A DNA stretch of 64,000 bases from Bradyrhizobium sp. CIAT3101. Lineage in GTDB: Bacteria; Pseudomonadota; Alphaproteobacteria; Rhizobiales; Xanthobacteraceae. A program made the position numbers and the translations under genes. The notes beneath the pieces are model-generated. The model was not told the origin of the DNA. It worked only from the letters and a program-made list of their open reading frames with translations, and did not search any database. The stretch is from the NCBI RefSeq assembly GCF_029714945.1, contig NZ_CP121634.1:5043001-5107000 (forward strand), given 5' to 3'. Positions 1 to 64,000 of the stretch are shown one piece after another; position 1 is the stretch's first letter; each line of letters opens with the position of its first letter.

Positions 1-441
1 GAGCTCGAACTGGTTCGGCGTGATCAAATGTGCGGCCGGCAACAAGCGATGCCGCACCACGTCCAAAATGCCGTCGGCGACATACACACGGCCGTCGTCG
101 CCGATCACGGGATCGCAGAGATAGACGAGCTTCGAATTGCGCGACAGCGCTCGCTCGACGAAATCGGCGACGACGACGGCGTTGTCGGGCGAGCCGAGAT
201 AGCCGGTGACGAGCACGGCCGCCTCGTCGACAAGGTCCCGCTCCTCGACACCTCGCAACAGATCGGCGACCAGCTCGGCGTCGAGTACCCGCCCTCGCAC
301 GGTCGGATAGCGCGGATGGTTCGACAGCAGCGTCGTCGGCACCGCAGCGACGTTGACGCCCTCCGCCTGCATCGCGTGGACCGCCGCGCTGTTGCCGACA
401 TGGCCGTGGACCACCTGGCTTTGAATCGAGATGACGAGCAT
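1..441 (-). CDS. pdxY: Pyridoxal kinase PdxY, N-terminal part (runs off the window)
   Basis: Phosphorylates pyridoxal to PLP in the vitamin B6 salvage pathway; cytosolic. The 147 visible residues begin with ISIQSQVVHGHVGNSAAV, the family's N-terminal substrate-loop signature, followed by PTTLLSNHPRY, LVYLCDPVIGDDGRVYV and ITPNQFEL, all typical of the PdxY/PdxK ribokinase-like fold. Members are about 280-290 aa, so roughly half is missing at the left edge. ATG at 441 is placed by alignment of the IxSIQS start. The PaiB-like gene ends 48 nt upstream on the same strand, so co-transcription is possible. PdxY rather than PdxK is the better fit because of the VHGHVGNSAAV motif. Confidence 0.85.
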   Translation of the reverse strand, partial: MLVISIQSQVVHGHVGNSAAVHAMQAEGVNVAAVPTTLLSNHPRYPTVRGRVLDAELVADLLRGVEERDLVDEAAVLVTGYLGSPDNAVVVADFVERALSRNSKLVYLCDPVIGDDGRVYVADGILDVVRHRLLPAAHLITPNQFEL

Positions 442-489
442 GCAGAGGTCCGTAGGGTCAAAAGCGCGATGTGGCAAGCGTCGCGCGGA

Positions 490-1131
490 TCACGAAAATT
501 CGTACCCGAGCCCCGGCCGTAGCGCTTGCATCTTCCGCGCCAGCCTCCGGTGCCCGGTCTCCTCCGACCGCCCCAAATGATCGGCGACCGCGACATGGTC
601 CGCGTCGCTTTTATGCTGGTTGAGCTTGGCCTGCCCTTCGATCTGATCGACCACGAGATCGACGACGCGGATCGCAGCCAGCATGCTCTCGCGCTTGCCC
701 GGATCCATCTGCTGGAGGTCCCAGGGCTGTTTCGGCAGCCGCGCCTCGGCAACCGCCAGCAGCGCATCGCCATGACCACGGTTCTCATCGTGCCCGCGCA
801 GATGCATCACACCCGACAGATGCACCGCCTCGTAAAGCCAGGTCGAGACATTGTCGGGCGAGGCGTACCAATCGTTGGAGATGTAGGCATCGTCGCCGGC
901 GACGATCAGCAGGAAGCGCCTGACGCCGTCGGCCAGCTCGACCAGCGGGTTTTTTGCCGTGAAATGGATCTGCACGATCGCGCGCCCATCGCGCTCGACC
1001 AGCACGAACGGCACGTGCGAGGCGCGCGGGCCGTTCGCATCCGCCGCCACGATCACGCCGAAGCCGCGCCTTGACGCAAATTCCAGAGCGCGCTGCTGCT
1101 CGATGCGGAACTGGGGCCGAAGGACATGCAT
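490..1131 (-). CDS. FMN-binding negative transcriptional regulator, PaiB family
   Basis: A 213-aa protein of the PaiB-type FMN-binding split-barrel family, the usual length. The N-terminus (MHVLRPQF, then HVPFVL and IHFTAKNPLVE) and the central DAYISNDWYASPDNVSTWLYEAVHLSG follow the family pattern (Y-ISP-WY...VPTWNY..VH..G). The C-terminal half carries the QIEGQAKLNQHKSDADH segment, matching the conserved EAKFKLSQN-type region. Start chosen at ATG 1131, where family homology begins; an upstream in-frame start (1248) would add 39 unlike residues. It precedes pdxY. Bacillus PaiB affects sporulation and protease genes; here the target is unknown, and a flavin-dependent enzymatic role is possible. 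Confidence 0.85.
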   Translation of the reverse strand: MHVLRPQFRIEQQRALEFASRRGFGVIVAADANGPRASHVPFVLVERDGRAIVQIHFTAKNPLVELADGVRRFLLIVAGDDAYISNDWYASPDNVSTWLYEAVHLSGVMHLRGHDENRGHGDALLAVAEARLPKQPWDLQQMDPGKRESMLAAIRVVDLVVDQIEGQAKLNQHKSDADHVAVADHLGRSEETGHRRLARKMQALRPGLGYEFS

Positions 1132-1222
1132 GGCGCGGCACTCGGGCTGGACGACGGGCGATGGAAAGCTAACCCATGATCCCACGAAATCCGAAACGAT
1201 ATTGGGCCGCAAAACGCAGATG

Positions 1223-1867
1223 TCAGGAATGACTTCCGCGGCCTGCAAGCTGATCGAGGTAGGCGCAGAACATGTCGGCCAGACCGTCGGCGTGGCGCGC
1301 GATCTCGGCCTCGCTGCGCGGCGCTTCCGAGAACCGCTTGCCGACTTCCGCCAGCGTCGTCTTGATCAGCTCCCCGGCAAGCTCGCGCGTCGCCTCCGAG
1401 GCCTGTGGCAGCGCCTCGCGCATGAAGACTGCGACGATGCCCTCGCCGGCCGCGCGCGCCGCCTCGGCCTCGGGCGCATCGCGATAGAGCGGCGCGGCAT
1501 CACTCAGCGCGCCGCGGATCGCCGCCTCCTCGCATTCGGAACGTATGAAGGCGTGCACCAGCGCGCGCAGACGCACGAAGGGTGGCTTCGTCTGGTCCGC
1601 CAAAATGCCGCGCAGGAGCTCGCTCGTGCTTCGCCACTCGTCGCTCTGCAGGCGGAACAGGATCGCCGCCTTGTTCGGAAAATATTGGTAGAGCGATCCG
1701 ACGCTCACCCCGGCCCTATCAGCCACCCGCGCAGTGGTGAAACGCTGCGCCCCTTCCTTCGCCAGAACCTGAACAGCGGCATCGAGGATGGCCGCGACCA
1801 GCTCGTTGGAGCGGGTCTGCTGCGGCTGTTTTCGTGAGGAAACTGAACGACTTCGACGATCGGCCAC
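1223..1867 (-). CDS. TetR/AcrR family transcriptional regulator
   Basis: A one-domain repressor with an N-terminal TetR helix-turn-helix: ILDAAVQVLAKEGAQRFTTARVADRAGVSVGSLYQYFPNK-type spacing, with the recognition helix around GVSVGSLYQYF. The C-terminal alpha-helical ligand domain ends in MFCAYLDQL. I place the start at GTG 1867, preceded by GGGTGG; an in-frame ATG at 1927 would add 20 residues and run into the intergenic region. The gene is divergent from the O-methyltransferase gene (start 1966), so it probably controls that gene and itself from the roughly 100-bp shared region. The ligand is unknown. Confidence 0.85.
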   Translation of the reverse strand: MADRRSRSVSSRKQPQQTRSNELVAAILDAAVQVLAKEGAQRFTTARVADRAGVSVGSLYQYFPNKAAILFRLQSDEWRSTSELLRGILADQTKPPFVRLRALVHAFIRSECEEAAIRGALSDAAPLYRDAPEAEAARAAGEGIVAVFMREALPQASEATRELAGELIKTTLAEVGKRFSEAPRSEAEIARHADGLADMFCAYLDQLAGRGSHS

Positions 1868-1965
1868 GGTCCACCCGGGGGAATGCGAATAGGAAATGCG
1901 ACGAATTAGTCGTATTTCAATCCGCACGCAAGCCCACGCCTTGCCGCGAACTCTGGAGACACCGA

Positions 1966-2631
1966 ATGACCACCCCGACCATCACCTCGCTTGCGCCGCT
2001 GCTGGATCGCCTATTCGACCAGGACGAAGCCGCACGCGGCGCGACACGAGCCGCCTTCGCCGACGTGACCGACGCCGACCGCGCGCGGATGATGCAGAGC
2101 AAGACCGATTACCGCGACCTCTACGCACGCCTGAGGGACGCGCCGCTCGCCGTCTCGCGCGAGACGGGCAGCCTGCTCTACATGCTGGCGCGCAGCTCGC
2201 GCGCGAAGATGATCGTCGAGTTCGGCACCTCGTTCGGTATATCGACCCTGCATCTGGCCGCAGGGTTGCGCGACAATGGCGGGGGAAGGCTCATTACCAG
2301 CGAATTCGAGCCGTCCAAGGTAGCGCGGGCGCGGGAAAATCTCAGAGACGGCGGGCTGATCGATCTCGTCGAAATCCGCGAAGGCGATGCGCTGAAGACG
2401 CTCGGCAAGGATTTGCCCGATCAGATTGATCTCGTGCTGCTCGATGGCGCCAAGGCGCTCTACCCGGAGATCCTCGATCTGGTCGAAGATCGTCTGAAGC
2501 CCGGCGCGATCATCGTCGCCGACAACGCCGATTTCAGCCCGGACTATCTCGCGCGCGTCCGCAATCCGGGCAGCGGCTACATATCCACGCCCTTCGCCGG
2601 GCACGTCGAACTCACCGTGCGGGTCAACTAG
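1966..2631 (+). CDS. Class I SAM-dependent O-methyltransferase (family 3-like)
   Basis: A 221-aa methyltransferase resembling the catechol/caffeoyl-CoA O-methyltransferase family. The SAM-binding motif I is IVEFGTSFGISTLHLA; motif II is RLITSEFEP, where the acidic residue binds the ribose; IEIREGDALKTL and LDLVLLDGAK-type motif III follow, ending in PGAIIVADNADF. An N-terminal helix region (residues 1-60) is typical for these dimeric enzymes. ATG at 1966 has GGAG eight bases upstream; longer in-frame extension to 1834 overlaps the divergent regulator and is rejected. The substrate cannot be read from the sequence. A strong hairpin follows at 2650-2700. Confidence 0.85.
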   Translation: MTTPTITSLAPLLDRLFDQDEAARGATRAAFADVTDADRARMMQSKTDYRDLYARLRDAPLAVSRETGSLLYMLARSSRAKMIVEFGTSFGISTLHLAAGLRDNGGGRLITSEFEPSKVARARENLRDGGLIDLVEIREGDALKTLGKDLPDQIDLVLLDGAKALYPEILDLVEDRLKPGAIIVADNADFSPDYLARVRNPGSGYISTPFAGHVELTVRVN

Positions 2632-2649
2632 CGCCGCATCGAACGGCTC

Positions 2650-2700
2650 ACGACGGTTTGAAGCCGCTGCGCGATTTGTCGCGCGGCGGCTTCCCGTCGT
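2650..2700 (+). terminator. Candidate rho-independent-like terminator after the O-methyltransferase
   Basis: A nested hairpin: outer arms ACGACGG / CCGTCGT (2650-2656, 2694-2700) and inner 14-bp arms (2660-2673, 2680-2693) with one mismatch around the loop ATTTGT. It lies 19 bp past the stop codon. There is no clean U-tract, so termination is inferred from stem strength and position. Confidence 0.6.
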
Positions 2701-2832
2701 AGCCCCGGGCTCATCGCTCCCTGTCGCAGGCTCGTCACTCACACGTGATATCCGCTCCCGACAAAAGCCAGATTACGCGTGCTAAACATACCTACCGCGC
2801 GGTATCTTTCGCGCGCCAGGCCCGAGATCGTC

Positions 2833-3177
2833 ATGACGTCCGCTTTCACCTCCTATGCCGCGCTTGCCCTCGCCATCGTGTTCGAGGTGACGGCGTCCGC
2901 CTTCCTGCAGCAGTCCGCGCAGTTCACGCGGCCCTGGCCGACGCTGGCGATGGTGCTGTTCTACGTGGCCTCGTTCTACGCGCTGTCGGTCGCGATCCGC
3001 GTCATCCCCCTGAGCATCGCCTATGCGATCTGGGGCGGGATCGGCATCATCCTGACTGCCACCGTCTCCTTCGTGCTGTTCCGCCAGATGCTGGACGCCG
3101 CAGCCTTCGTCGGCATCGGACTGATCGTCTCGGGGGTCGTGGTGATCAACCTGTTCTCGCAGACGACAGCGCATTGA
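2833..3177 (+). CDS. Small multidrug resistance (SMR) family transporter
   Basis: A 114-aa inner-membrane proton-coupled drug antiporter subunit of four hydrophobic segments, the standard SMR length. The membrane-embedded glutamate essential in EmrE is at residue 18 (AIVFEVTAS). The family loop PLSIAYAIWGGIG occurs around residues 58-70, and the last helix is VGIGLIVSGVVVINLFS. ATG 2833 puts the glutamate in the usual position; an earlier in-frame ATG (2779) would add a polar 18-residue leader. The stop overlaps the next start in TGATG, so it is translationally coupled to a TetR regulator, a common SMR arrangement. Substrates are likely quaternary ammonium compounds or guanidinium-like cations (family inference). 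Confidence 0.93.
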   Translation: MTSAFTSYAALALAIVFEVTASAFLQQSAQFTRPWPTLAMVLFYVASFYALSVAIRVIPLSIAYAIWGGIGIILTATVSFVLFRQMLDAAAFVGIGLIVSGVVVINLFSQTTAH

Positions 3178-3746
3178 TGCCGGCGAGCGCCTATACCCGC
3201 GCCAAGCAGCCCGAGCAGGTGCGGCGCGCCCTGCTGGACCACGCCGCAGCGATCGCCATGGACCACGGCGTCTCCGGTGTCACGGTGCAAGCGGTGGCAG
3301 CGGCGGCCGGCGTCACCAAAGGCGGGCTGTTCCACCATTTCGGAAGCAAGCAGGCGCTGATCGAGGGCCTGTTCGCCGATCTGCTCGCCCGCGTTGATGC
3401 CGAGATCGACGCCGCCATCGAAGCGGATCCCAAGCCGCGCGGCAGTTTTACGCGCGCCTATGTCAATGCGGTGTTCACCGGCAAGGCGTTCGGCTTCGCC
3501 ACGCCCTGGGCGGCGTTGAGCATGGTGGTCGTCACCGACCCCTCACTGCGCAAGCTCTGGAACGACTGGATGAAGGCGCGCCTCAAACGCCACCGCGCCA
3601 CCGATGCGACGCCTGAGCTGCAGATCGTACGTCTGGCCGCAGACGGCGCCTGGCTGTCCTTTGTCACGACGGGACAGACCCGCATGAACGCCGATCTGCG
3701 CGCCGTGCACGACCGCCTGATCGCGCAGACCTATCGGCGCGTCTAG
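3177..3746 (+). CDS. TetR family regulator, coupled to the SMR pump
   Basis: A 189-aa repressor. The N-terminal HTH spans about residues 15-60, with VTVQAVAAAAGVTKGGLFHHFGSKQALIEGLF as the canonical core. The C-terminal ligand domain contains WAALSMVVVTDPSLRKLWNDWM, typical of QacR/YbiH-like TetR C-domains. ATG 3177 overlaps the SMR stop codon, so the two are an operon and the protein most likely represses it. No operator palindrome was recognised upstream of the SMR gene. Confidence 0.9.
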   Translation: MPASAYTRAKQPEQVRRALLDHAAAIAMDHGVSGVTVQAVAAAAGVTKGGLFHHFGSKQALIEGLFADLLARVDAEIDAAIEADPKPRGSFTRAYVNAVFTGKAFGFATPWAALSMVVVTDPSLRKLWNDWMKARLKRHRATDATPELQIVRLAADGAWLSFVTTGQTRMNADLRAVHDRLIAQTYRRV

Positions 3747-3755
3747 CCCAGCCGA

Positions 3756-4133
3756 CTACTGGCTCTGCGCCGGCTTGGGCGGATGCGGCTTGGATCGGGG
3801 TGACTTTGCGCCAGGCTTCGCCGGAGCAACGGGAGGCGGCGTGTCGACCGACACCAGATAGGCTGCGAGCGCCTTGGCCGAGTCGGGACCGGCCGAATAA
3901 TGGTCCTGCAGGAACCAGGACAGCGTCAGGGTGTAGCGCCCTTTCGCCAGCCCCCGCGGACTGCGGTGGCAGGCCGTGCAACCGTCGGCGAACAGCTTTT
4001 CAGCCGATTTGCCGGCGTCGAGATTTTGCGCGAAGGCAAACGGCGCCGTCAGCGCGATCGCAGCTGCGGCCACGGTCCCAAGAATCACCAGAGGCGCAAT
4101 GACTTCGCGCCCCGGTCGAATGTGCGATCTCAA
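3756..4133 (-). CDS. Small exported c-type cytochrome-like protein
   Basis: A 125-aa protein with an N-terminal export signal or anchor (hydrophobic stretch roughly residues 12-35 ending FAFAQ) and one heme-c site, CTACH, around residues 52-56. The tail is proline-, lysine- and serine-rich (APAKPGAKSPRSKPHPPKP). No clear distal methionine ligand can be assigned, so whether it is a true electron carrier is open. It converges with the TetR gene (gap 9 bp). Nothing next to it names a redox partner. Confidence 0.8.
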   Translation of the reverse strand: MRSHIRPGREVIAPLVILGTVAAAAIALTAPFAFAQNLDAGKSAEKLFADGCTACHRSPRGLAKGRYTLTLSWFLQDHYSAGPDSAKALAAYLVSVDTPPPVAPAKPGAKSPRSKPHPPKPAQSQ

Positions 4134-4160
4134 TGTCGTCCCCTAGCCCGCGCCTTGCGA

Positions 4161-4328
4161 TCACGCCGCCAGCAACTGATCGAACTCCGGCGGCGCGTAG
4201 GCCTTGCCGTCCTGATCGGTGATGACGACCCGCCACCCTTCGCTCGCCCAAACCTTCGCCTTCGCCACGATGAGCAACCGGCTTTCACGGGCAAAACTGT
4301 ACTTCTCATTGTCGCGTTCTGCGACCAT
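4161..4328 (-). CDS. Conserved-looking small protein of unknown function (55 aa)
   Basis: A 55-aa charged protein starting MVAERDNEKYSFARESRLL, with a compact alpha-beta pattern (LLIVAKAKVWASEGWRVVITDQDG). Length and composition are those of a complete small domain, and the opposite strand has no better candidate here. I do not recognise a family. An AGGGG lies upstream but at a long distance, so the exact start is uncertain. No function is proposed. Confidence 0.55.
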   Translation of the reverse strand: MVAERDNEKYSFARESRLLIVAKAKVWASEGWRVVITDQDGKAYAPPEFDQLLAA

Positions 4329-4663
4329 TTTATAGGCCAATGCTTGTCCCCTTGCGGTTGCCCTGCACCCGTTCCGTCGTGGCAGCGGGCTTTGGCGGCA
4401 ATTCGCCGGGAGCGTGGCAATTTGGTGCCGTCCGCGGCAGCATTGTGCGCCGGCACCGGTTCCAGCAGCGCGACGGAGGTCCATACGCCGCATCATCAAT
4501 GAGATTCTGCTTGCCGGGGGCTTGTTCGCGGCCGTGCCGCGCAACCGCGCAGACCTGGATCCGCGACGGCCGAGTGCTGTACAACCCCTATGCGGTGCAG
4601 AGCCGCCAGCCGGCGCCGGCCCATCGCCGCCGCGACGGAACCGATAATGCCGAGCCGATCCGC
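4329..4663. other. Stretch without a confident gene; possible broken small exported ORF
   Basis: No gene can be called with confidence. On the + strand one frame reads INEILLAGGLFAAVP, like a signal peptide, around 4493-4540. The neighbouring frame, open to 4723, reads CRATAQTWIRDGRVLYNPYAVQ. Joined by a one-base shift they would give a small secreted protein, but the start is unclear and the 3' end overlaps the opposite-strand gene at 4664-4942. Confidence 0.3.
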
Positions 4664-4942
4664 TCAGTGAACGCGGATCACGTGTGGACGGCCGAGATCG
4701 ATCAGGCCCTGCACAGCCGATAAACGGTCGTCCAGGGCAGCTATGGTGAGCAACAGATTGTTGCGGCGCTCGTCGAGCAGCCCCATCTCGGCGCCGGAGA
4801 GCTTTGTGCTCGTCCGCTCCTTGTGGATGCCATCGAGAGATTTGCGCAAGCCCGCAATCAAGCTGGCCAATTGCCTCGCCTCCTTGGTCATCGACCGTTT
4901 CGCGACATTTTGGCGGCGCGAGTCCGCCTGGCTCTGTCTCAT
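4664..4942 (-). CDS. Small helical protein of unknown function (92 aa)
   Basis: A 92-aa, strongly charged, mostly helical protein (ARQLASLIAGLRKSLDGIHKER, then LLDERRNNLLLTIAALDDRLSAVQ) that could form a short coiled coil. ATG 4942 is supported by GGGAGG seven bases upstream; an internal ATG at residue 18 is less well served. No family recognised, no membrane segment, no neighbours that suggest a role. Confidence 0.6.
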   Translation of the reverse strand: MRQSQADSRRQNVAKRSMTKEARQLASLIAGLRKSLDGIHKERTSTKLSGAEMGLLDERRNNLLLTIAALDDRLSAVQGLIDLGRPHVIRVH

Positions 4943-5072
4943 CTACATCCTCCCGTGCCCCGCTGCCCCGAGTGGATGCTTACACCTTTGAGTACACATA
5001 TTACGATCGATGAAATCTGCCCGCGAAGAACTTTCTTAAATTGTACGCGCACGGAACCCGAACAACCCAAGC

Positions 5073-5106
5073 AAAAAGCCCGGCGCGAAGGCCGGGCTTT
5101 TCTTTT
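5073..5106 (-). terminator. Intrinsic terminator of the SH3-domain gene
   Basis: Perfect stem AAAGCCCGGC / GCCGGGCTTT (5075-5084, 5091-5100) around a GCGAAG loop, extended by A:T pairs. Read on the minus strand it ends in a T-run and lies just past the stop at 5112. Confidence 0.85.
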
Positions 5107-5111
5107 CAATG

Positions 5112-6083
5112 TCACTGGTGCTTCTGCGGACCACCACCGGGCCCGCCGCCATGCGGCGCGGCGTTGACGCGCGGCGCGCCACCGCCGCCGCCACCGGGAT
5201 GCGGCATCGCAGGCGCAGGTGCAGCCGCACGCGGTGCCGGCATCTGCGCGTGGGCGTTCATCGGCGCGCCATGGCTGATATTCGGCTGAGCGACGTGCGG
5301 CATCGCGGGCCGGGGCGCCGGTGCGGCCGACACACGCGGCGCTTCATGTGCACGCGCCATCGGCTGCGCGCGTATCGCAGCGCGGCTTGCCGCCTGTTCG
5401 TGCATCATCCGCGCCTGCGCATCACGGGGATTGCGGCCTTGCACCGCAGTCCGCTCGTTGACGAAACGCTGGCTCCGTTCGGCGCGATTCCGATCGACGC
5501 CGATTGCAGCCTCGCGCTTGGCGATCGTCGCATCATGCCGCGCCGTCGCGGCATCGCGGCCGGAGACCGCAACATTGCCCTTGCCATGCGCGTCGCGGCC
5601 GAGCGCAACCGCAGCGTCACGCGTCGCGGCGCGTCCGATCCGAGCGGCGTGCGGATCGATCGCCATCCGCGTCGCAAAGCGCTCATGCGACGTCCAGTAG
5701 TTATTCCAGTAGGCGTGGCGGCGATACCAGGGGCGGCCCTCGTAGTAGCTCGACCAGTACGAGCTCAGCACGAACGGGACGACGGGCACGTCAACCTCGT
5801 CGGCATAGTCGGGCAGATAGACGTAGTGATTGCGGTAGAGATATTCGAGATATTGCGACGACACCCAGCCGCGGTCGTCGGAGAAGCTCACATCGCACCA
5901 GGCATTGCCGCGCAGGCAACCGTGGATGTTGACGCGGGCGCCCTCGGGGACGCGATCGACAAGCGGAAAGCCCGCACCCGGGCCGGCGCGCAGACCGGTC
6001 GAGACGGTGACGATTCCCGGCGCGGCCAATGCGGCCGTCGGCGCGAGCAGCAATGCAGCAACTAAAGCGGTTCTCAGTCTCAT
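5112..6083 (-). CDS. Secreted SH3-domain protein with Ala/His/Pro-rich tail
   Basis: A 323-aa exported protein. Residues 1-20 form a signal peptide (LRTALVAALLLAPTAALA). A bacterial SH3 domain follows (about 23-80: VSTGLRAGPGAGFPLVDRVPEGARVNIHGCLRGNAWCDVSF...GWVSSQYLEY), of the type that binds peptidoglycan peptides in envelope proteins. After a Tyr/Trp-rich segment (YWSSYYEGRPWYRRHAYWNN), the C-terminal 190 residues are low-complexity, rich in Ala, Arg, His, Met and Pro and ending in poly-Gly, so probably disordered. ATG 6083 is preceded by an AGGAGG ribosome site. An envelope or stress role is family inference. Its own terminator lies immediately downstream. Confidence 0.8.
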   Translation of the reverse strand: MRLRTALVAALLLAPTAALAAPGIVTVSTGLRAGPGAGFPLVDRVPEGARVNIHGCLRGNAWCDVSFSDDRGWVSSQYLEYLYRNHYVYLPDYADEVDVPVVPFVLSSYWSSYYEGRPWYRRHAYWNNYWTSHERFATRMAIDPHAARIGRAATRDAAVALGRDAHGKGNVAVSGRDAATARHDATIAKREAAIGVDRNRAERSQRFVNERTAVQGRNPRDAQARMMHEQAASRAAIRAQPMARAHEAPRVSAAPAPRPAMPHVAQPNISHGAPMNAHAQMPAPRAAAPAPAMPHPGGGGGGAPRVNAAPHGGGPGGGPQKHQ

Positions 6084-6223
6084 GGCGAAGTCCTCCTCTG
6101 AGAGGCGGAACGCGCGAGCGGAATGAAGCGTTCCGTGCGCCGACGCCGTATCAGCCAAAAGATTGAGAGGCGCGCTGCGCCCGCGGTTCAATATTCATCC
6201 GCCATTCATCGGCGCAGCACGTG

Positions 6224-8146
6224 TCAGTTCACCTGCAACATGAAGCCATCGAAATACGCCGCGAGCGCCGCAAAATCATTGAGCGGCAGCACCTGCGCGA
6301 CGTATTGATCGGGCCGCACCACGACCATGCAGCCGGCCTTCCGATCGATGCCGCGCATGTCGAACACGTCGTGTCCGCTCTTGAGGTCCGGACAAAACAT
6401 CTTTTCGTAGTCGAGCAAGCCGTAGCGCCCTTTCCGCGGCAGCAGCAGCGTCGGCATCGCCTCGATCGCGAGTGCGCGATGATCCTGCTGAAACACCGCG
6501 CGCAGATCGATCACGGCATCGATGTCGGCACCGGCCGGCGTGTACCGCTTGAGCGGCGATTCCCTGGCTTCCGTGAGGAAACTGCACAGCGCGCGAATGG
6601 CGGAGCCTGGCGCAGCCGGATCTTCGGCGCCGGAGAACGCATAGATCCGGAAACGACCATCCGCCTGCGCCGCGTGGCCGAGATGCACGGGCTTGGCGTC
6701 GCCAAGCCGTATGACCGGCGCCGAATGGAAGCGTTTGCCGATGACGAGGCCTCGCGCGAGATGCTGATGCGAGCGTGCGCCGGTGAGCAGTGACGGCGTG
6801 TAGTGCGTCGCCGTGCCCGCGGTGTAGCGGCCGTGCCTGACGAAATAGTCCTGCGTCTTCGCCGCATCGCCACCGCCGGCTTTCGCTGCGGAGGCGAGAA
6901 TCCCGGACCATTCACGATCGAAATCGATCAGCTCCTTCGCGACCGCCTGCCGCTCGGCCGAATAGGAATGAAGCAGGCTCGGCGCACTCTGCTTCCGCAG
7001 CACGGCGGCGAGCTTCCAGCCGAGGTTGAACGCGTCCTGCATCGAGACGTTCATGCCCTGCCCGGCCTTCGGGCTGTGGGTATGACAGGCATCGCCGGCG
7101 ATGAAGATGCGCGGCAGCCGCGTGTCGATCTCGGTTTCCGGCACGTCGTCGAACTTGTCGGTCAGGCGCTGGCCGATCTCGTAGACCGACCACCAGGCGA
7201 TCTCCTTCACCTCGAGCGTATGCGGCTTCAGGATCCGCTGCGCTTTGGCAATCACGTCTTCGGCCGTGATGTTGCGGTTGGCAACGCGCTCGCCGATGTC
7301 GAGCTTTGCCAGCTCGACATAGAGGCGGACCATGTAGCCGCCCTCGCGCGGAATGATGAGAAGACTGCCGTCCTTCGACGACTGGATCAGCACCTTGAAA
7401 CGGATGTCGGGAAAATCGGTCACCGCCAGCACGTCCATCACGCCCCAGGCATGGTTGGCGGAATCGCCATGCAGCTCGCGGCCGATCGACTTGCGCACCG
7501 TGCTGCGCGCGCCGTCGCAACCGACAACGTAGCGCGCCTTGATCGTCTCGACCTTGCCCTCGTTCGCGGCATCGACGCGTTCGAGGCGCACCGTCACGGC
7601 ATGGTCGGCCGGCCCGGCGGCTGGATCGACCTGGAGGTCGAGCAGACGCCTTCCGTAATGGGGCTCGAGCTTGGCCGGCGACTTTCGCATGACGTCGAGG
7701 AAACCGTCATGGATGCGTGCCTGGTTGAGGATCACGTGCGGGAATTCCGACAGCCCGTCCTCGACGTCCTGCACCCGGCCGCTGCGGACGATCTTCTCGG
7801 GCACCTGCCCGTCCGGCTTCCAGAACGTCGTCTCGTTGACCCAATAGGCCTCCTTCAGCACGCGCTCGCTGAAACCGTAGGCGTGGAACATCTCCAGGGT
7901 GCGGCAGGCGATGCCGTCGGCCTGGCCGACCGCGAGCCGGCCCGGCTTCTGCTCGACGATGCAGGTCTTGATATCAGGGAATTGTGCGAGCTGGGCCGCG
8001 AGCGTCAGGCCCGCTGGGCCACAGCCGACGATGAGGACATCGACTTCATCAGGCACGGCGCCGACAGCGCCCGAGGCCTGGATGCGCTCGACGGGATCGG
8101 CGATCTCGGGGTCGCCCGGCTGGAATCCATTGAGATGGAATTGCAT
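6224..8146 (-). CDS. FAD-dependent aromatic monooxygenase, 3-hydroxybenzoate 4-monooxygenase-like
   Basis: A 640-aa flavoprotein hydroxylase of the phenol hydroxylase/MobA type (FAD_binding_3 domain plus C-terminal thioredoxin-like dimerisation domain). Visible motifs: VLIVGCGPAG at residues 38-46 (FAD ADP site), VVGCDGARSTVRKSIG (the DG motif), and IAGDACHTHSPKAGQGMNVSMQDAFNLGWKLA (the GD motif that contacts the FAD ribityl). The N-terminal FHLNGFQPGDP leader resembles MobA. Length matches the ~640 aa of MobA and phenol hydroxylases. ATG 8146 has GGGAGAGG five bases upstream. It is divergent from a MarR gene, as mobA is from mobR in Comamonas, so hydroxylation of 3-hydroxybenzoate to protocatechuate is the best guess; related phenols are possible. 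Confidence 0.88.
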   Translation of the reverse strand: MQFHLNGFQPGDPEIADPVERIQASGAVGAVPDEVDVLIVGCGPAGLTLAAQLAQFPDIKTCIVEQKPGRLAVGQADGIACRTLEMFHAYGFSERVLKEAYWVNETTFWKPDGQVPEKIVRSGRVQDVEDGLSEFPHVILNQARIHDGFLDVMRKSPAKLEPHYGRRLLDLQVDPAAGPADHAVTVRLERVDAANEGKVETIKARYVVGCDGARSTVRKSIGRELHGDSANHAWGVMDVLAVTDFPDIRFKVLIQSSKDGSLLIIPREGGYMVRLYVELAKLDIGERVANRNITAEDVIAKAQRILKPHTLEVKEIAWWSVYEIGQRLTDKFDDVPETEIDTRLPRIFIAGDACHTHSPKAGQGMNVSMQDAFNLGWKLAAVLRKQSAPSLLHSYSAERQAVAKELIDFDREWSGILASAAKAGGGDAAKTQDYFVRHGRYTAGTATHYTPSLLTGARSHQHLARGLVIGKRFHSAPVIRLGDAKPVHLGHAAQADGRFRIYAFSGAEDPAAPGSAIRALCSFLTEARESPLKRYTPAGADIDAVIDLRAVFQQDHRALAIEAMPTLLLPRKGRYGLLDYEKMFCPDLKSGHDVFDMRGIDRKAGCMVVVRPDQYVAQVLPLNDFAALAAYFDGFMLQVN

Positions 8147-8184
8147 GAGCACCTCTCCCGTTGACGTCTTGTTGGATATTGCTC

Positions 8185-8213
8185 AGTATGCTGACTATCA
8201 GTATACTTGTCAA
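8185..8213 (-). promoter_or_regulatory. Promoter of the monooxygenase gene with embedded MarR operator
   Basis: On the minus strand, TTGACA (8213-8208) and CATACT (8190-8185) are separated by exactly 17 bp, a good sigma-70 promoter. Between and over the -10 lies an inverted repeat, AGTATGCTGA-CTA-TCAGTATACT (8185-8207), with one mismatch in 10-bp arms. A MarR dimer bound here would block RNA polymerase. Confidence 0.75.
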
Positions 8214-8255
8214 TAATCATCCACCGTCCCTGTCCCTGCCCGCACGGAGAATTCG

Positions 8256-8720
8256 GTGAAAGACAACAACGACATGCCCGGCCATCTGGCGCGCCGGTTC
8301 CAGCAGATCGCGGTCGCCGTGTTTCTCGCCGAGGTCGGCGAAGCCGGCTTCGACCTCACCCCGGTGCAATACGCGGCGCTTGCGACCATCAAGGCCAATC
8401 CGGGGCTCGACCAGGTCACGCTCGCGGGACTGATCGCCTATGACCGCACCACCATCACCGGCGTGGTCGATCGCCTCGTGCAGAAAGGCCTCACTGAGCG
8501 GCGCGCCAGCAGCCGCGACCGCCGCGCCCGCGAGCTCGAGATCACCGACGAGGGCCGCCGCACGCTGCGCAAGATCACGCCCGCGGTCGAATCTGCGCAA
8601 CAGATCATGCTGCGCGGCCTCAGCGCCAAGGAAGGCGAGGACTTGATGCGGCTGCTACGCAAGGCCATCGCCGCCGGCAATGAGCTCAGCCGTGCTCCGC
8701 TGCGTGATGCGCAAGCATGA
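8256..8720 (+). CDS. MarR family regulator (MobR-like)
   Basis: A 154-aa winged-helix repressor. The MarR core runs LTPVQYAALATIKANPGLDQVTLAGLI, then the recognition region DRTTITGVVDRLVQKGLTERRAS and the wing SSRDRRARELEITDEGRR. Start is GTG 8256 with GGAGA seven bases upstream; a later in-frame ATG at residue 7 is possible. Divergent from the aromatic monooxygenase, whose promoter carries a clear palindrome. In Comamonas, MobR represses mobA and is released by 3-hydroxybenzoate; the same control is inferred here. Confidence 0.9.
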   Translation: MKDNNDMPGHLARRFQQIAVAVFLAEVGEAGFDLTPVQYAALATIKANPGLDQVTLAGLIAYDRTTITGVVDRLVQKGLTERRASSRDRRARELEITDEGRRTLRKITPAVESAQQIMLRGLSAKEGEDLMRLLRKAIAAGNELSRAPLRDAQA

Positions 8721-8841
8721 CCCCGTAGTTTTGTACGTATTTGTCGCAGACTCGCGAAACCTGGAGCTAACCTTCGGCTGTTACGGTCGGCATCAATTCT
8801 GCGCTTAACGCGCGATTAACTTTGCCGGTTTGGAGCTTCGG

Positions 8842-9282
8842 ATGTTCAGGGTCGTCATTGCCGCCACGGTCATCGCGCTGTCCACCGGGCATGCGTTCGC
8901 GAATGGGCATGGCGGCGGCGGCGGCGAAGCCCCGGCCGCGCCGAAAGTCGAGGCGGTGCCCGCACCTGCGCGCTACGTTCTGACCAAGCAGGGCCCCAAG
9001 CTCGTCGACCTCAAGGGCATGACGCTCTACTTCTATGAGCGCGACACCAGCGGCAAGACATCGAGCTGTAACGGCAAATGCGCGGAGGCCTGGATTCCGC
9101 TGGCTGCTCCCGCGAATGCGCAGGCGACCGGCGACTTCACGCCGATCACCCGCAATGACGGCAGCAAGATGTGGGCGTTCCGCTACCGTCCGCTCTACAC
9201 GTCGGTGGCCGACAAGGCGCCGGGCGAAGCCAATGGCACCGCCACGACGTTGCAATGGCGCGTCGCCCGGCCCGAGGATTAA
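8842..9282 (+). CDS. Secreted repeat protein, COG4315 type
   Basis: A 146-aa exported protein with a signal peptide (residues 1-20, ending HAFAN) followed by a Gly/Ala/Pro-rich linker. The mature part has the COG4315 pattern of unknown function: LVDLKGMTLYFYERDTSGKTSSCNGKCAEAWIPL (two Cys in CNGKC), then ITRNDGSKMWAFRYRPLYTSVADKAPGEANG. Only about one and a half repeats are present. ATG 8842 has GGAG six bases upstream. Its 3' end overlaps the opposite-strand gene at 9279 by a few bases. Confidence 0.85.
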   Translation: MFRVVIAATVIALSTGHAFANGHGGGGGEAPAAPKVEAVPAPARYVLTKQGPKLVDLKGMTLYFYERDTSGKTSSCNGKCAEAWIPLAAPANAQATGDFTPITRNDGSKMWAFRYRPLYTSVADKAPGEANGTATTLQWRVARPED

Positions 9283-9500
9283 GGCGCGAACGGCGCACGT
9301 CCATCAGTGCCTGAAGTGCCCACAAGCTTCGCATGGGCCGCGGAATCGGCCGAGGCGTAGTTCACCTCCGGATTCCAGTGCAGCACCGAGTACGCGACCA
9401 GTCCGGCGAAGATTGATCCGTAGAAGCCAACGGCAACCAAGCGCCAGTTGCGGACAATGCGACGGTCGCCCTCATTCAATTGATCAAGAAATTTTTGCAT
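9279..9500 (-). CDS. Small single-pass membrane protein
   Basis: A 73-aa protein, MQKFLDQLNEGDRRIVRNWR at the cytoplasmic end, then one hydrophobic helix (LVAVGFYGSIFAGLVAYSVLHW, residues ~21-42) and a polar tail. ATG 9500 follows GGAGG; an upstream in-frame start is less likely. I do not recognise the family. Convergent with the COG4315 gene, with overlapping 3' ends. Confidence 0.65.
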   Translation of the reverse strand: MQKFLDQLNEGDRRIVRNWRLVAVGFYGSIFAGLVAYSVLHWNPEVNYASADSAAHAKLVGTSGTDGRAPFAP

Positions 9501-9657
9501 GATGCCTCCAATGGCAACGAGCCATTGAGACATAGCGCAACCGGCGCCTGGCGCCTGTGAAGCAGTTCACCTTTGCAACCGCCTGGTCGTCGCTCGACGC
9601 TGTCCCGACCTTCAAGCTTCGGTGATGCGGCTGACGTGACAGGTCAGATCAGCTGTC

Positions 9658-10311
9658 TCACCCGCGCCAGTTCGGTCCTGCATTCATCTGCGCACTTTGT
9701 CCAGGCGGTAGCACCACGACGGTTGCGTTGAGCTTCACCCGATCGAACAGATCGATTACGTCCTCATTGCGCATCCGGATGCAGCCCGACGAGATCGCCT
9801 GCCCGATATACTCCGGCTGGTTGGTGCCGTGGATGCGGTAGAGCGTGTCCTTGTTGCCGGTGTAGAGATAGATGCCCCGCGCGCCCAGCGGATTGGCGGG
9901 ACCACCGGCCACGCGCGACGGATACGGCCCGAGTCGCGCCTGGATCTCTGCCGTCGGCACCCAGTCTGGCCATTCCGCCAGACGACCGACACGCGCGACG
10001 CCCGAGAAGGCCATCGCCTCTTCGCCGACCGCGACGCCGTAGCGGATCGCCTTGCCGTCGGGCAGTACGTAATAGAGATAGCGCGCATCGGTATCGACCA
10101 GGATCGTGCCCGGCTGCTCCTTGCGCGGATAATCCACGATGTGGCGGAGATATTGCTCAGGCACGTTCGCCTGGGCGTAAGGCGTGTGCGCCAGCAACTG
10201 ACGGTCGCGCGGCGTCATGCTCGCATCCGTCGATGGCGAGAGCGTCGTCTGCATGCAGCCACCGAGCGGCAGCAGGGCGAGAACGAATAAAGCGAATAGA
10301 GATTTTGGCAC
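9658..10311 (-). CDS. L,D-transpeptidase (YkuD domain) lipoprotein
   Basis: A 217-aa cell-wall enzyme that forms 3-3 cross-links or anchors proteins to peptidoglycan. The N-terminus is a lipoprotein signal with lipobox LPLGGC (Cys at about residue 20). The YkuD domain carries the catalytic motif HGTNQPEYIGQAISSGCIRMRNED: His, then SxGCxR with the nucleophilic Cys. Start taken as GTG 10311, directly before the signal peptide and after GGGGGCC; the upstream in-frame ATG at 10464 would give a non-signal leader. A second L,D-transpeptidase-like protein (DUF2778) lies at 34383-35408. Confidence 0.9.
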   Translation of the reverse strand: MPKSLFALFVLALLPLGGCMQTTLSPSTDASMTPRDRQLLAHTPYAQANVPEQYLRHIVDYPRKEQPGTILVDTDARYLYYVLPDGKAIRYGVAVGEEAMAFSGVARVGRLAEWPDWVPTAEIQARLGPYPSRVAGGPANPLGARGIYLYTGNKDTLYRIHGTNQPEYIGQAISSGCIRMRNEDVIDLFDRVKLNATVVVLPPGQSAQMNAGPNWRG

Positions 10312-10593
10312 CGCCGGCCCCCGATAGCGGATAGCAGCGCCCCCAGCGCAGTAAGAATGCTGCCCAAATCGTGCTGAAAACAAGGCAATGCGGAACACGT
10401 GCCCGTGTTCGGCACGGCTGGTTCCATCACCACAAACGACAGAAGACCGTCGCGATGTCTCCATCGCCTTGCCTTGCTTTGGTCAAACCCGGCTGGACTC
10501 GTGCGACATCAGGCCAACCCCAGGATTTGGTTGAGCTCACGCAACAGATCGGCTCGCGCGAATGCGGACGACCAAGGGGTCAAAGGAGCTGCG

Positions 10594-11607
10594 ATGCTCG
10601 CAACGTTGAACAGCCGGCAGATCGTCGACGAGATCGTGAAGGACACGGTCAGCAACAACGATCCGCACGATGCCGTCCAGATTTCACATGACGTGGTGCG
10701 GGCTTCGCGCGTGACCGGCGAAGCGCCCACGCTGGCACCCGAGTTCACCGCCCGTCCGGAGCCAAAATTCGCGCCGGAGCCCAAAATTCATCCGGAGCCG
10801 AAATTCATCCCGGTCCTGGAGCCGCAAGCGGCAACGCCGTCGGTCGACACCGCCGTGCGCGTCACGGCCAGCGATAGTCGGGGCCGGCCGAAGCGATCGA
10901 CCGCCGGCAGGTGGTTGCGCGGCGCGTTCCTCACATCCCTGTTGGCCGGCGGCAGCGCCGCCGCGACCATCGGCTGGGAGAAGCACGGCGACACTGCGAA
11001 GCAGATGCTTGCCGAATGGACACCGGTCTTGCAGTCGCTGCTGCCTTCGACGTCGAAGACAGCGCCGGTCGCAACCGCGCAGGCCGCGCCGCCCGCCGCA
11101 CAGGATCAGGCCACCGCCACCGACCAACCTGCGGCGACGCCCGCAGCACCGGTTGTCGCCGCCGCCGCCGCGCCCGCCCCGACACAGGCCGATGCCTCGC
11201 AAACAGTGGAGTCCATGACGCGCGACATCGCCGCGATGGCGCAGCAGATCGAGCAGCTCAAGGCCAACATCGCCGAGTTGAAAACAAGTCAGGAGCAGAT
11301 GGTCCGCGAGATGGCGAAGTCATCGGCGCCAAAGCCGGTCGCCGAGACAAAACCGCCGATCGATCCGCGTGCGCGCGTGTCTGCGCTGCAGCCGCGCCCT
11401 TCGGCGCCGATGCCGCCGGTTCGCAAGCCGAAGCCGATCGTGTCGCATAGCTACGCGCCGGCTTATTCGCCGCCGCCGATCGCGCCCCCGCCGCCGCCGT
11501 CACAGGCTGCCGCGGTCCCGCCGCCGGTGGCAGCACCGGTCGCGACGACGCAAGCCGTTGCCGATGATGACGGACCTGTCGTGCGTCCGCCGATGCCGGT
11601 GCACTAG
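10594..11607 (+). CDS. Single-pass membrane protein with coiled coil and Pro-rich tail
   Basis: A 337-aa protein of unknown function. Residues 1-100 are polar, with a short repeated motif (PEPKFAPEPKIHPEPKF). One hydrophobic segment (~112-128, GAFLTSLLAGGSAAATIGW) is followed by an Ala/Pro/Thr-rich linker, a coiled-coil heptad stretch (MTRDIAAMAQQIEQLKANIAELKTSQEQMVREM), and a Pro/Ala/Val-rich C-terminus (PPPIAPPPPP). ATG 10594 has AAAGGAG upstream. Architecture suggests an envelope-spanning structural protein; nothing more specific is supported. Confidence 0.7.
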   Translation: MLATLNSRQIVDEIVKDTVSNNDPHDAVQISHDVVRASRVTGEAPTLAPEFTARPEPKFAPEPKIHPEPKFIPVLEPQAATPSVDTAVRVTASDSRGRPKRSTAGRWLRGAFLTSLLAGGSAAATIGWEKHGDTAKQMLAEWTPVLQSLLPSTSKTAPVATAQAAPPAAQDQATATDQPAATPAAPVVAAAAAPAPTQADASQTVESMTRDIAAMAQQIEQLKANIAELKTSQEQMVREMAKSSAPKPVAETKPPIDPRARVSALQPRPSAPMPPVRKPKPIVSHSYAPAYSPPPIAPPPPPSQAAAVPPPVAAPVATTQAVADDDGPVVRPPMPVH

Positions 11608-11700
11608 CGCCGCATCAAACGACCAACGCAGGCTGGCTGACTCGATGCGATGATGTGAGTCCGTGCAACTACGGTGATGCGCCAACGCGCAGAAAGAGAA

Positions 11701-11730
11701 AAGGCCGTCGGGATCTATGCCGCCGGCCTT
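11701..11730 (+). terminator. Candidate terminator in the 11.6-12.0 kb intergenic region
   Basis: Arms AAGGCCG / CGGCCTT (11701-11707, 11724-11730) flanked by A-rich then T-rich sequence, about 95 bp after the preceding gene. Loop of 16 nt makes it moderate. The rest of the 369-bp gap (11608-11976) holds no other recognisable feature. Confidence 0.45.
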
Positions 11731-11976
11731 CTCTTGCAGCTGCCGGTTCCCGGAGCCCGGTTCTGCTGCAATTCCATGCCTTATGATCACGCCGACATAT
11801 TTAATAAAATCTTAAAGCGCTGGAGCCTTGCACATCATTTCTGCGCCATAAGCGCAGAGATTGCGCGATCCGATCATCGGATAAATATCGACTCAGTGGT
11901 ACGATCTCTCATGTTTCGAAGCCGTCCGTTTGAAGGCTTCTTTTGGAAATTTGGATCGTCACACCGGGGAATTCGG

Positions 11977-12207
11977 ATGCCGTACTATTCCTTCGATCTC
12001 GTGGTTGGTGAAGAGTTCAAGAACCAGGGTGGAATCATCCTCGAAGACATCGAGGTTGCCTCCGATCGCGCCGTTCAGCTCGCCACCGAGCTGTCGCAGG
12101 TGAAGCCGGAGCTGCAGCGGAAAGGTTGCTCGGTGCGCGTCACCGATCGCGATCACAACGAGGTCTATCGCACGCCGCTCGATCCCGTGCCGGCCTGGCG
12201 TCGCTAG
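11977..12207 (+). CDS. DUF6894-like small protein
   Basis: A 76-aa cytosolic protein, MPYYSFDLVVGEEFKNQGG then LEDIEVASDRAVQLATEL and VTDRDHNEVYRTPLD. The pattern Y-F-x-L/V...G..L.D...A...A...L...V.V.D..G..V matches the DUF6894 family, common in Bradyrhizobium in many copies and of unknown function. ATG 11977 follows GGGGA. It abuts the opposite-strand SDR gene with no gap. Confidence 0.7.
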   Translation: MPYYSFDLVVGEEFKNQGGIILEDIEVASDRAVQLATELSQVKPELQRKGCSVRVTDRDHNEVYRTPLDPVPAWRR

Positions 12208-12993
12208 CTAGTCGTCCAGCACCGGCGCTTCGAACCAGTTCGTCAGCGACAAGCCGCCGTCGACGACGAAGGCCGCGCCGGTGACGTAGCCTGATAGCTT
12301 GTTCGAGAGCACGGTCAGTGCCATCGGCACGAGGTCGTCGGCCTCGCCGAGACGCCCGAGCGGAATGTGTCGCGCCAGCGAAGCATCCGCAACGAACCCT
12401 CCGGCCGCGATCGCACCCGGCACCAGCGCGTTGACGCGGATGTGGTGACGACCGAAGGTCTTTGCGAGCTCCTTCACCAGCATCGCCATCCCCGCCTTTG
12501 CCGTCGAGTAGTGCGGCAGGTTGCGCGGCGTGCCGGCGTGCAGCGAGGTGAGAAACAGGAACGAGCCGGGCCGTTTCGCCGCGATCAGCCGTTTTGCGAT
12601 TTCGCGCGCCAGATGAAAGCCGGCATCGAGATTGACGGCGTGCATCTCCTGCCAGGTCCGGCGATCGACCGCGAGCGCATGATCGGCCTCGCGCCGCGGC
12701 GGCGAGGCGCTGTGCACGAAATGCGTGACCTCGCCAAGCGCCGCATCGGCGGCCGCAAGCAATTCGTCGCACGCCTCGAGCCGGGCGAGATCGCCGACCC
12801 AGGGCCGCGCCAGATCAGGCGACCCGCTCGCGTCAATGGCGGCCTTGACCCGCTCCGCGCTGACATCGGCAAAGAGCGTCCGCACGCCCTCGCCGACCAA
12901 GCCCTGCGCGATCGCGCGGCCGATACCGTTGCCCGCACCGGTGACGAGTGCCCTGTCGCGTGCGGGATCGAACGGTGTGCTGAACAGGCTCAT
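12208..12993 (-). CDS. Short-chain dehydrogenase/reductase (SDR)
   Basis: A 261-aa NAD(P)-dependent oxidoreductase. Cofactor motif TGAGNGIG (residues ~19-26), catalytic Ser in FLTSLHAG and YxxxK in HYSTAKAG, then the C-terminal GYVTGAAFVVDGG of classical SDRs. ATG 12993 is where homology begins; the upstream in-frame ATG at 13068 adds 25 non-conserved residues. Substrate unknown; related to 3-oxoacyl-ACP-reductase-like SDRs. No obvious operon partner. Confidence 0.88.
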   Translation of the reverse strand: MSLFSTPFDPARDRALVTGAGNGIGRAIAQGLVGEGVRTLFADVSAERVKAAIDASGSPDLARPWVGDLARLEACDELLAAADAALGEVTHFVHSASPPRREADHALAVDRRTWQEMHAVNLDAGFHLAREIAKRLIAAKRPGSFLFLTSLHAGTPRNLPHYSTAKAGMAMLVKELAKTFGRHHIRVNALVPGAIAAGGFVADASLARHIPLGRLGEADDLVPMALTVLSNKLSGYVTGAAFVVDGGLSLTNWFEAPVLDD

Positions 12994-13122
12994 GTCGCTC
13001 TCCGGGGGCAAGGTCGGGCCCAATCTAGCGTGCCCCACAAACAGGCGACAATCAGCCCCGGCGACCATTGCGAAGCGGCCCGCCGGACGCTAGCCTCCCC
13101 AAAAAACGAGGAGGATCCAAGG

Positions 13123-13515
13123 ATGCGCTACCCGTTCCTGATGGCAGGCCTGTTGCTGCTCGCCGCGCCCGCCCAGGCAGCTGACGACCATACGCGCTCG
13201 AACTATGTGACGATGGTCTTGCAGGCCTTCGCCGCCAAGGTCGAATGCCCGAACACGGACGTCGCCTATCAGGATCTGGTGCAGAAGGCGCAGCAGATGC
13301 AGCTTCCCGATGGCACCACCGAGCAGGTGCGCAAGGCCATTGCCTGGATGCACACCGGCGGCAAGATGGGCGAGAAGCAGTCCGACGACATCATGGCGGA
13401 GGTCGCGGTCGCAACCCAGACGACGGACCTCGACCAGCGCCGGCTCGGCATGACCAGCTGGTGCGAAAAGCAGAAGACCAACCTTGCCGGCTTGATCCGA
13501 AACAAGGGCGGTTAA
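13123..13515 (+). CDS. Small exported protein of unknown function (130 aa)
   Basis: A 130-aa protein with a clear signal peptide (MAGLLLLAAPAQAAD). The mature part is helical with a few cysteines (KVECPN, TSWCEKQK) that could form a disulfide. RBS GAGGA precedes ATG 13123. Family not recognised. A second small secreted protein follows 107 bp on, possibly co-transcribed. Confidence 0.7.
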   Translation: MRYPFLMAGLLLLAAPAQAADDHTRSNYVTMVLQAFAAKVECPNTDVAYQDLVQKAQQMQLPDGTTEQVRKAIAWMHTGGKMGEKQSDDIMAEVAVATQTTDLDQRRLGMTSWCEKQKTNLAGLIRNKGG

Positions 13516-13622
13516 CCGGCTTTTCCCGCACCGTTAAGCACGCCGCGACGGAACCCTCGTCGCGGCCCATAATCGTCACATTCCTGGCCAGCATGCGAGG
13601 CGTCTTCAAACTGGAGAACCCC

Positions 13623-13871
13623 ATGCGGATCACTCATCTCGTCTTCGCCGGCCTGCTCGCGGCGAGCGCCGTGCTGACAGCGCCCGCGCTGGCGAAGAAT
13701 TCCGATTCCCGGAAGGGCGAGGATAAGGCGACCTCGTCATCGTGCAGCGCCTATCAGCAGGCGGCGGACGGATCCTGGGAGCAGCTCCCCTGCAAGGAGA
13801 CCGGCGAGCGGGCGCAGCCGCAGACTCAGCACAAGCCGGCAACGCAAGGTGCCGAGCAAGACGAACGCTAG
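13623..13871 (+). CDS. Small exported protein of unknown function (82 aa)
   Basis: An 82-aa protein with a signal peptide (HLVFAGLLAASAVLTAPALAK). The mature 58 residues are hydrophilic with two Cys (SSSCSAYQ, QLPCKET) and a Gln/Glu-rich tail. GGAG precedes ATG 13623. No recognised family. Confidence 0.65.
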   Translation: MRITHLVFAGLLAASAVLTAPALAKNSDSRKGEDKATSSSCSAYQQAADGSWEQLPCKETGERAQPQTQHKPATQGAEQDER

Positions 13872-13950
13872 ACCAACCCGACAGAGCGGGAACCGGGCGG
13901 CCTTGACCGGGTTGTCGGCTTGCCGCGGTGCATAGTCCAGCTAAGGTGCC

Positions 13951-16113
13951 GTGGGCAGGGCTGAGGATCAGCCGCTGGAAACGCCAACCCCGCGAGCGCT
14001 TGTGGATTCGATCGAGTTTGAGGACCTGCAACGCCGCCTGAAGGCGCTTGAGGAGGAAAACGCACGCCTCAAGGCCCAGGGCATCGCCGTTGTCGGCGAG
14101 CGAAAAAGGGCGGAGTCTGCGCTCGCTGAAAGCGAGGAGCGCTACCGGACGCTGTTCAACTCGATCGACGAAGGCTTTTGCATCATCGAGTTCTTCGACG
14201 GTCCACACGGCCCGCTCAGCGATTACATCCATGTCGAGGCCAATCCCGCCTACACCCAGCATGCGGGCATTCCGAACGTGGTCGGCCAGAAGGTCCGCGA
14301 GATGGTCCCGGCCGAAGCCGGCGGCTGGGTGGAGCTCTATGGCGGTGTCCTGCGTACCGGTGTACCGATCCGCTTCGAGCGCGAGCTGGTCGCCACAGGG
14401 CGCCACCTCGAGCTCGCCGCCTTCCGGGTCGAGCCGGCCAGCCGCAAGCAGGTTGCGGTGCTGTTCCAGGACATCACGCCGCGCAAGCGCGCCGAGCGGG
14501 ATCTGCAGCAGCTCAACGAGACGTTGGAGGCGCGCGTGGTCGCGGCGCTGGCCGAACGCAAAGTGTTTGCCGACCTCGTCGAGGGCACCGACGCCTACGT
14601 CCAGGTCGTAGATCCCGATTTCCGCTGGCTCGCCATCAACGGCGCATCCGCGCGCGAATTCCACCGCATCTTCGGCGTGTTGCCCAAGGTCGGTGACAAC
14701 ATGCTTGAAGTGCTTAAGGACCAGCCGGAGCATCTCGACGTCGTCCGCGCGGTCTGGTCGCGAGCGCTGGCCGGCGAGACCTTCGTCGAGATCGCCGAGT
14801 TCGGCGAGCCCGGCCGCGCACGACGCTTCTACGAGATGCGGTTCAATTGCCTGCGCGACGGCAACGGCAAGCTGCTCGGCGCCTACCAATATTCCTACGA
14901 CGTCACCGAGCGCCTGAAGGAGCAGGAACGGCTTCGCGATGCCGAGGAGGCGCTGCGCCAGTCACAGAAGATGGAAGCGGTCGGCCAGCTCACCGGCGGC
15001 ATTGCGCACGACTTCAACAATCTGCTCACCGGCATCACCGGCTCGCTGGAGCTGTTGCAGACGCGGCTCGGCCAGGGCCGCGTCAAGGAGATCGACCGCT
15101 ATGTGACCGCGGCGCAAGGCGCGGCCCGGCGCGCAGCCGCCCTCACCCACCGTTTGCTGGCCTTCTCGCGACGGCAGACGCTCGATCCGAGGCCCACCGA
15201 CCTCAACCGGCTGGTGATGGGCATGGAGGAATTGATCCGCCGCACCGTCGGTCCCGAAATCGCGCTGGAGGTCGTCACCGCAGGCGGATTGTGGGCGACG
15301 CTGATCGATGCCTCGCAGCTCGAAAATGCGCTGCTCAACCTCTGCATCAATGCGCGTGACGCGATGCCGGAGGGCGGCCGCATCACCATCGAGACCGCCA
15401 ATCGCTGGCTCGATGAACATGGCGCGGGCGAACGCGATCTCGAACCCGGGCAATACGTCTCGCTTTGTGTCACCGACACCGGCACGGGCATGGCCGCCGA
15501 TGTGATCGAGCGCGCCTTCGATCCGTTCTTCACCACGAAGCCCATGGGCCAAGGTACAGGCCTCGGTCTCTCCATGGTCTATGGTTTCGTGCGGCAGTCC
15601 GGCGGACAGGTCCGCATCTATTCCGAGGTCGGACAAGGCACCACGATGTGCCTCTATCTGCCGCGCCATTACGGCCACGAGGCAGACAAGCCGTCAGCAC
15701 TCGCCACCAAGAGCCCGGTACGCCCGCAGGCAAGCCACACCATCCTGATCGTCGACGACGAACCCTCGATCCGCATGCTGCTCACGGACGCGCTGGAAGA
15801 GATCGGCTTTGATGTCATCGAAGCGCATGACGGCCCAACCGGACTGAAGATTCTGCAATCAGATGCGACCATCGACCTGCTCATCACCGATGTCGGCCTG
15901 CCCGGCGGCATGAACGGTCGCCAGCTCGCGGATGCCGGGCGCGCGACCAAGCCGGCGTTGAAGGTTCTGTTCATCACCGGCTATGCGGAGAACGCGATCA
16001 TCGGCAACGGCCAGCTCACGCCCGGCATGCAGGTGCTGACCAAGCCGTTCGTGGTCGAGGCGCTGGCGGGCCGCGTGCTCGATATAATCAAGGACGGAAC
16101 CGGACCAAGCTGA
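13951..16113 (+). CDS. Soluble PAS-PAS hybrid sensor histidine kinase with receiver domain
   Basis: A 720-aa two-component protein with no membrane segment. Order: short coiled coil (~20-60), PAS (~60-180), linker coiled coil, PAS (~205-325), HisKA with phospho-acceptor His353 in [14 protein letters not shown], HATPase with N-box [16 protein letters not shown]1 DTGTGM, F-box DPFFTTK and G2 [10 protein letters not shown], then a C-terminal receiver (~595-715) with VDDEPS and phospho-acceptor Asp647 in LLITDVGL, and the terminal Lys in LTKPF. Start is GTG 13951 after AAGGTG. No response regulator gene is adjacent, so it is an orphan; the attached receiver suggests a phosphorelay or feedback. 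Confidence 0.92.
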
Positions 16114-16127
16114 CGAATCCGGTTCCG
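16095..16127. terminator. Hairpin between convergent genes
   Basis: Perfect 10-bp arms CGGAACCGGA / TCCGGTTCCG (16095-16104, 16118-16127) with a 13-nt loop, spanning the kinase stop codon and reaching toward the convergent gene that ends at 16133. Candidate bidirectional terminator; no U-tract. Confidence 0.5.
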
Positions 16128-16132
16128 GCGCA

Positions 16133-16318
16133 TCAACTAACGGCCGGACCGCGCATGATCTTCATGGCATCGGCGATGTGGCGCCATTCCTTGGCTTCGT
16201 CGGCCTCGCCACGGCCCTCGCAGGCCTGCGCCTGTTCGGCAGCCTTCGCAATCGCAGCGAAACCATGCCGTTCCAGCATCTGCCGGGCGACGGTGTGAAC
16301 CTGGACCTCGGACATCAT
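16133..16318 (-). CDS. Small helical protein of unknown function (61 aa)
   Basis: A 61-aa protein (MMSEVQVHTVARQMLERHG, then AKAAEQAQACEGRGEADEAKEWRHIADAMKIM). GGGAGAAG precedes the ATGATG start. It looks like a complete small helical protein of a kind frequent in rhizobia; I do not know a function. Same strand as the choloylglycine-hydrolase-like gene 99 bp upstream. Confidence 0.65.
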   Translation of the reverse strand: MMSEVQVHTVARQMLERHGFAAIAKAAEQAQACEGRGEADEAKEWRHIADAMKIMRGPAVS

Positions 16319-16417
16319 GGGCGCTTCTCCCGGTTTGGCCCGCGGCGCATCGCTCGCGCGCGTCCAGCGGGCCTCTGACAACGATGAAGGCGTGGGTCCC
16401 GTTCCGCACGCTACCGA

Positions 16418-17491
16418 TCACATCGGCAGGCCCAGGAACTTGAACGGCTCGGCCTCGCGGAAGCTGGCGGTCGCATCGCCCGCAAATGTGTGATCCTGGT
16501 CCGGGCCGAGATCGAGCTTCTTCACCTTTCCGGTCTGCGGCGAGAAATCGACCTTCTTGAGATCGACCCAGAACGTGTTCGGCGTCAGCACCGACTCGAA
16601 GAAATAGAGTTTTCGCTGGTGGTCGGCGACAGTGCGCCAGCGCGTCGACGAGATGTTCGGTTCGTCCGGCGTGTTGATGCCGAAAGGCACGGAGGTATTG
16701 CGGATCACGCTGAAGACGCTGGCGAGCGCGCGGTCGGGATTCTCGTCCTTCGGGATCGCGTTGACGTAGAACGAGGCGCGCGCGAACCGGTCGGAAGCGC
16801 GGTTGGTGCCGGGCAAGAACACCGTGCCGCCGATCTGCTTCCAATAGGCGTTGAGCGCGAGTTGCTCGTCGAAGGTCGGCGAATTCGTCATCACCTGGTA
16901 TTGCCGGCCGTGATGGATGACTTGCTTGCCGGCGATATATTCGACGATGGCGCTGTCGCCGGTCGCATCCGAGATCGACAGGTGCAGCGTCGCGAGCCGC
17001 TTCTCGCCCGGCACGTTGTCGGTGACGATCGTGAACGGCTCCTTCGCGAGCACGTCGACCGCCTCTTGCACGGTGGCGAAATTGTCGAGCACATATTGCG
17101 CCCATGCCGCGATGGTGAGGCCCGGCTTGCTCTGGTCGAACTTGGGGTATTCCGACTCCACCAGCCACAGCACGTTGGCCATCAGGCCGGCCTCGTTGAG
17201 CCCATCGGTGGTCGAGATGTCGTAGCCCGAGGCGATCACGCTGCCGTATTTCGAGGTCCATTTGAGCGAGTTGGACCCCACTTCGCCGGTTCGGGCCATG
17301 CCGCGCGGAAAGATCCAGAGATTGGTGGCAACATCGCTCTTCCAGTCCATGGAGCGCGCCGTGATCACCTGATTGCTTGCGCCGTGATAGACGAAACGCG
17401 TGCAGGCCAGCGAGACCGATGGCGCGGCCGCGATCGCTGCGGCGAGCGCCACGGCCATGATGCGTTGATGGATCGGCTGTCCCGACGGCAT
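16418..17491 (-). CDS. Linear amide C-N hydrolase, choloylglycine hydrolase family (exported)
   Basis: A 357-aa Ntn-hydrolase. The signal peptide ends SVSLA, which places the next residue, Cys (CTRFVYHG), at the mature N-terminus as the autocatalytic nucleophile of this family (conjugated bile acid hydrolase, penicillin V acylase). Family signatures follow: ITARSMDW, with the conserved Arg and Asp, DGLNEAGLMANVLWL, and later TNSPTFDEQL. ATG 17491 is preceded by GGAAGGGAA. Gram-negative members often act on penicillin V or acyl-homoserine lactones, so quorum-quenching is possible but unproven. Confidence 0.88.
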   Translation of the reverse strand: MPSGQPIHQRIMAVALAAAIAAAPSVSLACTRFVYHGASNQVITARSMDWKSDVATNLWIFPRGMARTGEVGSNSLKWTSKYGSVIASGYDISTTDGLNEAGLMANVLWLVESEYPKFDQSKPGLTIAAWAQYVLDNFATVQEAVDVLAKEPFTIVTDNVPGEKRLATLHLSISDATGDSAIVEYIAGKQVIHHGRQYQVMTNSPTFDEQLALNAYWKQIGGTVFLPGTNRASDRFARASFYVNAIPKDENPDRALASVFSVIRNTSVPFGINTPDEPNISSTRWRTVADHQRKLYFFESVLTPNTFWVDLKKVDFSPQTGKVKKLDLGPDQDHTFAGDATASFREAEPFKFLGLPM

Positions 17492-17598
17492 GGCGCATTC
17501 CCTTCCTGAACCAGCAGGACGCGCAACGCCCTGCAATGACAATCCAGCGTCGAGACGGAATCGGGCGAAACCGTGGTTCCCGGCATGCACGCAAGACA

Positions 17599-17630
17599 AA
17601 GGCGGCCCGCCGTGCCCGGCGGACCGCCTT
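17599..17630 (-). terminator. Terminator of the minCDE transcript
   Basis: A 14-bp stem with one mismatch (17599-17612, 17617-17630) and a TGCC loop, located 33 bp beyond the minE stop. On the minus strand it is followed by TTTGTCTT. Confidence 0.75.
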
Positions 17631-17662
17631 CTCACCCACCCCAAAGTCTGCGGTCGCGTCCC

Positions 17663-17944
17663 CTACGCGACAGCCACTTTCTTACGCTCGATATCGTTGG
17701 GCACCTCGATGTCGACTTCGAGGGTCGAGACCTCGTCGCCGCGCTCGAGCCGCACGATGACCTTGGTCGGATCCAGCGTCACGTGCTTGGACACGACGGC
17801 GAGAATTTCCTCGCGCAGCACGCCGAGCAGATCGGGCTGGCCACGCAGTCCGCGTTCATGGGCAAGCAGGATCTGCAACCGTTCGCGAGCGACGGGTGCG
17901 GACGCCTTGTTGCCGCGGAGAAGCCGAAGCAGACCCATGCTCAT
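17663..17944 (-). CDS. minE: Cell division topological specificity factor MinE
   Basis: A 93-aa protein that stimulates MinD ATPase and confines the division inhibitor to the poles. The N-terminal anti-MinCD helix is [14 protein letters not shown], and the C-terminal topological domain is [40 protein letters not shown]. Its ATG overlaps the minD stop in ATGA, so translation is coupled. Start at 17944 agrees with the family's short N-terminus (MSMGLLRLL). Confidence 0.96.
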
Positions 17945-18756
17945 GCAGCCCTCCGTCGCAGCAGACGATCCATGAAGCCCTTGCGCTCGGTCGGCACATG
18001 CATGGCGACAGTGTCGCCGCACAGCCGCCGCGCCGCGTCGATATAGGCCCGTGCGGGTGCGCCGTGGGCGTTCGACAGCGTCACCGGCGTGCCGACGTTG
18101 GAGGCCTTCAGCACGTCCTGGCTCTCGGGGATGATGCCGAGCAGAGGCGTTGCGAGGATCTCCAGGATGTCGTCGATGGTGAGCATCTCGCCGCGCGCCG
18201 CGCGCGAAGGATCGTAGCGGGTGATGAGGATGTGCTTCTCGACGCGCTCGCCCTTCTCGGCCCGCACGGTCTTGGAATCGAGCATGCCGATGATGCGGTC
18301 GGAATCGCGCACCGAGGAAACTTCCGGATTGGTGACGATCACGGCCTCGTCGGCGAAGCGCATCGCCATGGAGGCGCCGCGCTCGATGCCGGCCGGGCTG
18401 TCGCAGATCACCCAGTCGAAACGGCTGCGCAGGTCGGCGATGACCTTGCCCACGCCCTCTTCCGTCAGCGCGTCCTTGTCGCGGGTTTGCGAGGCCGGCA
18501 GCAGCCAGAGGTTCTCCAGCCGCTTGTCCTTGATCAGCGCCTGCGGCAGCTTGGCCACGCCCTGCACCACGTTGATGAGGTCGAACACCACGCGGCGTTC
18601 GGCGCCCATCACGAGGTCGAGGTTGCGTAGGCCGACGTCGAAATCGACGACGACGACCTTGTCGCCGCGTTGCGCGAGCGCAGCCCCTAGCGCGGCGGTC
18701 GTGGTCGTCTTGCCGACGCCGCCCTTGCCTGATGTCACGACCAGTACCTTACTCAT
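17941..18756 (-). CDS. minD: Septum site-determining protein MinD (ATPase)
   Basis: A 271-aa membrane-associated ATPase that recruits MinC. Deviant Walker [10 protein letters not shown] at residues 10-18, switch regions [18 protein letters not shown] and [12 protein letters not shown], and a C-terminal amphipathic membrane-targeting helix ([13 protein letters not shown]). ATG 18756 is preceded by AAAGGAGA. It lies 21 bp downstream of minC. Confidence 0.97.
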
Positions 18757-18777
18757 CTGAAATGTCTCCTTTGCTGG

Positions 18778-19476
18778 TCAGTTCAGTGCTGTAATTCGCA
18801 TGGTATTCCCCTGCAGCCAGGCCTGCGCCGGCTTGCCGCGCAAGTCGGCGTCGATATCGTCGGCGGTCTGGTAAAATCCATCGATTGCAAGCAGTTCAGC
18901 CTCGATCTTCTGGCAATAGATGCGCGCGCTGGTGTGACCGTTCACGCCCGCCATGGCGCGGCCGCGGAGCGCGCCGTAGATGTGGATGGAACCGCCGGCG
19001 ACGACTTCGGCGCCCGAGCCGACCGAGCCCAGAATGGTGACGTCGCCCTCGGGAAAGATCACGGTCTGGCCGGAGCGCACCGGGGCCTCGAGCAGCAGCG
19101 AGGTCGGCTTGGTCTCGACCTTCGCCTCCGGCTTCTTGGGCGCGCTGGGTTCGATCACGCAGCTTCGCCCGCCCGAGAGCAGCGGCGGCATGGACGGCGT
19201 CAGCCGCGCCTCCTCCACACCCTCGATACCGAGCACGCGGATGTTGCGGTCCTGCAGGCTGGTGAGGAGATGACCGATGCCGGACTGGCTGAGATCGACC
19301 GAGGACAGATCGACCACCACGGGCCGACCGGCGAAGAAGCCCGGCGAACGCGCGATGGTGGTGTCGATCTCCTGGAGCCAGTCCTGGATCGGAACCGTCG
19401 GCACGAACACGAAGGCCACGTAGGAGCGCCCGCGCAGGCGCACCATTTGGCGTTGGATTTTTGCTTCAGCCTCCAT
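18778..19476 (-). CDS. minC: Septum formation inhibitor MinC
   Basis: A 232-aa FtsZ-assembly inhibitor, first gene of minCDE. The N-terminal domain (~1-110) includes VVDLSSVDLSQSGIGHLLTSLQDRNIRVLGIEG. After a Ser/Pro/Lys linker, the C-terminal beta-helix has the repeated glycine pattern RSGQTVIFPEGDVTILGSVGSGAEVVAGGSIHIYGALRGRAMAG and ARIYCQKIEAELLAIDGFYQ, which binds MinD. The order minC-minD-minE is canonical. Confidence 0.96.
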   Translation of the reverse strand: MEAEAKIQRQMVRLRGRSYVAFVFVPTVPIQDWLQEIDTTIARSPGFFAGRPVVVDLSSVDLSQSGIGHLLTSLQDRNIRVLGIEGVEEARLTPSMPPLLSGGRSCVIEPSAPKKPEAKVETKPTSLLLEAPVRSGQTVIFPEGDVTILGSVGSGAEVVAGGSIHIYGALRGRAMAGVNGHTSARIYCQKIEAELLAIDGFYQTADDIDADLRGKPAQAWLQGNTMRITALN

Positions 19477-19758
19477 GGCGGCCGACTCGTTCCCAGTTAT
19501 TGAATGGTTAACGATGCCGCCGATATGGTTAACGGCCGGTTAATTTCTCCTTGGAAGGGGTACGTGGGCGGATTTGGCTAGCGATGGGCCTCGCCCCTGG
19601 CCCGCCTCTGCTGGCAATCGTGTCGCACGCCGTTCGCGCTCTATTGGCACAAACTGCATAGCTGGTTCGCCGGCATCGACCTACTCTCCCCGCGAGCTCT
19701 TCTCGCCAAGCGCGTCGCCCCGCGGCTCGCAACATTCGGCTGTCGTGGAGAGAACATC

Positions 19759-21243
19759 ATGCCGACGATGCATCGGCCGGGCGAAGCCCGGCGAGCACGG
19801 GTCATTCGTCCATTGCTGTCGCTTCTCGCCGCGGCCCTGATTGGCGCGCACATCACCCCGGCTCTTGCCGACCAACCGGCAAGGATCATCGGACTTCCCG
19901 CGGTCCCCGTCTGGACCGGCGATTTCGACGGGATGAAGGACCGCAAGCTCGTCCGCATCCTGGTGCCCTTCAGCAGGACGTCGTTCTTTCTCGACAAGGG
20001 CGAAGCCTTCGGCTTCGAAGCCGAGCTTGGTCAGGAGTTCGAGACCTGGCTGAACAAGCGCTACGGGAAGAAGCCCTATCACATCAACGTGGTCTTCATA
20101 CCAACGCCGCGCGATCGATTGTTCGACGAACTACGAGCGGGCAAGGGTGACATCGCCGCCGGCAATCTCACCATCACTGCGGAGCGCGCCAGCATCGTCG
20201 ATTTCGCAGCGCCTTGGGCGACGAACGTCAAGGAAGTCCTTGTGACGGGACCCGCGGCACCAGCCATCGCAGGGCTCGACGATCTCGCCGCAACCGGCGT
20301 GGCAACGAGGCTCTCCAGCAGCTATTTCACGCATCTGAAGGCGATCAACGAACAGCGCAAGCAGTCGGGAAAAGCGCCGATCAAGCTCGATGCCGCCGAC
20401 GAAAATCTTCAGGACGAGGATTTGCTTGAAATGGTGGGTGGCGGCCTGCTGCCGTGGGTGGTCGTCGATCGTCACAAGGCGGTTGCCTGGTCGGGACTGC
20501 TTAGGGGACTCAAGGTCCGGGAGGACATCACGATCAACGACGGCGGAGAGCTGGCCTGGGCCATACGAAAGGACAGCCCGCTCCTGACCAAGGAGCTCAA
20601 CGAGTTCGTCGCCGGCCACCGGCTCGGAACGGAGTTCGGCAACAACCTCAAAGCGCGTTACGTGACCAACGCCAAGGCCATCAAGAATGCGATTGCCGAC
20701 GCCGGAAAGCTCCAGGCGCTGGTCGCGGCATTCACGGAGTATGGCGGTCGATACGCTATCGATCCGATGCTGCTCGCCGCACAAGGCTACCAGGAGTCTG
20801 GCTTCGACCAGAAGATGCGAAACAGCTCCGGCGCGGTCGGCATCATGCAGATCAAGCCGAGCACGGCGCACGAGAAGCAGATTGCCATCAACGATGTCAC
20901 CTCACGTGCGGAGGACAACATCCACGCTGGCGCAAAATATCTCCGCTTCCTTGCCGACACCTATATCGCCGAGCCCGCCGTCGAGGCCCGCGAACAGGTG
21001 TTGATGGCGCTCGCGGCCTACAACGCGGGCCCCGGCAATCTGAAGAAATTTCGCGATTTTGCCAGTAAGCATGGCCTCGACCGAAACCGCTGGTTCGGCA
21101 ACGTCGAGAACGGAGCGGCGGCGATCGTCGGGCAGGAGACGGTCGGCTATATCGGCAATATCTACAAATACTACGTCGTCTACGCGGCCCAGATCAAAGC
21201 GAACGAGAAGGCCGCGAAGACCGACGCCGTGGCCAAGCCGTAG
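19759..21243 (+). CDS. MltF-like lytic transglycosylase (binding-protein domain plus SLT domain)
   Basis: A 494-aa exported protein: signal peptide (~16-37, LLSLLAAALIGAHITPALAD), a periplasmic amino-acid-binding-like domain (~65-310; FGFEAELGQEFE...RLFDELRAGKGDIAAGNLTITAERASIVDFAAPW), then a family-1 SLT domain (~325-480) with catalytic Glu in QGYQESGFDQ, the SSGAVGIMQIKP motif, and LMALAAYNAGPGNLKKF. This is the MltF architecture: muramidase activity with a regulatory ligand domain. E. coli MltF is outer-membrane attached; here no lipobox is seen. GGAGAGA precedes ATG 19759. Convergent with the ABC binding-protein gene, 2 bp apart. Confidence 0.9.
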   Translation: MPTMHRPGEARRARVIRPLLSLLAAALIGAHITPALADQPARIIGLPAVPVWTGDFDGMKDRKLVRILVPFSRTSFFLDKGEAFGFEAELGQEFETWLNKRYGKKPYHINVVFIPTPRDRLFDELRAGKGDIAAGNLTITAERASIVDFAAPWATNVKEVLVTGPAAPAIAGLDDLAATGVATRLSSSYFTHLKAINEQRKQSGKAPIKLDAADENLQDEDLLEMVGGGLLPWVVVDRHKAVAWSGLLRGLKVREDITINDGGELAWAIRKDSPLLTKELNEFVAGHRLGTEFGNNLKARYVTNAKAIKNAIADAGKLQALVAAFTEYGGRYAIDPMLLAAQGYQESGFDQKMRNSSGAVGIMQIKPSTAHEKQIAINDVTSRAEDNIHAGAKYLRFLADTYIAEPAVEAREQVLMALAAYNAGPGNLKKFRDFASKHGLDRNRWFGNVENGAAAIVGQETVGYIGNIYKYYVVYAAQIKANEKAAKTDAVAKP

Positions 21244-21245
21244 CC

Positions 21246-22250
21246 CTACTTCTTCACCTTGCTCGCATCCATCTTGATCGCGGGATCCAGCATCCCGGTC
21301 GAGAACGCCGTCGTCACGTCGAACGGCTTTTCCATGCCCAGATACGTTTGGACCAGCTCGTAATCCTTCTTCATCCGCTCGCCGTCGATCCAGCCGAGAC
21401 CCTTGGTGGTCGTGAACTCGTCGGTCATCAGATATTTGATGCGCTCCCACTGGCGCTCCTGGTTCTCCTTGTCGAGACCGGAGACCTGGTCGAGCAGCGC
21501 CTTCAGGCACGGCGCGACGTCGGCGACGCAGGCCGCAAAGGCGTTTTGCGAGATGCGCACGAACGCCTCGACCAGCTTCGGATTCTTCTGGAGATAGGCG
21601 CCGTTGACGATCAGCGAATTGCCGTAGGGGTTGAGGCCGATGTCCTTCCAGTTGACGTAGCCGAGGTCCTGCCCGAACTCGATCACCTTCAGATCGTGCT
21701 CGTTGTAGAAATCGCTGATGATGTCGACGGTGTGGCTCTTCAGCGCGGCGATCTTCGCGGTCGGCCCGATATTGACGAAGCTGACGGAGTCGGGCGCGAG
21801 GCCTGCGGCCTTGGCGAAGGCCGGCCACATCACGCGCGAGGCGTCGCCGGGCGGATTGCCGATCTTGTGGCCGGCGAAATCCTTTACGCCGTTCACGCCG
21901 TAGCTCTTCAGCCAGTAGAACGTCTGGCCGGTGTTGGCGTAGATGCTCATCAGCGCGACGTCGTCGGCGCCCTTGCTCTTGGCGACCAGCATGGTGGCGA
22001 GATCGGCGATGCCGAACGGCGAGCCGCCGGAGCCGACCTTGGCGGCGGATACGCCGGAGCCCTTGCCGACCTCGATGGTCAGGTTGATGCCGGCCTTCTC
22101 GTACCAGCCCTGCGCCTTGGCGTAATAGAACGGCGAATGGTCGGCGGTCGGCGTCCAGTTCAGGATCAGGTTGACCGCCTCGCCCGCGCTCGCCGGCATT
22201 GCCGGCAACCCCAGCGCCAGAGCCACAAAAGCCGCCTGCAAACGTTTCAT
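21246..22250 (-). CDS. ABC transporter substrate-binding protein, NMT1/THI5 (NitT/TauT) type
   Basis: A 334-aa periplasmic binding protein with a signal peptide (ending MPASAG). The mature N-terminus VNLILNWTPTADHSPFYYAKAQGWYEKAGINLTIEVGKGS and the VKDFAGHKIGNPPGDASR segment are characteristic of the NMT1/THI5-like family, which binds thiamine-pyrimidine precursors, sulfonates, nitrate or similar small solutes. It is transcribed divergently from the TetR-permease-...-ATPase operon, and no other permease is nearby, so it is almost certainly that transporter's binding subunit. A candidate TetR operator lies between the two promoters (22333-22350). Confidence 0.9.
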   Translation of the reverse strand: MKRLQAAFVALALGLPAMPASAGEAVNLILNWTPTADHSPFYYAKAQGWYEKAGINLTIEVGKGSGVSAAKVGSGGSPFGIADLATMLVAKSKGADDVALMSIYANTGQTFYWLKSYGVNGVKDFAGHKIGNPPGDASRVMWPAFAKAAGLAPDSVSFVNIGPTAKIAALKSHTVDIISDFYNEHDLKVIEFGQDLGYVNWKDIGLNPYGNSLIVNGAYLQKNPKLVEAFVRISQNAFAACVADVAPCLKALLDQVSGLDKENQERQWERIKYLMTDEFTTTKGLGWIDGERMKKDYELVQTYLGMEKPFDVTTAFSTGMLDPAIKMDASKVKK

Positions 22251-22332
22251 CGTCTGTCTCCCCGTTGCCGCGACCCGGCTTGTCGCTCTCCCCGTGTGAG
22301 GCTACCAATGCAACAAGCCCGCCCTCAACTTG

Positions 22333-22350
22333 TCAACTGTTTGGTTGGAA
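22333..22350. promoter_or_regulatory. Candidate TetR operator, copy 1
   Basis: TCAACTGTTTGGTTGGAA directly before the TetR start codon. It has the CAAC-N6-GTTG core that reappears at 22999-23016; the two 18-mers agree at 13 positions. Position suggests autoregulation and control of the divergent binding-protein gene. Confidence 0.5.
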
Positions 22351-22998
22351 ATGCCCGCAAAACGATCAGGCGACACCGTGCCGCAGCGCCGCGACCCCGT
22401 CGCCACCCGCAAGAAGCTGCTCACCGCGGCGCGCCTGGAGTTCGCCCGGCACGGTTTTGCGGGCGCCCGCGTCGACGAGATCGCGGAGCGCGCCGGCGTC
22501 AACAAGCAGCTGGTCTACCACTATTTCGGCGACAAGGACGCGCTCTACCTCGCCGTGCTGGAATGGGTCTACGAGGACATCCGCGAGCAGGAGCGCAAGC
22601 TCAATCTCGAGGGCCTGCCGCCGGACAAGGCGATCCGCCGGCTGATCGAGGCCTCGTTCGATCATTTGGCGGAAAACCCCGATTTCATCGTGCTTCTGAA
22701 CGACGAGAACCGCGGCGGCGCCCGCCACGTCCGCGGCTCGACGCGGCTGGAGGCGATGCATTCGCCGCTGGTGAAGAGCGTCTCCCACATCCTGCACGAA
22801 GGCGTGCGCGCCGGATTGTTCCGCAAGGGGATCGACCCGGTCCAGCTCTACATCTCCATCGCCGGCTTGAGCTATTTCTTCTTCTCCAACACGCCGACGC
22901 TGTCGGCGATCTTCGGCAAGGACCTGTCGAGCCGCACCGCCCGCCGCGCCCGCCGCCGGCATGTCGCCGATCTCGTGCTGCAGTCGCTCCGGCCGTAA
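22351..22998 (+). CDS. TetR family regulator of the ABC/aldolase operon
   Basis: A 215-aa repressor. HTH: RKKLLTAARLEFARHGFAGARVDEIAERAGVNKQLVYHYFGDKDALYLAVLE, a near-consensus TetR domain of the RutR type. The C-domain (SFDHLAENPDFIVLLNDENRGGARHVRGS...GLSYFFFSNTPTLSAIFG) is the TetR_C variant seen in regulators of catabolic operons, including RutR for pyrimidine use. ATG 22351 is preferred over TTG 22330 because the latter reads through the candidate operator. Two operator-like sites flank the gene. Confidence 0.9.
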   Translation: MPAKRSGDTVPQRRDPVATRKKLLTAARLEFARHGFAGARVDEIAERAGVNKQLVYHYFGDKDALYLAVLEWVYEDIREQERKLNLEGLPPDKAIRRLIEASFDHLAENPDFIVLLNDENRGGARHVRGSTRLEAMHSPLVKSVSHILHEGVRAGLFRKGIDPVQLYISIAGLSYFFFSNTPTLSAIFGKDLSSRTARRARRRHVADLVLQSLRP

Positions 22999-23016
22999 TC
23001 AACCAACTGGTTGAAA
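22999..23016. promoter_or_regulatory. Candidate TetR operator, copy 2
   Basis: TCAACCAACTGGTTGAAA starts right after the TetR stop codon and precedes the permease gene. It is a near-perfect palindrome (TCAACC/GGTTGA) with the same CAAC-N6-GTTG core as copy 1. Confidence 0.55.
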
Positions 23017-23080
23017 CTTGGCGCCGGGACGGTTAAGCTCGGCGTTGCGGCAGTGAGGCCGAGGCGACAGGGAGCAGACG

Positions 23081-23854
23081 GTGGCAGGTGGCGGAGCCAG
23101 CAGTCCAGCGCGCAGCGTTGCGATCGTCCTGATCGTGCATCTGGCCGTGCTCGTGCTCTGGCAGGTCGCGGTCGATGCCTTCCACGTGCCGAAATTCATC
23201 CTGCCCTCGCCGCTCGCAACCGTGCAGACGCTGGGAACTGCCAGCTATGCCTGGGGCGCCAACACGCTGGTGACGGCGGTCGAGATCCTCGGCGGCTTCG
23301 CGCTCGGCGCTTTCGTCGGCGTCGCGCTTGCGGTGATCTTCAGCTGGGCGCCGCTGCTCAGCCTCGCGCTGCTGCCGCTGTTCGTCACGCTGAACATGAT
23401 CCCGAAGGTCGCGCTCGGTCCGCTCTTCATCGTCTGGTTCTCCTACGGCATCCTGCCGAACATCCTGATCGCCTTCAGCATCTGCTTCTTCCCGATTCTG
23501 CTCACCACCGCGCGCGGCCTGCGCGAGGTCGAGCCGGACCTGCTCGATCTCGTCAAATCGCTGCGCGGCTCGCGCTGGACGCTGTTTCGCAAGATCCAGT
23601 TGCCGGGCTCGCTGCCATATGTGTTCTCCGGCATGAAGGTCGGCGCCATCCTCGCGGTCGCCGGTGCGATCGTCGGCGAGTTCATCGCCTCCGAGCGCGG
23701 GCTCGGCTACCTCATGATCCAGGTGCAGTCGTCGCTCGACACGCCCGCGATGGTGATGGCCGTCGTGCTGCTGACACTGCTCGGCGTCGCCCTCTACGGC
23801 CTGGTGCTCGTGCTCGAACGCATGTTCGTCGTGGGCGATGCAAGACAAACTTGA
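23081..23854 (+). CDS. ABC transporter permease, NitT/TauT (SsuC-like) type
   Basis: A 257-aa inner-membrane subunit with about six helices. The N-terminal WQVAVDAFHVPKFILPSPLATVQTLG and the cytoplasmic EAA loop (EVEPDLLDLVKSLRGSRWTLFRKIQLPGSLPYVFSGMKVG) are family signatures, coupling to the ATPase. Start at GTG 23081. It follows the TetR gene and candidate operator 2 and heads the unidirectional gene series to 27575; its ATPase partner is the last gene of that series. Confidence 0.92.
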   Translation: MAGGGASSPARSVAIVLIVHLAVLVLWQVAVDAFHVPKFILPSPLATVQTLGTASYAWGANTLVTAVEILGGFALGAFVGVALAVIFSWAPLLSLALLPLFVTLNMIPKVALGPLFIVWFSYGILPNILIAFSICFFPILLTTARGLREVEPDLLDLVKSLRGSRWTLFRKIQLPGSLPYVFSGMKVGAILAVAGAIVGEFIASERGLGYLMIQVQSSLDTPAMVMAVVLLTLLGVALYGLVLVLERMFVVGDARQT

Positions 23855-23888
23855 AAACGGCAAACCTGAAAACGGCAAACTTGAAGGA
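23847..23888 (+). repeat. Short tandem repeat at the permease-epimerase junction
   Basis: A 15-bp unit (AAACTTGAAAACGGC / AAACCTGAAAACGGC) repeated about two and a half times. It spans the permease stop codon and provides a GAAGGA ribosome site for the next gene. Confidence 0.6.
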
Positions 23889-23897
23889 CCAATCGAT

Positions 23898-24935
23898 ATG
23901 CTCCTCACCCGCCAGACGCTGCCGAAGACGATCCCTGATATCGCGGCCCTCGACGATCTCCTCTGCCGTCCGACGCAGGCGTTGATCGACGATCTCAAAA
24001 GGGTCGAAGGCGACATCATGATCCTCGGCGTTGCCGGCAAGATGGGGCCGACGCTGGCGGGGCTAGCGAAAGCCGCCGCCCCCGACCGCCGCGTCATCGG
24101 CGTCGCCCGCTTCAGCGACGCCAGTGTCAAGGACTGGCTGCAGGCGCGCGGCGTCGAGACCATCAATTGCGACCTGCTCGATGACGCCGCGATCGAGGCG
24201 CTGCCGAAGGCGCCCAACATCATCTTCATGGCCGGCCGCAAGTTCGGCGCCGAGGGCGATCTGTCGCTGACCTGGGCGATGAACGCGCATGTGCCGGCGC
24301 TGGTGGCGCAGGCCTTCCCGTCGTCGCGGATCGTGGCGTTCTCGACCGGCTGCGTCTATCCGTTCGTCGGCGTCGACGGCAAAGGCTCGACCGAGGACAT
24401 GGCGCCGAACCCGCCCGGCGAATACGCCCAGTCCTGCGTCGGTCGCGAGCGCATGTTCGAGTATTTTTCGCACAAATTCGCAACACCGGGCCGGCTGTTC
24501 CGGCTCAATTACGCGATCGACATGCGCTACGGCGTGCTGCACGACATCGCGACAAAAGTGCTGACGGGCACATCGATCGACGTCAGCCTCGGCCACGTCA
24601 ATTTCATCTGGCAGGGCGATGCATCCGCGCAGGCGCTGCGGTGCCTGGCGCATTGCACGGCGCCGACCACGCCGATCAATGTCAGCGGCCACGAGATTCT
24701 GGCGGTGCGCGATCTCGCACAGAAATTCGGCGCCCGCTTCGGCCGCGCGCCGGTGCTGACAGGCAAGGAAGAACCGACGGCGTGGCTGACTGACACGTCG
24801 AAAGCCGTGGAGCTGCTCGGCCTGCCGGTCGTCGACACCGAGCAGCTGATCGCCTGGACCGCCGACTGGGTCTCCCGCGCCATGCCGAGCCTCGGCAAGC
24901 CAACCAAATACGAGGTGCGCGATGGCCGCTACTGA
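23898..24935 (+). CDS. NAD-dependent epimerase/dehydratase-like protein, catalytic Lys replaced
   Basis: A 345-aa extended-SDR protein. Rossmann motif ILGVAGKMG (~42-50, GxxGxxG), NIIFMAGRKFG for the NNAG-like site, SRIVAFSTGCVYPF with catalytic Ser/Thr, then GEYAQSCVGRERMFEYF. In classical enzymes Tyr176 is followed by Lys at +4; here residue 180 is Cys (codon TGC). So the active site is non-canonical: it may be a distinct reaction, or a degenerate or binding role. ATG 23898 follows GAAGGA; an earlier ATG (23838) overlaps the permease gene. Substrate probably that of the co-encoded transporter. Confidence 0.82.
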   Translation: MLLTRQTLPKTIPDIAALDDLLCRPTQALIDDLKRVEGDIMILGVAGKMGPTLAGLAKAAAPDRRVIGVARFSDASVKDWLQARGVETINCDLLDDAAIEALPKAPNIIFMAGRKFGAEGDLSLTWAMNAHVPALVAQAFPSSRIVAFSTGCVYPFVGVDGKGSTEDMAPNPPGEYAQSCVGRERMFEYFSHKFATPGRLFRLNYAIDMRYGVLHDIATKVLTGTSIDVSLGHVNFIWQGDASAQALRCLAHCTAPTTPINVSGHEILAVRDLAQKFGARFGRAPVLTGKEEPTAWLTDTSKAVELLGLPVVDTEQLIAWTADWVSRAMPSLGKPTKYEVRDGRY

Positions 24936-25743
24936 CGGGCCTCCCGTCATCAAGCTCGGCCTGGATGATGCCATGGCCGGGCTCGTGCTCTCGACGGAAG
25001 CGCACTGGAACCAGACGGAGGAGGACTGGCGCATTTTCCTGCGCGACGGCGTCGTGTTCGGCATCCGCACCGGCATACTGCTGGTCGCGACCGCCGCGCT
25101 GCTGCCCTATTCCGGCAACAACGCCTGGATCAGCATGGTGCTGGTGACGGCAAGCCATCGCCGCCGCGGCCTCGCCACGCGCCTCGTCGATGCCTGCCTG
25201 GAAACCGCGCGCAAGAACGGCCTGACCAGCTGGCTTGATGCCACGCCAGACGGGGTTGCGGTCTACGGGCCGCTCGGCTTCACGCCGACGCTGCAATTGC
25301 GGCGGATGAAGCTCGCGACACCCGCGCGGGCCGCAGCGCCACACTTGTCATCCGCGAGCATCGATGCGCTTCGCGCGCGCGACCGGCGGGCCACCGGGCT
25401 CGATCGCACTGCGCTGCTGTCAGCCTTCGCGCAGCGCTCCGGCTCGCGCATCGTCTCGGCCAACGGAGCCATCGCACTGGTGCGCGACGGCCGGACCGCC
25501 CGCCACATCGGCCCGTTATTCGCCGACAATGCCGCGGCAGCGCTGGCGCTGGTTCATGCGATCGTACGCTCCGAGACCGGCCCACTCCTGCTCGACGCGG
25601 TCGCGCCGCAGGCTGCGTTCCTCGAAGGATTGACCGCATCGGGCTGGACCATCGAGCGCCCGTTCCAGCGCATGCGGTTCGGCCCCGCCACCACCGCGAG
25701 CGAAGAAATGCCATTCGCCGTCGCCGGCCCCGAATTCGGATAG
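24922..25743 (+). CDS. GNAT family N-acetyltransferase-like protein, two-domain
   Basis: A 273-aa protein. The N-terminal half carries the GNAT core: WISMVLVTASHRRRGLATRLVDACLETARKNGL, with the R/Q-x-x-G-x-G/A acetyl-CoA loop as RRRGLA, then WLDATPDGVAVYGPLGFTPTLQLRRMKL. The C-terminal half (~135-270) is a weaker repeat-like domain ending WTIERPFQRMRFG, as in the YitH-like/two-domain acetyltransferases. Its start overlaps the epimerase stop by 14 bp, so it is translationally coupled in the operon. Confidence 0.85.
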   Translation: MAATDGPPVIKLGLDDAMAGLVLSTEAHWNQTEEDWRIFLRDGVVFGIRTGILLVATAALLPYSGNNAWISMVLVTASHRRRGLATRLVDACLETARKNGLTSWLDATPDGVAVYGPLGFTPTLQLRRMKLATPARAAAPHLSSASIDALRARDRRATGLDRTALLSAFAQRSGSRIVSANGAIALVRDGRTARHIGPLFADNAAAALALVHAIVRSETGPLLLDAVAPQAAFLEGLTASGWTIERPFQRMRFGPATTASEEMPFAVAGPEFG

Positions 25744-25749
25744 GACATC

Positions 25750-26805
25750 ATGCACCACAGCCAGATCAACGCCGACGTCCGCAAGCTCATTGCCGAGGGT
25801 ACCGTGCTCCCGGCGCATCCGCTCGCGCTCACCGCCGAGCGCCAGCTCGACAAGAAACATCAGCGCGCCTTGACGCGCTACTACATCGACGCCGGCTCCG
25901 GCGGCCTTGCCGTCGGCGTGCACACCACCCAATTCGCGATCCGCGACGTCGGCCTCTACCGCCCCGTGCTCGAGCTCGCCGCAGAGACCGCCGCGACCTG
26001 GACCAAGCGTCCGCTGGCCATGGTCGCGGGCCTCGCCGGCCCGACCGCACAGGCCGTCACCGAAGCCCGCACCGCGCGCGGCATCGGCTATCACGCGGGC
26101 CTGCTCAGCCTCGCCGCGATGAAGAGCGCCTCCGAGGACGAGATCATCGCGCACTGCACCGCCGTTGCTTCCGAGATCCCGCTCGTCGGCTTCTACCTTC
26201 AGCCGGCGGTCGGCGGCGTCATCCTGTCGAGCCGGTTCTGGCAGCGCTTTGCCTCGATCGACAACGTGATCGCGATCAAGATCGCACCGTTCAACCGCTA
26301 CCGCACGCTCGACGTGCTGCGCGGCGTCGCGGCCGCCGGTGCGCTCGATCGCGTCGCGCTCTACACGGGTAACGACGATCACATCCTGCTCGACCTGATG
26401 CTGCCGTTCGACTTGCGCGACAAGGGCGTCACCACGCGCACTTATTTCAAGGGTGGCCTGCTGGGCCACTGGTCGGTCTGGACGGCGAGCGCAATACAGC
26501 AGTTCGAACGCTGCAAGCAGGCGCGGCACAAGGACAGCGTGCCGGCCGACCTGCTCGCACTCGATGCCCGCGTCACCGATTGCAACAGCGCCTTCTTCGA
26601 CGTCGCCAACAATTTTCACGGCTGCATCGCCGGCTGTCACGAGGTGCTGCGGCGCCAGGGCCTGATGCAGGGCCTGTGGTGCCTCGATCCGAACGAGGGT
26701 CTGAGCTCCGGCCAGAAGGACGAGATCGATCGCGTCACACGCGAGCACGCTGATCTGAGCGACGATGCCTTTGTGGCCGACAATCTGAGCAATTGGCTGG
26801 CATGA
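25750..26805 (+). CDS. Dihydrodipicolinate synthase-family aldolase/lyase (DapA-like)
   Basis: A 351-aa TIM-barrel protein of the class I pyruvate-type aldolase superfamily, longer than DapA (~290 aa). The Schiff-base lysine is probably Lys177 in NVIAIKIAPFNR, and the catalytic Tyr is Tyr149 in LVGFYLQPAVGG. The GTTGE substrate loop of DapA is replaced by VGVHTTQFAIR, so the keto-acid specificity likely differs. It sits 6 bp after the GNAT gene and its stop overlaps the ATPase start (ATGA). A retro-aldol or dehydration step on the imported compound is inferred, not shown. Confidence 0.83.
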   Translation: MHHSQINADVRKLIAEGTVLPAHPLALTAERQLDKKHQRALTRYYIDAGSGGLAVGVHTTQFAIRDVGLYRPVLELAAETAATWTKRPLAMVAGLAGPTAQAVTEARTARGIGYHAGLLSLAAMKSASEDEIIAHCTAVASEIPLVGFYLQPAVGGVILSSRFWQRFASIDNVIAIKIAPFNRYRTLDVLRGVAAAGALDRVALYTGNDDHILLDLMLPFDLRDKGVTTRTYFKGGLLGHWSVWTASAIQQFERCKQARHKDSVPADLLALDARVTDCNSAFFDVANNFHGCIAGCHEVLRRQGLMQGLWCLDPNEGLSSGQKDEIDRVTREHADLSDDAFVADNLSNWLA

Positions 26806-27575
26806 GCTCAAAACCCTTCATCAGCCTGCAAGGCGTCCGAAAGGTCTATCGCAGCGGCGGCACCGAGTTCCTCGCGGTGTCCGACGTGACCATGGACGTG
26901 CAGGAAGGTGAGCTGGTTTCGCTGGTCGGTCCGTCCGGCTGCGGCAAGACCACGGTGATGAAGATCCTGGCCGGCCTGCACGGTGCCGACGGCGGCACGG
27001 TGACGATCGGCAATGCCGAGAGCCCGTTCGATCCGACCCGGGACATCGGCATGGTGTTCCAGCAGGCTCTGCTGCTGAAATGGCGCACCATCCTCGACAA
27101 TGTGCTGTTACCGGCCGAGATCGTCGGACTGCCGATCAAGGCCGCGCGCGAGCGGGCGCGCGACCTGCTCAACCTCGTCGGCCTTGCCGGCTATGAACAG
27201 AAATATCCGCGAGAGCTCTCCGGCGGCATGCAGCAACGCACCGCGATCGCGCGCGCCTTCATCCACGATCCGAAGCTGATCCTGATGGACGAGCCGTTCG
27301 GCGCGCTGGACGCGCTGACACGCGAGCAGATGAATCTCGAGATGCTGCGGATCTGGCGGGAGAGCGGCAAGACCATCATCTTCGTCACACACTCCATCCA
27401 GGAGGCCGTGTTCTTGTCCTCCCACTGCGCCGTGCTGACTGCGGGTCCCGCCAAGATGGCCGACTACTTCCCGATCGACCTGCCCTTCCCGCGCGATCTT
27501 CCGCTCAAGACGACTGATGCGTTCGGCGCCTATGCGCGGCGGATCTACGCGAAACTCGGGCTGGGCTCCTCCTGA
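26802..27575 (+). CDS. ABC transporter ATP-binding protein, NitT/TauT (SsuB/TauB-like)
   Basis: A 257-aa ATPase with all motifs: Walker A GPSGCGKTT (~46-54), Q-loop VFQQALLLKW, signature LSGGMQQR, Walker B LILMDEPFGALD, and H-loop FVTHSIQEAVFLS. ATG 26802 overlaps the preceding stop in ATGA. It completes the transporter with the permease at 23081 and the divergent binding protein at 21246. The end converges with the autotransporter gene 9 bp away. Confidence 0.93.
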   Translation: MSSKPFISLQGVRKVYRSGGTEFLAVSDVTMDVQEGELVSLVGPSGCGKTTVMKILAGLHGADGGTVTIGNAESPFDPTRDIGMVFQQALLLKWRTILDNVLLPAEIVGLPIKAARERARDLLNLVGLAGYEQKYPRELSGGMQQRTAIARAFIHDPKLILMDEPFGALDALTREQMNLEMLRIWRESGKTIIFVTHSIQEAVFLSSHCAVLTAGPAKMADYFPIDLPFPRDLPLKTTDAFGAYARRIYAKLGLGSS

Positions 27576-27584
27576 GACGAACGC

Positions 27585-29012
27585 TCAAAATTCTCCGCCG
27601 ACGCCGAGATAGGCCGTGTGCTCGGTGCCGCCGCCATTGCCATAGCCACCCACGACGGTGAACGGCATGGCGGTGTTGAGGCGATGGGCGAAACCAACAC
27701 CGAAGCCGCCCTCGCCGTGAAACGTGGAGCCGCGGACCTGCCAGATGGTCTTGCCCGGTGCGGACGGCATCGGCGCGCTGGCGGCCGCAACAGCGGCAGC
27801 GATACCGCGCCGCGCTTCGGTCAGATTATTGCCGATCTGCGCCTGGAGCGAGCCGATCTGCGACTGAAATCCGGAGGTGATGCCGGAGAGTTGGCTCATG
27901 TTGACGGCATCGGTCGGATTGATGCCGGCGGCGACATTGGTCAGGCGCCGCTCGTTGCCGGCCGTACCGAACGACACGGTGTTGGCGGCGGTTGCGACCG
28001 AGCCGGCGCCGATCGCGACGGAATTGGCTGCCTGTGCCACGGCGTTCATCCCGAGCGCCATCGCGTTGACGCCATTTGCCTGCGCGTTGCTGCCGAGCGA
28101 CGTGCCGCCGGTGTTCGCGATGGCCGACGCGCCGAGCGCGGTGGCGCCGGCTCCATTGGCGTTGGCCGACGTGCCGAGCGAGACCGTGCCCTCACCGGTG
28201 GCAGAGGCGAAGGTGCCGACCGCGGTCGCCGCGTTGCCGGTGGCGCCGGCGTTGGCGCCGAGCGCGACTGCGAAAGTGCCGGTCGCGTTGCTGCTGTCGC
28301 CGATGGCGACGGCACGGGTGCCGAGCGCGTTACTGCTTTCTCCATAGGCCGTGGCCGCGCCACCATTGGCCTTGCTGTTGGCGCCGGTCGCCGTTGCGCG
28401 TTCGCCCGTGGCGATGCTGTTCTGGCCCGTCGCGGTCGCAAAGGTGCCATTGGCGAGGCTGCCGGCGCCGGTTGCGGTGGCGCTGTCGCCGAGGGCGCTG
28501 CTGCCCTCGCCGGTTGCGGTTGCCGCCGCCCCGAACGCGGAGCTATGGGCGCCCGTCGCCGTGGCGGTTGCACCACTCGCGATGGCGGAGCCACCGAACG
28601 CAGCGGAATCGGCGCCGATGGCGGAGGCGTGTGTACCGGCAGCCGTGGCGCCTGTGCCGGTTGCGGTGGAATTGTCACCAAAGGCGCTGGCCGATAGTCC
28701 GGTTGCCGTGGTGCCGATACCGATCGCGGTCGCGTTATCGCCGGTCGCGTTGGACAAGCCGCCGATGGCAACCGCGGTGTTGCCGCTTGCACTAGCCGAG
28801 TAGCCATAGGCAGCGGCGAATATCCCCTGTGTCGTCGCGCTCGGCCCGACCGCCGTGGCGAAGCCGGATGGCGCGTTGTTGACGCCGCCGCCGGCCGCGT
28901 AGTCGGCAGCCATTGCGGATCCGGTGTGAAGGAATGTGGTCGCGAGAAGGATCGCCAAACAAAAGACGATCGGGCGCCTAGCGGTCCCTAAAATGCTGTT
29001 CCGTGAGGCCAT
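27585..29012 (-). CDS. Trimeric autotransporter adhesin (YadA-like)
   Basis: A 475-aa outer-membrane adhesin. Residues ~1-36 are an export signal. From ~45 to ~335 there are about twenty imperfect 14-residue YadA-head repeats of the form ATATGxxSxALGxx (for example NSTATGTGATAAGTHASAIG), forming a left-handed beta-roll. Next comes the neck/stalk NERRLTNVAAGINPTDAVNMSQL, then a short coiled coil and the four-strand YadA anchor (TIWQVRGSTFHGEGGFGVGFAHRLN...YLGVGGEF) ending in Phe as OmpA-type barrels do. Start at the second ATG (29012), which has GGAG seven bases upstream. Binding target unknown; surface or root attachment is inferred. Confidence 0.92.
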   Translation of the reverse strand: MASRNSILGTARRPIVFCLAILLATTFLHTGSAMAADYAAGGGVNNAPSGFATAVGPSATTQGIFAAAYGYSASASGNTAVAIGGLSNATGDNATAIGIGTTATGLSASAFGDNSTATGTGATAAGTHASAIGADSAAFGGSAIASGATATATGAHSSAFGAAATATGEGSSALGDSATATGAGSLANGTFATATGQNSIATGERATATGANSKANGGAATAYGESSNALGTRAVAIGDSSNATGTFAVALGANAGATGNAATAVGTFASATGEGTVSLGTSANANGAGATALGASAIANTGGTSLGSNAQANGVNAMALGMNAVAQAANSVAIGAGSVATAANTVSFGTAGNERRLTNVAAGINPTDAVNMSQLSGITSGFQSQIGSLQAQIGNNLTEARRGIAAAVAAASAPMPSAPGKTIWQVRGSTFHGEGGFGVGFAHRLNTAMPFTVVGGYGNGGGTEHTAYLGVGGEF

Positions 29013-29190
29013 TTTCGACTCCATTCCCTGTTGCGCAAGGTCTGGAGGAATGGCGAAATTCGCACATCAACCGTAAGGTTGAGAAACGCCGGGCGGCGTC
29101 CCTGCCTATCGTTTTCCGGCAGGATGTTGCAGCAATGCATCGCATTCCAGAGCGGGGCGCGGCATGAACACCGCGCCCAACCGGTTCGGC

Positions 29191-30279
29191 TCAGCCCTTG
29201 CGCATCTTGCTGAGCAGATAGTTGTCGTAATAGTTCTCCGCGATCTGCGTGTAGAACAGCAGTTCCTTCTGATACGCGTCGTGGCTTTCCTTGGTGCGCT
29301 TGAACAGGTCGCTCTTGGCGGCGAGCTCGTTCAGATGCTCCTGGGTCGCGTTGTAGCTGGCTTCCATCACCGGCTGCGGGAACGCCTTCAGCTCCGCGCC
29401 GTTCGCGATCAGCCGCTTCAACGCCGCCGGGTTCACGCTGTCGTACTTCTCGAGCATCCAGGCGCCGGCCGCGGACGCGGCCTGGTTGACGATGGCCTGA
29501 TACTGCTTCGGCAGGCTCGCCCACTTCTCGTCATTGACGATCATGTGCAGCATGGCGCCGCCTTCCCACCAGCCGGGGAAATAGTAGTACTTGGCGACCT
29601 TCTGGAAGCCGAGCTTCTCGTCGTCATAGGGACCGACGAATTCGACCGCGTCGAGCGAGCCCTTCTCCAGCGCCGCATAGATGTCGCCGCCCGCGAGCTG
29701 CTGCGGCACGACACCGAGCCGCGCCAGCACGTGGCCACCCATGCCGGCGATGCGGAATTTCAGGCCCTTGAGATCGTCGACGGTCTTGATCTCCTTGCGA
29801 AACCAGCCGCCCATCTGGGTGCCGGAATTGCCGCAGAGAATGGCGTGCGTCTTGAACGGCTTCAGCGCCTCGTTGGTCAGCTCGGCGCCGCCGCCAAAGT
29901 ACCACCAGGACTCCTGGTGGCGATGGTTCATGCCGAACGGCGCGCCGGTGGCGTAGGCCAGCGCCGGCTCCTTGCCGATGTAGAAGTAGAGCGGCGTCTG
30001 CGCCATCTCGACGGTGTTGACGCTGACGGCATCGAGCGCCTGCAGACCGGGGACGAGCTCGCCGGCGGCAAAGGTCTGGATCTGGAATTTGTTGTCGGTG
30101 GCTTCAGCGACGTATTTCGCGAAGGTCTGCGCCGTGCCGTAGATGGTGTCGAGCGACTTCGGGAAGCTCGAGGTCAGGCGCCATTTGATCTCGGGCGCGC
30201 TTTGCGCGATCGCAGGGGCCGCAACCAGCGTCGTCGCGCCGGCGACCGCGCCGCCCGTGAGAAATGTACGGCGTTTCAT
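29191..30279 (-). CDS. TRAP transporter substrate-binding protein, DctP type
   Basis: A 362-aa periplasmic binding protein with a Tat-like signal (MKRRTFLTGGAVAGATTLVAAPAIAQ). DctP-family features: IKWRLTSSFPKSLDTIYG, then TPLYFYIGKEPALAYATGAPFG, and LKGLKFRIAGMGGHVLARLGVVPQQLAGGDIYAALEKGSLDAVEFVGPYDD (the Arg and downstream Asn/Glu region contacts the ligand carboxylate). No DctQ or DctM genes lie in the window, so it is an orphan that must use a distant permease. Tat signals are common in the TAXI/DctP sugar-acid or alpha-keto acid subfamily. Confidence 0.92.
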   Translation of the reverse strand: MKRRTFLTGGAVAGATTLVAAPAIAQSAPEIKWRLTSSFPKSLDTIYGTAQTFAKYVAEATDNKFQIQTFAAGELVPGLQALDAVSVNTVEMAQTPLYFYIGKEPALAYATGAPFGMNHRHQESWWYFGGGAELTNEALKPFKTHAILCGNSGTQMGGWFRKEIKTVDDLKGLKFRIAGMGGHVLARLGVVPQQLAGGDIYAALEKGSLDAVEFVGPYDDEKLGFQKVAKYYYFPGWWEGGAMLHMIVNDEKWASLPKQYQAIVNQAASAAGAWMLEKYDSVNPAALKRLIANGAELKAFPQPVMEASYNATQEHLNELAAKSDLFKRTKESHDAYQKELLFYTQIAENYYDNYLLSKMRKG

Positions 30280-30429
30280 GTCGGGGTCTCTCCCTCTCAG
30301 TCAGGCTTGAATTGGGTGGCGTAAGCCACGGTCGTCGCGGACCGTTTGCCCGTTCCCGCCACCCAGTTCAAGCCATGATAAAGGAGGGGCGCCCTGCCCA
30401 ATCAGCGCTGCCGCGGCGTGCCGCCGCGG

Positions 30430-30981
30430 TCAGGCGTCCCCGACAAAGACCGACAGAGCCTGTCGCAATTCCTTGTAGGCGCGCGGGCCGATCTTGGCCG
30501 CGAGCGCCTTGTCGCTTTCGGCCGCCGCGGGCCTCAGCCGGCCCAGCAGCGCCGTGCCGGCCTCGGTCAAATAGAGCACGTAATAACGGCGGTTGATCGC
30601 CGACGCCGTGCGCCGGACCAGGCCCCGGCCCTCCAGATGATCCACCAGCCTGCCGAGCCCGGCCCGCTCGATCGACAGAAGCTGCGCGACCGCCAGCTGG
30701 TTGACGCCGGGATTGGCGTCGATCACGCAGAGCACGGAAAATTGGGCGGGACTGATCTCGAAGGCCGCCAACTGACGGCTGAATTCCTTGAAGATCCAGA
30801 GCTGCGCCCGGCGAATGGAATAGCCGAGCAGTTGCGAGAGGTCGCCGAGGGCAAGCGGTTTCGCTTTGGCCGTTTTCGTGCCGGATACGACGCGCGGCGC
30901 CGGTCGCGACGGCTTTGTCACGCGCGCCGCCCGCTGTGGTCGCGCGATCCGCTTCCTGATCCGTGCCTTGCCTGGCTGCAT
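30430..30981 (-). CDS. MarR family transcriptional regulator
   Basis: A 183-aa regulator with a basic N-terminal extension (KARIRKRIARPQRAARVTKPSRP), then the MarR core ISPAQFSVLCVIDANPGVNQLAVAQLLSIERAGLGRLVDHLEGRGLVRRTASAINRRYYVLYLTEAG. The ATG at 30981 is preferred because longer in-frame extension reads into non-conserved sequence; the basic extension might be shorter still. Located 151 bp from the TRAP gene on the same strand. Targets unknown. Confidence 0.85.
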   Translation of the reverse strand: MQPGKARIRKRIARPQRAARVTKPSRPAPRVVSGTKTAKAKPLALGDLSQLLGYSIRRAQLWIFKEFSRQLAAFEISPAQFSVLCVIDANPGVNQLAVAQLLSIERAGLGRLVDHLEGRGLVRRTASAINRRYYVLYLTEAGTALLGRLRPAAAESDKALAAKIGPRAYKELRQALSVFVGDA

Positions 30982-31447
30982 CGACGTGCATCTTTCGCAA
31001 AGCCGGTGCAAGCGCATCCGGCTGCATCTCGAGGATTCGGACAGCGAGTCTAACGCAACGCGGTCGGATCGAGAAGCCGCGCGGACTATCGCGGCGGCGC
31101 GTACAGCTTCTACGACAGGTTGCACAGCAATATCGCGCAATGCGTCATGTTGACACGGCAACATGGCTCGCCTAAGGATCGTGAAAGCCTGCCGCACCGC
31201 GAGCGGGTTCAAGGGGAGCGAACGTCCGTGCCGTCATCAGGGGTGGGCACCGATCCGCATGCCATGGCGCATCGCGGCGGAGCGGTTTTGCGCGTGAATG
31301 AAACTGCGTCGCGGCGCATCGCCGGCGGACGCGCATCTCTCCCCACAACGATTCAGAAAACGTCTCCGACCACCCGACACCTCGCCGGTTCGCGATGCGT
31401 CGCGTGCATTCGTTCAATCATCAACGTTGAAAATGGGAGGGCATGAC
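30982..31447. other. 466-bp intergenic region, no gene seen
   Basis: Between the divergent MarR and tannase genes. No convincing coding sequence or strong hairpin was found; overlapping short ORFs here have no signal peptide, domain or ribosome site. It presumably carries both promoters. Confidence 0.5.
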
Positions 31448-33304
31448 ATGAAACGATTTTTCCTCGCCTCGACGATCGTCGCCACGTGGGCGTCGCTCGG
31501 CCCGCAGGCAACGGCACACGGGCTGCCGCCGAGCGGCGTGGCCCCGCGCTCGTCCTGCACCGCCCTCACCGGGCTCACTCTGCCGAACACGCAGATCCTG
31601 AGCGCGACGCAGAAATCCGGCTATTGCAACGTGGTCGGCATCATCAACAAGCGCGTCTCCACGCAAGACCCCGATCATTTCACCTACGGCATCGGCTTTG
31701 CGCTCAATCTGCCCAACACCTGGCATGGCCGCTTCGAGATGATGGGCGGCGGCGGCACCGACGGCAGCCTCAATGCCGACCCGCAAGGTGCGGCCGGCGT
31801 CGAGCTCGGCCAGGGCTGGGCGGTGGCGGCCGACGACGGCGGCCACGAGGACAGCGCGACCAACGTGGTCGGCGGCCATCAGGACGACGACGCCAATGCC
31901 GGCGGCTCCGCGCATTTCGCGATCGATGCGCAGGCACGCCGCGACTACGGCTATAACGGCATCGAGAAGACCGCGACCACCGCCAAGCAGATCATCTCCT
32001 ATTTCTACGGCCTCGAGACCGTCTATTCCTACATCATGGGCTGCTCGAACGGCGGCCGCGACGCGATGGTCGCCTCGCAACGATCGCCCTGGCTGTTCGA
32101 CGGCGTGATCTCGCAAAACCCGGGCTTCAACCTGCCGCAGGCGGGCCTCGCCGAAGCCTGGAACGAGCAGGTGCTCGGCACGCTGTCGACCAGCAAGGAC
32201 GTCAACGGCCAGCCCTATATTCCCGACACGTTCCCGCAGCAGGACCTTCAGGTGGCATCGGCTGCGATCCTGAGCGCCTGCGACGCACTCGACGGCCTCG
32301 TTGACGGCATCATCGACAATTACCACGCATGTACGGCGAAGAAGGTGTATCCGGCACTCGCGAGCTACACCTGCGGCACCGGCTCGCACGGCAGCACGCC
32401 GCACGGCGGCACTTGCCTGACCAGCGCGCAGGTCGATGCGCTGAAGAAGATCTACACCGGACCGGTCAATTCAAAGGGCGAGCGGCTCTATTCGAACTGG
32501 TTCTGGGATGCCGGCATCTGGACGCCGCCGACCGCGCCGGGCGCGGGCTGGCAATTCTGGAATGTCGTCACTGCTCCGGTGCCTGGCGTCAACACCGCGA
32601 TCAATCTGACGCTCGGTGCCGGCGCGATCCCGATGATCTTCCAGACGCCGCCCGTCGTCACGCCCGTCAACGGACCGACCGGCCAGGAAGCCTTCGTGTT
32701 CAAATTCAACTTCGACACGGATGCGCCGAAGATCTTCACGAAGACCGCGGCCTATCCTGAGAGTTCGATGGACTTCATGGCGGCGGTCGCAACCGATTTG
32801 CGTCCGTTCAGGTCGCGCGGCGGCAAGCTGATCATCTCGTCCTCGGTCAATGACGGCATCTTCTCCGGCGCCGCGATCGCCCGCTGGTATCGCAAGATGA
32901 ACCAGCGCATGGACAATCACGCGACTGATTTCGCGCGGCTGTTCATGGTGCCCAACATGGCCCATTGCGGCGGCGGCGCGGCGACCACCAGCTTCGCCAC
33001 CAACGAGCTCAAGGCGATCACGGACTGGGTCGAGAACGGCATCGCGCCGGAACGGATCATCGCGGCCAATACCAACACCACCTCGCCCTACCCGACCGGC
33101 GGCGTGTTCGATCCGCGCATTGCCCAGAACTTTCCGACCGGAGGCACGCGGCCGCTCTGCGTCTATCCCAGGATTCCCGCGTACAAGGGCAGCGGCCTGA
33201 CCAGCGATGCGACAAGCTTTGCGTGCGTCGATCCCGGCTTCGGCCGAGGCGGCGACCACGACTTCCACGACGATGACGACGGCCACGGCGGCGACGGGCA
33301 CTGA
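31448..33304 (+). CDS. Tannase/feruloyl esterase family protein (secreted)
   Basis: A 618-aa exported esterase. Signal peptide (~1-24). Catalytic Ser200 lies in MGCSNGGRDAM, Asp in SSSVNDGIFSG, and His in MVPNMAHCGGG. The Cys next to Ser200 and the Cys after the catalytic His form the CS-D-HC pattern that links the two by a disulfide in tannases and feruloyl esterases. The last 25 residues are His/Asp/Gly-rich (GGDHDFHDDDDGHGGDGH), probably metal binding. GGAGG precedes ATG 31448. Likely hydrolyses plant phenolic esters such as gallate or ferulate; which one is unknown. Confidence 0.92.
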   Translation: MKRFFLASTIVATWASLGPQATAHGLPPSGVAPRSSCTALTGLTLPNTQILSATQKSGYCNVVGIINKRVSTQDPDHFTYGIGFALNLPNTWHGRFEMMGGGGTDGSLNADPQGAAGVELGQGWAVAADDGGHEDSATNVVGGHQDDDANAGGSAHFAIDAQARRDYGYNGIEKTATTAKQIISYFYGLETVYSYIMGCSNGGRDAMVASQRSPWLFDGVISQNPGFNLPQAGLAEAWNEQVLGTLSTSKDVNGQPYIPDTFPQQDLQVASAAILSACDALDGLVDGIIDNYHACTAKKVYPALASYTCGTGSHGSTPHGGTCLTSAQVDALKKIYTGPVNSKGERLYSNWFWDAGIWTPPTAPGAGWQFWNVVTAPVPGVNTAINLTLGAGAIPMIFQTPPVVTPVNGPTGQEAFVFKFNFDTDAPKIFTKTAAYPESSMDFMAAVATDLRPFRSRGGKLIISSSVNDGIFSGAAIARWYRKMNQRMDNHATDFARLFMVPNMAHCGGGAATTSFATNELKAITDWVENGIAPERIIAANTNTTSPYPTGGVFDPRIAQNFPTGGTRPLCVYPRIPAYKGSGLTSDATSFACVDPGFGRGGDHDFHDDDDGHGGDGH

Positions 33305-33311
33305 CGTTCTG

Positions 33312-33467
33312 GTGCCCCGGACGCAGCGCAGCGCTTCCCTGGCGATGCGAACATCGTCCAGTTCAGCGGTGCGCTGCAGAGCCGGGGCCCACGCTTCCGC
33401 TGGCCCTGTGATTTCTGGGTCCCGGCTCTGCGCAGCAGCGTTGCACGCTGCGGCGCGTCCGGGACAC
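33312..33467. repeat. Nested palindromic intergenic repeat
   Basis: Outer arms near GTGCCCCGGACGCAGCGCAG and its imperfect complement at 33445-33467; inner arms around GCAGAGCCGGGGCCCA and TGGGTCCCGGCTCTGCGC. Such CCGGAC/AGAGCCGGG palindromes recur between Bradyrhizobium genes (family knowledge). It also serves as a likely terminator for the tannase gene. Confidence 0.6.
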
Positions 33468-33476
33468 GACCAGACC

Positions 33477-33980
33477 TCACGCGGCCTTGGCCTCCTCGTA
33501 CACGCCCGCGATGAAGTCGCCGAATGTCGGCGCAAGCGGCAGGACGTAGCCCCAATTGTCGGACATCGCCTCGGCGAGCGTCCACGGCTTCTCATATTCG
33601 GCGACCTCGTGATCGATGAACCAGATCTTGCCGAAATGCGCCTGGTCGATCGTCATGCAGATCGGATTGCCGCCGTGATCGCTCATGATCCACAGGAGTT
33701 CATCGACGGTCGGCCATTGCGGCGTCTCACGCGTCCGCGCCAGCGAGCATTCATCGCTCCGCAATCCCAGCACCTCCTGGATCGCGCCGGCCCAATGCCC
33801 TTGCGGCCAGTTGAACTCGGCCGAGCCCTGGAAATAACCGCCGGCGCAGGCCAGCAGGAACTGGCGATAGTCATCCGGCAGGCGACACCCCAGCACCGTC
33901 TCGAACGATGCGAGCGCGGCTTCGGTCGGCGGCTCACCTGCGGCGCTATCGACGCCCGCGATGAATTTAGCGATGTCCAT
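33477..33980 (-). CDS. SMI1/KNR4 family protein
   Basis: A 167-aa protein of the SUKH (SMI1/KNR4) superfamily: ALASFETVLGCRLPDDYRQFLLACAGGYF at the N-terminus, TVDELLWIMSDHGGNPICMTIDQAHFGKIWFIDHE in the middle, and FGDFIAGVYEE at the C-terminus. SUKH proteins often serve as immunity proteins to toxins in other bacteria, but no toxin gene is adjacent. Start at ATG 33980 with GAGGAGAG upstream. Confidence 0.85.
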   Translation of the reverse strand: MDIAKFIAGVDSAAGEPPTEAALASFETVLGCRLPDDYRQFLLACAGGYFQGSAEFNWPQGHWAGAIQEVLGLRSDECSLARTRETPQWPTVDELLWIMSDHGGNPICMTIDQAHFGKIWFIDHEVAEYEKPWTLAEAMSDNWGYVLPLAPTFGDFIAGVYEEAKAA

Positions 33981-34060
33981 GCATTCTCTCCTCGGCGCGT
34001 GCGCGCGCCATGGCTTCGTCGCAGCAGCGGAGAAGCCGGTTCGAGGAGAAGAATGTTCGC

Positions 34061-34318
34061 TTAGAGCAGCTTCGCGCTCACGAACAGCGCGCGCACCGCG
34101 TTGGTCGCCTGCACCACGAGGATGGCATTTTCGGCGGCCCCCTCCAGCGCCTGGACGGCATCGTCGTGCAGCGAGCGGAATTCCATCCACTCGACCGATT
34201 TGAAGTTGGTGAGGAATTGATAGGCCTGGCCGACGGTCGCGATCGCCAGCGTGTCACCGTTCAGCTTGATCTTGAACGTCGTGCGCAGCGGGGTCTCGGA
34301 GCTTGCTGGATCACTCAT
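34061..34318 (-). CDS. DUF982-like small protein
   Basis: An 85-aa protein (TTFKIKLNGDTLAIATVGQAYQFLTNF, then LHDDAVQALEGAAENAILVVQATNAVRALFVSAKLL). The pattern T-V-x-x-A-x-x-F-L ... A-x-x-x-C/A-x-x-A-L-x-G ... A-R-x-x-F-I-x-A recalls DUF982, frequent in rhizobia and of unknown function; the match is weak. Same strand as the SMI1 gene, 80 bp upstream of it. Confidence 0.6.
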   Translation of the reverse strand: MSDPASSETPLRTTFKIKLNGDTLAIATVGQAYQFLTNFKSVEWMEFRSLHDDAVQALEGAAENAILVVQATNAVRALFVSAKLL

Positions 34319-34382
34319 GGGCTGCTTCTGGACGACAACGGCTTAACGAAGGGAAAACGGCAGCCCCACCGTCTGACGAATG

Positions 34383-35408
34383 TCAGGAATCGGTGCTGGC
34401 GCGCTGCGCGACAGTTGCCGGGCTGCCCAGGCGCGGCACCACGACCAGGCGGTTGAACTCGCCATTGTCATAGGCCTTCATGAAGCGATCGTAGTCCTTG
34501 ATCGAGACACAGCCGTTGGAATCACCACGCGGTCCGAGCATGTAGGTGTGGGTGAGCAGGCCGACGCGGCCGAGTGCGCTGGTGCCGTCGGTCGGCGTCA
34601 AGCGCAACGCGCGGACGCCGTGGAACAGTTTTTCGCGGGGCTTCAGATCGTAGGTCGCAGGTGGGGTCGCGCCGACCATGCGCTGGTCGACATGCTGGGG
34701 GTCATCCATCAGCGCGCCCATGCCCGAATGGGCCTCAAGCGCGACGCCGCTCGGCAAATAGAGCGCCTTGGCCGAGATGTCATAGACCGCCGTCCGTGAA
34801 TCGTAGCCGAGCGCCGCCAGATCCGGCGCCTTGGCGAACAGGCCGCTGTCAGGCGTCAGAGAAGCCAGCTTGATCTTGTCGGTGAACTTTTCGAAGAAGT
34901 TGCGGTTGTCGACCCTGGGATTGGTGTCGGCATAGGACTGGCTCGAGGCGATCTGCGCGGAGAAGTCCGCCTGGACCGGCCGCGAACGCGGCATGGGAAC
35001 GGCGTCGGCGCGCTGCGAGGGCTTTGTCGTCTCTTCGGCAGCAGGCTGCTGGTCGTTGTCGGCCAGGGTCGAACGCCAGTCATCGCCCTGGAGCTTCTGG
35101 GCGAGCATCGCCTTGGCATCGCGCAGCTTGAGCTGGACCGCACTCAGGGCGGAGCGCTCCATCGTCCGCAGGCCGAGCTCACGGGCGGGCGGATTGCCGG
35201 ACAGCGAGGCGAAACGATCGTCGAACGAAGGAGAATTGGCCGGCGGCAGCGCGGCGGTGACCAGCGGGGTCGAATCGCCGATATCCGCGACCCACGCGGC
35301 GGCGCCGAGCGCCAGCGCGACGGCAGCCATAGACAGCAGTATTGCCTCGGCTCGCCCAATTCGGCGGCGCGGCAACAGCCTCTCGGCGCTTGCGCGGTCG
35401 GAAACCAT
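34383..35408 (-). CDS. DUF2778 protein, L,D-transpeptidase-like, membrane anchored
   Basis: A 341-aa protein with one N-terminal transmembrane anchor (~17-40, AEAILLSMAAVALALGAAAWV) and a long periplasmic region. The C-terminal domain (~220-320) shows the DUF2778 signature: VYDISAKALYLPSGVALEAHSGMGALMDDPQHVDQRMVGATPPATYDL, then LGRVGLLTHTYMLGPRGDSNGCVSIKDY, with the SNGC motif analogous to the catalytic Cys of YkuD enzymes. Start ATG 35408 after GGGGAT. A cell-wall role is inferred. Several such genes occur per rhizobial genome. Confidence 0.88.
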   Translation of the reverse strand: MVSDRASAERLLPRRRIGRAEAILLSMAAVALALGAAAWVADIGDSTPLVTAALPPANSPSFDDRFASLSGNPPARELGLRTMERSALSAVQLKLRDAKAMLAQKLQGDDWRSTLADNDQQPAAEETTKPSQRADAVPMPRSRPVQADFSAQIASSQSYADTNPRVDNRNFFEKFTDKIKLASLTPDSGLFAKAPDLAALGYDSRTAVYDISAKALYLPSGVALEAHSGMGALMDDPQHVDQRMVGATPPATYDLKPREKLFHGVRALRLTPTDGTSALGRVGLLTHTYMLGPRGDSNGCVSIKDYDRFMKAYDNGEFNRLVVVPRLGSPATVAQRASTDS

Positions 35409-35528
35409 TAGATCCCCAAATCGACCCCCGGGGGACCCAACCCCCACCCGGAGACTCTATACCAGCTACCACATTGGGAGCCAAAAGTTAGGCATAATCG
35501 CGGCCGTCAGGACCCCGTAAGGTATCCA

Positions 35529-35966
35529 ATGACCGATCCTTTCGATCTAGAGCGCTTCCTCAGGGCCCAGGACCCGGTTTTTCGCGACGTTCTGGGGGAG
35601 CTGGGCCAAGGCCGGAAGCGGACTCACTGGATGTGGTTCGTCTTCCCGCAGGTCGCCGGCCTCGGCTTCAGCGCCATGTCGCAGCGCTACGCCATCGGCT
35701 CGCGCGCCGAGGCAGCGGCCTACCTCGCCCACCCCGTGCTCGGCCCGCGCCTGATCGAATGCACCCGCCTCGTGCTTGCCGTCGACGGGCGGACCATCAA
35801 CGCGATCCTCGGCGCACCTGACGATGCCAAATTCCGCTCGTCGATGACGCTGTTCGATGCGATCTCCGAAGAGCCCGTTTTCGACGAGGCGCTCGCCAAA
35901 TATTTCGGCGGCGAGCGCGACGATGCAACGCTGGAGATCCTGTCGAAACGCGACCGGCAACAGTAA
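35529..35966 (+). CDS. DUF1810 family protein
   Basis: A 145-aa cytosolic protein, complete for the family: FDLERFLRAQDPVFRDVLGELGQGRKRTHWMWFVFPQVAGLG, then SQRYAIGSRAEAAAYLAHPVLGPRL and FRSSMTLFDAIS. DUF1810 is of unknown function (calpastatin-like name only in databases). Convergent with the crotonase gene 10 bp away. Confidence 0.9.
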   Translation: MTDPFDLERFLRAQDPVFRDVLGELGQGRKRTHWMWFVFPQVAGLGFSAMSQRYAIGSRAEAAAYLAHPVLGPRLIECTRLVLAVDGRTINAILGAPDDAKFRSSMTLFDAISEEPVFDEALAKYFGGERDDATLEILSKRDRQQ

Positions 35967-35976
35967 GCGTCCGAGA

Positions 35977-36762
35977 TCAGCGCCCCTGGAAGACGGCTGC
36001 GCGGCGCTCGATGAAGGACTGGATGCCCTCCTTCGCGTCGGCGCTGGACAGCACGCGATCGCGGATTTTCGGGATGTAGGCGATCGCAGCCGCCTCGCCG
36101 CCTTCGATATATTTCGCCGCCGCCTCCTTGGTCACCTGGATGCCGAGCGGCGCGTTGCGCGCGATGATGGCGGCAAGTGCCATCGCCCGCGCGACCTGTT
36201 CGCCGGGGGCCACGACCTCCTGGACCAGCCCGATCGCCTGAGCGCGCTCGGCGGAAAACTCGTCGCACAGGAACAGATGATACATCGCATCGCCCCAGCC
36301 GGCGCGCGAGAGAAAGCGGAAATGCGCGCCACCCAAGGGCGCAATTCCGCGCTTGGCCTCCATCTGGCAGAAGCGCGCATCAGAAGCCGCGACCACGATA
36401 TCGCCGGCGAGCATCAGCTCGATGCCGATGGTGAAGACGATGCCCTGCACGGCGGTGACAACGGGTTTGCGACAGCGCTTGGCAAGACCGAACGGATCAA
36501 CATTGCCCTCCTTCATGTTCATGTTGCGCTTCTCCGCGGTCGGACCGAAGAATTTCGGCATGTCGAGACCTGCGGTGAAATCCCTGCCCTCGGCGCAGAT
36601 CACGCCGACACGATAGGCCTCGTTGTCGTGCAGTTCGGTGAGCGCATCGGACAGTTGCTCCATCATCGCCGGCGTGAACGCGTTCTTCTTCGCGACATTG
36701 TCGATGATGATCTTGAAGACGTGGTCGTGCACCTCGGTGCGGATCTGACCTTCGGATGTCAT
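35977..36762 (-). CDS. Enoyl-CoA hydratase/isomerase (crotonase) family
   Basis: A 261-aa crotonase-fold enzyme: NVAKKNAFTPAMMEQL at the N-terminus, oxyanion-hole residues in GRDFTAGLDMP and QGIVFTIGIELMLAGDIVVAASDARFCQMEAKRGIAP. The first Glu of the enoyl hydratase pair (usually in GGGCELA) is Gly-Ile-Glu here, and the second is replaced within GIAPLGG, so it may be an isomerase or hydrolase rather than a hydratase. Divergent from a TetR gene across a perfect palindrome. Confidence 0.88.
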   Translation of the reverse strand: MTSEGQIRTEVHDHVFKIIIDNVAKKNAFTPAMMEQLSDALTELHDNEAYRVGVICAEGRDFTAGLDMPKFFGPTAEKRNMNMKEGNVDPFGLAKRCRKPVVTAVQGIVFTIGIELMLAGDIVVAASDARFCQMEAKRGIAPLGGAHFRFLSRAGWGDAMYHLFLCDEFSAERAQAIGLVQEVVAPGEQVARAMALAAIIARNAPLGIQVTKEAAAKYIEGGEAAAIAYIPKIRDRVLSSADAKEGIQSFIERRAAVFQGR

Positions 36763-36813
36763 GGCGGGTCTCCCTGATGCTGCCGGCGCGGCTTCTCTGC
36801 CCGCACCCCTCGA

Positions 36814-36831
36814 ATATGACGCACGTCATAT
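36814..36831. promoter_or_regulatory. Perfect palindrome, candidate TetR operator
   Basis: ATATGACG-CA-CGTCATAT, 8-bp perfect arms, between the divergent crotonase and TetR genes. A related half-site pair, ATGTCAACTGTCATAT, lies at 36850-36865. A TTGACA occurs on the minus strand at 36856-36851, so the site could cover the crotonase promoter. Confidence 0.65.
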
Positions 36832-36872
36832 TTGAGCTTGCCCTCGACTATGTCAACTGTCATATTCGCGGC

Positions 36873-37481
36873 ATGACCACCACACGCGACAAAATGATCG
36901 CCGGCGCGGCCGACCTGATGAGCCGCCGCGGCGTCAATGCCACCAGCATGCGCGACGTCGTCCACTACACGGCGACGCCGCGCGGCTCGATCAGCCATCA
37001 TTTTCCGGAGGGAAAGCGGCAGTTGATCACCGAAGCCGTGACCTTCGCCGGCAAGGCAGTGTCGATTCCCCTGGAGAAGGCCATGAGCGAACGCGGCGTG
37101 ATCGGCGGCTTGAGGGCTTTCGCCGCATCCTGGCGTCGCCGGCTGGAAGCGACCGGCTTCGAGGCCGGCTGTCCGGTGCTCGCCGTCGCCGTCGACCGCT
37201 ATGTCGGCGAAGCCTCCGACAAGGACGACGAGACGGCGCAGCAGCAACTGCTCGACCTCGCCGACGGCGTGTTCGCCGATTGGCGGCGGATCATGCACGC
37301 GGCCTTGCTGCGCGAAGGGCTGGCCGCGGACCGCGCGGAACGGCTCGCAACGCTCGTCGTCGCCTCGATCGAGGGCACCGTTGCGCTGTGCCGCGCAAGC
37401 CGCAGCGCGGACGCGCTCGATCAGGTTCAGGAGGAGCTGGAGACAGTCCTGTCCGCCGCCCTCGCCCGCACCACCAGATAG
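36873..37481 (+). CDS. TetR family regulator, YxaF/LmrA type
   Basis: A 202-aa repressor with HTH MIAGAADLMSRRGVNATSMRDVVHYTATPRGSISHHFPEGKRQLITEAV. The SISHHFPEGK motif and the C-domain with GCPVLAVAVD are typical of the LmrA/YxaF subgroup. ATG 36873. It is divergent from the crotonase and followed 15 bp later by the hydratase gene, so it probably governs both through the palindrome at 36814. Confidence 0.9.
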   Translation: MTTTRDKMIAGAADLMSRRGVNATSMRDVVHYTATPRGSISHHFPEGKRQLITEAVTFAGKAVSIPLEKAMSERGVIGGLRAFAASWRRRLEATGFEAGCPVLAVAVDRYVGEASDKDDETAQQQLLDLADGVFADWRRIMHAALLREGLAADRAERLATLVVASIEGTVALCRASRSADALDQVQEELETVLSAALARTTR

Positions 37482-37496
37482 ATTGGATAGGCACCG

Positions 37497-38282
37497 ATGG
37501 ATGTGTCCCGGCAACGCGAGCTCGCCCGCCACCTCGCCGATTTGCGTCGCAACGCCCGGCAGCGAAGCGGCCTCGATGAGCGGCTTGTGCCGCCGGATGC
37601 CGACACCGCGTATCGCATTGCGCGCATGGTCGAAGAGGAATTGGGCTGGGACGTCGTCGGCTGGAAGATCGCCGGCATGAAGCCCGGGCTGCAACGCCAG
37701 CTTCGCACCTCCTCGCCGATCTATGGGCGCGTGTTCGCGCCGCTGATCAAGGCCTCGCCCGCGCGCGTCGAGCACGCCCGGCAATGCAGCCCGATTCCGG
37801 AAGTGGAGTACCAGGTGCGCCTCGGCGCCGATCTGCCGCCCCGCGCGCAGCCATATGCGATCGACGAGGTCGGCGATGCCGTTGCGTCCCTGCATCCGGG
37901 CATCGAACTCGCCGAGTGCCGGTTCGTCCACGACGCGGCGTTTCCGCCGATGCCGGCGATCCTGGCTGACGGCGCGGGCTCGGGAACGATCGTGCTTGGC
38001 GACCCCATCGCCGACTGGCGCAGCCGCGACGTCGCGGCCCAGGAGGTCGTGCTCACTTGCAACGGCGTCGAGAGGCGCCGCGGCAGCGCAGCGGAGGCAA
38101 TCGACCATCCGCTGGTGCCACTGACCTGGCTCGCCAACGAACTGTCGCGGACCGGCATCGGTCTCAAGGCCGGGCAGACGATCAGCACCGGCACGCTGAC
38201 GGGCATGCTGCGACCGAAGGCGGGCGAGACCTATGTCGCCGATTTCGGTCCGTTCGGAACCGTGAGTGCAGCCTACACCTAG
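37497..38282 (+). CDS. 2-keto-4-pentenoate hydratase-like protein (FAH superfamily)
   Basis: A 261-aa enzyme of the fumarylacetoacetate-hydrolase fold, MhpD/XylJ type: AYRIARMVEEELGWDVVGWKIAGMKPGLQRQLRTSSPIYGRVF, the metal-binding CSPIPEVEYQVRLGADLP (Glu residues), SLHPGIELAECRFVHD, and the C-terminal ISTGTLTGMLRPKAGETYVADFGPFGTVSA. Hydratases of this kind act after meta-cleavage of aromatics, but no dioxygenase is adjacent. Follows the TetR gene by 15 bp, likely the same transcript. Confidence 0.87.
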   Translation: MDVSRQRELARHLADLRRNARQRSGLDERLVPPDADTAYRIARMVEEELGWDVVGWKIAGMKPGLQRQLRTSSPIYGRVFAPLIKASPARVEHARQCSPIPEVEYQVRLGADLPPRAQPYAIDEVGDAVASLHPGIELAECRFVHDAAFPPMPAILADGAGSGTIVLGDPIADWRSRDVAAQEVVLTCNGVERRRGSAAEAIDHPLVPLTWLANELSRTGIGLKAGQTISTGTLTGMLRPKAGETYVADFGPFGTVSAAYT

Positions 38283-38400
38283 CCGAATGGACGCATGCAG
38301 GTGAAGCATGCCGGGCGGCAGCGTAAACCGGCGATTAAGACGGCGCCCCTATCGTTCGCGCAGAATTTTTTTCTCCACCTGCGCAATTGCCGGACGAATC

Positions 38401-40482
38401 ATGAAAATCGGTACGCTGCTGACCACCGCCATCGTCTCGCTCTCGACCGTCGGCGGCGGCCTCGCCGTCTACGTCGCGGTCACGAAATACCAGACGATGG
38501 ACAGGATCGCCGAGGCGCAGGGCCGGCTCGCGATCGTCCGCGCCGTCAGCGACATCCCGCGCTATCTCAATCCCGAGCGCGGCTTCGCCACCAACATCAT
38601 GTACGGACCGGCGACCGTCGACCCCGCGCAGCTCACCGAGCATGACAAGCTGCGCAAGCAGACCGACGGCGCGCGCGACAAGATGAACGCGCTGCGCAAG
38701 GAGCTGCCCGGCTCCTTCGACGACGGCAACGCGATCGGCAGCAACATCGACGGCATCAATTCGAAATTCACCGCACTGCGCGACGCCATCGACAAGGCGA
38801 TCGCAGGACCGGCGGATGTACGCAAGGACGCCGCCAAGAAGATCGTCGCCGACAATGCCGTGCTCAACGCGGGCGTGACCGCGCTGCTCAACGAGCAGGT
38901 CCGCCGCATGGCGATCCTCAACGGCGATGCCTATCGCCAGTCCAACTACGCCAACATCGCCATGACGCTGCGCGACATCGGCGGCCTCAATTCCAGCGTG
39001 CACAAGAACCTTGTCGGCGCCAAGAAGGTCGCCAACGATTCCGAGAAAGCCGATATGGCCCGCATGCAGGGCCGCAACGACCAGATCGTGATGTCGCTGA
39101 TGGAACTGCGCGGCAATCCGGCAACGCCATCCAACGTCGCCGCGGCGCTCGAGACGATGAATGCGAGCTATGTCGAGGAATTCGGCCGCGAGATGAAGCT
39201 CGTCAAGGACGGCGCGCTCAGCGGCAAGTACGAGCACGATGTCGAGACCTTCTACGTGGCTTCCCAGAAAGGCCTCGGCTCGATCATCGGCGTCCGCGAC
39301 GCCTTCTACGACAACGCCGAGCAGATCCTCTCCGGCGCCTCCGCCGCCGCGCGCACCAGCTTCACGATCGCGCTCGTCGGTCTCCTCGCCGTGCTGATCG
39401 CCAGCGCCGGCCTCATCGTGATGGTCCGCCGCCGCGTCTGCGCGCCGATCGTCAGCTTGACGACCCGGATGTCGCGGCTCGCCGACGGCGAGGTCGCGCA
39501 GGAGATCCCCGGCGCCGAGCGCTCCGACGAGATCGGGGCGATGGCCGCGGCCGTCCAGGTGTTCAAGGACAACATGATCCGAGCCGACCGGCTCGCGGCC
39601 GAGAAGCAGGCCGAGAACGACGGCAAGATGCGCCGCGCCCAGGCGCTCGACGAGCTGACCCGCGCCTTCGAGGCCAAGGTCACCGAGCTCGTCGGCGGCC
39701 TGTCGCAGGCCTCCTCCACCATGGAGACCACGGCGCAGTCGATGACCTCGACGGCCGCCCAGACCAACAGCCAGGCCGCGGTCGTGGCCGCCGCCTCCGA
39801 GCAGACCTCGACCAACGTGCAGACGGTCGCAAGCGCCACGGAAGAGCTGACCTCCTCGATCGCCGAGATCGGCCGTCAGGTCGCGCAATCGACCGAGATC
39901 GCGGCCCGCGCCGTCGACAACGCCCGCCGTACCGGCGACACCGCACGCGCTCTCGCCGAGGGCGCGCAGAAGATCGGCGACGTCGTCACGCTAATCCAGA
40001 GCATCGCCGAACAGACCAATTTGCTGGCGCTCAACGCCACCATCGAGGCCGCCCGCGCCGGCGACGCCGGCCGCGGCTTTGCCGTCGTGGCATCCGAGGT
40101 GAAATCGCTGGCCGGCCAGACCGCCAAGGCCACCACCGAGATCTCCGAACAGATCAATGCGATCCAGTCCGCCAGCGACGAGACCGTCACTGCGATCCGC
40201 AACGTCGCCGACGTCATCGCCGAGATCGACCAGATCGGCACCGCGATTGCGGCCGCGATCGAGCAACAGGGGTCGGCGACCAGGGAGATCTCCCGCAGCG
40301 TCCAGGAAGCCGCCCGCGGCACTCAGGAGGTCAACACCAACATCACGGGCGTGCAGCGCGCCGCCGACGACACCGGTGCAGCCGCCCAGGAAGTGCTTGG
40401 CGCCGCCGAACAGCTCTCGACGCAGTCGCGCGATCTCGCCGGCCAGTTCGACCGCTTCCTCGGCGAAGTCAGGGCGGCTTAG
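38401..40482 (+). CDS. Methyl-accepting chemotaxis protein
   Basis: A 693-aa chemoreceptor: TM1 (~5-28), a helical periplasmic sensor of about 290 residues, TM2 (~317-340, [22 protein letters not shown]), a HAMP domain ([29 protein letters not shown]...DEIGAM), and the C-terminal signalling domain with the hairpin tip [46 protein letters not shown] 38401 begins [12 protein letters not shown]. No chemotaxis kinase gene nearby. The ligand is unknown; the periplasmic domain is not one I recognise as PAS or Cache. Confidence 0.93.
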
Positions 40483-40495
40483 AGACGCGCGCAGT

Positions 40496-41086
40496 TCAAT
40501 ACGGCGGCGCCTTGCGCGCGCGCTGGGCCTTGGCCGCTTCGATCCACCACAAGAGATCGTCGGCGAAGCGCGGGAACGAGCGTTCCAGCGCCTTGCCGCC
40601 GTCGCCGATCGGCTCGCTCTCGGCCGACAGTGTCTGGGCGATCGGACCGACGCCGATGGTGCTCGAGATCACCACCATGCCCATTTCCGACAGCGTGCCG
40701 TGCCACGCGGTCGAAGCACGCGCGCCGGACAGCCTGCCGGCGGAATAGCTCACGATCGCGGCCGGCCGCCAGAACCACTCTTCGAGGAAATGGTCGGTGA
40801 GATTCTTCAGGCCGGGCTGAATGCCCCAATTATATTCGCCGGTGACGAAGACGAAACCGTCGGCGCCGCGGATCTGGCCGGCGAGCTTCTCCAGCGCCTC
40901 GGGCGCCGTACCCTTTGGGTGCTCCTTGTACATGCGGTCGAGCATCGGCAGGCCGATCGCCTTGGCGTCGATGAACTCGACGTCTTCGCCACGCTTGCGC
41001 AGGCGATCGATGACGAAATTCGCCAGGCGGATGCCCATGCGGTCGGCCCGGTAGGAACCGTAGAGGACGAGGATGCGATTGCTCAT
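40496..41086 (-). CDS. NADPH-dependent FMN reductase (flavodoxin-like)
   Basis: A 196-aa protein of the NADPH_dep_FMN_red family: ILVLYGSYRADRMGIRLANF (FMN phosphate loop, GSxR), then the FMN-ring region FVFVTGEYNWGIQPGLKNLTDHFLEEW and PAAIVSYSAGRLSGARASTAW. Possible roles are quinone, chromate or azo reduction. Convergent with the chemoreceptor (13-bp gap) and downstream of the AraC regulator on the same strand, 42 bp apart, so regulation by that protein is plausible. Confidence 0.9.
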   Translation of the reverse strand: MSNRILVLYGSYRADRMGIRLANFVIDRLRKRGEDVEFIDAKAIGLPMLDRMYKEHPKGTAPEALEKLAGQIRGADGFVFVTGEYNWGIQPGLKNLTDHFLEEWFWRPAAIVSYSAGRLSGARASTAWHGTLSEMGMVVISSTIGVGPIAQTLSAESEPIGDGGKALERSFPRFADDLLWWIEAAKAQRARKAPPY

Positions 41087-41128
41087 GGCCGGCAGGCTAA
41101 CACGAAACCGGACTCCGGTCCCAACCCC

Positions 41129-42076
41129 TTATCGCCTGCGGCCGCGCTCCAACGTTTCCGACGGCGTCTCGCCGAACTGATCGCGATAACTGCGGGAGAA
41201 ATCGCTGAGGTGCCAGAAGCCGAACGCGAGCGCGACGGCCTTGACGCTGTCGGCACCGGCAAGCAGCCGCTGGCGCACCAGCCACAGGCGGCGCAGGCGC
41301 AGATAGCGATGCAGGCTCATGCCGCGATAGCGGCGCACGACATCGTGCAAGGTTCGGACGGAGAGATCGAGCTTGCGCGCGACCTCCTCGCTGTAGATCG
41401 GCTGCGAGAGGTCGTCTGACAACAGCGCGCGGATGTCCTGGAACAGCTTGAACTGCCGCTCGTCATTCGGCCGCTGGGTCCAGCGCGCCTGCACGATGTC
41501 GGCGAACGCGGCATCGACCGCAGCGAGCAGGGATTCCTTCATTGCCGCCGCCTTCAACGGCACCTCGGCTGGATCGATCGGCTCGGCCGCAGCCGCCAGC
41601 ACTTCCCCGACCACCTTCCGCAGCCAGTTCAGCGCCGACGGACTGGTCTCGAATATCTTGAAGCTGGAGTTCGTCACGGGCCAGCCGCGATCCTTCACCT
41701 CGGGCCGGAACACGACCGAGGCGATCTGCCGCTGCACTTCCTCGATCGTGTTGTAGGCCGCCCCGCTGCTGCCGATGACGATGACGGCGCGGTCGCGCTG
41801 CGCGCCGTTGAAGCGGATCGGGATTTCGAGCTCGTCCATCGCGAAGCCCACCGCCGTGCAATCGGCAACGAGCTGCGCGTCCACGACGCGCGGAAATGAC
41901 CGCGTCATGTTCACGTCGCAGCCGGGCAATTGCAGAATGATCTGCTCGGCCGCAATGCTTCGCACGAACGGCGTGAACTCGTAATCCAGGCCGCGGATCG
42001 AACTGCGAAACTCGTCGACGTCGGAGAAGCGAAATATCTTTGGCGCCAGCGCTGGCGCAGCATCACTGTTGTTCAT
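41129..42076 (-). CDS. AraC family transcriptional regulator
   Basis: A 315-aa regulator: an N-terminal domain (~15-190, ANR-binding/AraC_binding_2 type, FRSSIRGLDYEFTPF) and a C-terminal AraC HTH with YSEEVARKLDLSVRTLHDVVRRYRGMSLHRYLRLRRLWLVRQRLLAGADSVKAVALAFGFWHLSDFSRSYRDQFGETPSETL. Two helix-turn-helices are visible. Directly upstream of the FMN reductase gene. Confidence 0.9.
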   Translation of the reverse strand: MNNSDAAPALAPKIFRFSDVDEFRSSIRGLDYEFTPFVRSIAAEQIILQLPGCDVNMTRSFPRVVDAQLVADCTAVGFAMDELEIPIRFNGAQRDRAVIVIGSSGAAYNTIEEVQRQIASVVFRPEVKDRGWPVTNSSFKIFETSPSALNWLRKVVGEVLAAAAEPIDPAEVPLKAAAMKESLLAAVDAAFADIVQARWTQRPNDERQFKLFQDIRALLSDDLSQPIYSEEVARKLDLSVRTLHDVVRRYRGMSLHRYLRLRRLWLVRQRLLAGADSVKAVALAFGFWHLSDFSRSYRDQFGETPSETLERGRRR

Positions 42077-42376
42077 GACAAATAAAAAACCGCACCAGGA
42101 AACGGCGCGTGTCCGGCAATACGCCGATCTGAATTCCTCCTGTGAACCCCCATTCGCGCGAAGGACTCATCCGAGCCCCTCTCGCTCAGTTGGCGAGTGT
42201 CCGGCGCAAAGGACAAGCGGAGCGTTCGCCTCCTGCCAAATTTCGATAGCGTTTCCAGCGCAGTAGGCGGTGCGCAGATACCCCGGGAGGGCGAGGGCTA
42301 AATTTCAAATTAACGCATCTCTGGCGGAATGAGGGGCGTTAGTTCGTCGAAGTTTATTTGAGTACAGGCCCCTGCC
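42077..42376. other. 300-bp intergenic region
   Basis: Between the divergent AraC and DUF2336 genes. No convincing coding frame, promoter motif or strong palindrome was recognised. It presumably holds both promoters. Confidence 0.5.
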
Positions 42377-43495
42377 ATGATGGCAAATTCGCCTGCTGAT
42401 ATTTTGGTCGAATTGGAAGCGGCTGTCGCAACGTGTCCGCTTGACCGTTGCGCTCGCATCCTTTCCGGCATTTTGCAGTTGCTCACTGGCAGCCGCGACC
42501 GATCTCAGGAACTGCTCTGCGGCGTGGTCGATGGCGTTCTGCTGCGCCTGACGGAACGGGTCGAGGTCGGCGTGCTGATTGAGCTCACCACGACGCTTGC
42601 CGACCTCAAGGTCGCACCGCCACGGACATTGCGGCGCCTTGCCTCCCACGACAACGCGGACGTCGCATGTCCCGTGCTGCAGAGATCGCAGGCACTTGCC
42701 ACGGCCGATCTGGCGGCGATCGCCGCCTCATGCGGCGAGCGGCACCAACGCGCCATCGCGGCGCGTGACTGCATCGAGCCTGATGTGACCGAGGCACTGA
42801 TCAAGCGCGGCGCGCATCTCTTTCATGCGCTGATTAAGAACCCTGGAACAAAATTCTCCGAGGCAGCTTACGCCACCCTCGCCGGGGCCGACCAGGACGG
42901 CGAGATTGCGAAAGCGCTGGTGCTGCGGCCGGGTACCCCCGACCTGATCGTGCGGAAGCTGCTCTCGACCGCACCCGCCAAACCGGCGCCCGTCCGGGCA
43001 GCCCCCGCCAAGCCCAATGCCTCCGCCGTCGCTCCCGTGCAGGCAGTCGTCGCGGCCCCGCCAAAGCCGCCCTCCTCCGCCGACTATGCAAGCGCCAGAC
43101 CCGAGATCGTTGCGTTAAGCCGCGTCGGCAAGCTCAACGATTCCACCGTGAATCGCTTCGCGATCCGCGGCGAGACCGCCAATCTCTTCACCGCCCTGTC
43201 GGTGCTGTCGGGCGCGCCGATCGAGATCGTCGAACATGTCATGAGCGATGACGATTGCGAGGGCCTGGTGATGGCCTGCCGGGCGTCGCGCCTGAACTGG
43301 GCGACCACGCTCGCGATCTTGAGCAATCGCAACGGCCCCCGGCTCTCCTTTGCCCAGCGCGAACGCGCGCAGCTGATGTTCGAAACGCTTCTCTTGTCGA
43401 CCAGCCAATGGACGGTGCGCTGGGGGGAAATCGCAGCAAGCGCCAACACAGGCGATCCGGGACATCGCGGCGCAAAAATGGGGGTTAGCCGATGA
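42377..43495 (+). CDS. DUF2336 domain protein
   Basis: A 372-aa cytosolic protein with the DUF2336 helical-repeat region (~1-200: LIELTTTLADLKVAPPRTLRRLASHDNADVACPVLQRSQAL...HLFHALIKNPGT) and an Ala/Pro linker, then a second helical part (KLNDSTVNRFAIRGETANLFTALSVLSGAPIEIVEHVM). DUF2336 proteins in alphaproteobacteria occur with signalling genes; function unknown. Start MM at 42377. Its stop overlaps the PilZ gene (ATGA), so the two are translationally coupled. Confidence 0.88.
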   Translation: MMANSPADILVELEAAVATCPLDRCARILSGILQLLTGSRDRSQELLCGVVDGVLLRLTERVEVGVLIELTTTLADLKVAPPRTLRRLASHDNADVACPVLQRSQALATADLAAIAASCGERHQRAIAARDCIEPDVTEALIKRGAHLFHALIKNPGTKFSEAAYATLAGADQDGEIAKALVLRPGTPDLIVRKLLSTAPAKPAPVRAAPAKPNASAVAPVQAVVAAPPKPPSSADYASARPEIVALSRVGKLNDSTVNRFAIRGETANLFTALSVLSGAPIEIVEHVMSDDDCEGLVMACRASRLNWATTLAILSNRNGPRLSFAQRERAQLMFETLLLSTSQWTVRWGEIAASANTGDPGHRGAKMGVSR

Positions 43496-43812
43496 AGTTC
43501 GATGGCCGCAAGGACTCTCGTGTGAAAATGGACCACCGGCAACCCGTCAATTTGATGGGTTCGGACGGCACCTGGCGGCGCAGTTGCGTCCTGCTCGATG
43601 TATCGAACACCGGCGCCAAGATCGAGGTCGAGGGCACACTCGACGTACTGCAAGCCAAGGAATTTTTCTTGGTGCTGTCGTCGACGGGGCTGGCGTATCG
43701 GCGCTGCGAGCTGGTCTGGATCGATGGCACAATGGCCGGCGTTCACTTCATCAATGGCGATACAAAGAAAAAGCTGACGAGTGCGAAGGCGGACGTCGCA
43801 CCGGCCAAGTAG
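43492..43812 (+). CDS. PilZ domain protein (cyclic-di-GMP receptor)
   Basis: A 106-aa single-domain protein. The c-di-GMP binding signature is intact: RKDSR (RxxxR) near residue 6 and DVSNTGAKI (D/NxSxxG) around residue 39. Downstream beta-strands (LVWIDGTMAGVHFI) complete the barrel. Coupled to the DUF2336 gene upstream and followed 57 bp later by an HD-GYP phosphodiesterase, so the three form a c-di-GMP sensing and degrading set. Confidence 0.93.
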   Translation: MKFDGRKDSRVKMDHRQPVNLMGSDGTWRRSCVLLDVSNTGAKIEVEGTLDVLQAKEFFLVLSSTGLAYRRCELVWIDGTMAGVHFINGDTKKKLTSAKADVAPAK

Positions 43813-43869
43813 GCCAACCGGTTCAAGAGATCATCACGCTCGTTCAATTCCAGTACCTCAGTAAAGTCC

Positions 43870-45000
43870 ATGTCACCCGTGCAGAACGCGCGACCCATCA
43901 CCAGCCCCATCAAAGGCGACGGCGGCATCCGAACGGCGCAATCGGCACGCCCCTTCGTGCATGTGCTGGCGGATTCCTCCGACAAATTGTCAGGCATCTG
44001 TTCGGCTCTCGAACAGCAATTCGCCGTTGCGGGCGAACGGCTCGACGCGGAAGCCAAGCTGTCTCAGGCGCCGTTCGCCATCGTCATCCGCGCGGAGTTG
44101 CGCGACGTCGACAATATCGCGGCGATCAAGAAACGGTCCGCCAGGCTGGCAAAGGCCGCCAAGCGCATCTTCCTCGTCGAGCACTCCTCGCATGTCTGCA
44201 TCTCGCAAGCCTATGCGCTCGGCGCGACGCTCGTGCTTCCCGGTCCGCTCAACAAGACCAAGCTGCTGGCGGCACTGGCCGATCCGGTCGAGCCGGCCGC
44301 GGACTCATCGGGCGGTTCGCCCCGGCCGGACAACGCCGTCGAGACAGCTGCCACCGCCATCGCATCGATGTTCACGGCCGTGACACTTGGCCAGCCCCTT
44401 GACGTCAACGGCACCAAGGAAGCCGGACGCCAGATTGCCGACCGCATCACCGAGCATGGCCTGACGGAATGGCTCACGACGGTACGGCGCCACCATGAGG
44501 GAACCTATCAGCACTGCTTGCTCGTGACCGGCGTTGCCATCGACTTCGGACTCAGTCTCGGCGTCGGACGAATGGATCTGGAGCGCATGTACACGGCCGC
44601 CATGTTCCACGACATCGGCAAGGCGCAGATCCCGCTTGCGATCCTCGACAAACCCGGCCGCCTCGATCCCGAGGAACGCACCATGATCGAAACCCACCCG
44701 ACGGCGGGTTACGAGTTCCTGAAGGATCACGAGCAGATCACGCCGGAAATTCTCGATGCCGTCCGGCATCACCATGAATATCTCGATGGCAGCGGCTATC
44801 CGGATGCGCTAGCCGGCGAGAGCATCAACGATATCGTGCGTATTCTCACGATCTCGGACATCTTCGCCGCGCTGATCGAGCACCGGCACTACAAGCCGAC
44901 GATGCCGCGCAACGAGGCCTATCAAATTCTCTGCGGCATGACCGGAAAGCTGGAAAAGGCGCTGGTCACATCCTTCAAGGAGGTCGCACTCTCACGCTGA
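43870..45000 (+). CDS. HD-GYP cyclic-di-GMP phosphodiesterase
   Basis: A 376-aa protein. N-terminus (~28-140) resembles a degenerate receiver domain without the usual DD and Asp cluster. The C-terminal HD-GYP domain has all metal/catalytic motifs: H215 (TYQHCL), H247-D248 (FHDIGKAQIP), H276 (ETHPTAGYEFL), HHHE 300-303 and DGSGYP 306-311. Such domains hydrolyse c-di-GMP to pGpG/GMP. Third gene of the DUF2336-PilZ cluster. ATG 43870. Confidence 0.93.
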   Translation: MSPVQNARPITSPIKGDGGIRTAQSARPFVHVLADSSDKLSGICSALEQQFAVAGERLDAEAKLSQAPFAIVIRAELRDVDNIAAIKKRSARLAKAAKRIFLVEHSSHVCISQAYALGATLVLPGPLNKTKLLAALADPVEPAADSSGGSPRPDNAVETAATAIASMFTAVTLGQPLDVNGTKEAGRQIADRITEHGLTEWLTTVRRHHEGTYQHCLLVTGVAIDFGLSLGVGRMDLERMYTAAMFHDIGKAQIPLAILDKPGRLDPEERTMIETHPTAGYEFLKDHEQITPEILDAVRHHHEYLDGSGYPDALAGESINDIVRILTISDIFAALIEHRHYKPTMPRNEAYQILCGMTGKLEKALVTSFKEVALSR

Positions 45001-45055
45001 GCGCGCGCCCAACAACCTGAAGGACGACGGCGATTCATCCCGATCTCAACGCGCT

Positions 45056-45259
45056 TTAATGCGTAGCGCGGTATTTGATGCGGCGCGGAATTGAACGAGA
45101 GGCCAACCCTTCGGCAAGCAGCTTCATATCCTCGCGCCGGCCACTGCGAACCAGCCTGCTGAACTCTTCAGGAGTGAAGGGAAGGCTGGGATCATCATCG
45201 ATCGGACCACGCACCCGCGGGCCGAAGAACCATCGAACCAGGCTAGCCAGCCGCCGCAT
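45056..45259 (-). CDS. Small basic protein of unknown function (67 aa)
   Basis: A 67-aa basic protein, MRRLASLVRWFFGPRVRGPIDDD then LPFTPEEFSRLVRSGRREDMKLLAEGL. GAGGGA precedes ATG 45259. Not assigned to a family; a shorter or longer start is possible. Confidence 0.55.
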   Translation of the reverse strand: MRRLASLVRWFFGPRVRGPIDDDPSLPFTPEEFSRLVRSGRREDMKLLAEGLASRSIPRRIKYRATH

Positions 45260-45393
45260 GTCAATTCCCTCGCGCCAGCAACAAACCTTTGAGTCCGCGT
45301 ATTGTTCCTCCTGCACGGAAGAGATTGCAAGAGGCCGTAACGAGTCCGCACGAAAAATTTCGTGACGGAATAATCGCCTCCGACCTCTCGATG

Positions 45394-46072
45394 TCAGTCG
45401 GCGAAACCGACGTAGCGGACGAACTCGTCATTACCCTCGCGATCCGAACGAACGGCATTCGCGGCAAAGTTGTCGTCGGGATAGCCCATCGCAACGCAGG
45501 TCATGATGACTTCGTCTTCCGGGATCTTTGCGACTTCGCGCACGATGTCGGAGCGCATGATGCCCTGCCCGTTGATGACAGAGCCGAGCCCGCGGTCCCA
45601 GGCTGCCAGCACGATGCCGTAACAGAGTGCGCCGAGATCGAAATGACAGACGGCGCCGGGATCGAGCACGCGGTCATAGGTGAGCACCAGCGAGACCGGC
45701 GCGTCGAACTGGCGGAAGCCGCGCAGCACCCAATCCTGCCGCATCGGTTTGTCGTCGCGCGCAATCCCCATCGCGCCGAACAGCTTCTTGGCGATGTCGA
45801 CCTGGCGGCTACGATGGATGCCCTGATACTCGCCATGGCTGATGATGTCGCGCTTGACCTTTGCGCCCCCGATCATCTCCTCCATGTTGCGGCGGCGCAC
45901 TTTCTTCTAGCGGCGCGCCGGTCAGCACGTGAACATGCCAGGGCTGGGTGTTCATCGACGACGGTGCGCGCTTGGCGCTCTCGATGATCGCTTCGACCAC
46001 GGCGCGGGATACCTGCCGCTGCTTGAAGCCGCGCACGCTGCGGCGCGACTGGACCAGCGTTTCGAATTCCAC
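45394..46072 (-). pseudogene. Nitroreductase family protein, frameshifted
   Basis: Two reading frames together make one ~225-aa nitroreductase. The N-terminal part (GTG 46072 after GGGAGG) reads FETLVQSRRSVRGFKQRQV...ESAKRAPSSMNTQPWHVHVLTGAPLEE; the frame then runs into non-family sequence. The next frame resumes at about 45900 with RRRNMEEMIGGAKVKRDI and continues through GALCYGIVLAAWDRGLGSVINGQGIMRSDIV and FAANAVRSDREGNDEFVRYVGF to the stop. Normal enzymes read straight through, so one extra base near 45900-45908 is the simplest explanation. The change may be a true inactivation, programmed, or a sequencing error. Confidence 0.8.
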
Positions 46073-46197
46073 CTCAGGACCTCCCTGCCCGTTCATTCAT
46101 CTGCATGACATCTGCAACACGTCTCCGGTTGCCGATGCGGCGCGCGAAATCTATGATACCCCGCAAGCAAGACCAAAAACCCTGTAAGGACCCTACC

Positions 46198-47160
46198 ATG
46201 GCCGCGCCGCTCGATCCCGTCATCGCCCAGATCATTCCGCTGCTGCCGCTGCGCGATCCCACGACGATGACGCCACAGAGCGCCCGCGATTCCTTGCGTG
46301 CACTGGCTGCCTCACGTGCCGCCGTCCCGCCGCCGCCCGTCGACGCCGTGCAGGATATCAAGGTGAAGGGCGGCGCCGGCCCGCTCGATGCACGCGTTTA
46401 TCGCGTCGGCAGTGCGCCCGCGCCCACCGTTGTGTTCTTCCACGGCGGCGGCTGGGTTGCGGGTGACCTCGAGACCCACGACCGACAGGCGCGCAATCTT
46501 GCGATCGAGACCGGCGCGGTCGTGGTCTCCGTCGACTATCGTCGCCCGCCGGAGACACGCTTTCCCGGCGCCTTCGACGACGCCTTCAATGCTGCGAGCG
46601 ACGTGTTCAACCGCGTTGCGGAATTTGGTGGGGATGCCAGGCGTCTTGGCGTTGCCGGTGACAGTGCCGGTGGCAATCTGGCGGCCGCCACTGCGATCGC
46701 CTGCCGCGATTCCGGCATCAAGCTCGCCGCGCAGCTCCTGGTCTATCCCGTCACCGATGTCGTGGGCTCCTATGCCGACGCGCGCGAGAACGCGCGCTTT
46801 CCGTCGCGCGCCGAAAATGCAGATGGCTACTTCCTCTCGCGTGCCGTCATGGAGTGGTTCGCCGGCCATTATCTCGCCGATGCCGGTCACGCCGCCGACT
46901 GGCGGGTCTCGCCGCTGCGTGCCGCCTCGCTCGCAGGCCTCGCCCCCGCGATCGTGACCACCGCCTGGTACGACCCGCTCCGCGACGAAGGCACAGCCTA
47001 TGCGCGGGCGCTGGAGACGGCCGGCGTACGGGTGAAGCATCACGAGGGCGCCGGCCTGATCCATGGCTATTTCGGGCTCGGGGACGCCTCCGATGTCGCC
47101 CGTGCCGAAGCACAGCGTGCACGCGCCGACTTCAAGGCCTTGCTCGCGCGCGGGGTCTGA
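46198..47160 (+). CDS. Alpha/beta hydrolase, hormone-sensitive lipase (HSL) family
   Basis: A 320-aa esterase: oxyanion HGGGW, nucleophile Ser in GDSAGGNLA, catalytic Asp in WYDPLRDEG and His in IHGYFGL. This is the bacterial HSL/family IV esterase plan. ATG 46198 is preceded by GTAAGGA. The next hydrolase starts about 27 bp later, so the two are probably an operon. No signal peptide; cytosolic. Confidence 0.92.
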   Translation: MAAPLDPVIAQIIPLLPLRDPTTMTPQSARDSLRALAASRAAVPPPPVDAVQDIKVKGGAGPLDARVYRVGSAPAPTVVFFHGGGWVAGDLETHDRQARNLAIETGAVVVSVDYRRPPETRFPGAFDDAFNAASDVFNRVAEFGGDARRLGVAGDSAGGNLAAATAIACRDSGIKLAAQLLVYPVTDVVGSYADARENARFPSRAENADGYFLSRAVMEWFAGHYLADAGHAADWRVSPLRAASLAGLAPAIVTTAWYDPLRDEGTAYARALETAGVRVKHHEGAGLIHGYFGLGDASDVARAEAQRARADFKALLARGV

Positions 47161-47186
47161 TCGCGTTGCGGCCCGGCGGATTCGAA

Positions 47187-48071
47187 TTGCGACCTCATCT
47201 GGTCCGTATCGTCAGCCTGATCGCAGCCCTGCTGCTGTCGATACACGCCGTCGCGGCCGCGCCCCAGACCGTCTATTTCCGCAGCGCCGACGACCGCACG
47301 GCGCTCACCGCCTATCTGTTCCAGCCGGGCACGCCCGGCCCCTGGCCCGCCATCGTCATGCTGCACGGGCGCGGCGGACCGTACTCCAGCAATGACAATG
47401 AAGATTGCACCTTCGTTGGCGCCGGCACCACCTCACCCTGCAATGCGAACACCTTGTCGAAGCGTCATGCGATGTGGGGTGAATATTGGTCGGCGCGCGG
47501 CTACCTCGCTTTGCTGCCGGACAGTTTTGGCCCGCGCGGCAAGGCCTATGGCTTTGGCCGCTTCACCCATGGCGACCCCGACCGCGCCGACGTCAACGAA
47601 ACCGACGTGCGCCCGCTCGACGCCGAAGGCGCGCTCGCTTATCTGCGCGGCCGCAGCGACGTCCTCGCCGGCCGGATCTATCTGCAAGGCTGGTCCAATG
47701 GCGGCAGCACCGCGCTGAACGTGATGATCCGGCAAGCAAGCCAGCAGGGCAATCCGCCGGGCTATCGCGGCGCACTGGTGTTTTATCCGGGCTGCGGACA
47801 GACCGCCCTGCTCGCATCGACCATCTCGACCACGGCGCCGATCGCGATGTTCCTGGGCGCCGACGACGAGGAGGTCTCGCCCGCGATCTGCCAGCGCGTC
47901 GCCGAGCGCTCACGGCAGGCGGGCAGCCCCGTCGACGTCACCCTCTATCCCGGCGCCACGCATGATTTCGACGAGCCGTCGTCGCGGCGGCAATCCGCGC
48001 TGGGCAATCAGGCGGCCATGAACGATGCCCTCGTCAGGGCCGCCGGCATCCTCGACCGCTGGAAAAAATGA
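47187..48071 (+). CDS. Exported dienelactone-hydrolase-like alpha/beta hydrolase
   Basis: A 294-aa protein with a signal peptide (RPHLVRIVSLIAALLLSIHAVAA). The hydrolase core: AIVMLHGRGGPYSSND, nucleophile in GWSNGGST (Ser where classic dienelactone hydrolases have Cys), Asp region LGADDEEVSPA, and His in ATHDFDEP. No ATG near the signal; TTG 47187 after GGCGGA is my choice, TTG 47166 is the alternative. Follows the HSL esterase gene. Confidence 0.8.
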   Translation: MRPHLVRIVSLIAALLLSIHAVAAAPQTVYFRSADDRTALTAYLFQPGTPGPWPAIVMLHGRGGPYSSNDNEDCTFVGAGTTSPCNANTLSKRHAMWGEYWSARGYLALLPDSFGPRGKAYGFGRFTHGDPDRADVNETDVRPLDAEGALAYLRGRSDVLAGRIYLQGWSNGGSTALNVMIRQASQQGNPPGYRGALVFYPGCGQTALLASTISTTAPIAMFLGADDEEVSPAICQRVAERSRQAGSPVDVTLYPGATHDFDEPSSRRQSALGNQAAMNDALVRAAGILDRWKK

Positions 48072-48166
48072 AGCGAGGACCGATACCGCACCGCGATCCT
48101 GCTTGATTGCGCCACGATTCCGCGCTCCAATTCGCAGCGCCATCTTTTTGGTTTAGGGAGACACCC

Positions 48167-48415
48167 ATGATGAAGCGAATTTTCCTGGCTGCGATCGTTG
48201 CCACCTTTGCAGCAGGCTCGGCCCTTGCCGACGACACCTGCGAGAGCAAGGCGGTCGGCAAGGACGGCAAGGCGCTCGCCGGAGCGGCCAAGACCTCGTT
48301 CATGAAGAAGTGCAAGGAAGACGCCTGCACGCCCAAGGCCGTCGGCTCCGACGGCAAGGCGCTCGCCGGCGCCGCCAAGAACAGCTTCATGAAGAAGTGC
48401 GAGATGGGCGCGTAA
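48167..48415 (+). CDS. PsiF-repeat small exported protein
   Basis: An 82-aa protein: signal peptide (KRIFLAAIVATFAAGSALAD), then two near-identical 28-residue units (CESKAVGKDGKALAGAAKTS / CTPKAVGSDGKALAGAAKNS, each ending FMKKC) that fit the PsiF repeat of phosphate-starvation-inducible proteins. Each unit has a Cys pair. GGGAGA precedes ATG 48167. Function not known; phosphate control is family inference only. Confidence 0.85.
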   Translation: MMKRIFLAAIVATFAAGSALADDTCESKAVGKDGKALAGAAKTSFMKKCKEDACTPKAVGSDGKALAGAAKNSFMKKCEMGA

Positions 48416-48465
48416 GGCGCTACGAATTCGCTGCCGCTTTAGCGGGCAGTCAGCAAACGAACTCC

Positions 48466-48513
48466 GTCATGGCCGGGCAGAAGCGCGTCTTCGCGCTTCT
48501 GCCCGGGCATGAC
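48466..48513. repeat. Palindromic dispersed repeat (22-bp arms)
   Basis: Arms 48466-48487 and 48492-48513 are complementary with one mismatch around a TCTT loop (GTCATGGCCGGGCAGAAG... / ...CTTCTGCCCGGGCATGAC). Likely also a terminator for the PsiF gene. A related shorter copy is at 49807-49835. Confidence 0.75.
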
Positions 48514-48662
48514 GACAAGCCGCCTCCCCGCGCGAGCCGCGCACCGCAATCAAATCATCCCTCGACATTACAACCCTAGACAGACGCCGTCGGCTGACGG
48601 ATCATGGCGTGCTGAGCGAAATGGGGCGCATCGACCAGGCTTTCCAGGAAAGGGACGTCAAG

Positions 48663-49754
48663 ATGTGGCAACTTCGAGTGCATCATCCGATCATGGCGAC
48701 AGTGAGCTTGCTGTTCGCGCTGCTCATCAACTTTGACGTCGCGAACGCGAGGGGCGTCGGTCTGCCCAACGTCATGGTTCTGGCAACCGGCGGCACCATC
48801 GCCGGCACCGGGGCAAGCAGTACGACCGTGGTCGGTTACACCGCGGCCACGGTGGGCATCGAGACCCTGCTGAACGCGGTACCCGAACTGAAGACGGTGG
48901 CCAACGTCAAGGGCGAGCAGGTTTTCCAGATCGCCAGCGAGAACATGAACAATGACTACTGGCTGAAGCTTGCCAAGCGCGTCAACACGCTGCTCGCGCA
49001 GGACGACGTCGACGGGATCGTCATCACGCACGGCACCGATACGATCGAGGAGACCAGCTATTTCCTGGATCTCGTGGTCAAGAGCAAGAAGCCCGTCGTC
49101 ATCGTCGGCGCGATGCGGCCGTCGACCGCGATCAGCGCGGACGGACCGATCAACCTGTTCAATGCGGTGATCCTCGCAGGCAGTGAGGAGGCGGTCGGCA
49201 AGGGCGTGCTGGTTGCTCTCAACGATCAGATCAATGCGGCGCGCGAGGTCACCAAGAACAACACCTCCACGGCCGACACTTTCCGCACGCCTGAGCTCGG
49301 CTTTCTCGGCTACATGCAGGGAAACAGGCCGTACTTCTATCGTCAATCGACGCGCCGGCATACGGCCGATTCCGAATTTGACGTGTCCAACCTCGATACG
49401 CTGCCGCAGGTCGATATCGTCTACGGTTATGCCAACATGAACCGGGTCGCGGTCGACGCATTCGTCGCCGCCGGGGCCAAGGGGATCGTGCATGCCGGCG
49501 TGGGCGACGGCAGCCTCGCCCGGCCCGCGGTCGAGCCGGCTCTCGACGAGGCGCGCAAGAAGGGTGTCGTGATCGTTCGCAGCAGCCGCGTCGGCAACGG
49601 CATCGTCGCGCGTAATGGCGAGGCCAAGGACGACGAACACGACTTCGTCGTCTCGGATACGCTCAATCCGCAAAAGGCGCGCATCTTGCTGATGCTGGCG
49701 CTGACCAAGACGACCGACACCAAGGAAATCCAGCGGATGTTCTACGCGTATTAG
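48663..49754 (+). CDS. Secreted type II L-asparaginase
   Basis: A 363-aa periplasmic amidohydrolase. Signal-like N-terminus (~10-30, IMATVSLLFALLINFDVANAR). First catalytic Thr in ATGGTIAGTG (Thr45), second site in IVITHGTDTIEETSYFL (Thr, Asp, with Lys in the following helix), both active-site motifs intact, and the C-terminal GVGDGS and SSRVGNGIV. Start ATG 48663 follows AAGGGA; upstream ATGs extend into unlike sequence. Hydrolyses asparagine (and glutamine) for nitrogen scavenging. Confidence 0.92.
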   Translation: MWQLRVHHPIMATVSLLFALLINFDVANARGVGLPNVMVLATGGTIAGTGASSTTVVGYTAATVGIETLLNAVPELKTVANVKGEQVFQIASENMNNDYWLKLAKRVNTLLAQDDVDGIVITHGTDTIEETSYFLDLVVKSKKPVVIVGAMRPSTAISADGPINLFNAVILAGSEEAVGKGVLVALNDQINAAREVTKNNTSTADTFRTPELGFLGYMQGNRPYFYRQSTRRHTADSEFDVSNLDTLPQVDIVYGYANMNRVAVDAFVAAGAKGIVHAGVGDGSLARPAVEPALDEARKKGVVIVRSSRVGNGIVARNGEAKDDEHDFVVSDTLNPQKARILLMLALTKTTDTKEIQRMFYAY

Positions 49755-49806
49755 AGCATCCGAAGCGCGGTCGCCGTAGCGCGACTTACGGACGCTCCAC
49801 GACTTC

Positions 49807-49835
49807 GTCATGGCCGGGCTTGTCCTGGACATGAC
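49807..49835. repeat. Palindromic dispersed repeat, second copy
   Basis: GTCATGGCCGGG-CTTG-TCCTGGACATGAC, an imperfect hairpin of the same GTCATG...CATGAC type as 48466-48513, in the gap between convergent genes. Confidence 0.55.
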
Positions 49836-49849
49836 GGGGAGAAACGGCC

Positions 49850-50725
49850 CTACTCCCGCTTGAAGCGGTAGTCGAACGCGGCGCCGAGCGGCTTGATCAG
49901 GCCGACCGTCGGCGCCGGAAAGTGGATCGGCAGGATCAGCGTATCGGTGTCCGCGACCGAGGCGAAAAATTTCCGTCGCGACACCGCCGACTGCTTTGCA
50001 TCCCAATCGGGTTTCGCCGACCAGTCCGGCTCGCGGCACTGGATCTGGTGATGCATGAGGTCGCCGGCGACCACCGCGCGCTGGCCCTTCGACAAGATAT
50101 TCACGCAGCAATGGCAGGGCGAATGCCCGGGCGTCGGGGTCAGCGTCACGGTGTCGTCGAGCGCATAATCGTCGTCGACCAGCAGCGCCTGCCCCGCCTC
50201 GACGATTGGCAGACAATTGTCACGAAACACCGTGCCGGGAGGGTTGTTGCCTTTGGCATTCTCGGCCTCCCAGGCCGCGTACTCGCCCTTGTGGAAGACG
50301 TATTTCGCGTTCGGGAATGTCGGCACCCAGCGACCGTCGCGCAAGGTGGTGTTCCAGCCGGTGTGATCGATGTGCAGATGCGTGCAGAAGACGTAGTCGA
50401 TCTGCTCGAAGCCAATGCCGAGCGCGAACAATTCGTTGCGCCAGCGCTCCTTGCCGGGAAAGTCGAACGGCGGCGGATGGCCCTTGTCCTCGCCGGTGCA
50501 GGTGTCGACCAGGATGGTGTAGCGTGGCGTGCGCACGACGAAGGTCTGATAGGTGATGACCATCATGCCGCGCGCGGGGTCGAACACCTCCGGCTCCATC
50601 GTCGGCAGATGGTGCTTGAACACGCCGTCGTCATAAGCCGGGAAAAAATCTTGCGGCCGCCGCCACGGCCCTTCCCGCTCGATCACCGCATCGATGGTGA
50701 TGTCGCCGATCCTCAACTGCTTCAC
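49850..50725 (-). CDS. Metallo-beta-lactamase-fold hydrolase
   Basis: A 291-aa zinc hydrolase. Metal ligands: CTHLHIDHTGW (HxHxDH), His in TPTPGHSPCHC, Asp in VVAGDLMHH and His in LILPIHFPAP. Members with this length include lactonases (AHL lactonase-type) and glyoxalase II-like enzymes. Start at GTG 50725 with AGGAG upstream; the upstream ATG at 50884 adds a non-conserved tail. No signal peptide. Convergent with the asparaginase gene. Confidence 0.87.
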   Translation of the reverse strand: MKQLRIGDITIDAVIEREGPWRRPQDFFPAYDDGVFKHHLPTMEPEVFDPARGMMVITYQTFVVRTPRYTILVDTCTGEDKGHPPPFDFPGKERWRNELFALGIGFEQIDYVFCTHLHIDHTGWNTTLRDGRWVPTFPNAKYVFHKGEYAAWEAENAKGNNPPGTVFRDNCLPIVEAGQALLVDDDYALDDTVTLTPTPGHSPCHCCVNILSKGQRAVVAGDLMHHQIQCREPDWSAKPDWDAKQSAVSRRKFFASVADTDTLILPIHFPAPTVGLIKPLGAAFDYRFKRE

Positions 50726-50979
50726 GCGCCTCTCCTGATTTTTCTCAAGCGTAACGAACGGGTTCGCAGCGTTCAAGGCGCCTAAGCGCAGGCCTGCGTT
50801 GCCGAGTTCCCCTCGCGCGCGCGACTGAGGTTGGGTTGGACTCTTGCGACAACATCCTCGCGCCGACGCGCATGCGTCGCTCAAGCGTCACACGCGCGTC
50901 GTCGGCCGCACTCGATACTCCACGTGTCATTCCAGGTGAAACGCGCACAGATTGCGCGAAGCAAAACACGGGGCTGCAC

Positions 50980-53193
50980 GTGGACAAGAAGAAAGTTTTC
51001 TCGCTGATTTCGTCGCTCTCGCTCGCGGCATCGCTGGCCGGCACTGTGATGCCTGCCCATGCCGACGAGGATAACGGCCGCGACCGCGGTTCCGACAATT
51101 CGCGTGACCACGATCACGGCAGGCACCACGGGCATCGCTCGCCGCCGGTGGTGCTGATCTCGCTCGACGGGGCCAAGCCCGATTTCATTCAGCAATTCAT
51201 CGCGGAAGGCGTGCTGCCGCGCGACGGCGGGCTGGCGCGACTGAGCCGCCATGGCGCGATTGCCGTGCAGAACATCACGGCCTCGCCCTCGCTCACCGCG
51301 GTCTCGCATATCGAGATCGCGACCGGCTCGACCGCCGTTCACAACGACATCCCCTCCAACACCTTCCAGGCGATCGTCGGGCCAGCCACCTCGAGCCTCA
51401 GCGGTTTCGCCGCGCCGATCGGCGGCTATCGCGAGAGCCCGCTCGGCCCCACGTCACGGCCGACGGCCTCGCCGCTGTGGGTGCAGTTGCGCCAACAGGG
51501 CAAGAAAGTCGTCACCGCGACCTGGCCGGGGGGCGACGGCGCCGACATCTCGATCAACGGCACCGTGGTGCAACCGGCCCAGCCGATCCGCGTCACCGAC
51601 TACACCGTGCCGTTCGGCGCCTTCGGCGGGCTCGGCGCCCAGGGCTTTTCGCTGGCCCGGACCGACTTCACCCCTGATGCGGCGGTGGCCACGGCGCTGC
51701 AGGCGGCCGGCCGCTTCTCGTTCAGCCCGGTGCTGGCGACGACAAATCCGATCGAGAGCTTCTCCTGCGCGTCGGCCTCGACCGCAACCTGCACCAGCGC
51801 GGCGACGCTCGACCTCAAATACGCGATCCGCGTTGCCGCACTCGACACCACCAACGACAACGTCGCGAACTACGACACGCTGGTGTTCTTCGACGCCACG
51901 CGCGGCATCACGGCAGGACCGTTCGCGCCGCCGGCGACTGGACCTGCCTATGTCAAGTTCGGCGGCGAGAACGCGCCTTTCTTTTTCGACGGCAGCGGGG
52001 CGAAGGTTGGCGCTGCGTACTTCGTCTCGCAGCTCGCGCCTGATCTCTCGGTGGTGCGCTTTGCCCGCTACGGCGCCAACTACATTCCGCGCAACGCGCC
52101 GGTGCTGGCCGATGTCGACGACATCAACAACAGCATCGGGTTCTGGCGCCCGCAGGCCGATTTCCGCATTCCGGAGCGGCTGAGCCCGGGCTTCACCAAC
52201 TTCCCCGATGTCGAGATCGAGGCGATGTTCGAGGACATGGTGAAAACCTTCGTGCGCTACCAGGCCGAGATCGGCGAGCGCGCGATCCAGAACCATCCCG
52301 ACGCCGACCTCGTGATGGTCTATATCGAGCAGCCCGACGGCTCCGAGCACCAGTTCCTGCTCACCGATCCCCGTCAGGGTACCAACCCGAAGGACCCGAA
52401 CTCGATCGGCGCCAACCAGGATCCGGCCAAGGTCGCGCGCTACGCCTCCTATATCCGCTTCGCCTATCAGACCGCCGACAAGGCGGTGAAGCGGATCGCC
52501 GATGCGGCCGGCCCCGACAGCAACGTCATCGTCGTGTCCGACCACGGTTTTGCGCCGTTCCACACCTCGGTCAGCATGACCAACATCCTGAAGAACGCCA
52601 GCATCGACACCTCCAAGGTAGCGATCCGCACCTCAGGTCCCGCAGCCAACATCTACATCAACCTGCAACAGCGCGAGCAAGGCGGCACCGTCGATCCCGC
52701 CACCTACCAGGCGCTGCTGGCGCAGATCACCGCGGCCGTGCAGAACGCGGTCGACCCCAACCCGAAATTCAACGGCTCGCTCGACAACGGGAAGATCTTC
52801 ACCGTGGTCGAGACCCGTCCCGCGCAATGCGAGGCCGGGCTCGGGCAGTGCACCAGCAAGACCATCGGCCAGGACTTTGGCGATGTGTTCGCGCTGATGG
52901 CGCCGGGCTACAATTTCGACGGCATCCAGAACCCCGGCGTCGCCCGCCTCGGCGATGCCGCATTCAGCGCGGCCACCACCGCGCTGTCGATGCCCAATTT
53001 CTACGGGGCCCACGGCCACGATCCCAAGCTGCCGGTGATGAGCGCGACCTTCATCGCCTCCGGCCCCGGCATCCGCGACAACACCACGATCCGCCGCATG
53101 CACAATCTCGACGTCGCCCCGACCATCATGCAGATCCTGGGCGTCAGGCCGCACGGTGTCGATGGCGAAGTGCTGAACGAGATCTTGCGGTAG
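50980..53193 (+). CDS. Secreted alkaline-phosphatase-fold phosphodiesterase
   Basis: A 737-aa exported enzyme of the type I phosphodiesterase/nucleotide pyrophosphatase family. Signal peptide (~3-28, FSLISSLSLAASLAGTVMPAHA), then a His/Asp/Arg-rich stretch (DRGSDNSRDHDHGRHHGHR). Metal and active-site motifs: VVLISLDGAKPD, ASPSLTAVSHIEIATGSTAVHND (nucleophile region), VMVYIEQPDGSEHQFL, IVVSDHGFAPFH and YGAHGHDP. Start GTG 50980 (after GGGGC) is chosen because it heads the signal peptide; an ATG at 50836 is far upstream. Substrate unknown (nucleotides, phospholipids or phytate are all possible). Confidence 0.88.
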   Translation: MDKKKVFSLISSLSLAASLAGTVMPAHADEDNGRDRGSDNSRDHDHGRHHGHRSPPVVLISLDGAKPDFIQQFIAEGVLPRDGGLARLSRHGAIAVQNITASPSLTAVSHIEIATGSTAVHNDIPSNTFQAIVGPATSSLSGFAAPIGGYRESPLGPTSRPTASPLWVQLRQQGKKVVTATWPGGDGADISINGTVVQPAQPIRVTDYTVPFGAFGGLGAQGFSLARTDFTPDAAVATALQAAGRFSFSPVLATTNPIESFSCASASTATCTSAATLDLKYAIRVAALDTTNDNVANYDTLVFFDATRGITAGPFAPPATGPAYVKFGGENAPFFFDGSGAKVGAAYFVSQLAPDLSVVRFARYGANYIPRNAPVLADVDDINNSIGFWRPQADFRIPERLSPGFTNFPDVEIEAMFEDMVKTFVRYQAEIGERAIQNHPDADLVMVYIEQPDGSEHQFLLTDPRQGTNPKDPNSIGANQDPAKVARYASYIRFAYQTADKAVKRIADAAGPDSNVIVVSDHGFAPFHTSVSMTNILKNASIDTSKVAIRTSGPAANIYINLQQREQGGTVDPATYQALLAQITAAVQNAVDPNPKFNGSLDNGKIFTVVETRPAQCEAGLGQCTSKTIGQDFGDVFALMAPGYNFDGIQNPGVARLGDAAFSAATTALSMPNFYGAHGHDPKLPVMSATFIASGPGIRDNTTIRRMHNLDVAPTIMQILGVRPHGVDGEVLNEILR

Positions 53194-53209
53194 CGATTGA
53201 GAGCGACAC

Positions 53210-53235
53210 GGATGGGCGCCGATCGGCGCCCATCC
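53210..53235. terminator. 26-bp perfect palindrome between convergent genes
   Basis: Fully self-complementary 26-bp sequence (GGATGGGCGCCGA / TCGGCGCCCATCC), 16 bp after the phosphodiesterase stop and 3 bp before the end of the opposite-strand ABC-F gene. Likely a bidirectional terminator. Confidence 0.7.
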
Positions 53236-53238
53236 CGG

Positions 53239-54861
53239 CTAGCTCCGCAGCCCCGGCGCTTCCTGCCCGGTCCGCGCGACGTATTCCGTGTAGCCGCCAC
53301 CGTACTGGTGGATGCCTTCCGGCGTCAGCTCCAGCACGCGGTTCGACAAGGTCGCCAGGAAGTGGCGGTCATGCGAGACGAACAGCATGGTGCCTTCGAA
53401 ATCGGCCAGCGCCGTGATCAGCATTTCCTTGGTGGCGAGATCGAGATGGTTGGTCGGCTCGTCCAGCACCAAAAAATTCGGCGGGTCGAACAGCATCTTC
53501 GCCATCACCAGCCGCGCCTTCTCGCCGCCTGACAGCACGCGGCAACGCTTCTCGACGTCGTCGCCGGAGAAGCCGAAGCAGCCGGCGAGCGCGCGCAAGG
53601 ACCCCTGCCCCGCAGTCGGAAACTGGTCTTCCAGCGACTGGAACACGGTGCGCTCGCCGTCGAGCAGATCCATCGCGTGCTGGGCGAAATAGCCCATCTT
53701 GACGCTGCCGCCGACCGCCACCGTACCCTGGTCCGGCTCGCTTGCGCCGGCAATCAGCTTGAGCAGCGTCGACTTGCCGGCGCCGTTGACGCCCATCACG
53801 CACCAGCGCTCCCTGCGCCGGATCATGAAATCCAGCCCGTCATAGATGCGCTTGCTGCCATAGCCCTTGTGGACACCCTTGAGCGCAACGACGTCCTCGC
53901 CCGATCGCGGCGCCGGCAGGAAGTCGAACGCAATCGACTGGCGGCGGCGCGGCGGCTCGACCCGCTCGATCTTGTCGAGCTTCTTGACCCGGCTCTGGAC
54001 CTGGGCGGCGTGCGAGGCGCGCGCCTTGAAGCGCTCGATGAACTTGATCTCCTTGGCGAGCATCGCCTGCTGGCGCTCGAACTGCGCCTGCTGCTGCTTC
54101 TCGTTCAGCGCACGCTGCTGCTCGTAGAACTCGTAATTGCCGGTATAGGTCGTCAGCGAGCCGGAATCGATCTCGACCACTTTCGAGATCACGCGGTTGA
54201 TGAACTCGCGGTCATGCGAGGTCATCAGCAGCGTGCCTTCGTAATCGTGCAGAAATTTTTCCAGCCAGATCAGGCTTTCCAAATCAAGGTGGTTGCTCGG
54301 CTCGTCGAGCAGCATGACGTCGGGACGCATCAGCAGAATGCGGGCCAGCGCCACGCGCATCTTCCAGCCGCCGGAGAGTTTTCCGACGTCGCCGTCCATC
54401 ATCTCCTGGCTGAAGCCGAGGCCGGACAGCGCTTCGCGCGCACGGCCGTCGAGCGCGTAGCCGTCGAGCTCCTCGAAGGCGTGCTGCACCTCGCCATAGC
54501 GGGCGATGATCTCGTCCATCTGGTCGGCCTTGTCGGGGTCGGCCATGTCGGCTTCGAGCTGGCGCAGCTCGGCTGCGACCTCGCTGACGGGACCGGCGCC
54601 ATTCATCACCTCGGCCACGGCGCTGCGACCGGACATCTCGCCGACGTCCTGATTGAAATAGCCGATGGTGATGCCGCGATCGGTCGAGACCTGCCCTTCG
54701 TCGGGCAACTCTTCGCCGGCGATCATCCGGAACAGGGTGGTCTTTCCGGCCCCGTTCGGGCCGACGAGGCCGATCTTCTCGCCCTTATTAAGGGCGGCGG
54801 AGGCTTCGATGAACAGGATCTGGTGGCCGGCTTGCTTGCTGACGTTGTCGAGGCGGATCAT
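53239..54861 (-). CDS. ABC-F family ATPase (EttA/Uup/YheS-like)
   Basis: A 540-aa soluble protein with two ABC cassettes and no membrane domain. Cassette 1: GLVGPNGAGKTT, LSGGWKMRVALARIL, DVMLLDEPSNHLDLESL. Linker with the ARE/PtIM-type charged coiled coil (QRALNEKQQQAQFERQQAMLAKEIKFIERFKARASHAAQVQSRVKKLDK). Cassette 2: MGVNGAGKST, LSGGEKARLVMAKML, FLVLDEPTNHLD. ATG 54861. ABC-F proteins act on the ribosome to rescue stalled translation; without a divergence of sequence, housekeeping rather than resistance is likely. Confidence 0.93.
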   Translation of the reverse strand: MIRLDNVSKQAGHQILFIEASAALNKGEKIGLVGPNGAGKTTLFRMIAGEELPDEGQVSTDRGITIGYFNQDVGEMSGRSAVAEVMNGAGPVSEVAAELRQLEADMADPDKADQMDEIIARYGEVQHAFEELDGYALDGRAREALSGLGFSQEMMDGDVGKLSGGWKMRVALARILLMRPDVMLLDEPSNHLDLESLIWLEKFLHDYEGTLLMTSHDREFINRVISKVVEIDSGSLTTYTGNYEFYEQQRALNEKQQQAQFERQQAMLAKEIKFIERFKARASHAAQVQSRVKKLDKIERVEPPRRRQSIAFDFLPAPRSGEDVVALKGVHKGYGSKRIYDGLDFMIRRRERWCVMGVNGAGKSTLLKLIAGASEPDQGTVAVGGSVKMGYFAQHAMDLLDGERTVFQSLEDQFPTAGQGSLRALAGCFGFSGDDVEKRCRVLSGGEKARLVMAKMLFDPPNFLVLDEPTNHLDLATKEMLITALADFEGTMLFVSHDRHFLATLSNRVLELTPEGIHQYGGGYTEYVARTGQEAPGLRS

Positions 54862-55052
54862 GAGGTCTTTTGGGGGAATTATTGCGTTGCGGCGTAATAG
54901 GCCATGCGGGCCGCCAAAGGAAGCCCGGCCGGGCCCGGGTTTTGTTCCCTCCTGACAAATCCTTAGCAATTTTCGGCCAAAAGCGCGGGTGGCGACGCCC
55001 AGCGATTCCGACGGGCGTCCGTAGAGCTGAGATGTGACCCGGGGGACGACCG

Positions 55053-56141
55053 ATGAGAACTCGCTTTGGCCTGGCCATGGCCGCCGTACTGATGCTCGGC
55101 GGCAGCGCCGCAACCGCCCAGACCCTGCCCGACTACATGGCGCCGATCTCCGGCAAGACCAACGCCGCGCCGGGCGACGTCGCCACCAGGGACGTGCTTG
55201 CGCTGAACACGGCGATGTTCGAGCTCTATGGCGATGCTGCCAAGGTGTTCCAGAAGAACATCCTCGACAAGCACCCTGTCATCCTCGGCCTGTTCTCCGG
55301 CGCCGGCGGACGGCTGATCCTCTATAGGCCGGGCCAGCCGCCGCTCGACGCACCGCAGGTGCCGATCGTCTATCAGCTGCTGAAATCGGTCGGCCACAGC
55401 ACCATGGCGCTGGCCGAGGTGGTCGGCCCCTATGTCGACAATCCCGACAACAAATCCTGGCGCGGCGCGATGCTGGCCTTCCGCAGCCGGATGCAGTCGG
55501 CGCTGGACAGCCTCGACGCCACGCCGATGCAGGCCGACTGGCGCGACAACAACCGCACCATCCTGAAGAACAACATCGCCTTCATGGACGAGTGCCTTGC
55601 GAGCGGCGTCATTCCGTTCGCCAGGCTGGAGGCTTTCGGCAAGCAGCAGGCCCCGTTCCTCGCCAGGAACGTCGCATGGGCGGCCCAGACCCAGGTCGCG
55701 CACTGGATGGGCGTGCTGGCCGACTGGAAGGCGCAGCTCGGCCCCGACTGGGAGAAGACCTATGCCGCCAGCAACACCATCTACGTCGCGCGGCAGAACA
55801 ACGTGATCTTCAGCGTGCTCGCCCAGTTCTTCGGCCCCGACGCCATCAACACGCGCCTGCTGCTGATCGAGACGGTCTCGTTCACCACGACGCCGGCGGA
55901 CATGCTGGAATCGCTGACGCGGATCATCGCCGATCGCTCGGTCGGCGCACTGTTCTTCGGCAACTATCATCTGATGGACTACGAGCTGATGGGAGGCGAC
56001 GCGCGCGCCGCGATCATCACCGAAACAGCAAAGCGCGGCATGACGCCGTTCCTGCCGCCGCTGGTCCCGTTCGGCTCCAAGCAATGGCCGACCCTGGTCA
56101 CGCCCGGCCCCGGGCCCGCGACCATCGCCGACCTCAAATAG
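55053..56141 (+). CDS. Exported protein of unknown function (362 aa)
   Basis: A 362-aa protein with a signal peptide (~1-23, FGLAMAAVLMLGGSAATAQ) and a mature region of mixed helices. No motif I recognise; aromatic-rich segments such as LFFGNYHLMDYELMGGDAR and PFLPPLVPFGSKQWP stand out. Rhizobia have similar uncharacterised exported proteins. Start at ATG 55053. Followed by a hairpin at 56166. Confidence 0.75.
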   Translation: MRTRFGLAMAAVLMLGGSAATAQTLPDYMAPISGKTNAAPGDVATRDVLALNTAMFELYGDAAKVFQKNILDKHPVILGLFSGAGGRLILYRPGQPPLDAPQVPIVYQLLKSVGHSTMALAEVVGPYVDNPDNKSWRGAMLAFRSRMQSALDSLDATPMQADWRDNNRTILKNNIAFMDECLASGVIPFARLEAFGKQQAPFLARNVAWAAQTQVAHWMGVLADWKAQLGPDWEKTYAASNTIYVARQNNVIFSVLAQFFGPDAINTRLLLIETVSFTTTPADMLESLTRIIADRSVGALFFGNYHLMDYELMGGDARAAIITETAKRGMTPFLPPLVPFGSKQWPTLVTPGPGPATIADLK

Positions 56142-56165
56142 GGCTTGATGTTGCGCCGGATGAGA

Positions 56166-56190
56166 GGCGGCTGCGTTCGCCGCAGCCGCC
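56166..56190 (+). terminator. Candidate terminator of the 55.0-kb gene
   Basis: Perfect 10-bp arms GGCGGCTGCG / CGCAGCCGCC (56166-56175, 56181-56190) with a TTCGC loop, 25 bp after the stop codon. Confidence 0.65.
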
Positions 56191-56330
56191 TTCACCTCTC
56201 GTAAACGGCCGCCCTGTTCTATTCGCCCATGGGCGAATCATGACAGCCTCACGCCAGCGTTGGCGCGTAGCTGTGGTCGCGATGCCGTCAGCATCGTGAG
56301 CCCCGAAAGACCTTGTACAAGGATGAGATC

Positions 56331-59102
56331 ATGCGGCCTTCGCGACGCGAGTTCGTGAAGTGGTTATCGGCAGGCGGCATCTCGGTCAGCCTGTCGCACC
56401 TTGCGACGGCGGCGAACGCGCCCTTTGCGTCACACGAGACGCTGCCTGGCCGCGGACATTTCAATCCAGCAACAAAAGGCGCAGGCCGCGTCGACGGCGT
56501 CGCCAAAGTCACCGGCGCAAAGCTCTACGCCTCTGATTTCCGCGCCAACGATATGCCCGGCTGGCCGCAGACCACCTCGCACGCGATTCTGGTGCGCGCC
56601 AATGACGCCACCCATGTTTATACCGGCATGGACCTCGCCCGCCTGTCGGGACCGCTGAAGCCGTCCGTCGTCGTCACCGCCAGCGATCTCGACCGCATCG
56701 GCACAGAGGTGCCGGAATTCTATGCCGGCGATCTGTTCTGCCCGCTCGGCAAGACGCCGCTTTATCTCGGCCAGCCGGTCGCGCTGCTGATCTTCGAGAA
56801 GTTCGACGCCTACGATCAGGCGCGCCTCGTGCTGCGTGACGGCACCTTCGTCAAGTTCGGCGAGGAAACCGGCCCGGTGATCGCGCCCGATTACGGCTCC
56901 TATCGTTTCACCCGCGTCGCCGGCCCCTCGCCCGACAAGCCCGACGTCTATTCGCCGATCCAGGCCGGCTGGGTCTCGCCCAAGAAGGTGCAGAACGCCG
57001 CACTGCCGGTGTGGTCGCCGCTCGCCAAGGACATGCCGGCCGGCTACGTCAAGGCGGCCAGGCTCGGCGACCAGATCCGCAGCGAGCTCGCCGCGGACAA
57101 CGCCTCTCTCCTCGTGCTCGACCGCGAGTTCGAGACGCAGTCGGTCGACCCGATGTTCCTGGAGCCGGAGTGCGGGCTCGCCTGGTACGCCGGCAAAGGC
57201 GGCAATCTCGAGCTGGTGCTCGGCGTGCAGTCGCCTTATGAGGCCGCGGAGTCGCTGGCGCATCTGCTCGGCAAAGCGCGCGCGCCTTACAAGCCCTCGC
57301 ATATCAACGCGCAGTTCGCCCATGTCGGCGGCGGCTTTGGCGGCCGCGACCATACGCCGTTCATCCTGTACGTCGCGCTCGCCGCGATCTGCTTCCCGGG
57401 CAAGCCAGTGCGGCTCGCGCATGATCGCTACCAGCAATTCCAGGGCGGCATCAAACGCCACCCGATCAAGATGCGCTCGCGGATCGGCATCGACCGTCCG
57501 ACCGGCCTGATCAAGGCCTTCGCCGCCGATCACGTGCTCGACGGCGGCGGCCTTCAGAATTTCTCCGCCAACGTCGCGGTGGTCGCCGCGACCGGCGCGA
57601 TCGGCATCTACGACATCCCCAAGGTCGACGTCACCACGATCGCGCTGCATTCGCGCGGCGTCACCGCCGGCTCGATGCGCGGCTACGGCACGCTGCAGAC
57701 CATGACCGCGCTCGAAGCGCTGATCGACGAAGCGGCAAGCGAGCTCAAGCTCGACCCGATCGAATTCCGCCGCCGCAATGCACTGAAGCAGAACGGCCGG
57801 ACCATGACCGGCAATCCCTACATCGTCTCGGTACGCACGCCCGAGATTCTCGACAAGCTCGAGAAGCACTCGATCTGGCAGCAGCGCGCCGAGCTCAGGC
57901 AAACCTCGGGCGATCGGCTGGTCGGCACGGGTGTGGCCTGCGTCACCAAGGATTATGGCTCCGGCGCGGACTGCTCGCTCGGCCGCGTCGAGCTCGGCGC
58001 CGACGGCAAGATCGCGATCTTCTGCGACCATGTCGAGATGGGCAACGGCATCGGCACGGCGCTGGCGAACCGGGTCGCCGTCCATCTCGGCGCCATCGCC
58101 GACGAGGTCTCGGTCGCCCGCGTCGACAGCTACGACGTGCTCGGCCTCGTCACTTCGGGCGATCCCTACACGATGGACCAGAAGACCCAGGATGCGGCGG
58201 AACGCAATCCGCGCTGGGTGCCCTCGATCTCCTCGGCGACATCGGCCTCGATCGGCGCCCATGTCGGCACGCACTCCTCGGCGGAAGCTGCCCGCGTGAT
58301 CTTCCGCTTCGGCCTGTGGCCCGCGGCGCTGGAGCTGTGGCGCATTCCCAGGACCGATCCGCGCGCCAAACAATGGGCCAATGCGAGCTGGCAGAACGGC
58401 CAGCTCACCATGCCCGGCCTCGAACCGCTGGCGCTGCCGGCGCTTGCCGCGACCGCACATGCGCGCGGCTTCGTCACCGGCGCGGTCGCGCATAGTTTTT
58501 CGCGCTGGGCCTGGTCGCGGGCGCGCTTCCCCCTGTTCGGCGAGCAATACCGCGCCGAGATCGACGCGCTCGCGATCCGCCGCGGCAATGACAAATTCGA
58601 ACGGATCAACCGCATCAGCGTCAAATTTCCGCCGACCGACAACAACCGCATCGGCACCGCCTACACCTCGATGTGCGGCACGCTCGTCCGCGTCGAGATC
58701 GAACGTGCCTCCGGCGCGCTTCGCATCGCCAAGGCCTATAGCGTGTTCGAATGCGGCACGGCGCTGGTGCCTGAGGTGGTGATGGGCCAGTCGCATGGCG
58801 GCTTCGCCATGGGTGTCGGCTACGCGCTGTTGGAAACGCTGCCGCCGTTCGAAGGCGGCCCCGGCAACGGCGAGTGGAATCTCGGCCGCTACCTCGTCGC
58901 GCGCGGCTCCGACCTGCCCTTGCGCGACCTCGAGATCGAGATGCTGAAGCCGCTCACCCCGGACGAAGCGCCGAAAGGCATGGCCGAAGTCGTGATGATC
59001 CCGATCGTGCCGGCGCTGATCAACGCCATCCACGACGCCACCGGCCACCGTTTCCGCGCGCTGCCGGTGACTGCAAACCTCCTGAAGGGAGTGCTCGCGT
59101 GA
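56331..59102 (+). CDS. Molybdopterin-binding subunit of a periplasmic molybdenum hydroxylase (IorB-like)
   Basis: A 923-aa xanthine dehydrogenase-family large subunit with a Tat signal (MRPSRREFVKWLSAGGISVS). Mo-cofactor motifs: VGGGFGGRDH (~332-340), GSMRGYGTLQ, and the catalytic Glu of GMAEVVMIPIVPALINAI (~883-900). GQSHGGFAMGVGYALLE is near residue 830. Length and the Tat signal fit isoquinoline/aldehyde oxidoreductase (IorB/AorB) subunits, which pass electrons to cytochrome c. Translationally coupled (GTGA) to the [2Fe-2S] subunit gene. Start ATG 56331 has AAGGA upstream. Substrate unknown; aldehydes or N-heterocycles are plausible. Confidence 0.9.
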   Translation: MRPSRREFVKWLSAGGISVSLSHLATAANAPFASHETLPGRGHFNPATKGAGRVDGVAKVTGAKLYASDFRANDMPGWPQTTSHAILVRANDATHVYTGMDLARLSGPLKPSVVVTASDLDRIGTEVPEFYAGDLFCPLGKTPLYLGQPVALLIFEKFDAYDQARLVLRDGTFVKFGEETGPVIAPDYGSYRFTRVAGPSPDKPDVYSPIQAGWVSPKKVQNAALPVWSPLAKDMPAGYVKAARLGDQIRSELAADNASLLVLDREFETQSVDPMFLEPECGLAWYAGKGGNLELVLGVQSPYEAAESLAHLLGKARAPYKPSHINAQFAHVGGGFGGRDHTPFILYVALAAICFPGKPVRLAHDRYQQFQGGIKRHPIKMRSRIGIDRPTGLIKAFAADHVLDGGGLQNFSANVAVVAATGAIGIYDIPKVDVTTIALHSRGVTAGSMRGYGTLQTMTALEALIDEAASELKLDPIEFRRRNALKQNGRTMTGNPYIVSVRTPEILDKLEKHSIWQQRAELRQTSGDRLVGTGVACVTKDYGSGADCSLGRVELGADGKIAIFCDHVEMGNGIGTALANRVAVHLGAIADEVSVARVDSYDVLGLVTSGDPYTMDQKTQDAAERNPRWVPSISSATSASIGAHVGTHSSAEAARVIFRFGLWPAALELWRIPRTDPRAKQWANASWQNGQLTMPGLEPLALPALAATAHARGFVTGAVAHSFSRWAWSRARFPLFGEQYRAEIDALAIRRGNDKFERINRISVKFPPTDNNRIGTAYTSMCGTLVRVEIERASGALRIAKAYSVFECGTALVPEVVMGQSHGGFAMGVGYALLETLPPFEGGPGNGEWNLGRYLVARGSDLPLRDLEIEMLKPLTPDEAPKGMAEVVMIPIVPALINAIHDATGHRFRALPVTANLLKGVLA

Positions 59103-59623
59103 CGACCCTCAGCCTCACCATCAATGGCCAGAAACATGGCCCGATGGATGTCCGCGACGATCTCTCGATGAACGATTTTCTGCGCGAGATGCTCGGCATG
59201 ACCGGCACCAAGTTCGGCTGCGGCGCCGCGCAATGCCTGAGCTGCGCCATCATCGTCGACGAGCCGGATGGCACGAGCTACACCAGCCCGACCTGCGTCG
59301 CGCCGGCGGTGAATTTCGACGGCAAGTCGATCCGCACCGTGGAAGGTCACGCCAGGGACGGCCAGCTCTCGGCCCTGCAGCAGGCTTTCATCGATCACTT
59401 CGCCTTCCAGTGCGGCTATTGCACCGCCGGCTTCCTCAATGAGGGCCAGGTGCTGCTCGAACGCCTGTCGCGCGCGCCTGTCGCCCGCGAGGCACTGGAG
59501 CAGACCATTGCGGATGCGCTCGACGGGCATCTCTGCCGTTGCACCGGCTACATCAAATATCACGAGGCGGTGCGCGACGTGATCCTCGCCGATTCCAGTC
59601 GCTATCTCGTCGCCACCAAATGA
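59099..59623 (+). CDS. [2Fe-2S] subunit of the molybdenum hydroxylase
   Basis: A 174-aa iron-sulfur protein. First cluster: [16 protein letters not shown] plus the later SPTCVAP Cys. Second cluster: QCGYCTAGF and [15 protein letters not shown], the CODH/xanthine dehydrogenase helical domain. Start GTG 59099 overlaps the large-subunit stop. There is no FAD subunit in this operon, consistent with cytochrome rather than NAD as acceptor. Confidence 0.93.
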
Positions 59624-60249
59624 GTGCGCAAGGGATGATCACCACGCGCATCAAGATCATGGCCGCGATGGCGGCGCTGACGAGCAGCCTGTGCGCCGGC
59701 TACGCCGCGTCCGATACGGCGAGCCACGGCCTCGCCTCGCCCGAAAGCTTTGCGAACATCGCAGACACAGAAAAACGCTCGGCCGCGATCTTCACCGAGC
59801 TCGGCAAGGTGCTGACGCATCCACGCTGCACCAACTGCCATCCGGCCGGCGACAGCCCGCGCCAGGGCGACAATCCCCGCCTCCATCAGCCGCCGGTGAC
59901 GCGCGGCGCCGACGGGCACGGCCTCGAGGCGATGCGCTGTCACACCTGCCACCAGAAGGCCAATTTCGAGCCCGGCCGCATTCCCGGCCATCCCGAATGG
60001 CACCTCGCCCCGCGCGAGATGGCCTGGGAAGGCAAGACGGTCGGCGAGATCTGCGAGCAGATCAGAGACCCCTTGCGCAACGGCGGCCGCAAAGTGGAAG
60101 CGCTGATCGACCACATCGGCAAGGACACCCTCGTCGGCTGGGCCTGGAAGCCCGGCTTCGGCCGCGCGCCTGCACCGGGCACACAGGAGCAGGCCGGCGC
60201 ATTGGTGGAGGCCTGGGTGAAGACGGGAGCGGCGTGCCCGGCGCCGTGA
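59620..60249 (+). CDS. Two-heme c-type cytochrome-like partner of the hydroxylase
   Basis: A 209-aa exported protein with two heme-c motifs, CTNCH (residues 70-74) and CHTCH (107-111), after an N-terminal signal ([21 protein letters not shown]). ATG 59620 overlaps the small-subunit stop (ATGA). In the known IorB-type systems a cytochrome relays electrons to the respiratory chain; this one probably does so. The C-terminus [11 protein letters not shown] and the following ~30 bp are duplicated at 63339-63411. Confidence 0.87.
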
Positions 60250-60281
60250 TCGGGCGTGGGCGTTCTTGAACGTCGGCTTCC
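60213..60281 (+). repeat. Direct repeat, copy 1 (copy 2 at 63339-63411)
   Basis: A 38-bp identical stretch (60213-60250 = 63339-63376) covering the last codons and stop of the cytochrome gene, then nine more bases with one mismatch, and CGTCGGCTTCC again at 60271-60281 and 63401-63411. The copies are about 3.1 kb apart. Confidence 0.85.
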
Positions 60282-60298
60282 GGGTTAAGGCGGAAGCC
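60275..60298 (+). terminator. Candidate terminator of the hydroxylase operon
   Basis: Perfect 8-bp arms GGCTTCCG / CGGAAGCC (60275-60282, 60291-60298) around GGTTAAGG, followed by CCTCTTGG. 26 bp after the operon's last stop. Confidence 0.6.
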
Positions 60299-60374
60299 CC
60301 TCTTGGCCGGCACCGAGGACTAATGCCAGCGGCGGTTCTTTTCGCCGGGCTGCATCTCGGCTAGGATTTCGCGC

Positions 60375-60875
60375 ATGCCGCTCACTAGCCCGATACGGCC
60401 TTATGATCCAAGGTGGCCGCTGGAATATGCGAACGAGGAAGCGCGCCTGCGACCTATCTTCGGGCCAACTCTGGTGGAAATCCATCACGTTGGAAGCACC
60501 GCCGTGCCCGAACTAGCCGCGAAAGGCGAAATCGACATACTTGCGGTGATCACTCTCGACGGAGCGGTCGAAGATTGGACCCGATCGTTTGAAGAGTTGG
60601 GCTATCGACGCGGAGGCGATCTTTCTCGGGGCCATCATTTCTTCAAACGCGATGTCGCCGGTGTCCGAACTCACAAGCTGCATATCTGCCGGGAAGGTCA
60701 CGCGCAAATCGACAGAATGTTGCGATTTCGAGAGCACCTGCGACGACACCCAGCGGATCGAATGAGATACCAAGAACTAAAGCTTGAACTGGAACTGGCA
60801 AATGCGGGAGGCATCCAAGAGTATCTCGCCGCGAAAGAGCCGTTCATCAGCAAAATTCTGACTGGCCTCGATTGA
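60375..60875 (+). CDS. GrpB family protein (UPF0157)
   Basis: A 166-aa nucleotidyltransferase-fold protein: IRPYDPRWPLEYANEEARLRPIFG, VEIHHVGSTAVPELAAKGEIDILAV and RTHKLHIC. These match the UPF0157/GrpB signature (HxGSTxVP...KPxID). Often fused to or found near CoaE kinase; here alone. Base composition looks lower in GC than the neighbours, fitting a transferred segment. Function unknown. Confidence 0.87.
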   Translation: MPLTSPIRPYDPRWPLEYANEEARLRPIFGPTLVEIHHVGSTAVPELAAKGEIDILAVITLDGAVEDWTRSFEELGYRRGGDLSRGHHFFKRDVAGVRTHKLHICREGHAQIDRMLRFREHLRRHPADRMRYQELKLELELANAGGIQEYLAAKEPFISKILTGLD

Positions 60876-61151
60876 GTGAGTTTGGCGTCTCCGTATGAAT
60901 TTCGGAGCCGCGAAGCGCACCAACACCATGTCGCCTGTTGGCCCGCGGACGAAGATGGATGTGACGTTCGGCACGACCGTAATCGGGGCCAGACCGGACA
61001 TCGCGCTCCCGCGGCCACACCGACGTGTTTCTGACCCAAAGCCGACACGGGGCAAGGCATCCCCGTTGAAACCCCGCGTTACCCGATGAGGGGTTCCTTT
61101 GATCGACCAATTTTGTTGCCCGCTTTCGGCCCTTAGTCGTCTCTAGGCTAC
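60876..61151. other. 276-bp gap with a degenerate dispersed repeat
   Basis: No gene. On the minus strand the frame at 60960-61060 reads VSALGQKHVGV and CPVWPRLRSC, like the SALGQKQT/CPLYPRKRT translations typical of degenerate repeats scattered in Bradyrhizobium and relatives (family knowledge). ORFs across it are mutually inconsistent. Confidence 0.4.
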
Positions 61152-61325
61152 TTAGAGCACCGCCCATTTAAACCAATGGAAATGGGTATCCAGGGCGACA
61201 GCTAAGTTACCTAACGAAACGATGATGCCGACAATCGCAACCACAGTTGGCAGATTGCCAATATCGTAAGTTTTGTCGGTGCTTCCAGCTGTGGTCTTGA
61301 CACGCAACAAGGTGGATTCGGGCAT
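61152..61325 (-). CDS. Small single-pass membrane protein (57 aa)
   Basis: A 57-aa protein, MPESTLLRVKTTAGSTDKTYDIGN then one hydrophobic helix (LPTVVAIVGIIVSLGNLAVAL) and a short FHWFKWAVL tail. AGGAGAGG precedes ATG 61325. Unknown family; a plausible complete gene within the presumed inserted segment. Confidence 0.65.
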   Translation of the reverse strand: MPESTLLRVKTTAGSTDKTYDIGNLPTVVAIVGIIVSLGNLAVALDTHFHWFKWAVL

Positions 61326-61825
61326 TCTGAAATCCTCTCCTGATGGTTGAATTAGTCGCTGGCACATCAGCGGTACTCGGGCGTGCAGTCTCGTTCAATA
61401 TAGCGGCATTACCCTTAAGGTAGATATCGTCTCAAGTTCTCGTGAAGGTTGCTTCATCACGCAAAGCGTTCTGCGTGATCCTTTACAGCCTCTCAGCTCT
61501 TAACCTACGCTTTGAGCTTGGGGCCCCGGCAAATGCTATCGCCGAACAAGAACATCACATGTCGAAGTCTGTTATTGGGCCAAGGCCGACATCCAGACGC
61601 TAGGCTTTAATGTCGTCTTTTGACGACAAAGCGGACGCGACGACTTTGTGAGCAGATGCCATCAGCTTGAGCGAGGCGGGCGGCCGCAAGCTGCGCTCCT
61701 CTGTCAGCGACGCCCCCAGCATCGCCGCTGTCCGACGTGCATGCCCCGGAGGATACAGCCGCCATGAAGCAACACGCCACTCTAGCAAATCCAATCACAA
61801 CGGGAGAGAATGACCGTCAGAGCGG
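61326..61825. other. 500-bp region without a confident gene
   Basis: AT-richer than the surroundings. A stretch near 61565-61640 looks like another degenerate copy of the CCAA-GCCGACATCC repeat type. A minus-strand frame near 61607-61798 begins with a lipoprotein-like VSSGAC, but its downstream frame is short and lacks homology, so I do not call it. Confidence 0.4.
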
Positions 61826-63109
61826 ATGACGGACGAGACGTTGATGGATTCCCCGCAAGCCGGCCCCTTTGCACCATTCGAGTGGATGCTCTCGGCACGC
61901 TATCTGCGCGCCCGCCGCAAGGAAGGGTTTGTCTCCGTCATCGCCGGGTTTTCGTTTCTCGGCATCATGCTCGGGGTCGCCACCCTGATCATCGTCATGG
62001 CGGTGATGAACGGCTTTCGCACAGAACTTCTCGGCAAGATCCTCGGGTTCAACGGGCATCTTGTGGTGCAGCCGCTCGAAACGCCGTTGACGGACTGGAA
62101 GGATGTCGCCGAGCGCATCGGCCAGGCGCAGGGTGTCCGGTTGGCGGTCCCGGTCGTCGACGGCCCTGCGCTGGCATCGTCGTCCAACGCCTCCGGCGTC
62201 CTGGTGCGCGGCATTCGGGCGGCTGACCTCAACGAGCTGCCCTCGATCGCCGGCGGCATCAAGCATGGGTCGCTTGAGCATTTTGACGAGGGCCAGGGCG
62301 TCGCCATCGGTCAGGGCCTTGCCGATCAACTCTCCGCCCATGTCGGTGACGGCATCACGATCGTTGCACAGCGCGGCGCAGTCACCCCGATGGGCATGAT
62401 GCCGCGCGTCAAGAAATATCAAGTGGCGGCGATATTCGAGGTTGGGATGTCCGAATACGACGCAGGTGTCATCTTCATGCCGATCACCGAAGCGCAGGCT
62501 TTCTTCAATCGCAATCAGGATGTCACCGCGATCGAGGTGTTTACGGCCAATCCCGATCGGATCGACCTGTTTCGCAAGACGGTCGCGGAAGCGGCTGGTC
62601 GACCGGTCTTCCTGGTCGACTGGCGGCAGCGCAATGCAACCTTCTTTGGCGCGCTCGAGGTCGAGCGCAACGTGATGTTTCTGATCCTGAGCCTGATCGT
62701 TCTGGTGGCCGCACTGAACATCGTGTCCGGCCTGATCATGCTGGTGAAAGACAAGGGCAGCGACATCGCCATCCTCAGGACCATGGGCGCCTCGCAAGGC
62801 GCGATCATGCGGACCTTCATGATAACAGGCGCTTCGATCGGGGTGGCGGGAACGCTGGTCGGCTTCGCCGTCGGACTCCTCGTCTGCGCCAATATCGAAC
62901 AGATCCGACAGATCATGTCTTGGCTGACGCGCACCGACCTATTTCCGCCGAAGCTTTATTTTCTGTCCAAGCTGCCGGCAGAAATCGATCTCGTCGAGAC
63001 CGCAGCAGTCGTGACCATGGCACTGACCCTGTCGTTTCTCGCGACGCTCTACCCATCGTGGCGCGCTGCGCGGCTCGACCCCGTCGAGGCGCTGCGACAG
63101 GGAGGATAG
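61826..63109 (+). CDS. LolC/LolE-type lipoprotein-release permease
   Basis: A 427-aa inner-membrane protein: cytoplasmic N-terminus FEWMLSARYLRARRKEGFVSVIAGFSFLGIMLGVATLIIVMAVMNGF (the conserved LolC/E N-terminal signature), a large MacB-like periplasmic domain (~65-275), and three C-terminal helices with the FtsX motif DIAILRTMGASQGAIMRTFM and YPSWRAARLDPVEALR. It is normally encoded next to the ATPase gene lolD; no ATPase is adjacent here. It works with LolD to extract lipoproteins for LolA. A strain may have another copy elsewhere. Confidence 0.9.
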   Translation: MTDETLMDSPQAGPFAPFEWMLSARYLRARRKEGFVSVIAGFSFLGIMLGVATLIIVMAVMNGFRTELLGKILGFNGHLVVQPLETPLTDWKDVAERIGQAQGVRLAVPVVDGPALASSSNASGVLVRGIRAADLNELPSIAGGIKHGSLEHFDEGQGVAIGQGLADQLSAHVGDGITIVAQRGAVTPMGMMPRVKKYQVAAIFEVGMSEYDAGVIFMPITEAQAFFNRNQDVTAIEVFTANPDRIDLFRKTVAEAAGRPVFLVDWRQRNATFFGALEVERNVMFLILSLIVLVAALNIVSGLIMLVKDKGSDIAILRTMGASQGAIMRTFMITGASIGVAGTLVGFAVGLLVCANIEQIRQIMSWLTRTDLFPPKLYFLSKLPAEIDLVETAAVVTMALTLSFLATLYPSWRAARLDPVEALRQGG

Positions 63110-63110
63110 T

Positions 63111-63337
63111 TCGTAGGATGGGTTGAGCCCTTGCGAAACCCATCGCTATCGTCTTGTGATGGCATTCCGTCATGACCGCGTACCACCCCGGTCAAGCATA
63201 CTCTTCGTTTCACCGTCGCGCCGAACTTGGTCACGATCCGATGGACTGGGCGGGCGATCAGCCTGAAGGCGGTCTTCGCCATGGCGAGAGGCGTCAGGTT
63301 GGCGATGGGTTTCGCAAGGGCTCAACCCATCCTACGA
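63111..63337. mobile_element. 227-bp element with 36-bp perfect inverted termini (MITE-like)
   Basis: Bases 63111-63146 are the exact reverse complement of 63302-63337 (TCGTAGGATGGGTTGAGCCC... and ...GGGCTCAACCCATCCTACGA). The 155-bp interior has no complete gene; a short minus-strand frame reads MAKTAFRLIARPVHRIV. No transposase and no clear target-site duplication. It sits between the LolC/E stop and the second direct-repeat copy, one base away from the latter. Confidence 0.7.
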
Positions 63338-63338
63338 G

Positions 63339-63411
63339 CTGGGTGAAGACGGGAGCGGCGTGCCCGGCGCCGTGATGGGGCGTGGCGGCGAGTCACCATG
63401 CGTCGGCTTCC
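63339..63411 (+). repeat. Direct repeat, copy 2 (see 60213-60281)
   Basis: Duplicates the last codons and stop of the cytochrome gene ([11 protein letters not shown]) outside any gene, so it is a remnant. It begins 1 bp after the inverted-repeat element. Confidence 0.85.
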
Positions 63412-63444
63412 TAGAGGCCACGTGAAAATCGCAGCATCAACGGC

Positions 63445-63684
63445 TTATGATCCGGAACGTATTCCTCGCGGGTCAGTATTTCGATTCGAGGCAACGTAGT
63501 CGATCTCGCCATACGAGATCCCGATATCCATAAGCTCTCGATCACTTAGATTATAAAGATCGTGCCGCAGCCGCTCCCATTTCCGCCACTCTTGAAAAGC
63601 GTCCCAACAATTCTTGAGAGCGCTGACATTGCCTTGCTGTGCTGTCGTCTGGACCAAGCCCGCTGTCTGGTAAAACGTGTTCAT
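63445..63684 (-). CDS. DUF1127 small protein (YjiS-like)
   Basis: A 79-aa protein with the DUF1127 core WRKWERLRHDLYNLSDRELMDIGISYGEIDYVA near residues 33-66. DUF1127 proteins in alphaproteobacteria are small and Arg-rich; some affect RNA turnover or phosphate and carbon metabolism. ATG 63684 follows GAGGATGC. Confidence 0.88.
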   Translation of the reverse strand: MNTFYQTAGLVQTTAQQGNVSALKNCWDAFQEWRKWERLRHDLYNLSDRELMDIGISYGEIDYVASNRNTDPRGIRSGS

Positions 63685-63842
63685 TGCAGCATCCTCGGGT
63701 GCCTTGTTTCCACCCAGGCAAGTTGCCAGGATCCGACCCGGCACGCTTAATCTGTCGCTTACATTTTCCTTACGGGCAGCTTATTCTCCGTCCTCCAAAT
63801 GTTGCCGGGCCTAACCGGGGACGGCTTAAGGGATTTCGCGTC

Positions 63843-64000
63843 GTGCGCTATCTCTTCGAAGACTACGAACTGGATTCCGGCCGCCGCGAGCTATACCGCG
63901 ATACAAAAGTCGTCGCCCTGACGCCACAAGCCTTTGACCTGCTTGACTACCTCATCCGCAACCGCGAGCGCGTCGTCTGCAAGGACGATCTTATCGCAGC
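63843..64000 (+). CDS. Winged-helix (OmpR/PhoB-type) regulator, N-terminal fragment
   Basis: First 52 residues of a gene running off the right edge. VRYLFEDYELDSGRRELYRDTKVVALTPQAFDLLDYLIRNRERVVCKDDLIA is the start of a Trans_reg_C winged helix. Proteins with this domain at the very N-terminus are commonly CadC-like or fused to TPR/adenylate-cyclase domains; the rest is not visible. GTG 63843 follows AAGGGAT. Confidence 0.85.
   Translation, partial: MRYLFEDYELDSGRRELYRDTKVVALTPQAFDLLDYLIRNRERVVCKDDLIA

Follow-up and report, generated by a model that had tools for sequence, protein, structure and literature searches.

The locus examined here raises the question of which compound would be taken up and degraded by the products of an ABC transporter gene set that encloses three enzyme genes. 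It lies in a window of 64,000 nucleotides, the whole stretch of DNA analyzed, from Bradyrhizobium sp. CIAT3101. A sequence-only reading of this window had proposed an uncharacterised operon for import and catabolism with a split ABC transporter. This description was borne out, the transporter being of the NMT1 family, with no assigned substrate in the literature searched. Its further proposal, a carbohydrate-acid-like compound that is split to give a keto acid, is still the best conjecture as to the class of the substrate. At roughly even odds (a probability of about 0.5), we regard the module as a TetR-controlled uptake-and-catabolism unit for a small carbohydrate-derived acid.

Seven genes and a split transporter

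Seven open reading frames were confirmed at the positions where that reading had placed them, and Pfam backs every one. The ABC solute-binding protein (SBP), which is NMT1/THI5-like, is encoded on the reverse strand (21246..22250) and passed the NMT1 gathering score with 133 versus 20.5 bits. The forward strand carries the TetR-family regulator (22351..22998, listed from a TTG at 22330; TetR_N and TetR_C_29, 136 bits) and the ABC permease (23081..23854; BPD_transp_1, 96 bits). They are followed on this strand by EPI, an extended-SDR epimerase-like oxidoreductase (23898..24935, with an open frame from 23838; Epimerase, 34 versus a cut-off of 20.9), a tandem GNAT acyltransferase (24922..25743; Acetyltransf_18, 47, and Acetyltransf_1, 42), a class I aldolase-like enzyme of the DHDPS/NAL superfamily (25750..26805; DHDPS, 33.5 versus a cut-off of 22.1), and the ABC ATPase (26802..27575; ABC_tran, 110 bits). 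The coordinates agree with the tight coupling previously claimed for the enzyme genes, namely a 14-bp overlap between the EPI stop (24935) and the GNAT start (24922), a 6-bp gap between the GNAT stop (25743) and the DHDPS start (25750), and an ATGA junction formed by the DHDPS stop (26805) and the ATPase ATG (26802). The homology of EPI with other Bradyrhizobium proteins starts at residues 15–21 of the longer frame, so that the ATG at 23898 is a likelier start than 23838. The ATG at 22351 is the likelier start of tetR, since the TTG at 22330 directly precedes an operator-like palindrome at 22333–22348. Promoter and terminator scans gave results at chance level.

The transporter resembles the NMT1/THI5-type importers (ThiY, SsuABC, TauABC, and NrtABC) in that NMT1, BPD_transp_1, and ABC_tran were all matched; by contrast, its genes here are split around TetR and the three enzymes. 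Among the NCBIfam subfamilies, the SBP scored 50 versus 163.5 bits for SsuA_fam and 31.5 versus 304 bits for the taurine SBP, the permease reached none of the cut-offs of SaoP, SsuC, NtrB, and TauC, and those of TauB and SaoA were likewise unreached. No NCBIfam cut-off was reached by any of the seven proteins, which for the ATPase refers to the matches listed (25 of 185). The best PDB sequence matches of the SBP were 4nmy (E 4e-15) and the FAMP-binding 3ix1 (E 2.4e-14). Assignment by curated families or PDB sequence was rejected, as no NCBIfam cut-off was reached among these matches and the PDB relatives are fold-level only.

Conservation of the gene order and of the EPI–DHDPS pair

The same order was sought in other genomes, as the sequence-only reading had suggested, by comparing the best 80 of at least 590 candidate stretches (24 Bradyrhizobium and 56 others). 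The seven genes kept their relative order in 30 of these 80 homologous loci, comprising 23 of the 24 Bradyrhizobium loci and 7 of the 56 others, a count that disregards intervening genes such as an amidase in L068. All seven were also found in relative order on Tistrella and Sulfitobacter plasmids. This recurrence exceeds chance, and the seven genes are one conserved unit.

In searches of 398 genomes of the phylum, for which a maximum of 4 or 5 candidates was scored per genome, EPI and DHDPS (both at E 1e-40 or better) were detected in an identical set of 12 genomes and in the same 5 of 5 genera, giving a hypergeometric value by genus of 3e-10. Both are present in G075, though 3.2 Mb apart by contig coordinates. 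EPI adjoins DHDPS in 7 of ten annotated plasmid regions (of 19 records) from four phyla, and one gene lies between them in the other 3. Within the best 80 of at least 590 loci, EPI was without a match in 6 of the 56 non-Bradyrhizobium loci, in two of which (L057 and L065) DHDPS stands at the contig end, and GNAT matches were found in 34 of the 56. GNAT is dispensable, EPI and DHDPS are the near-invariant pair, and the core of the module is narrower than had been thought.

The transporter is not a defining part of the module, as the same enzymes are kept with unrelated transporters, which include two NMT1-ABC types, TctABC, ribose-type and CUT1 sugar ABC transporters, and MFS proteins. Neither SBP kind nor TctA was in view in 12 of the 56 non-Bradyrhizobium loci (best 80 of at least 590), among them L059 and L062, in which other ABC genes are present. 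Such an exchange of transporters, which the earlier reading had regarded as telling against its idea, was found in part and narrows the idea; the catabolic role is not refuted because most of these transporters (binding-protein ABC and TctABC) are uptake systems. The MFS proteins may serve either import or export.

TetR and its candidate operator

A candidate TetR operator, TCAACCAnnTGGTTGA, flanks tetR and is the sole site with 0 mismatches in the 9.37 Mb genome. The perfect palindrome (TCAACCAACTGGTTGA; 22999..23014) lies between tetR and the permease gene, and a partly conserved copy (TCAACTGTTTGGTTGG; 22333..22348) lies between the SBP gene and tetR. The former is kept at no more than 2 mismatches in 23 of the 24 Bradyrhizobium loci, and a copy of the latter at no more than 3 mismatches to the palindrome is likewise present in 23 of the 24. 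Of 60 non-Bradyrhizobium loci, 15 also have the candidate operator beside the same genes, distant genera included. At up to 2 mismatches, the palindrome gave 25 sites near module genes versus 9 elsewhere in these 60 loci; as controls, the reversed pattern gave 0, and 100 shuffled palindromes gave a mean of 0.29 near sites with a maximum of 7. Of the 30 non-Bradyrhizobium loci that carry TetR, 15 were without a near-module site at this threshold. This mismatch count with controls was used in place of a stricter palindrome score since the latter found few sites, which were located in 4 of 24 permease, 2 of 26 EPI, 1 of 27 SBP, 0 of 25 tetR, and 1 of 7 GFO promoters versus 1 of 423 others. Without inducer, TetR would occupy both candidate operators (22333–22348 and 22999–23014), thereby shutting off the divergent SBP gene, tetR, and the permease–EPI–GNAT–DHDPS–ATPase operon.

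The best NCBIfam match of this TetR was RutR, a regulator of pyrimidine use, with 64.2 bits versus an unreached cut-off of 368. The operator core ACCAnnTGGT resembles the RutR consensus, TTGACCAnnTGGTCAA; the two differ in the outer operator bases, and the seven genes include no rut genes. An alternative substrate would be an amide or a nitrogen-containing ring, resembling a pyrimidine, a vitamin, or a modified nucleoside, of which the side chain would be salvaged; the resemblance of TetR to RutR and of the SBP to a FAMP binder would then be the real clues. Among solved structures, the FAMP-binding protein and THI5 are among those nearest to the SBP in sequence, an isochorismatase and a carbon–nitrogen hydrolase lie close to the core in L059, and an amidase accompanies the module in 12 of the 60 loci. 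We nevertheless consider such a substrate unlikely, as the RutR score is far under its cut-off (64 versus 368), pyrimidine-ring-opening families are absent among the annotated neighbors, which are a minority of the flanking genes, and the Gfo/Idh, sugar-isomerase, and CUT1 sugar ABC neighbors suit carbohydrates better.

The enzymes, their neighbors, and the proposed route

EPI contains the nucleotide-binding GxxGxxG motif, of which G44, G47, and G50 (first-row numbering of the EPI alignment) are invariant, and its model gave Rossmann-fold matches. The YxxxK pair of SDR enzymes is altered; Y is present in all, and the lysine position is occupied by C in 48 and by V in 2 of 50 distinct proteins, as counted from alignments of 40 and 12 rows that have the window and L108 in common. 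Those with YxxxV belong to two actinobacteria, and the cysteine of the window protein is C200 in 365-aa numbering. The nearest solved structure by both sequence and fold is TerB of terfestatin biosynthesis (6nd7 and 6d2v, titled NADP-dependent oxidoreductase), which shares 21% identity with EPI but possesses YxxxK instead of YxxxC and a different gene setting. “Epimerase” is hence a weak label for EPI, considering the absent catalytic lysine and the nearness of TerB, and the same absence makes its redox role uncertain.

The DHDPS/NAL superfamily comprises class I, Schiff-base aldolases and dehydratases, and the window protein shows its TIM-barrel DHDPS fold. The Schiff-base lysine K177, which aligns with the DHDPS lysine, is present in 50/50 and 12/12 alignment rows (60 distinct proteins), and the active-site tyrosine Y149 in 50/50 and 10/12 rows, being replaced by S in Glaciihabitans and by A in Rhodococcus. 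The usual motif of the family is G-T-T-G-E (GxxGE), in place of which the window protein has G-V-H-T-T-Q-F, of which H58 and Q61 are present in every row. The protein is hence assigned to the superfamily by its fold and lysine, and not to the DapA/NanA type because the GxxGE motif is missing; since H-T-T-Q-F replaces G-T-T-G-E, standard keto-acid binding is not assured. The NCBIfam scores for KDG dehydratase (21.4 versus 278 bits) and NanA (19.5 versus 382 bits) did not reach the cut-offs, and beyond these two no NCBIfam model was matched at E 0.001. Within the superfamily, to which DapA, NanA, 4-hydroxy-2-oxoglutarate aldolase (3s5o), and L-KDA dehydratase (7c0d) belong, identities were 13–22% among the matches listed, and the window protein, of 351 aa, has a longer C-terminal part.

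These features allow a route to be proposed, in which the SBP, permease, and ATPase would import a small carbohydrate-derived acid and EPI would perform an NAD(P)-dependent step inside the cell. The DHDPS-like enzyme would then form a Schiff base via K177 and cleave (or dehydrate) the 2-keto acid so produced, presumably giving a C2–C3 unit such as pyruvate or hydroxypyruvate together with an aldehyde, while GNAT may provide accessory acylation of an amino-bearing form. Sugar-acid catabolic operons of bacteria consist of a transporter, a dehydratase or dehydrogenase, and a 2-keto-3-deoxy-acid aldolase. Judged from its predicted proteins, the window module would share with them uptake, redox or dehydration, and class I aldol cleavage; it differs in that the EPI–DHDPS pair is without an assigned function in the literature searched and that its partner enzymes vary between lineages. 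Combinations of the family names retrieved no description of the module from that literature, PMC10434189 being unrelated, as was PMC5688634, which was listed for RutR.

If the proposed route is right, bacteria from soil and water, belonging to at least four phyla, carry a catabolic route without an assigned substrate, of which the window offers a compact version with one operon, a regulator, a predicted operator, and a binding protein. The identity of the ligand would name both a Bradyrhizobium nutrient and a large family labeled only “dihydrodipicolinate synthase family”, with at least 590 candidate stretches in one scan. A bolder proposal, possible but on the whole doubtful, is that EPI together with the DHDPS-like enzyme makes up an obligate and hitherto unassigned route of two enzymes in Pseudomonadota, Actinomycetota, Bacillota, and Planctomycetota, degrading a common environmental compound that is not among the known bacterial nutrients, and that EPI is an SDR using a near-invariant Tyr-x-x-x-Cys for Tyr-x-x-x-Lys with a changed mechanism. 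Its active site would reveal how the SDR fold works, or what other role it has, without the lysine.

The neighbors of the module in the 60 non-Bradyrhizobium loci include, besides the amidase, an enolase-superfamily protein (24), an IolO-like TIM protein (20), Gfo/Idh (7), DUF993 (7), and a second TIM protein (7). The recurrent Gfo/Idh, sugar-isomerase-like, enolase-superfamily, and amidase neighbors suggest the breakdown of a carbohydrate-like acid, and those pointing to carbohydrates are located outside the window operon. A PDB sequence search gave no match for the enolase-superfamily partner, and the match of DUF993 was 4dnh, an uncharacterised protein. DUF993 is not close to the DHDPS-like protein by BLASTP (E 0.74), and no description of its function was found in the literature searched; SMc04132 is presumably the locus tag of a DUF993 protein. 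The table passage of PMC12542648 that contains SMc04132 gives no function.

A second operon of the same genome, at 6.56 Mb (L114, 4033–12310), encodes TetR, a permease, an NMT1 SBP, an ATPase, an enolase-superfamily protein, Gfo/Idh, DUF993, and a TIM isomerase, so that the window operon might be half of a longer pathway with its other half there. The full Gfo/DUF993/TIM trio lies near DHDPS in 6 of 60 loci (L056, L067, L070, L082, L092, and L102), parts of it occur in L103 and L087, and the trio recurs in L115. DUF993 was found in 11 of the 12 DHDPS genomes versus 36 of 398 overall (4/5 genera, P 2e-4), and the enolase-superfamily partner in 10 of the 12 versus 15 of 398 (3/5 genera, P 1e-4). 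The module and the second operon are 82–118 kb apart in nine Bradyrhizobium genomes, but in the window genome and six further ones, the rest of the 16 same-contig pairs measured, over 1.1 Mb separates them. Furthermore, DUF993 is independent of DHDPS, since 35 of the 36 Bradyrhizobium genomes have it, among them the 7 without a strong DHDPS match. The 6.56 Mb operon has zero intergenic copies of the palindrome at up to 2 mismatches, and no operator common to both operons was found at this threshold. We hence find a pathway divided in this manner rather improbable.

A biosynthetic role is far less probable; here the enzymes would modify a sugar or an aromatic compound for secretion, much as TerB acts in terfestatin synthesis, and the ABC transporter would supply a precursor. 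TerB as the closest fold of EPI and the presence of GNAT in the cluster fit this idea, but the core transporters are mostly of importer types and vary freely, the neighbors are of catabolic type (enolase-superfamily, isomerase-like, amidase, and serine dehydratase), and no synthase is present among the annotated recurrent neighbor clusters, although a glycosyltransferase occurs in the L129 flank. That the transporter is an ordinary ABC importer with the enzymes adjacent by chance has a negligible probability. The abundance of NMT1 binding proteins (34 matches in the window genome) speaks for it, but the gene order is found again in different classes, and EPI co-occurs with DHDPS without exception in the 398 genomes.

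Serine dehydratase adjoins the module in L096, L109, and L130, and D-serine ammonia-lyase in L127. Serine was considered as a released product because of the serine dehydratase neighbors; this is doubtful since a DHDPS-type lyase yields keto acids rather than serine. A hydroxyacid dehydrogenase lies close to the module in L123 and L125.

Seven-gene cluster and the EPI–DHDPS pair

ORF listing and Pfam agreed on the presence of seven genes at 21246–27575 of the window, whose genome is a single 9.37-Mb contig of Bradyrhizobium type, going by the genus of its closest named relatives. They encode an NMT1-type solute-binding protein (SBP), TetR, a permease, an epimerase-like SDR oxidoreductase (EPI), a GNAT acyltransferase, a DHDPS-like aldolase-type protein (DHDPS) and an ATPase, and their junctions match those described in the sequence-only reading. 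Two predicted starts should move: that of EPI would be better placed at 23898, because homology in other Bradyrhizobium begins at residues 15–21 of the longer ORF, and that of tetR at 22351, because an operator-like palindrome fills 22333–22348. The SBP gene is flanked at a distance of 2 bp by the end of an MltF-like gene (19759–21243; family 3 solute-binding domain and transglycosylase SLT domain by ORF listing and Pfam), and the ATPase gene is convergent with a YadA-type trimeric adhesin gene (27585–29024; YadA_head and YadA_stalk in Pfam). A protein of the Tannase/feruloyl esterase family is encoded at 31298–33304.

A scan with an alignment of the DHDPS-like protein, covering a single genome for each species, gave at least 590 candidate stretches encoding relatives; the best 80 of them (24 Bradyrhizobium and 56 other loci) were examined for gene order. 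The relative order SBP(−)–TetR–permease–EPI–GNAT–DHDPS–ATPase was found in 30 of these 80, comprising 23/24 Bradyrhizobium and 7/56 non-Bradyrhizobium loci, the latter including Ferrovibrio, Maritimibacter, Xenophilus, Pseudochrobactrum and Eoetvoesiella. This count considers the seven families alone; one locus (L068) has an amidase between the permease and EPI. Among the 56 non-Bradyrhizobium loci of the same best 80, EPI was present in 50 (1.5 kb or less away in 39) and GNAT in 34. A phylum-wide co-occurrence search independent of neighbourhood (398 genomes, 212 genera, E 1e-40 or better, 4 or 5 candidates at most scored per genome) detected DHDPS in 12 genomes and EPI in the identical 12, belonging to 5 genera. 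The two genes lie far apart in genome G075 (4.44 and 1.25 Mb), yet both are present; the EPI match in G387 contains one TGA, and a 344-aa frame was called there in separate ORF calling.

Relatives of DHDPS were also found in 19 plasmid records, of which ten were viewed; the hosts of these ten include Streptomyces, Rhodococcus, Glaciihabitans, Prescottella, Paenibacillus, Mesobacillus and the planctomycete Aquisphaera. EPI and DHDPS directly adjoin in seven of the ten regions (L121–L126, L130); in the other three a single gene stands between them (GNAT in L128 and L129, TetR in L127). The window layout is annotated on plasmids of both Tistrella mobilis and Sulfitobacter dubius. On the basis of the locus counts and the same 12 of 398 genomes, the functional unit is the EPI–DHDPS pair, which GNAT frequently accompanies and for which the transporter is exchangeable. 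The general interpretation of the seven genes as an import-and-catabolism operon stands, but its defining unit is this pair, which is found in at least four bacterial phyla alongside uptake systems that differ. In two actinobacteria (L123, L124), EPI Cys is replaced by Val together with replacement of the DHDPS active-site Tyr by Ser or Ala, which possibly reflects a paired change of specificity.

Uptake systems, neighbour enzymes and substrate class

Among the 56 non-Bradyrhizobium loci (best 80 of at least 590), a close SBP (45% or more) was found in 20, a distant SBP alone in 13 and TctA in 12. Neither SBP kind nor TctA was found in 12, some of which are clipped by contig ends; two of these (L059, L062) carry other ABC genes, ribose-type or similar by eye. 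The plasmid regions are annotated with a sugar ABC transporter of CUT1-type layout (L121, L123, L125), MFS (L124, L130), TctABC (L127), an ABC transporter with genes ordered as in the window (L128, L129), or none within the region viewed (L122, L126).

Neighbours were counted in 60 non-Bradyrhizobium loci, with families assigned from one representative each. Near the core, 24 loci have an enolase-superfamily protein (~478 aa), 20 an IolO-like TIM-barrel protein and 12 an amidase; Gfo/Idh, DUF993 and a second TIM-barrel protein each occur in 7, and a MetE-like protein occurs in 5. A few loci also had a carbon-nitrogen hydrolase, isochorismatase, gluconolactonase-type protein, serine dehydratase or hydroxyacid dehydrogenase. 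These neighbours, together with the sugar ABC transporters, favour a carbohydrate-derived acid as the substrate, possibly in forms bearing an amide or amino group. No substrate assignment was found in the literature searched. L-serine dehydratase directly adjoins the EPI–DHDPS module in L096 (11954, Pfam), L109 (11997, cluster) and L130 (5488–6852, annotation), and D-serine ammonia-lyase lies near it in L127.

The enzymes within the window operon are EPI, GNAT and DHDPS alone, and a homologue of the enolase-superfamily partner lies at 6.56 Mb of the same genome, within a second operon (6560032–6568309, equal to 4033–12310 of locus L114) of TetR, permease, NMT1 SBP, ATPase, enolase-superfamily, Gfo/Idh, DUF993 and TIM protein genes. 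That the two operons are halves of one longer pathway appears unlikely: the full Gfo–DUF993–TIM trio does occur in the DHDPS neighbourhood in 6/60 loci, with parts in two more, and also in L115, but DUF993 is present in 35 of the 36 Bradyrhizobium genomes searched, including seven without a strong DHDPS match, and no operator common to both operons was found at two or fewer mismatches.

Candidate TetR operator

In the operon of the EPI–DHDPS pair, the gap between the tetR and permease genes contains the perfect palindrome TCAACCAACTGGTTGA (22999–23014), and a partial copy lies between SBP and tetR (22333–22348). The former is the sole exact match in the genome, where 44 sites per strand have two or fewer mismatches versus 8 for the backward-read pattern. 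Both copies are kept in 23/24 Bradyrhizobium loci, the tetR–permease copy being perfect in 19/24. When 60 non-Bradyrhizobium loci (the 56 plus L027–L030) were searched with two or fewer mismatches, 25 sites adjoined SBP, TetR, permease or EPI starts versus 9 elsewhere (15/60 loci); the reversed pattern gave 0 sites, and 100 shuffled palindromes gave means of 0.29 sites near module genes (max 7) and 0.26 loci (max 6). A site is directly upstream of EPI in six loci with a different transporter arrangement (L059, L060, L066, L071, L075, L078). No site with two or fewer mismatches was found near module genes in 15 of the 30 TetR-bearing non-Bradyrhizobium loci. We infer that the palindromes would be bound by TetR. 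Their core, ACCAnnTGGT, resembles the RutR site; by score, the TetR of the cluster is itself not a RutR.

The YadA-like adhesin gene is preceded, at a distance of ~40 bp, by another palindrome, TCAACCGTAAGGTTGA (29067–29082). The related TCAACCGTTCGGTTGA (or its complement) occurs at four places in the genome and may belong to another regulator.
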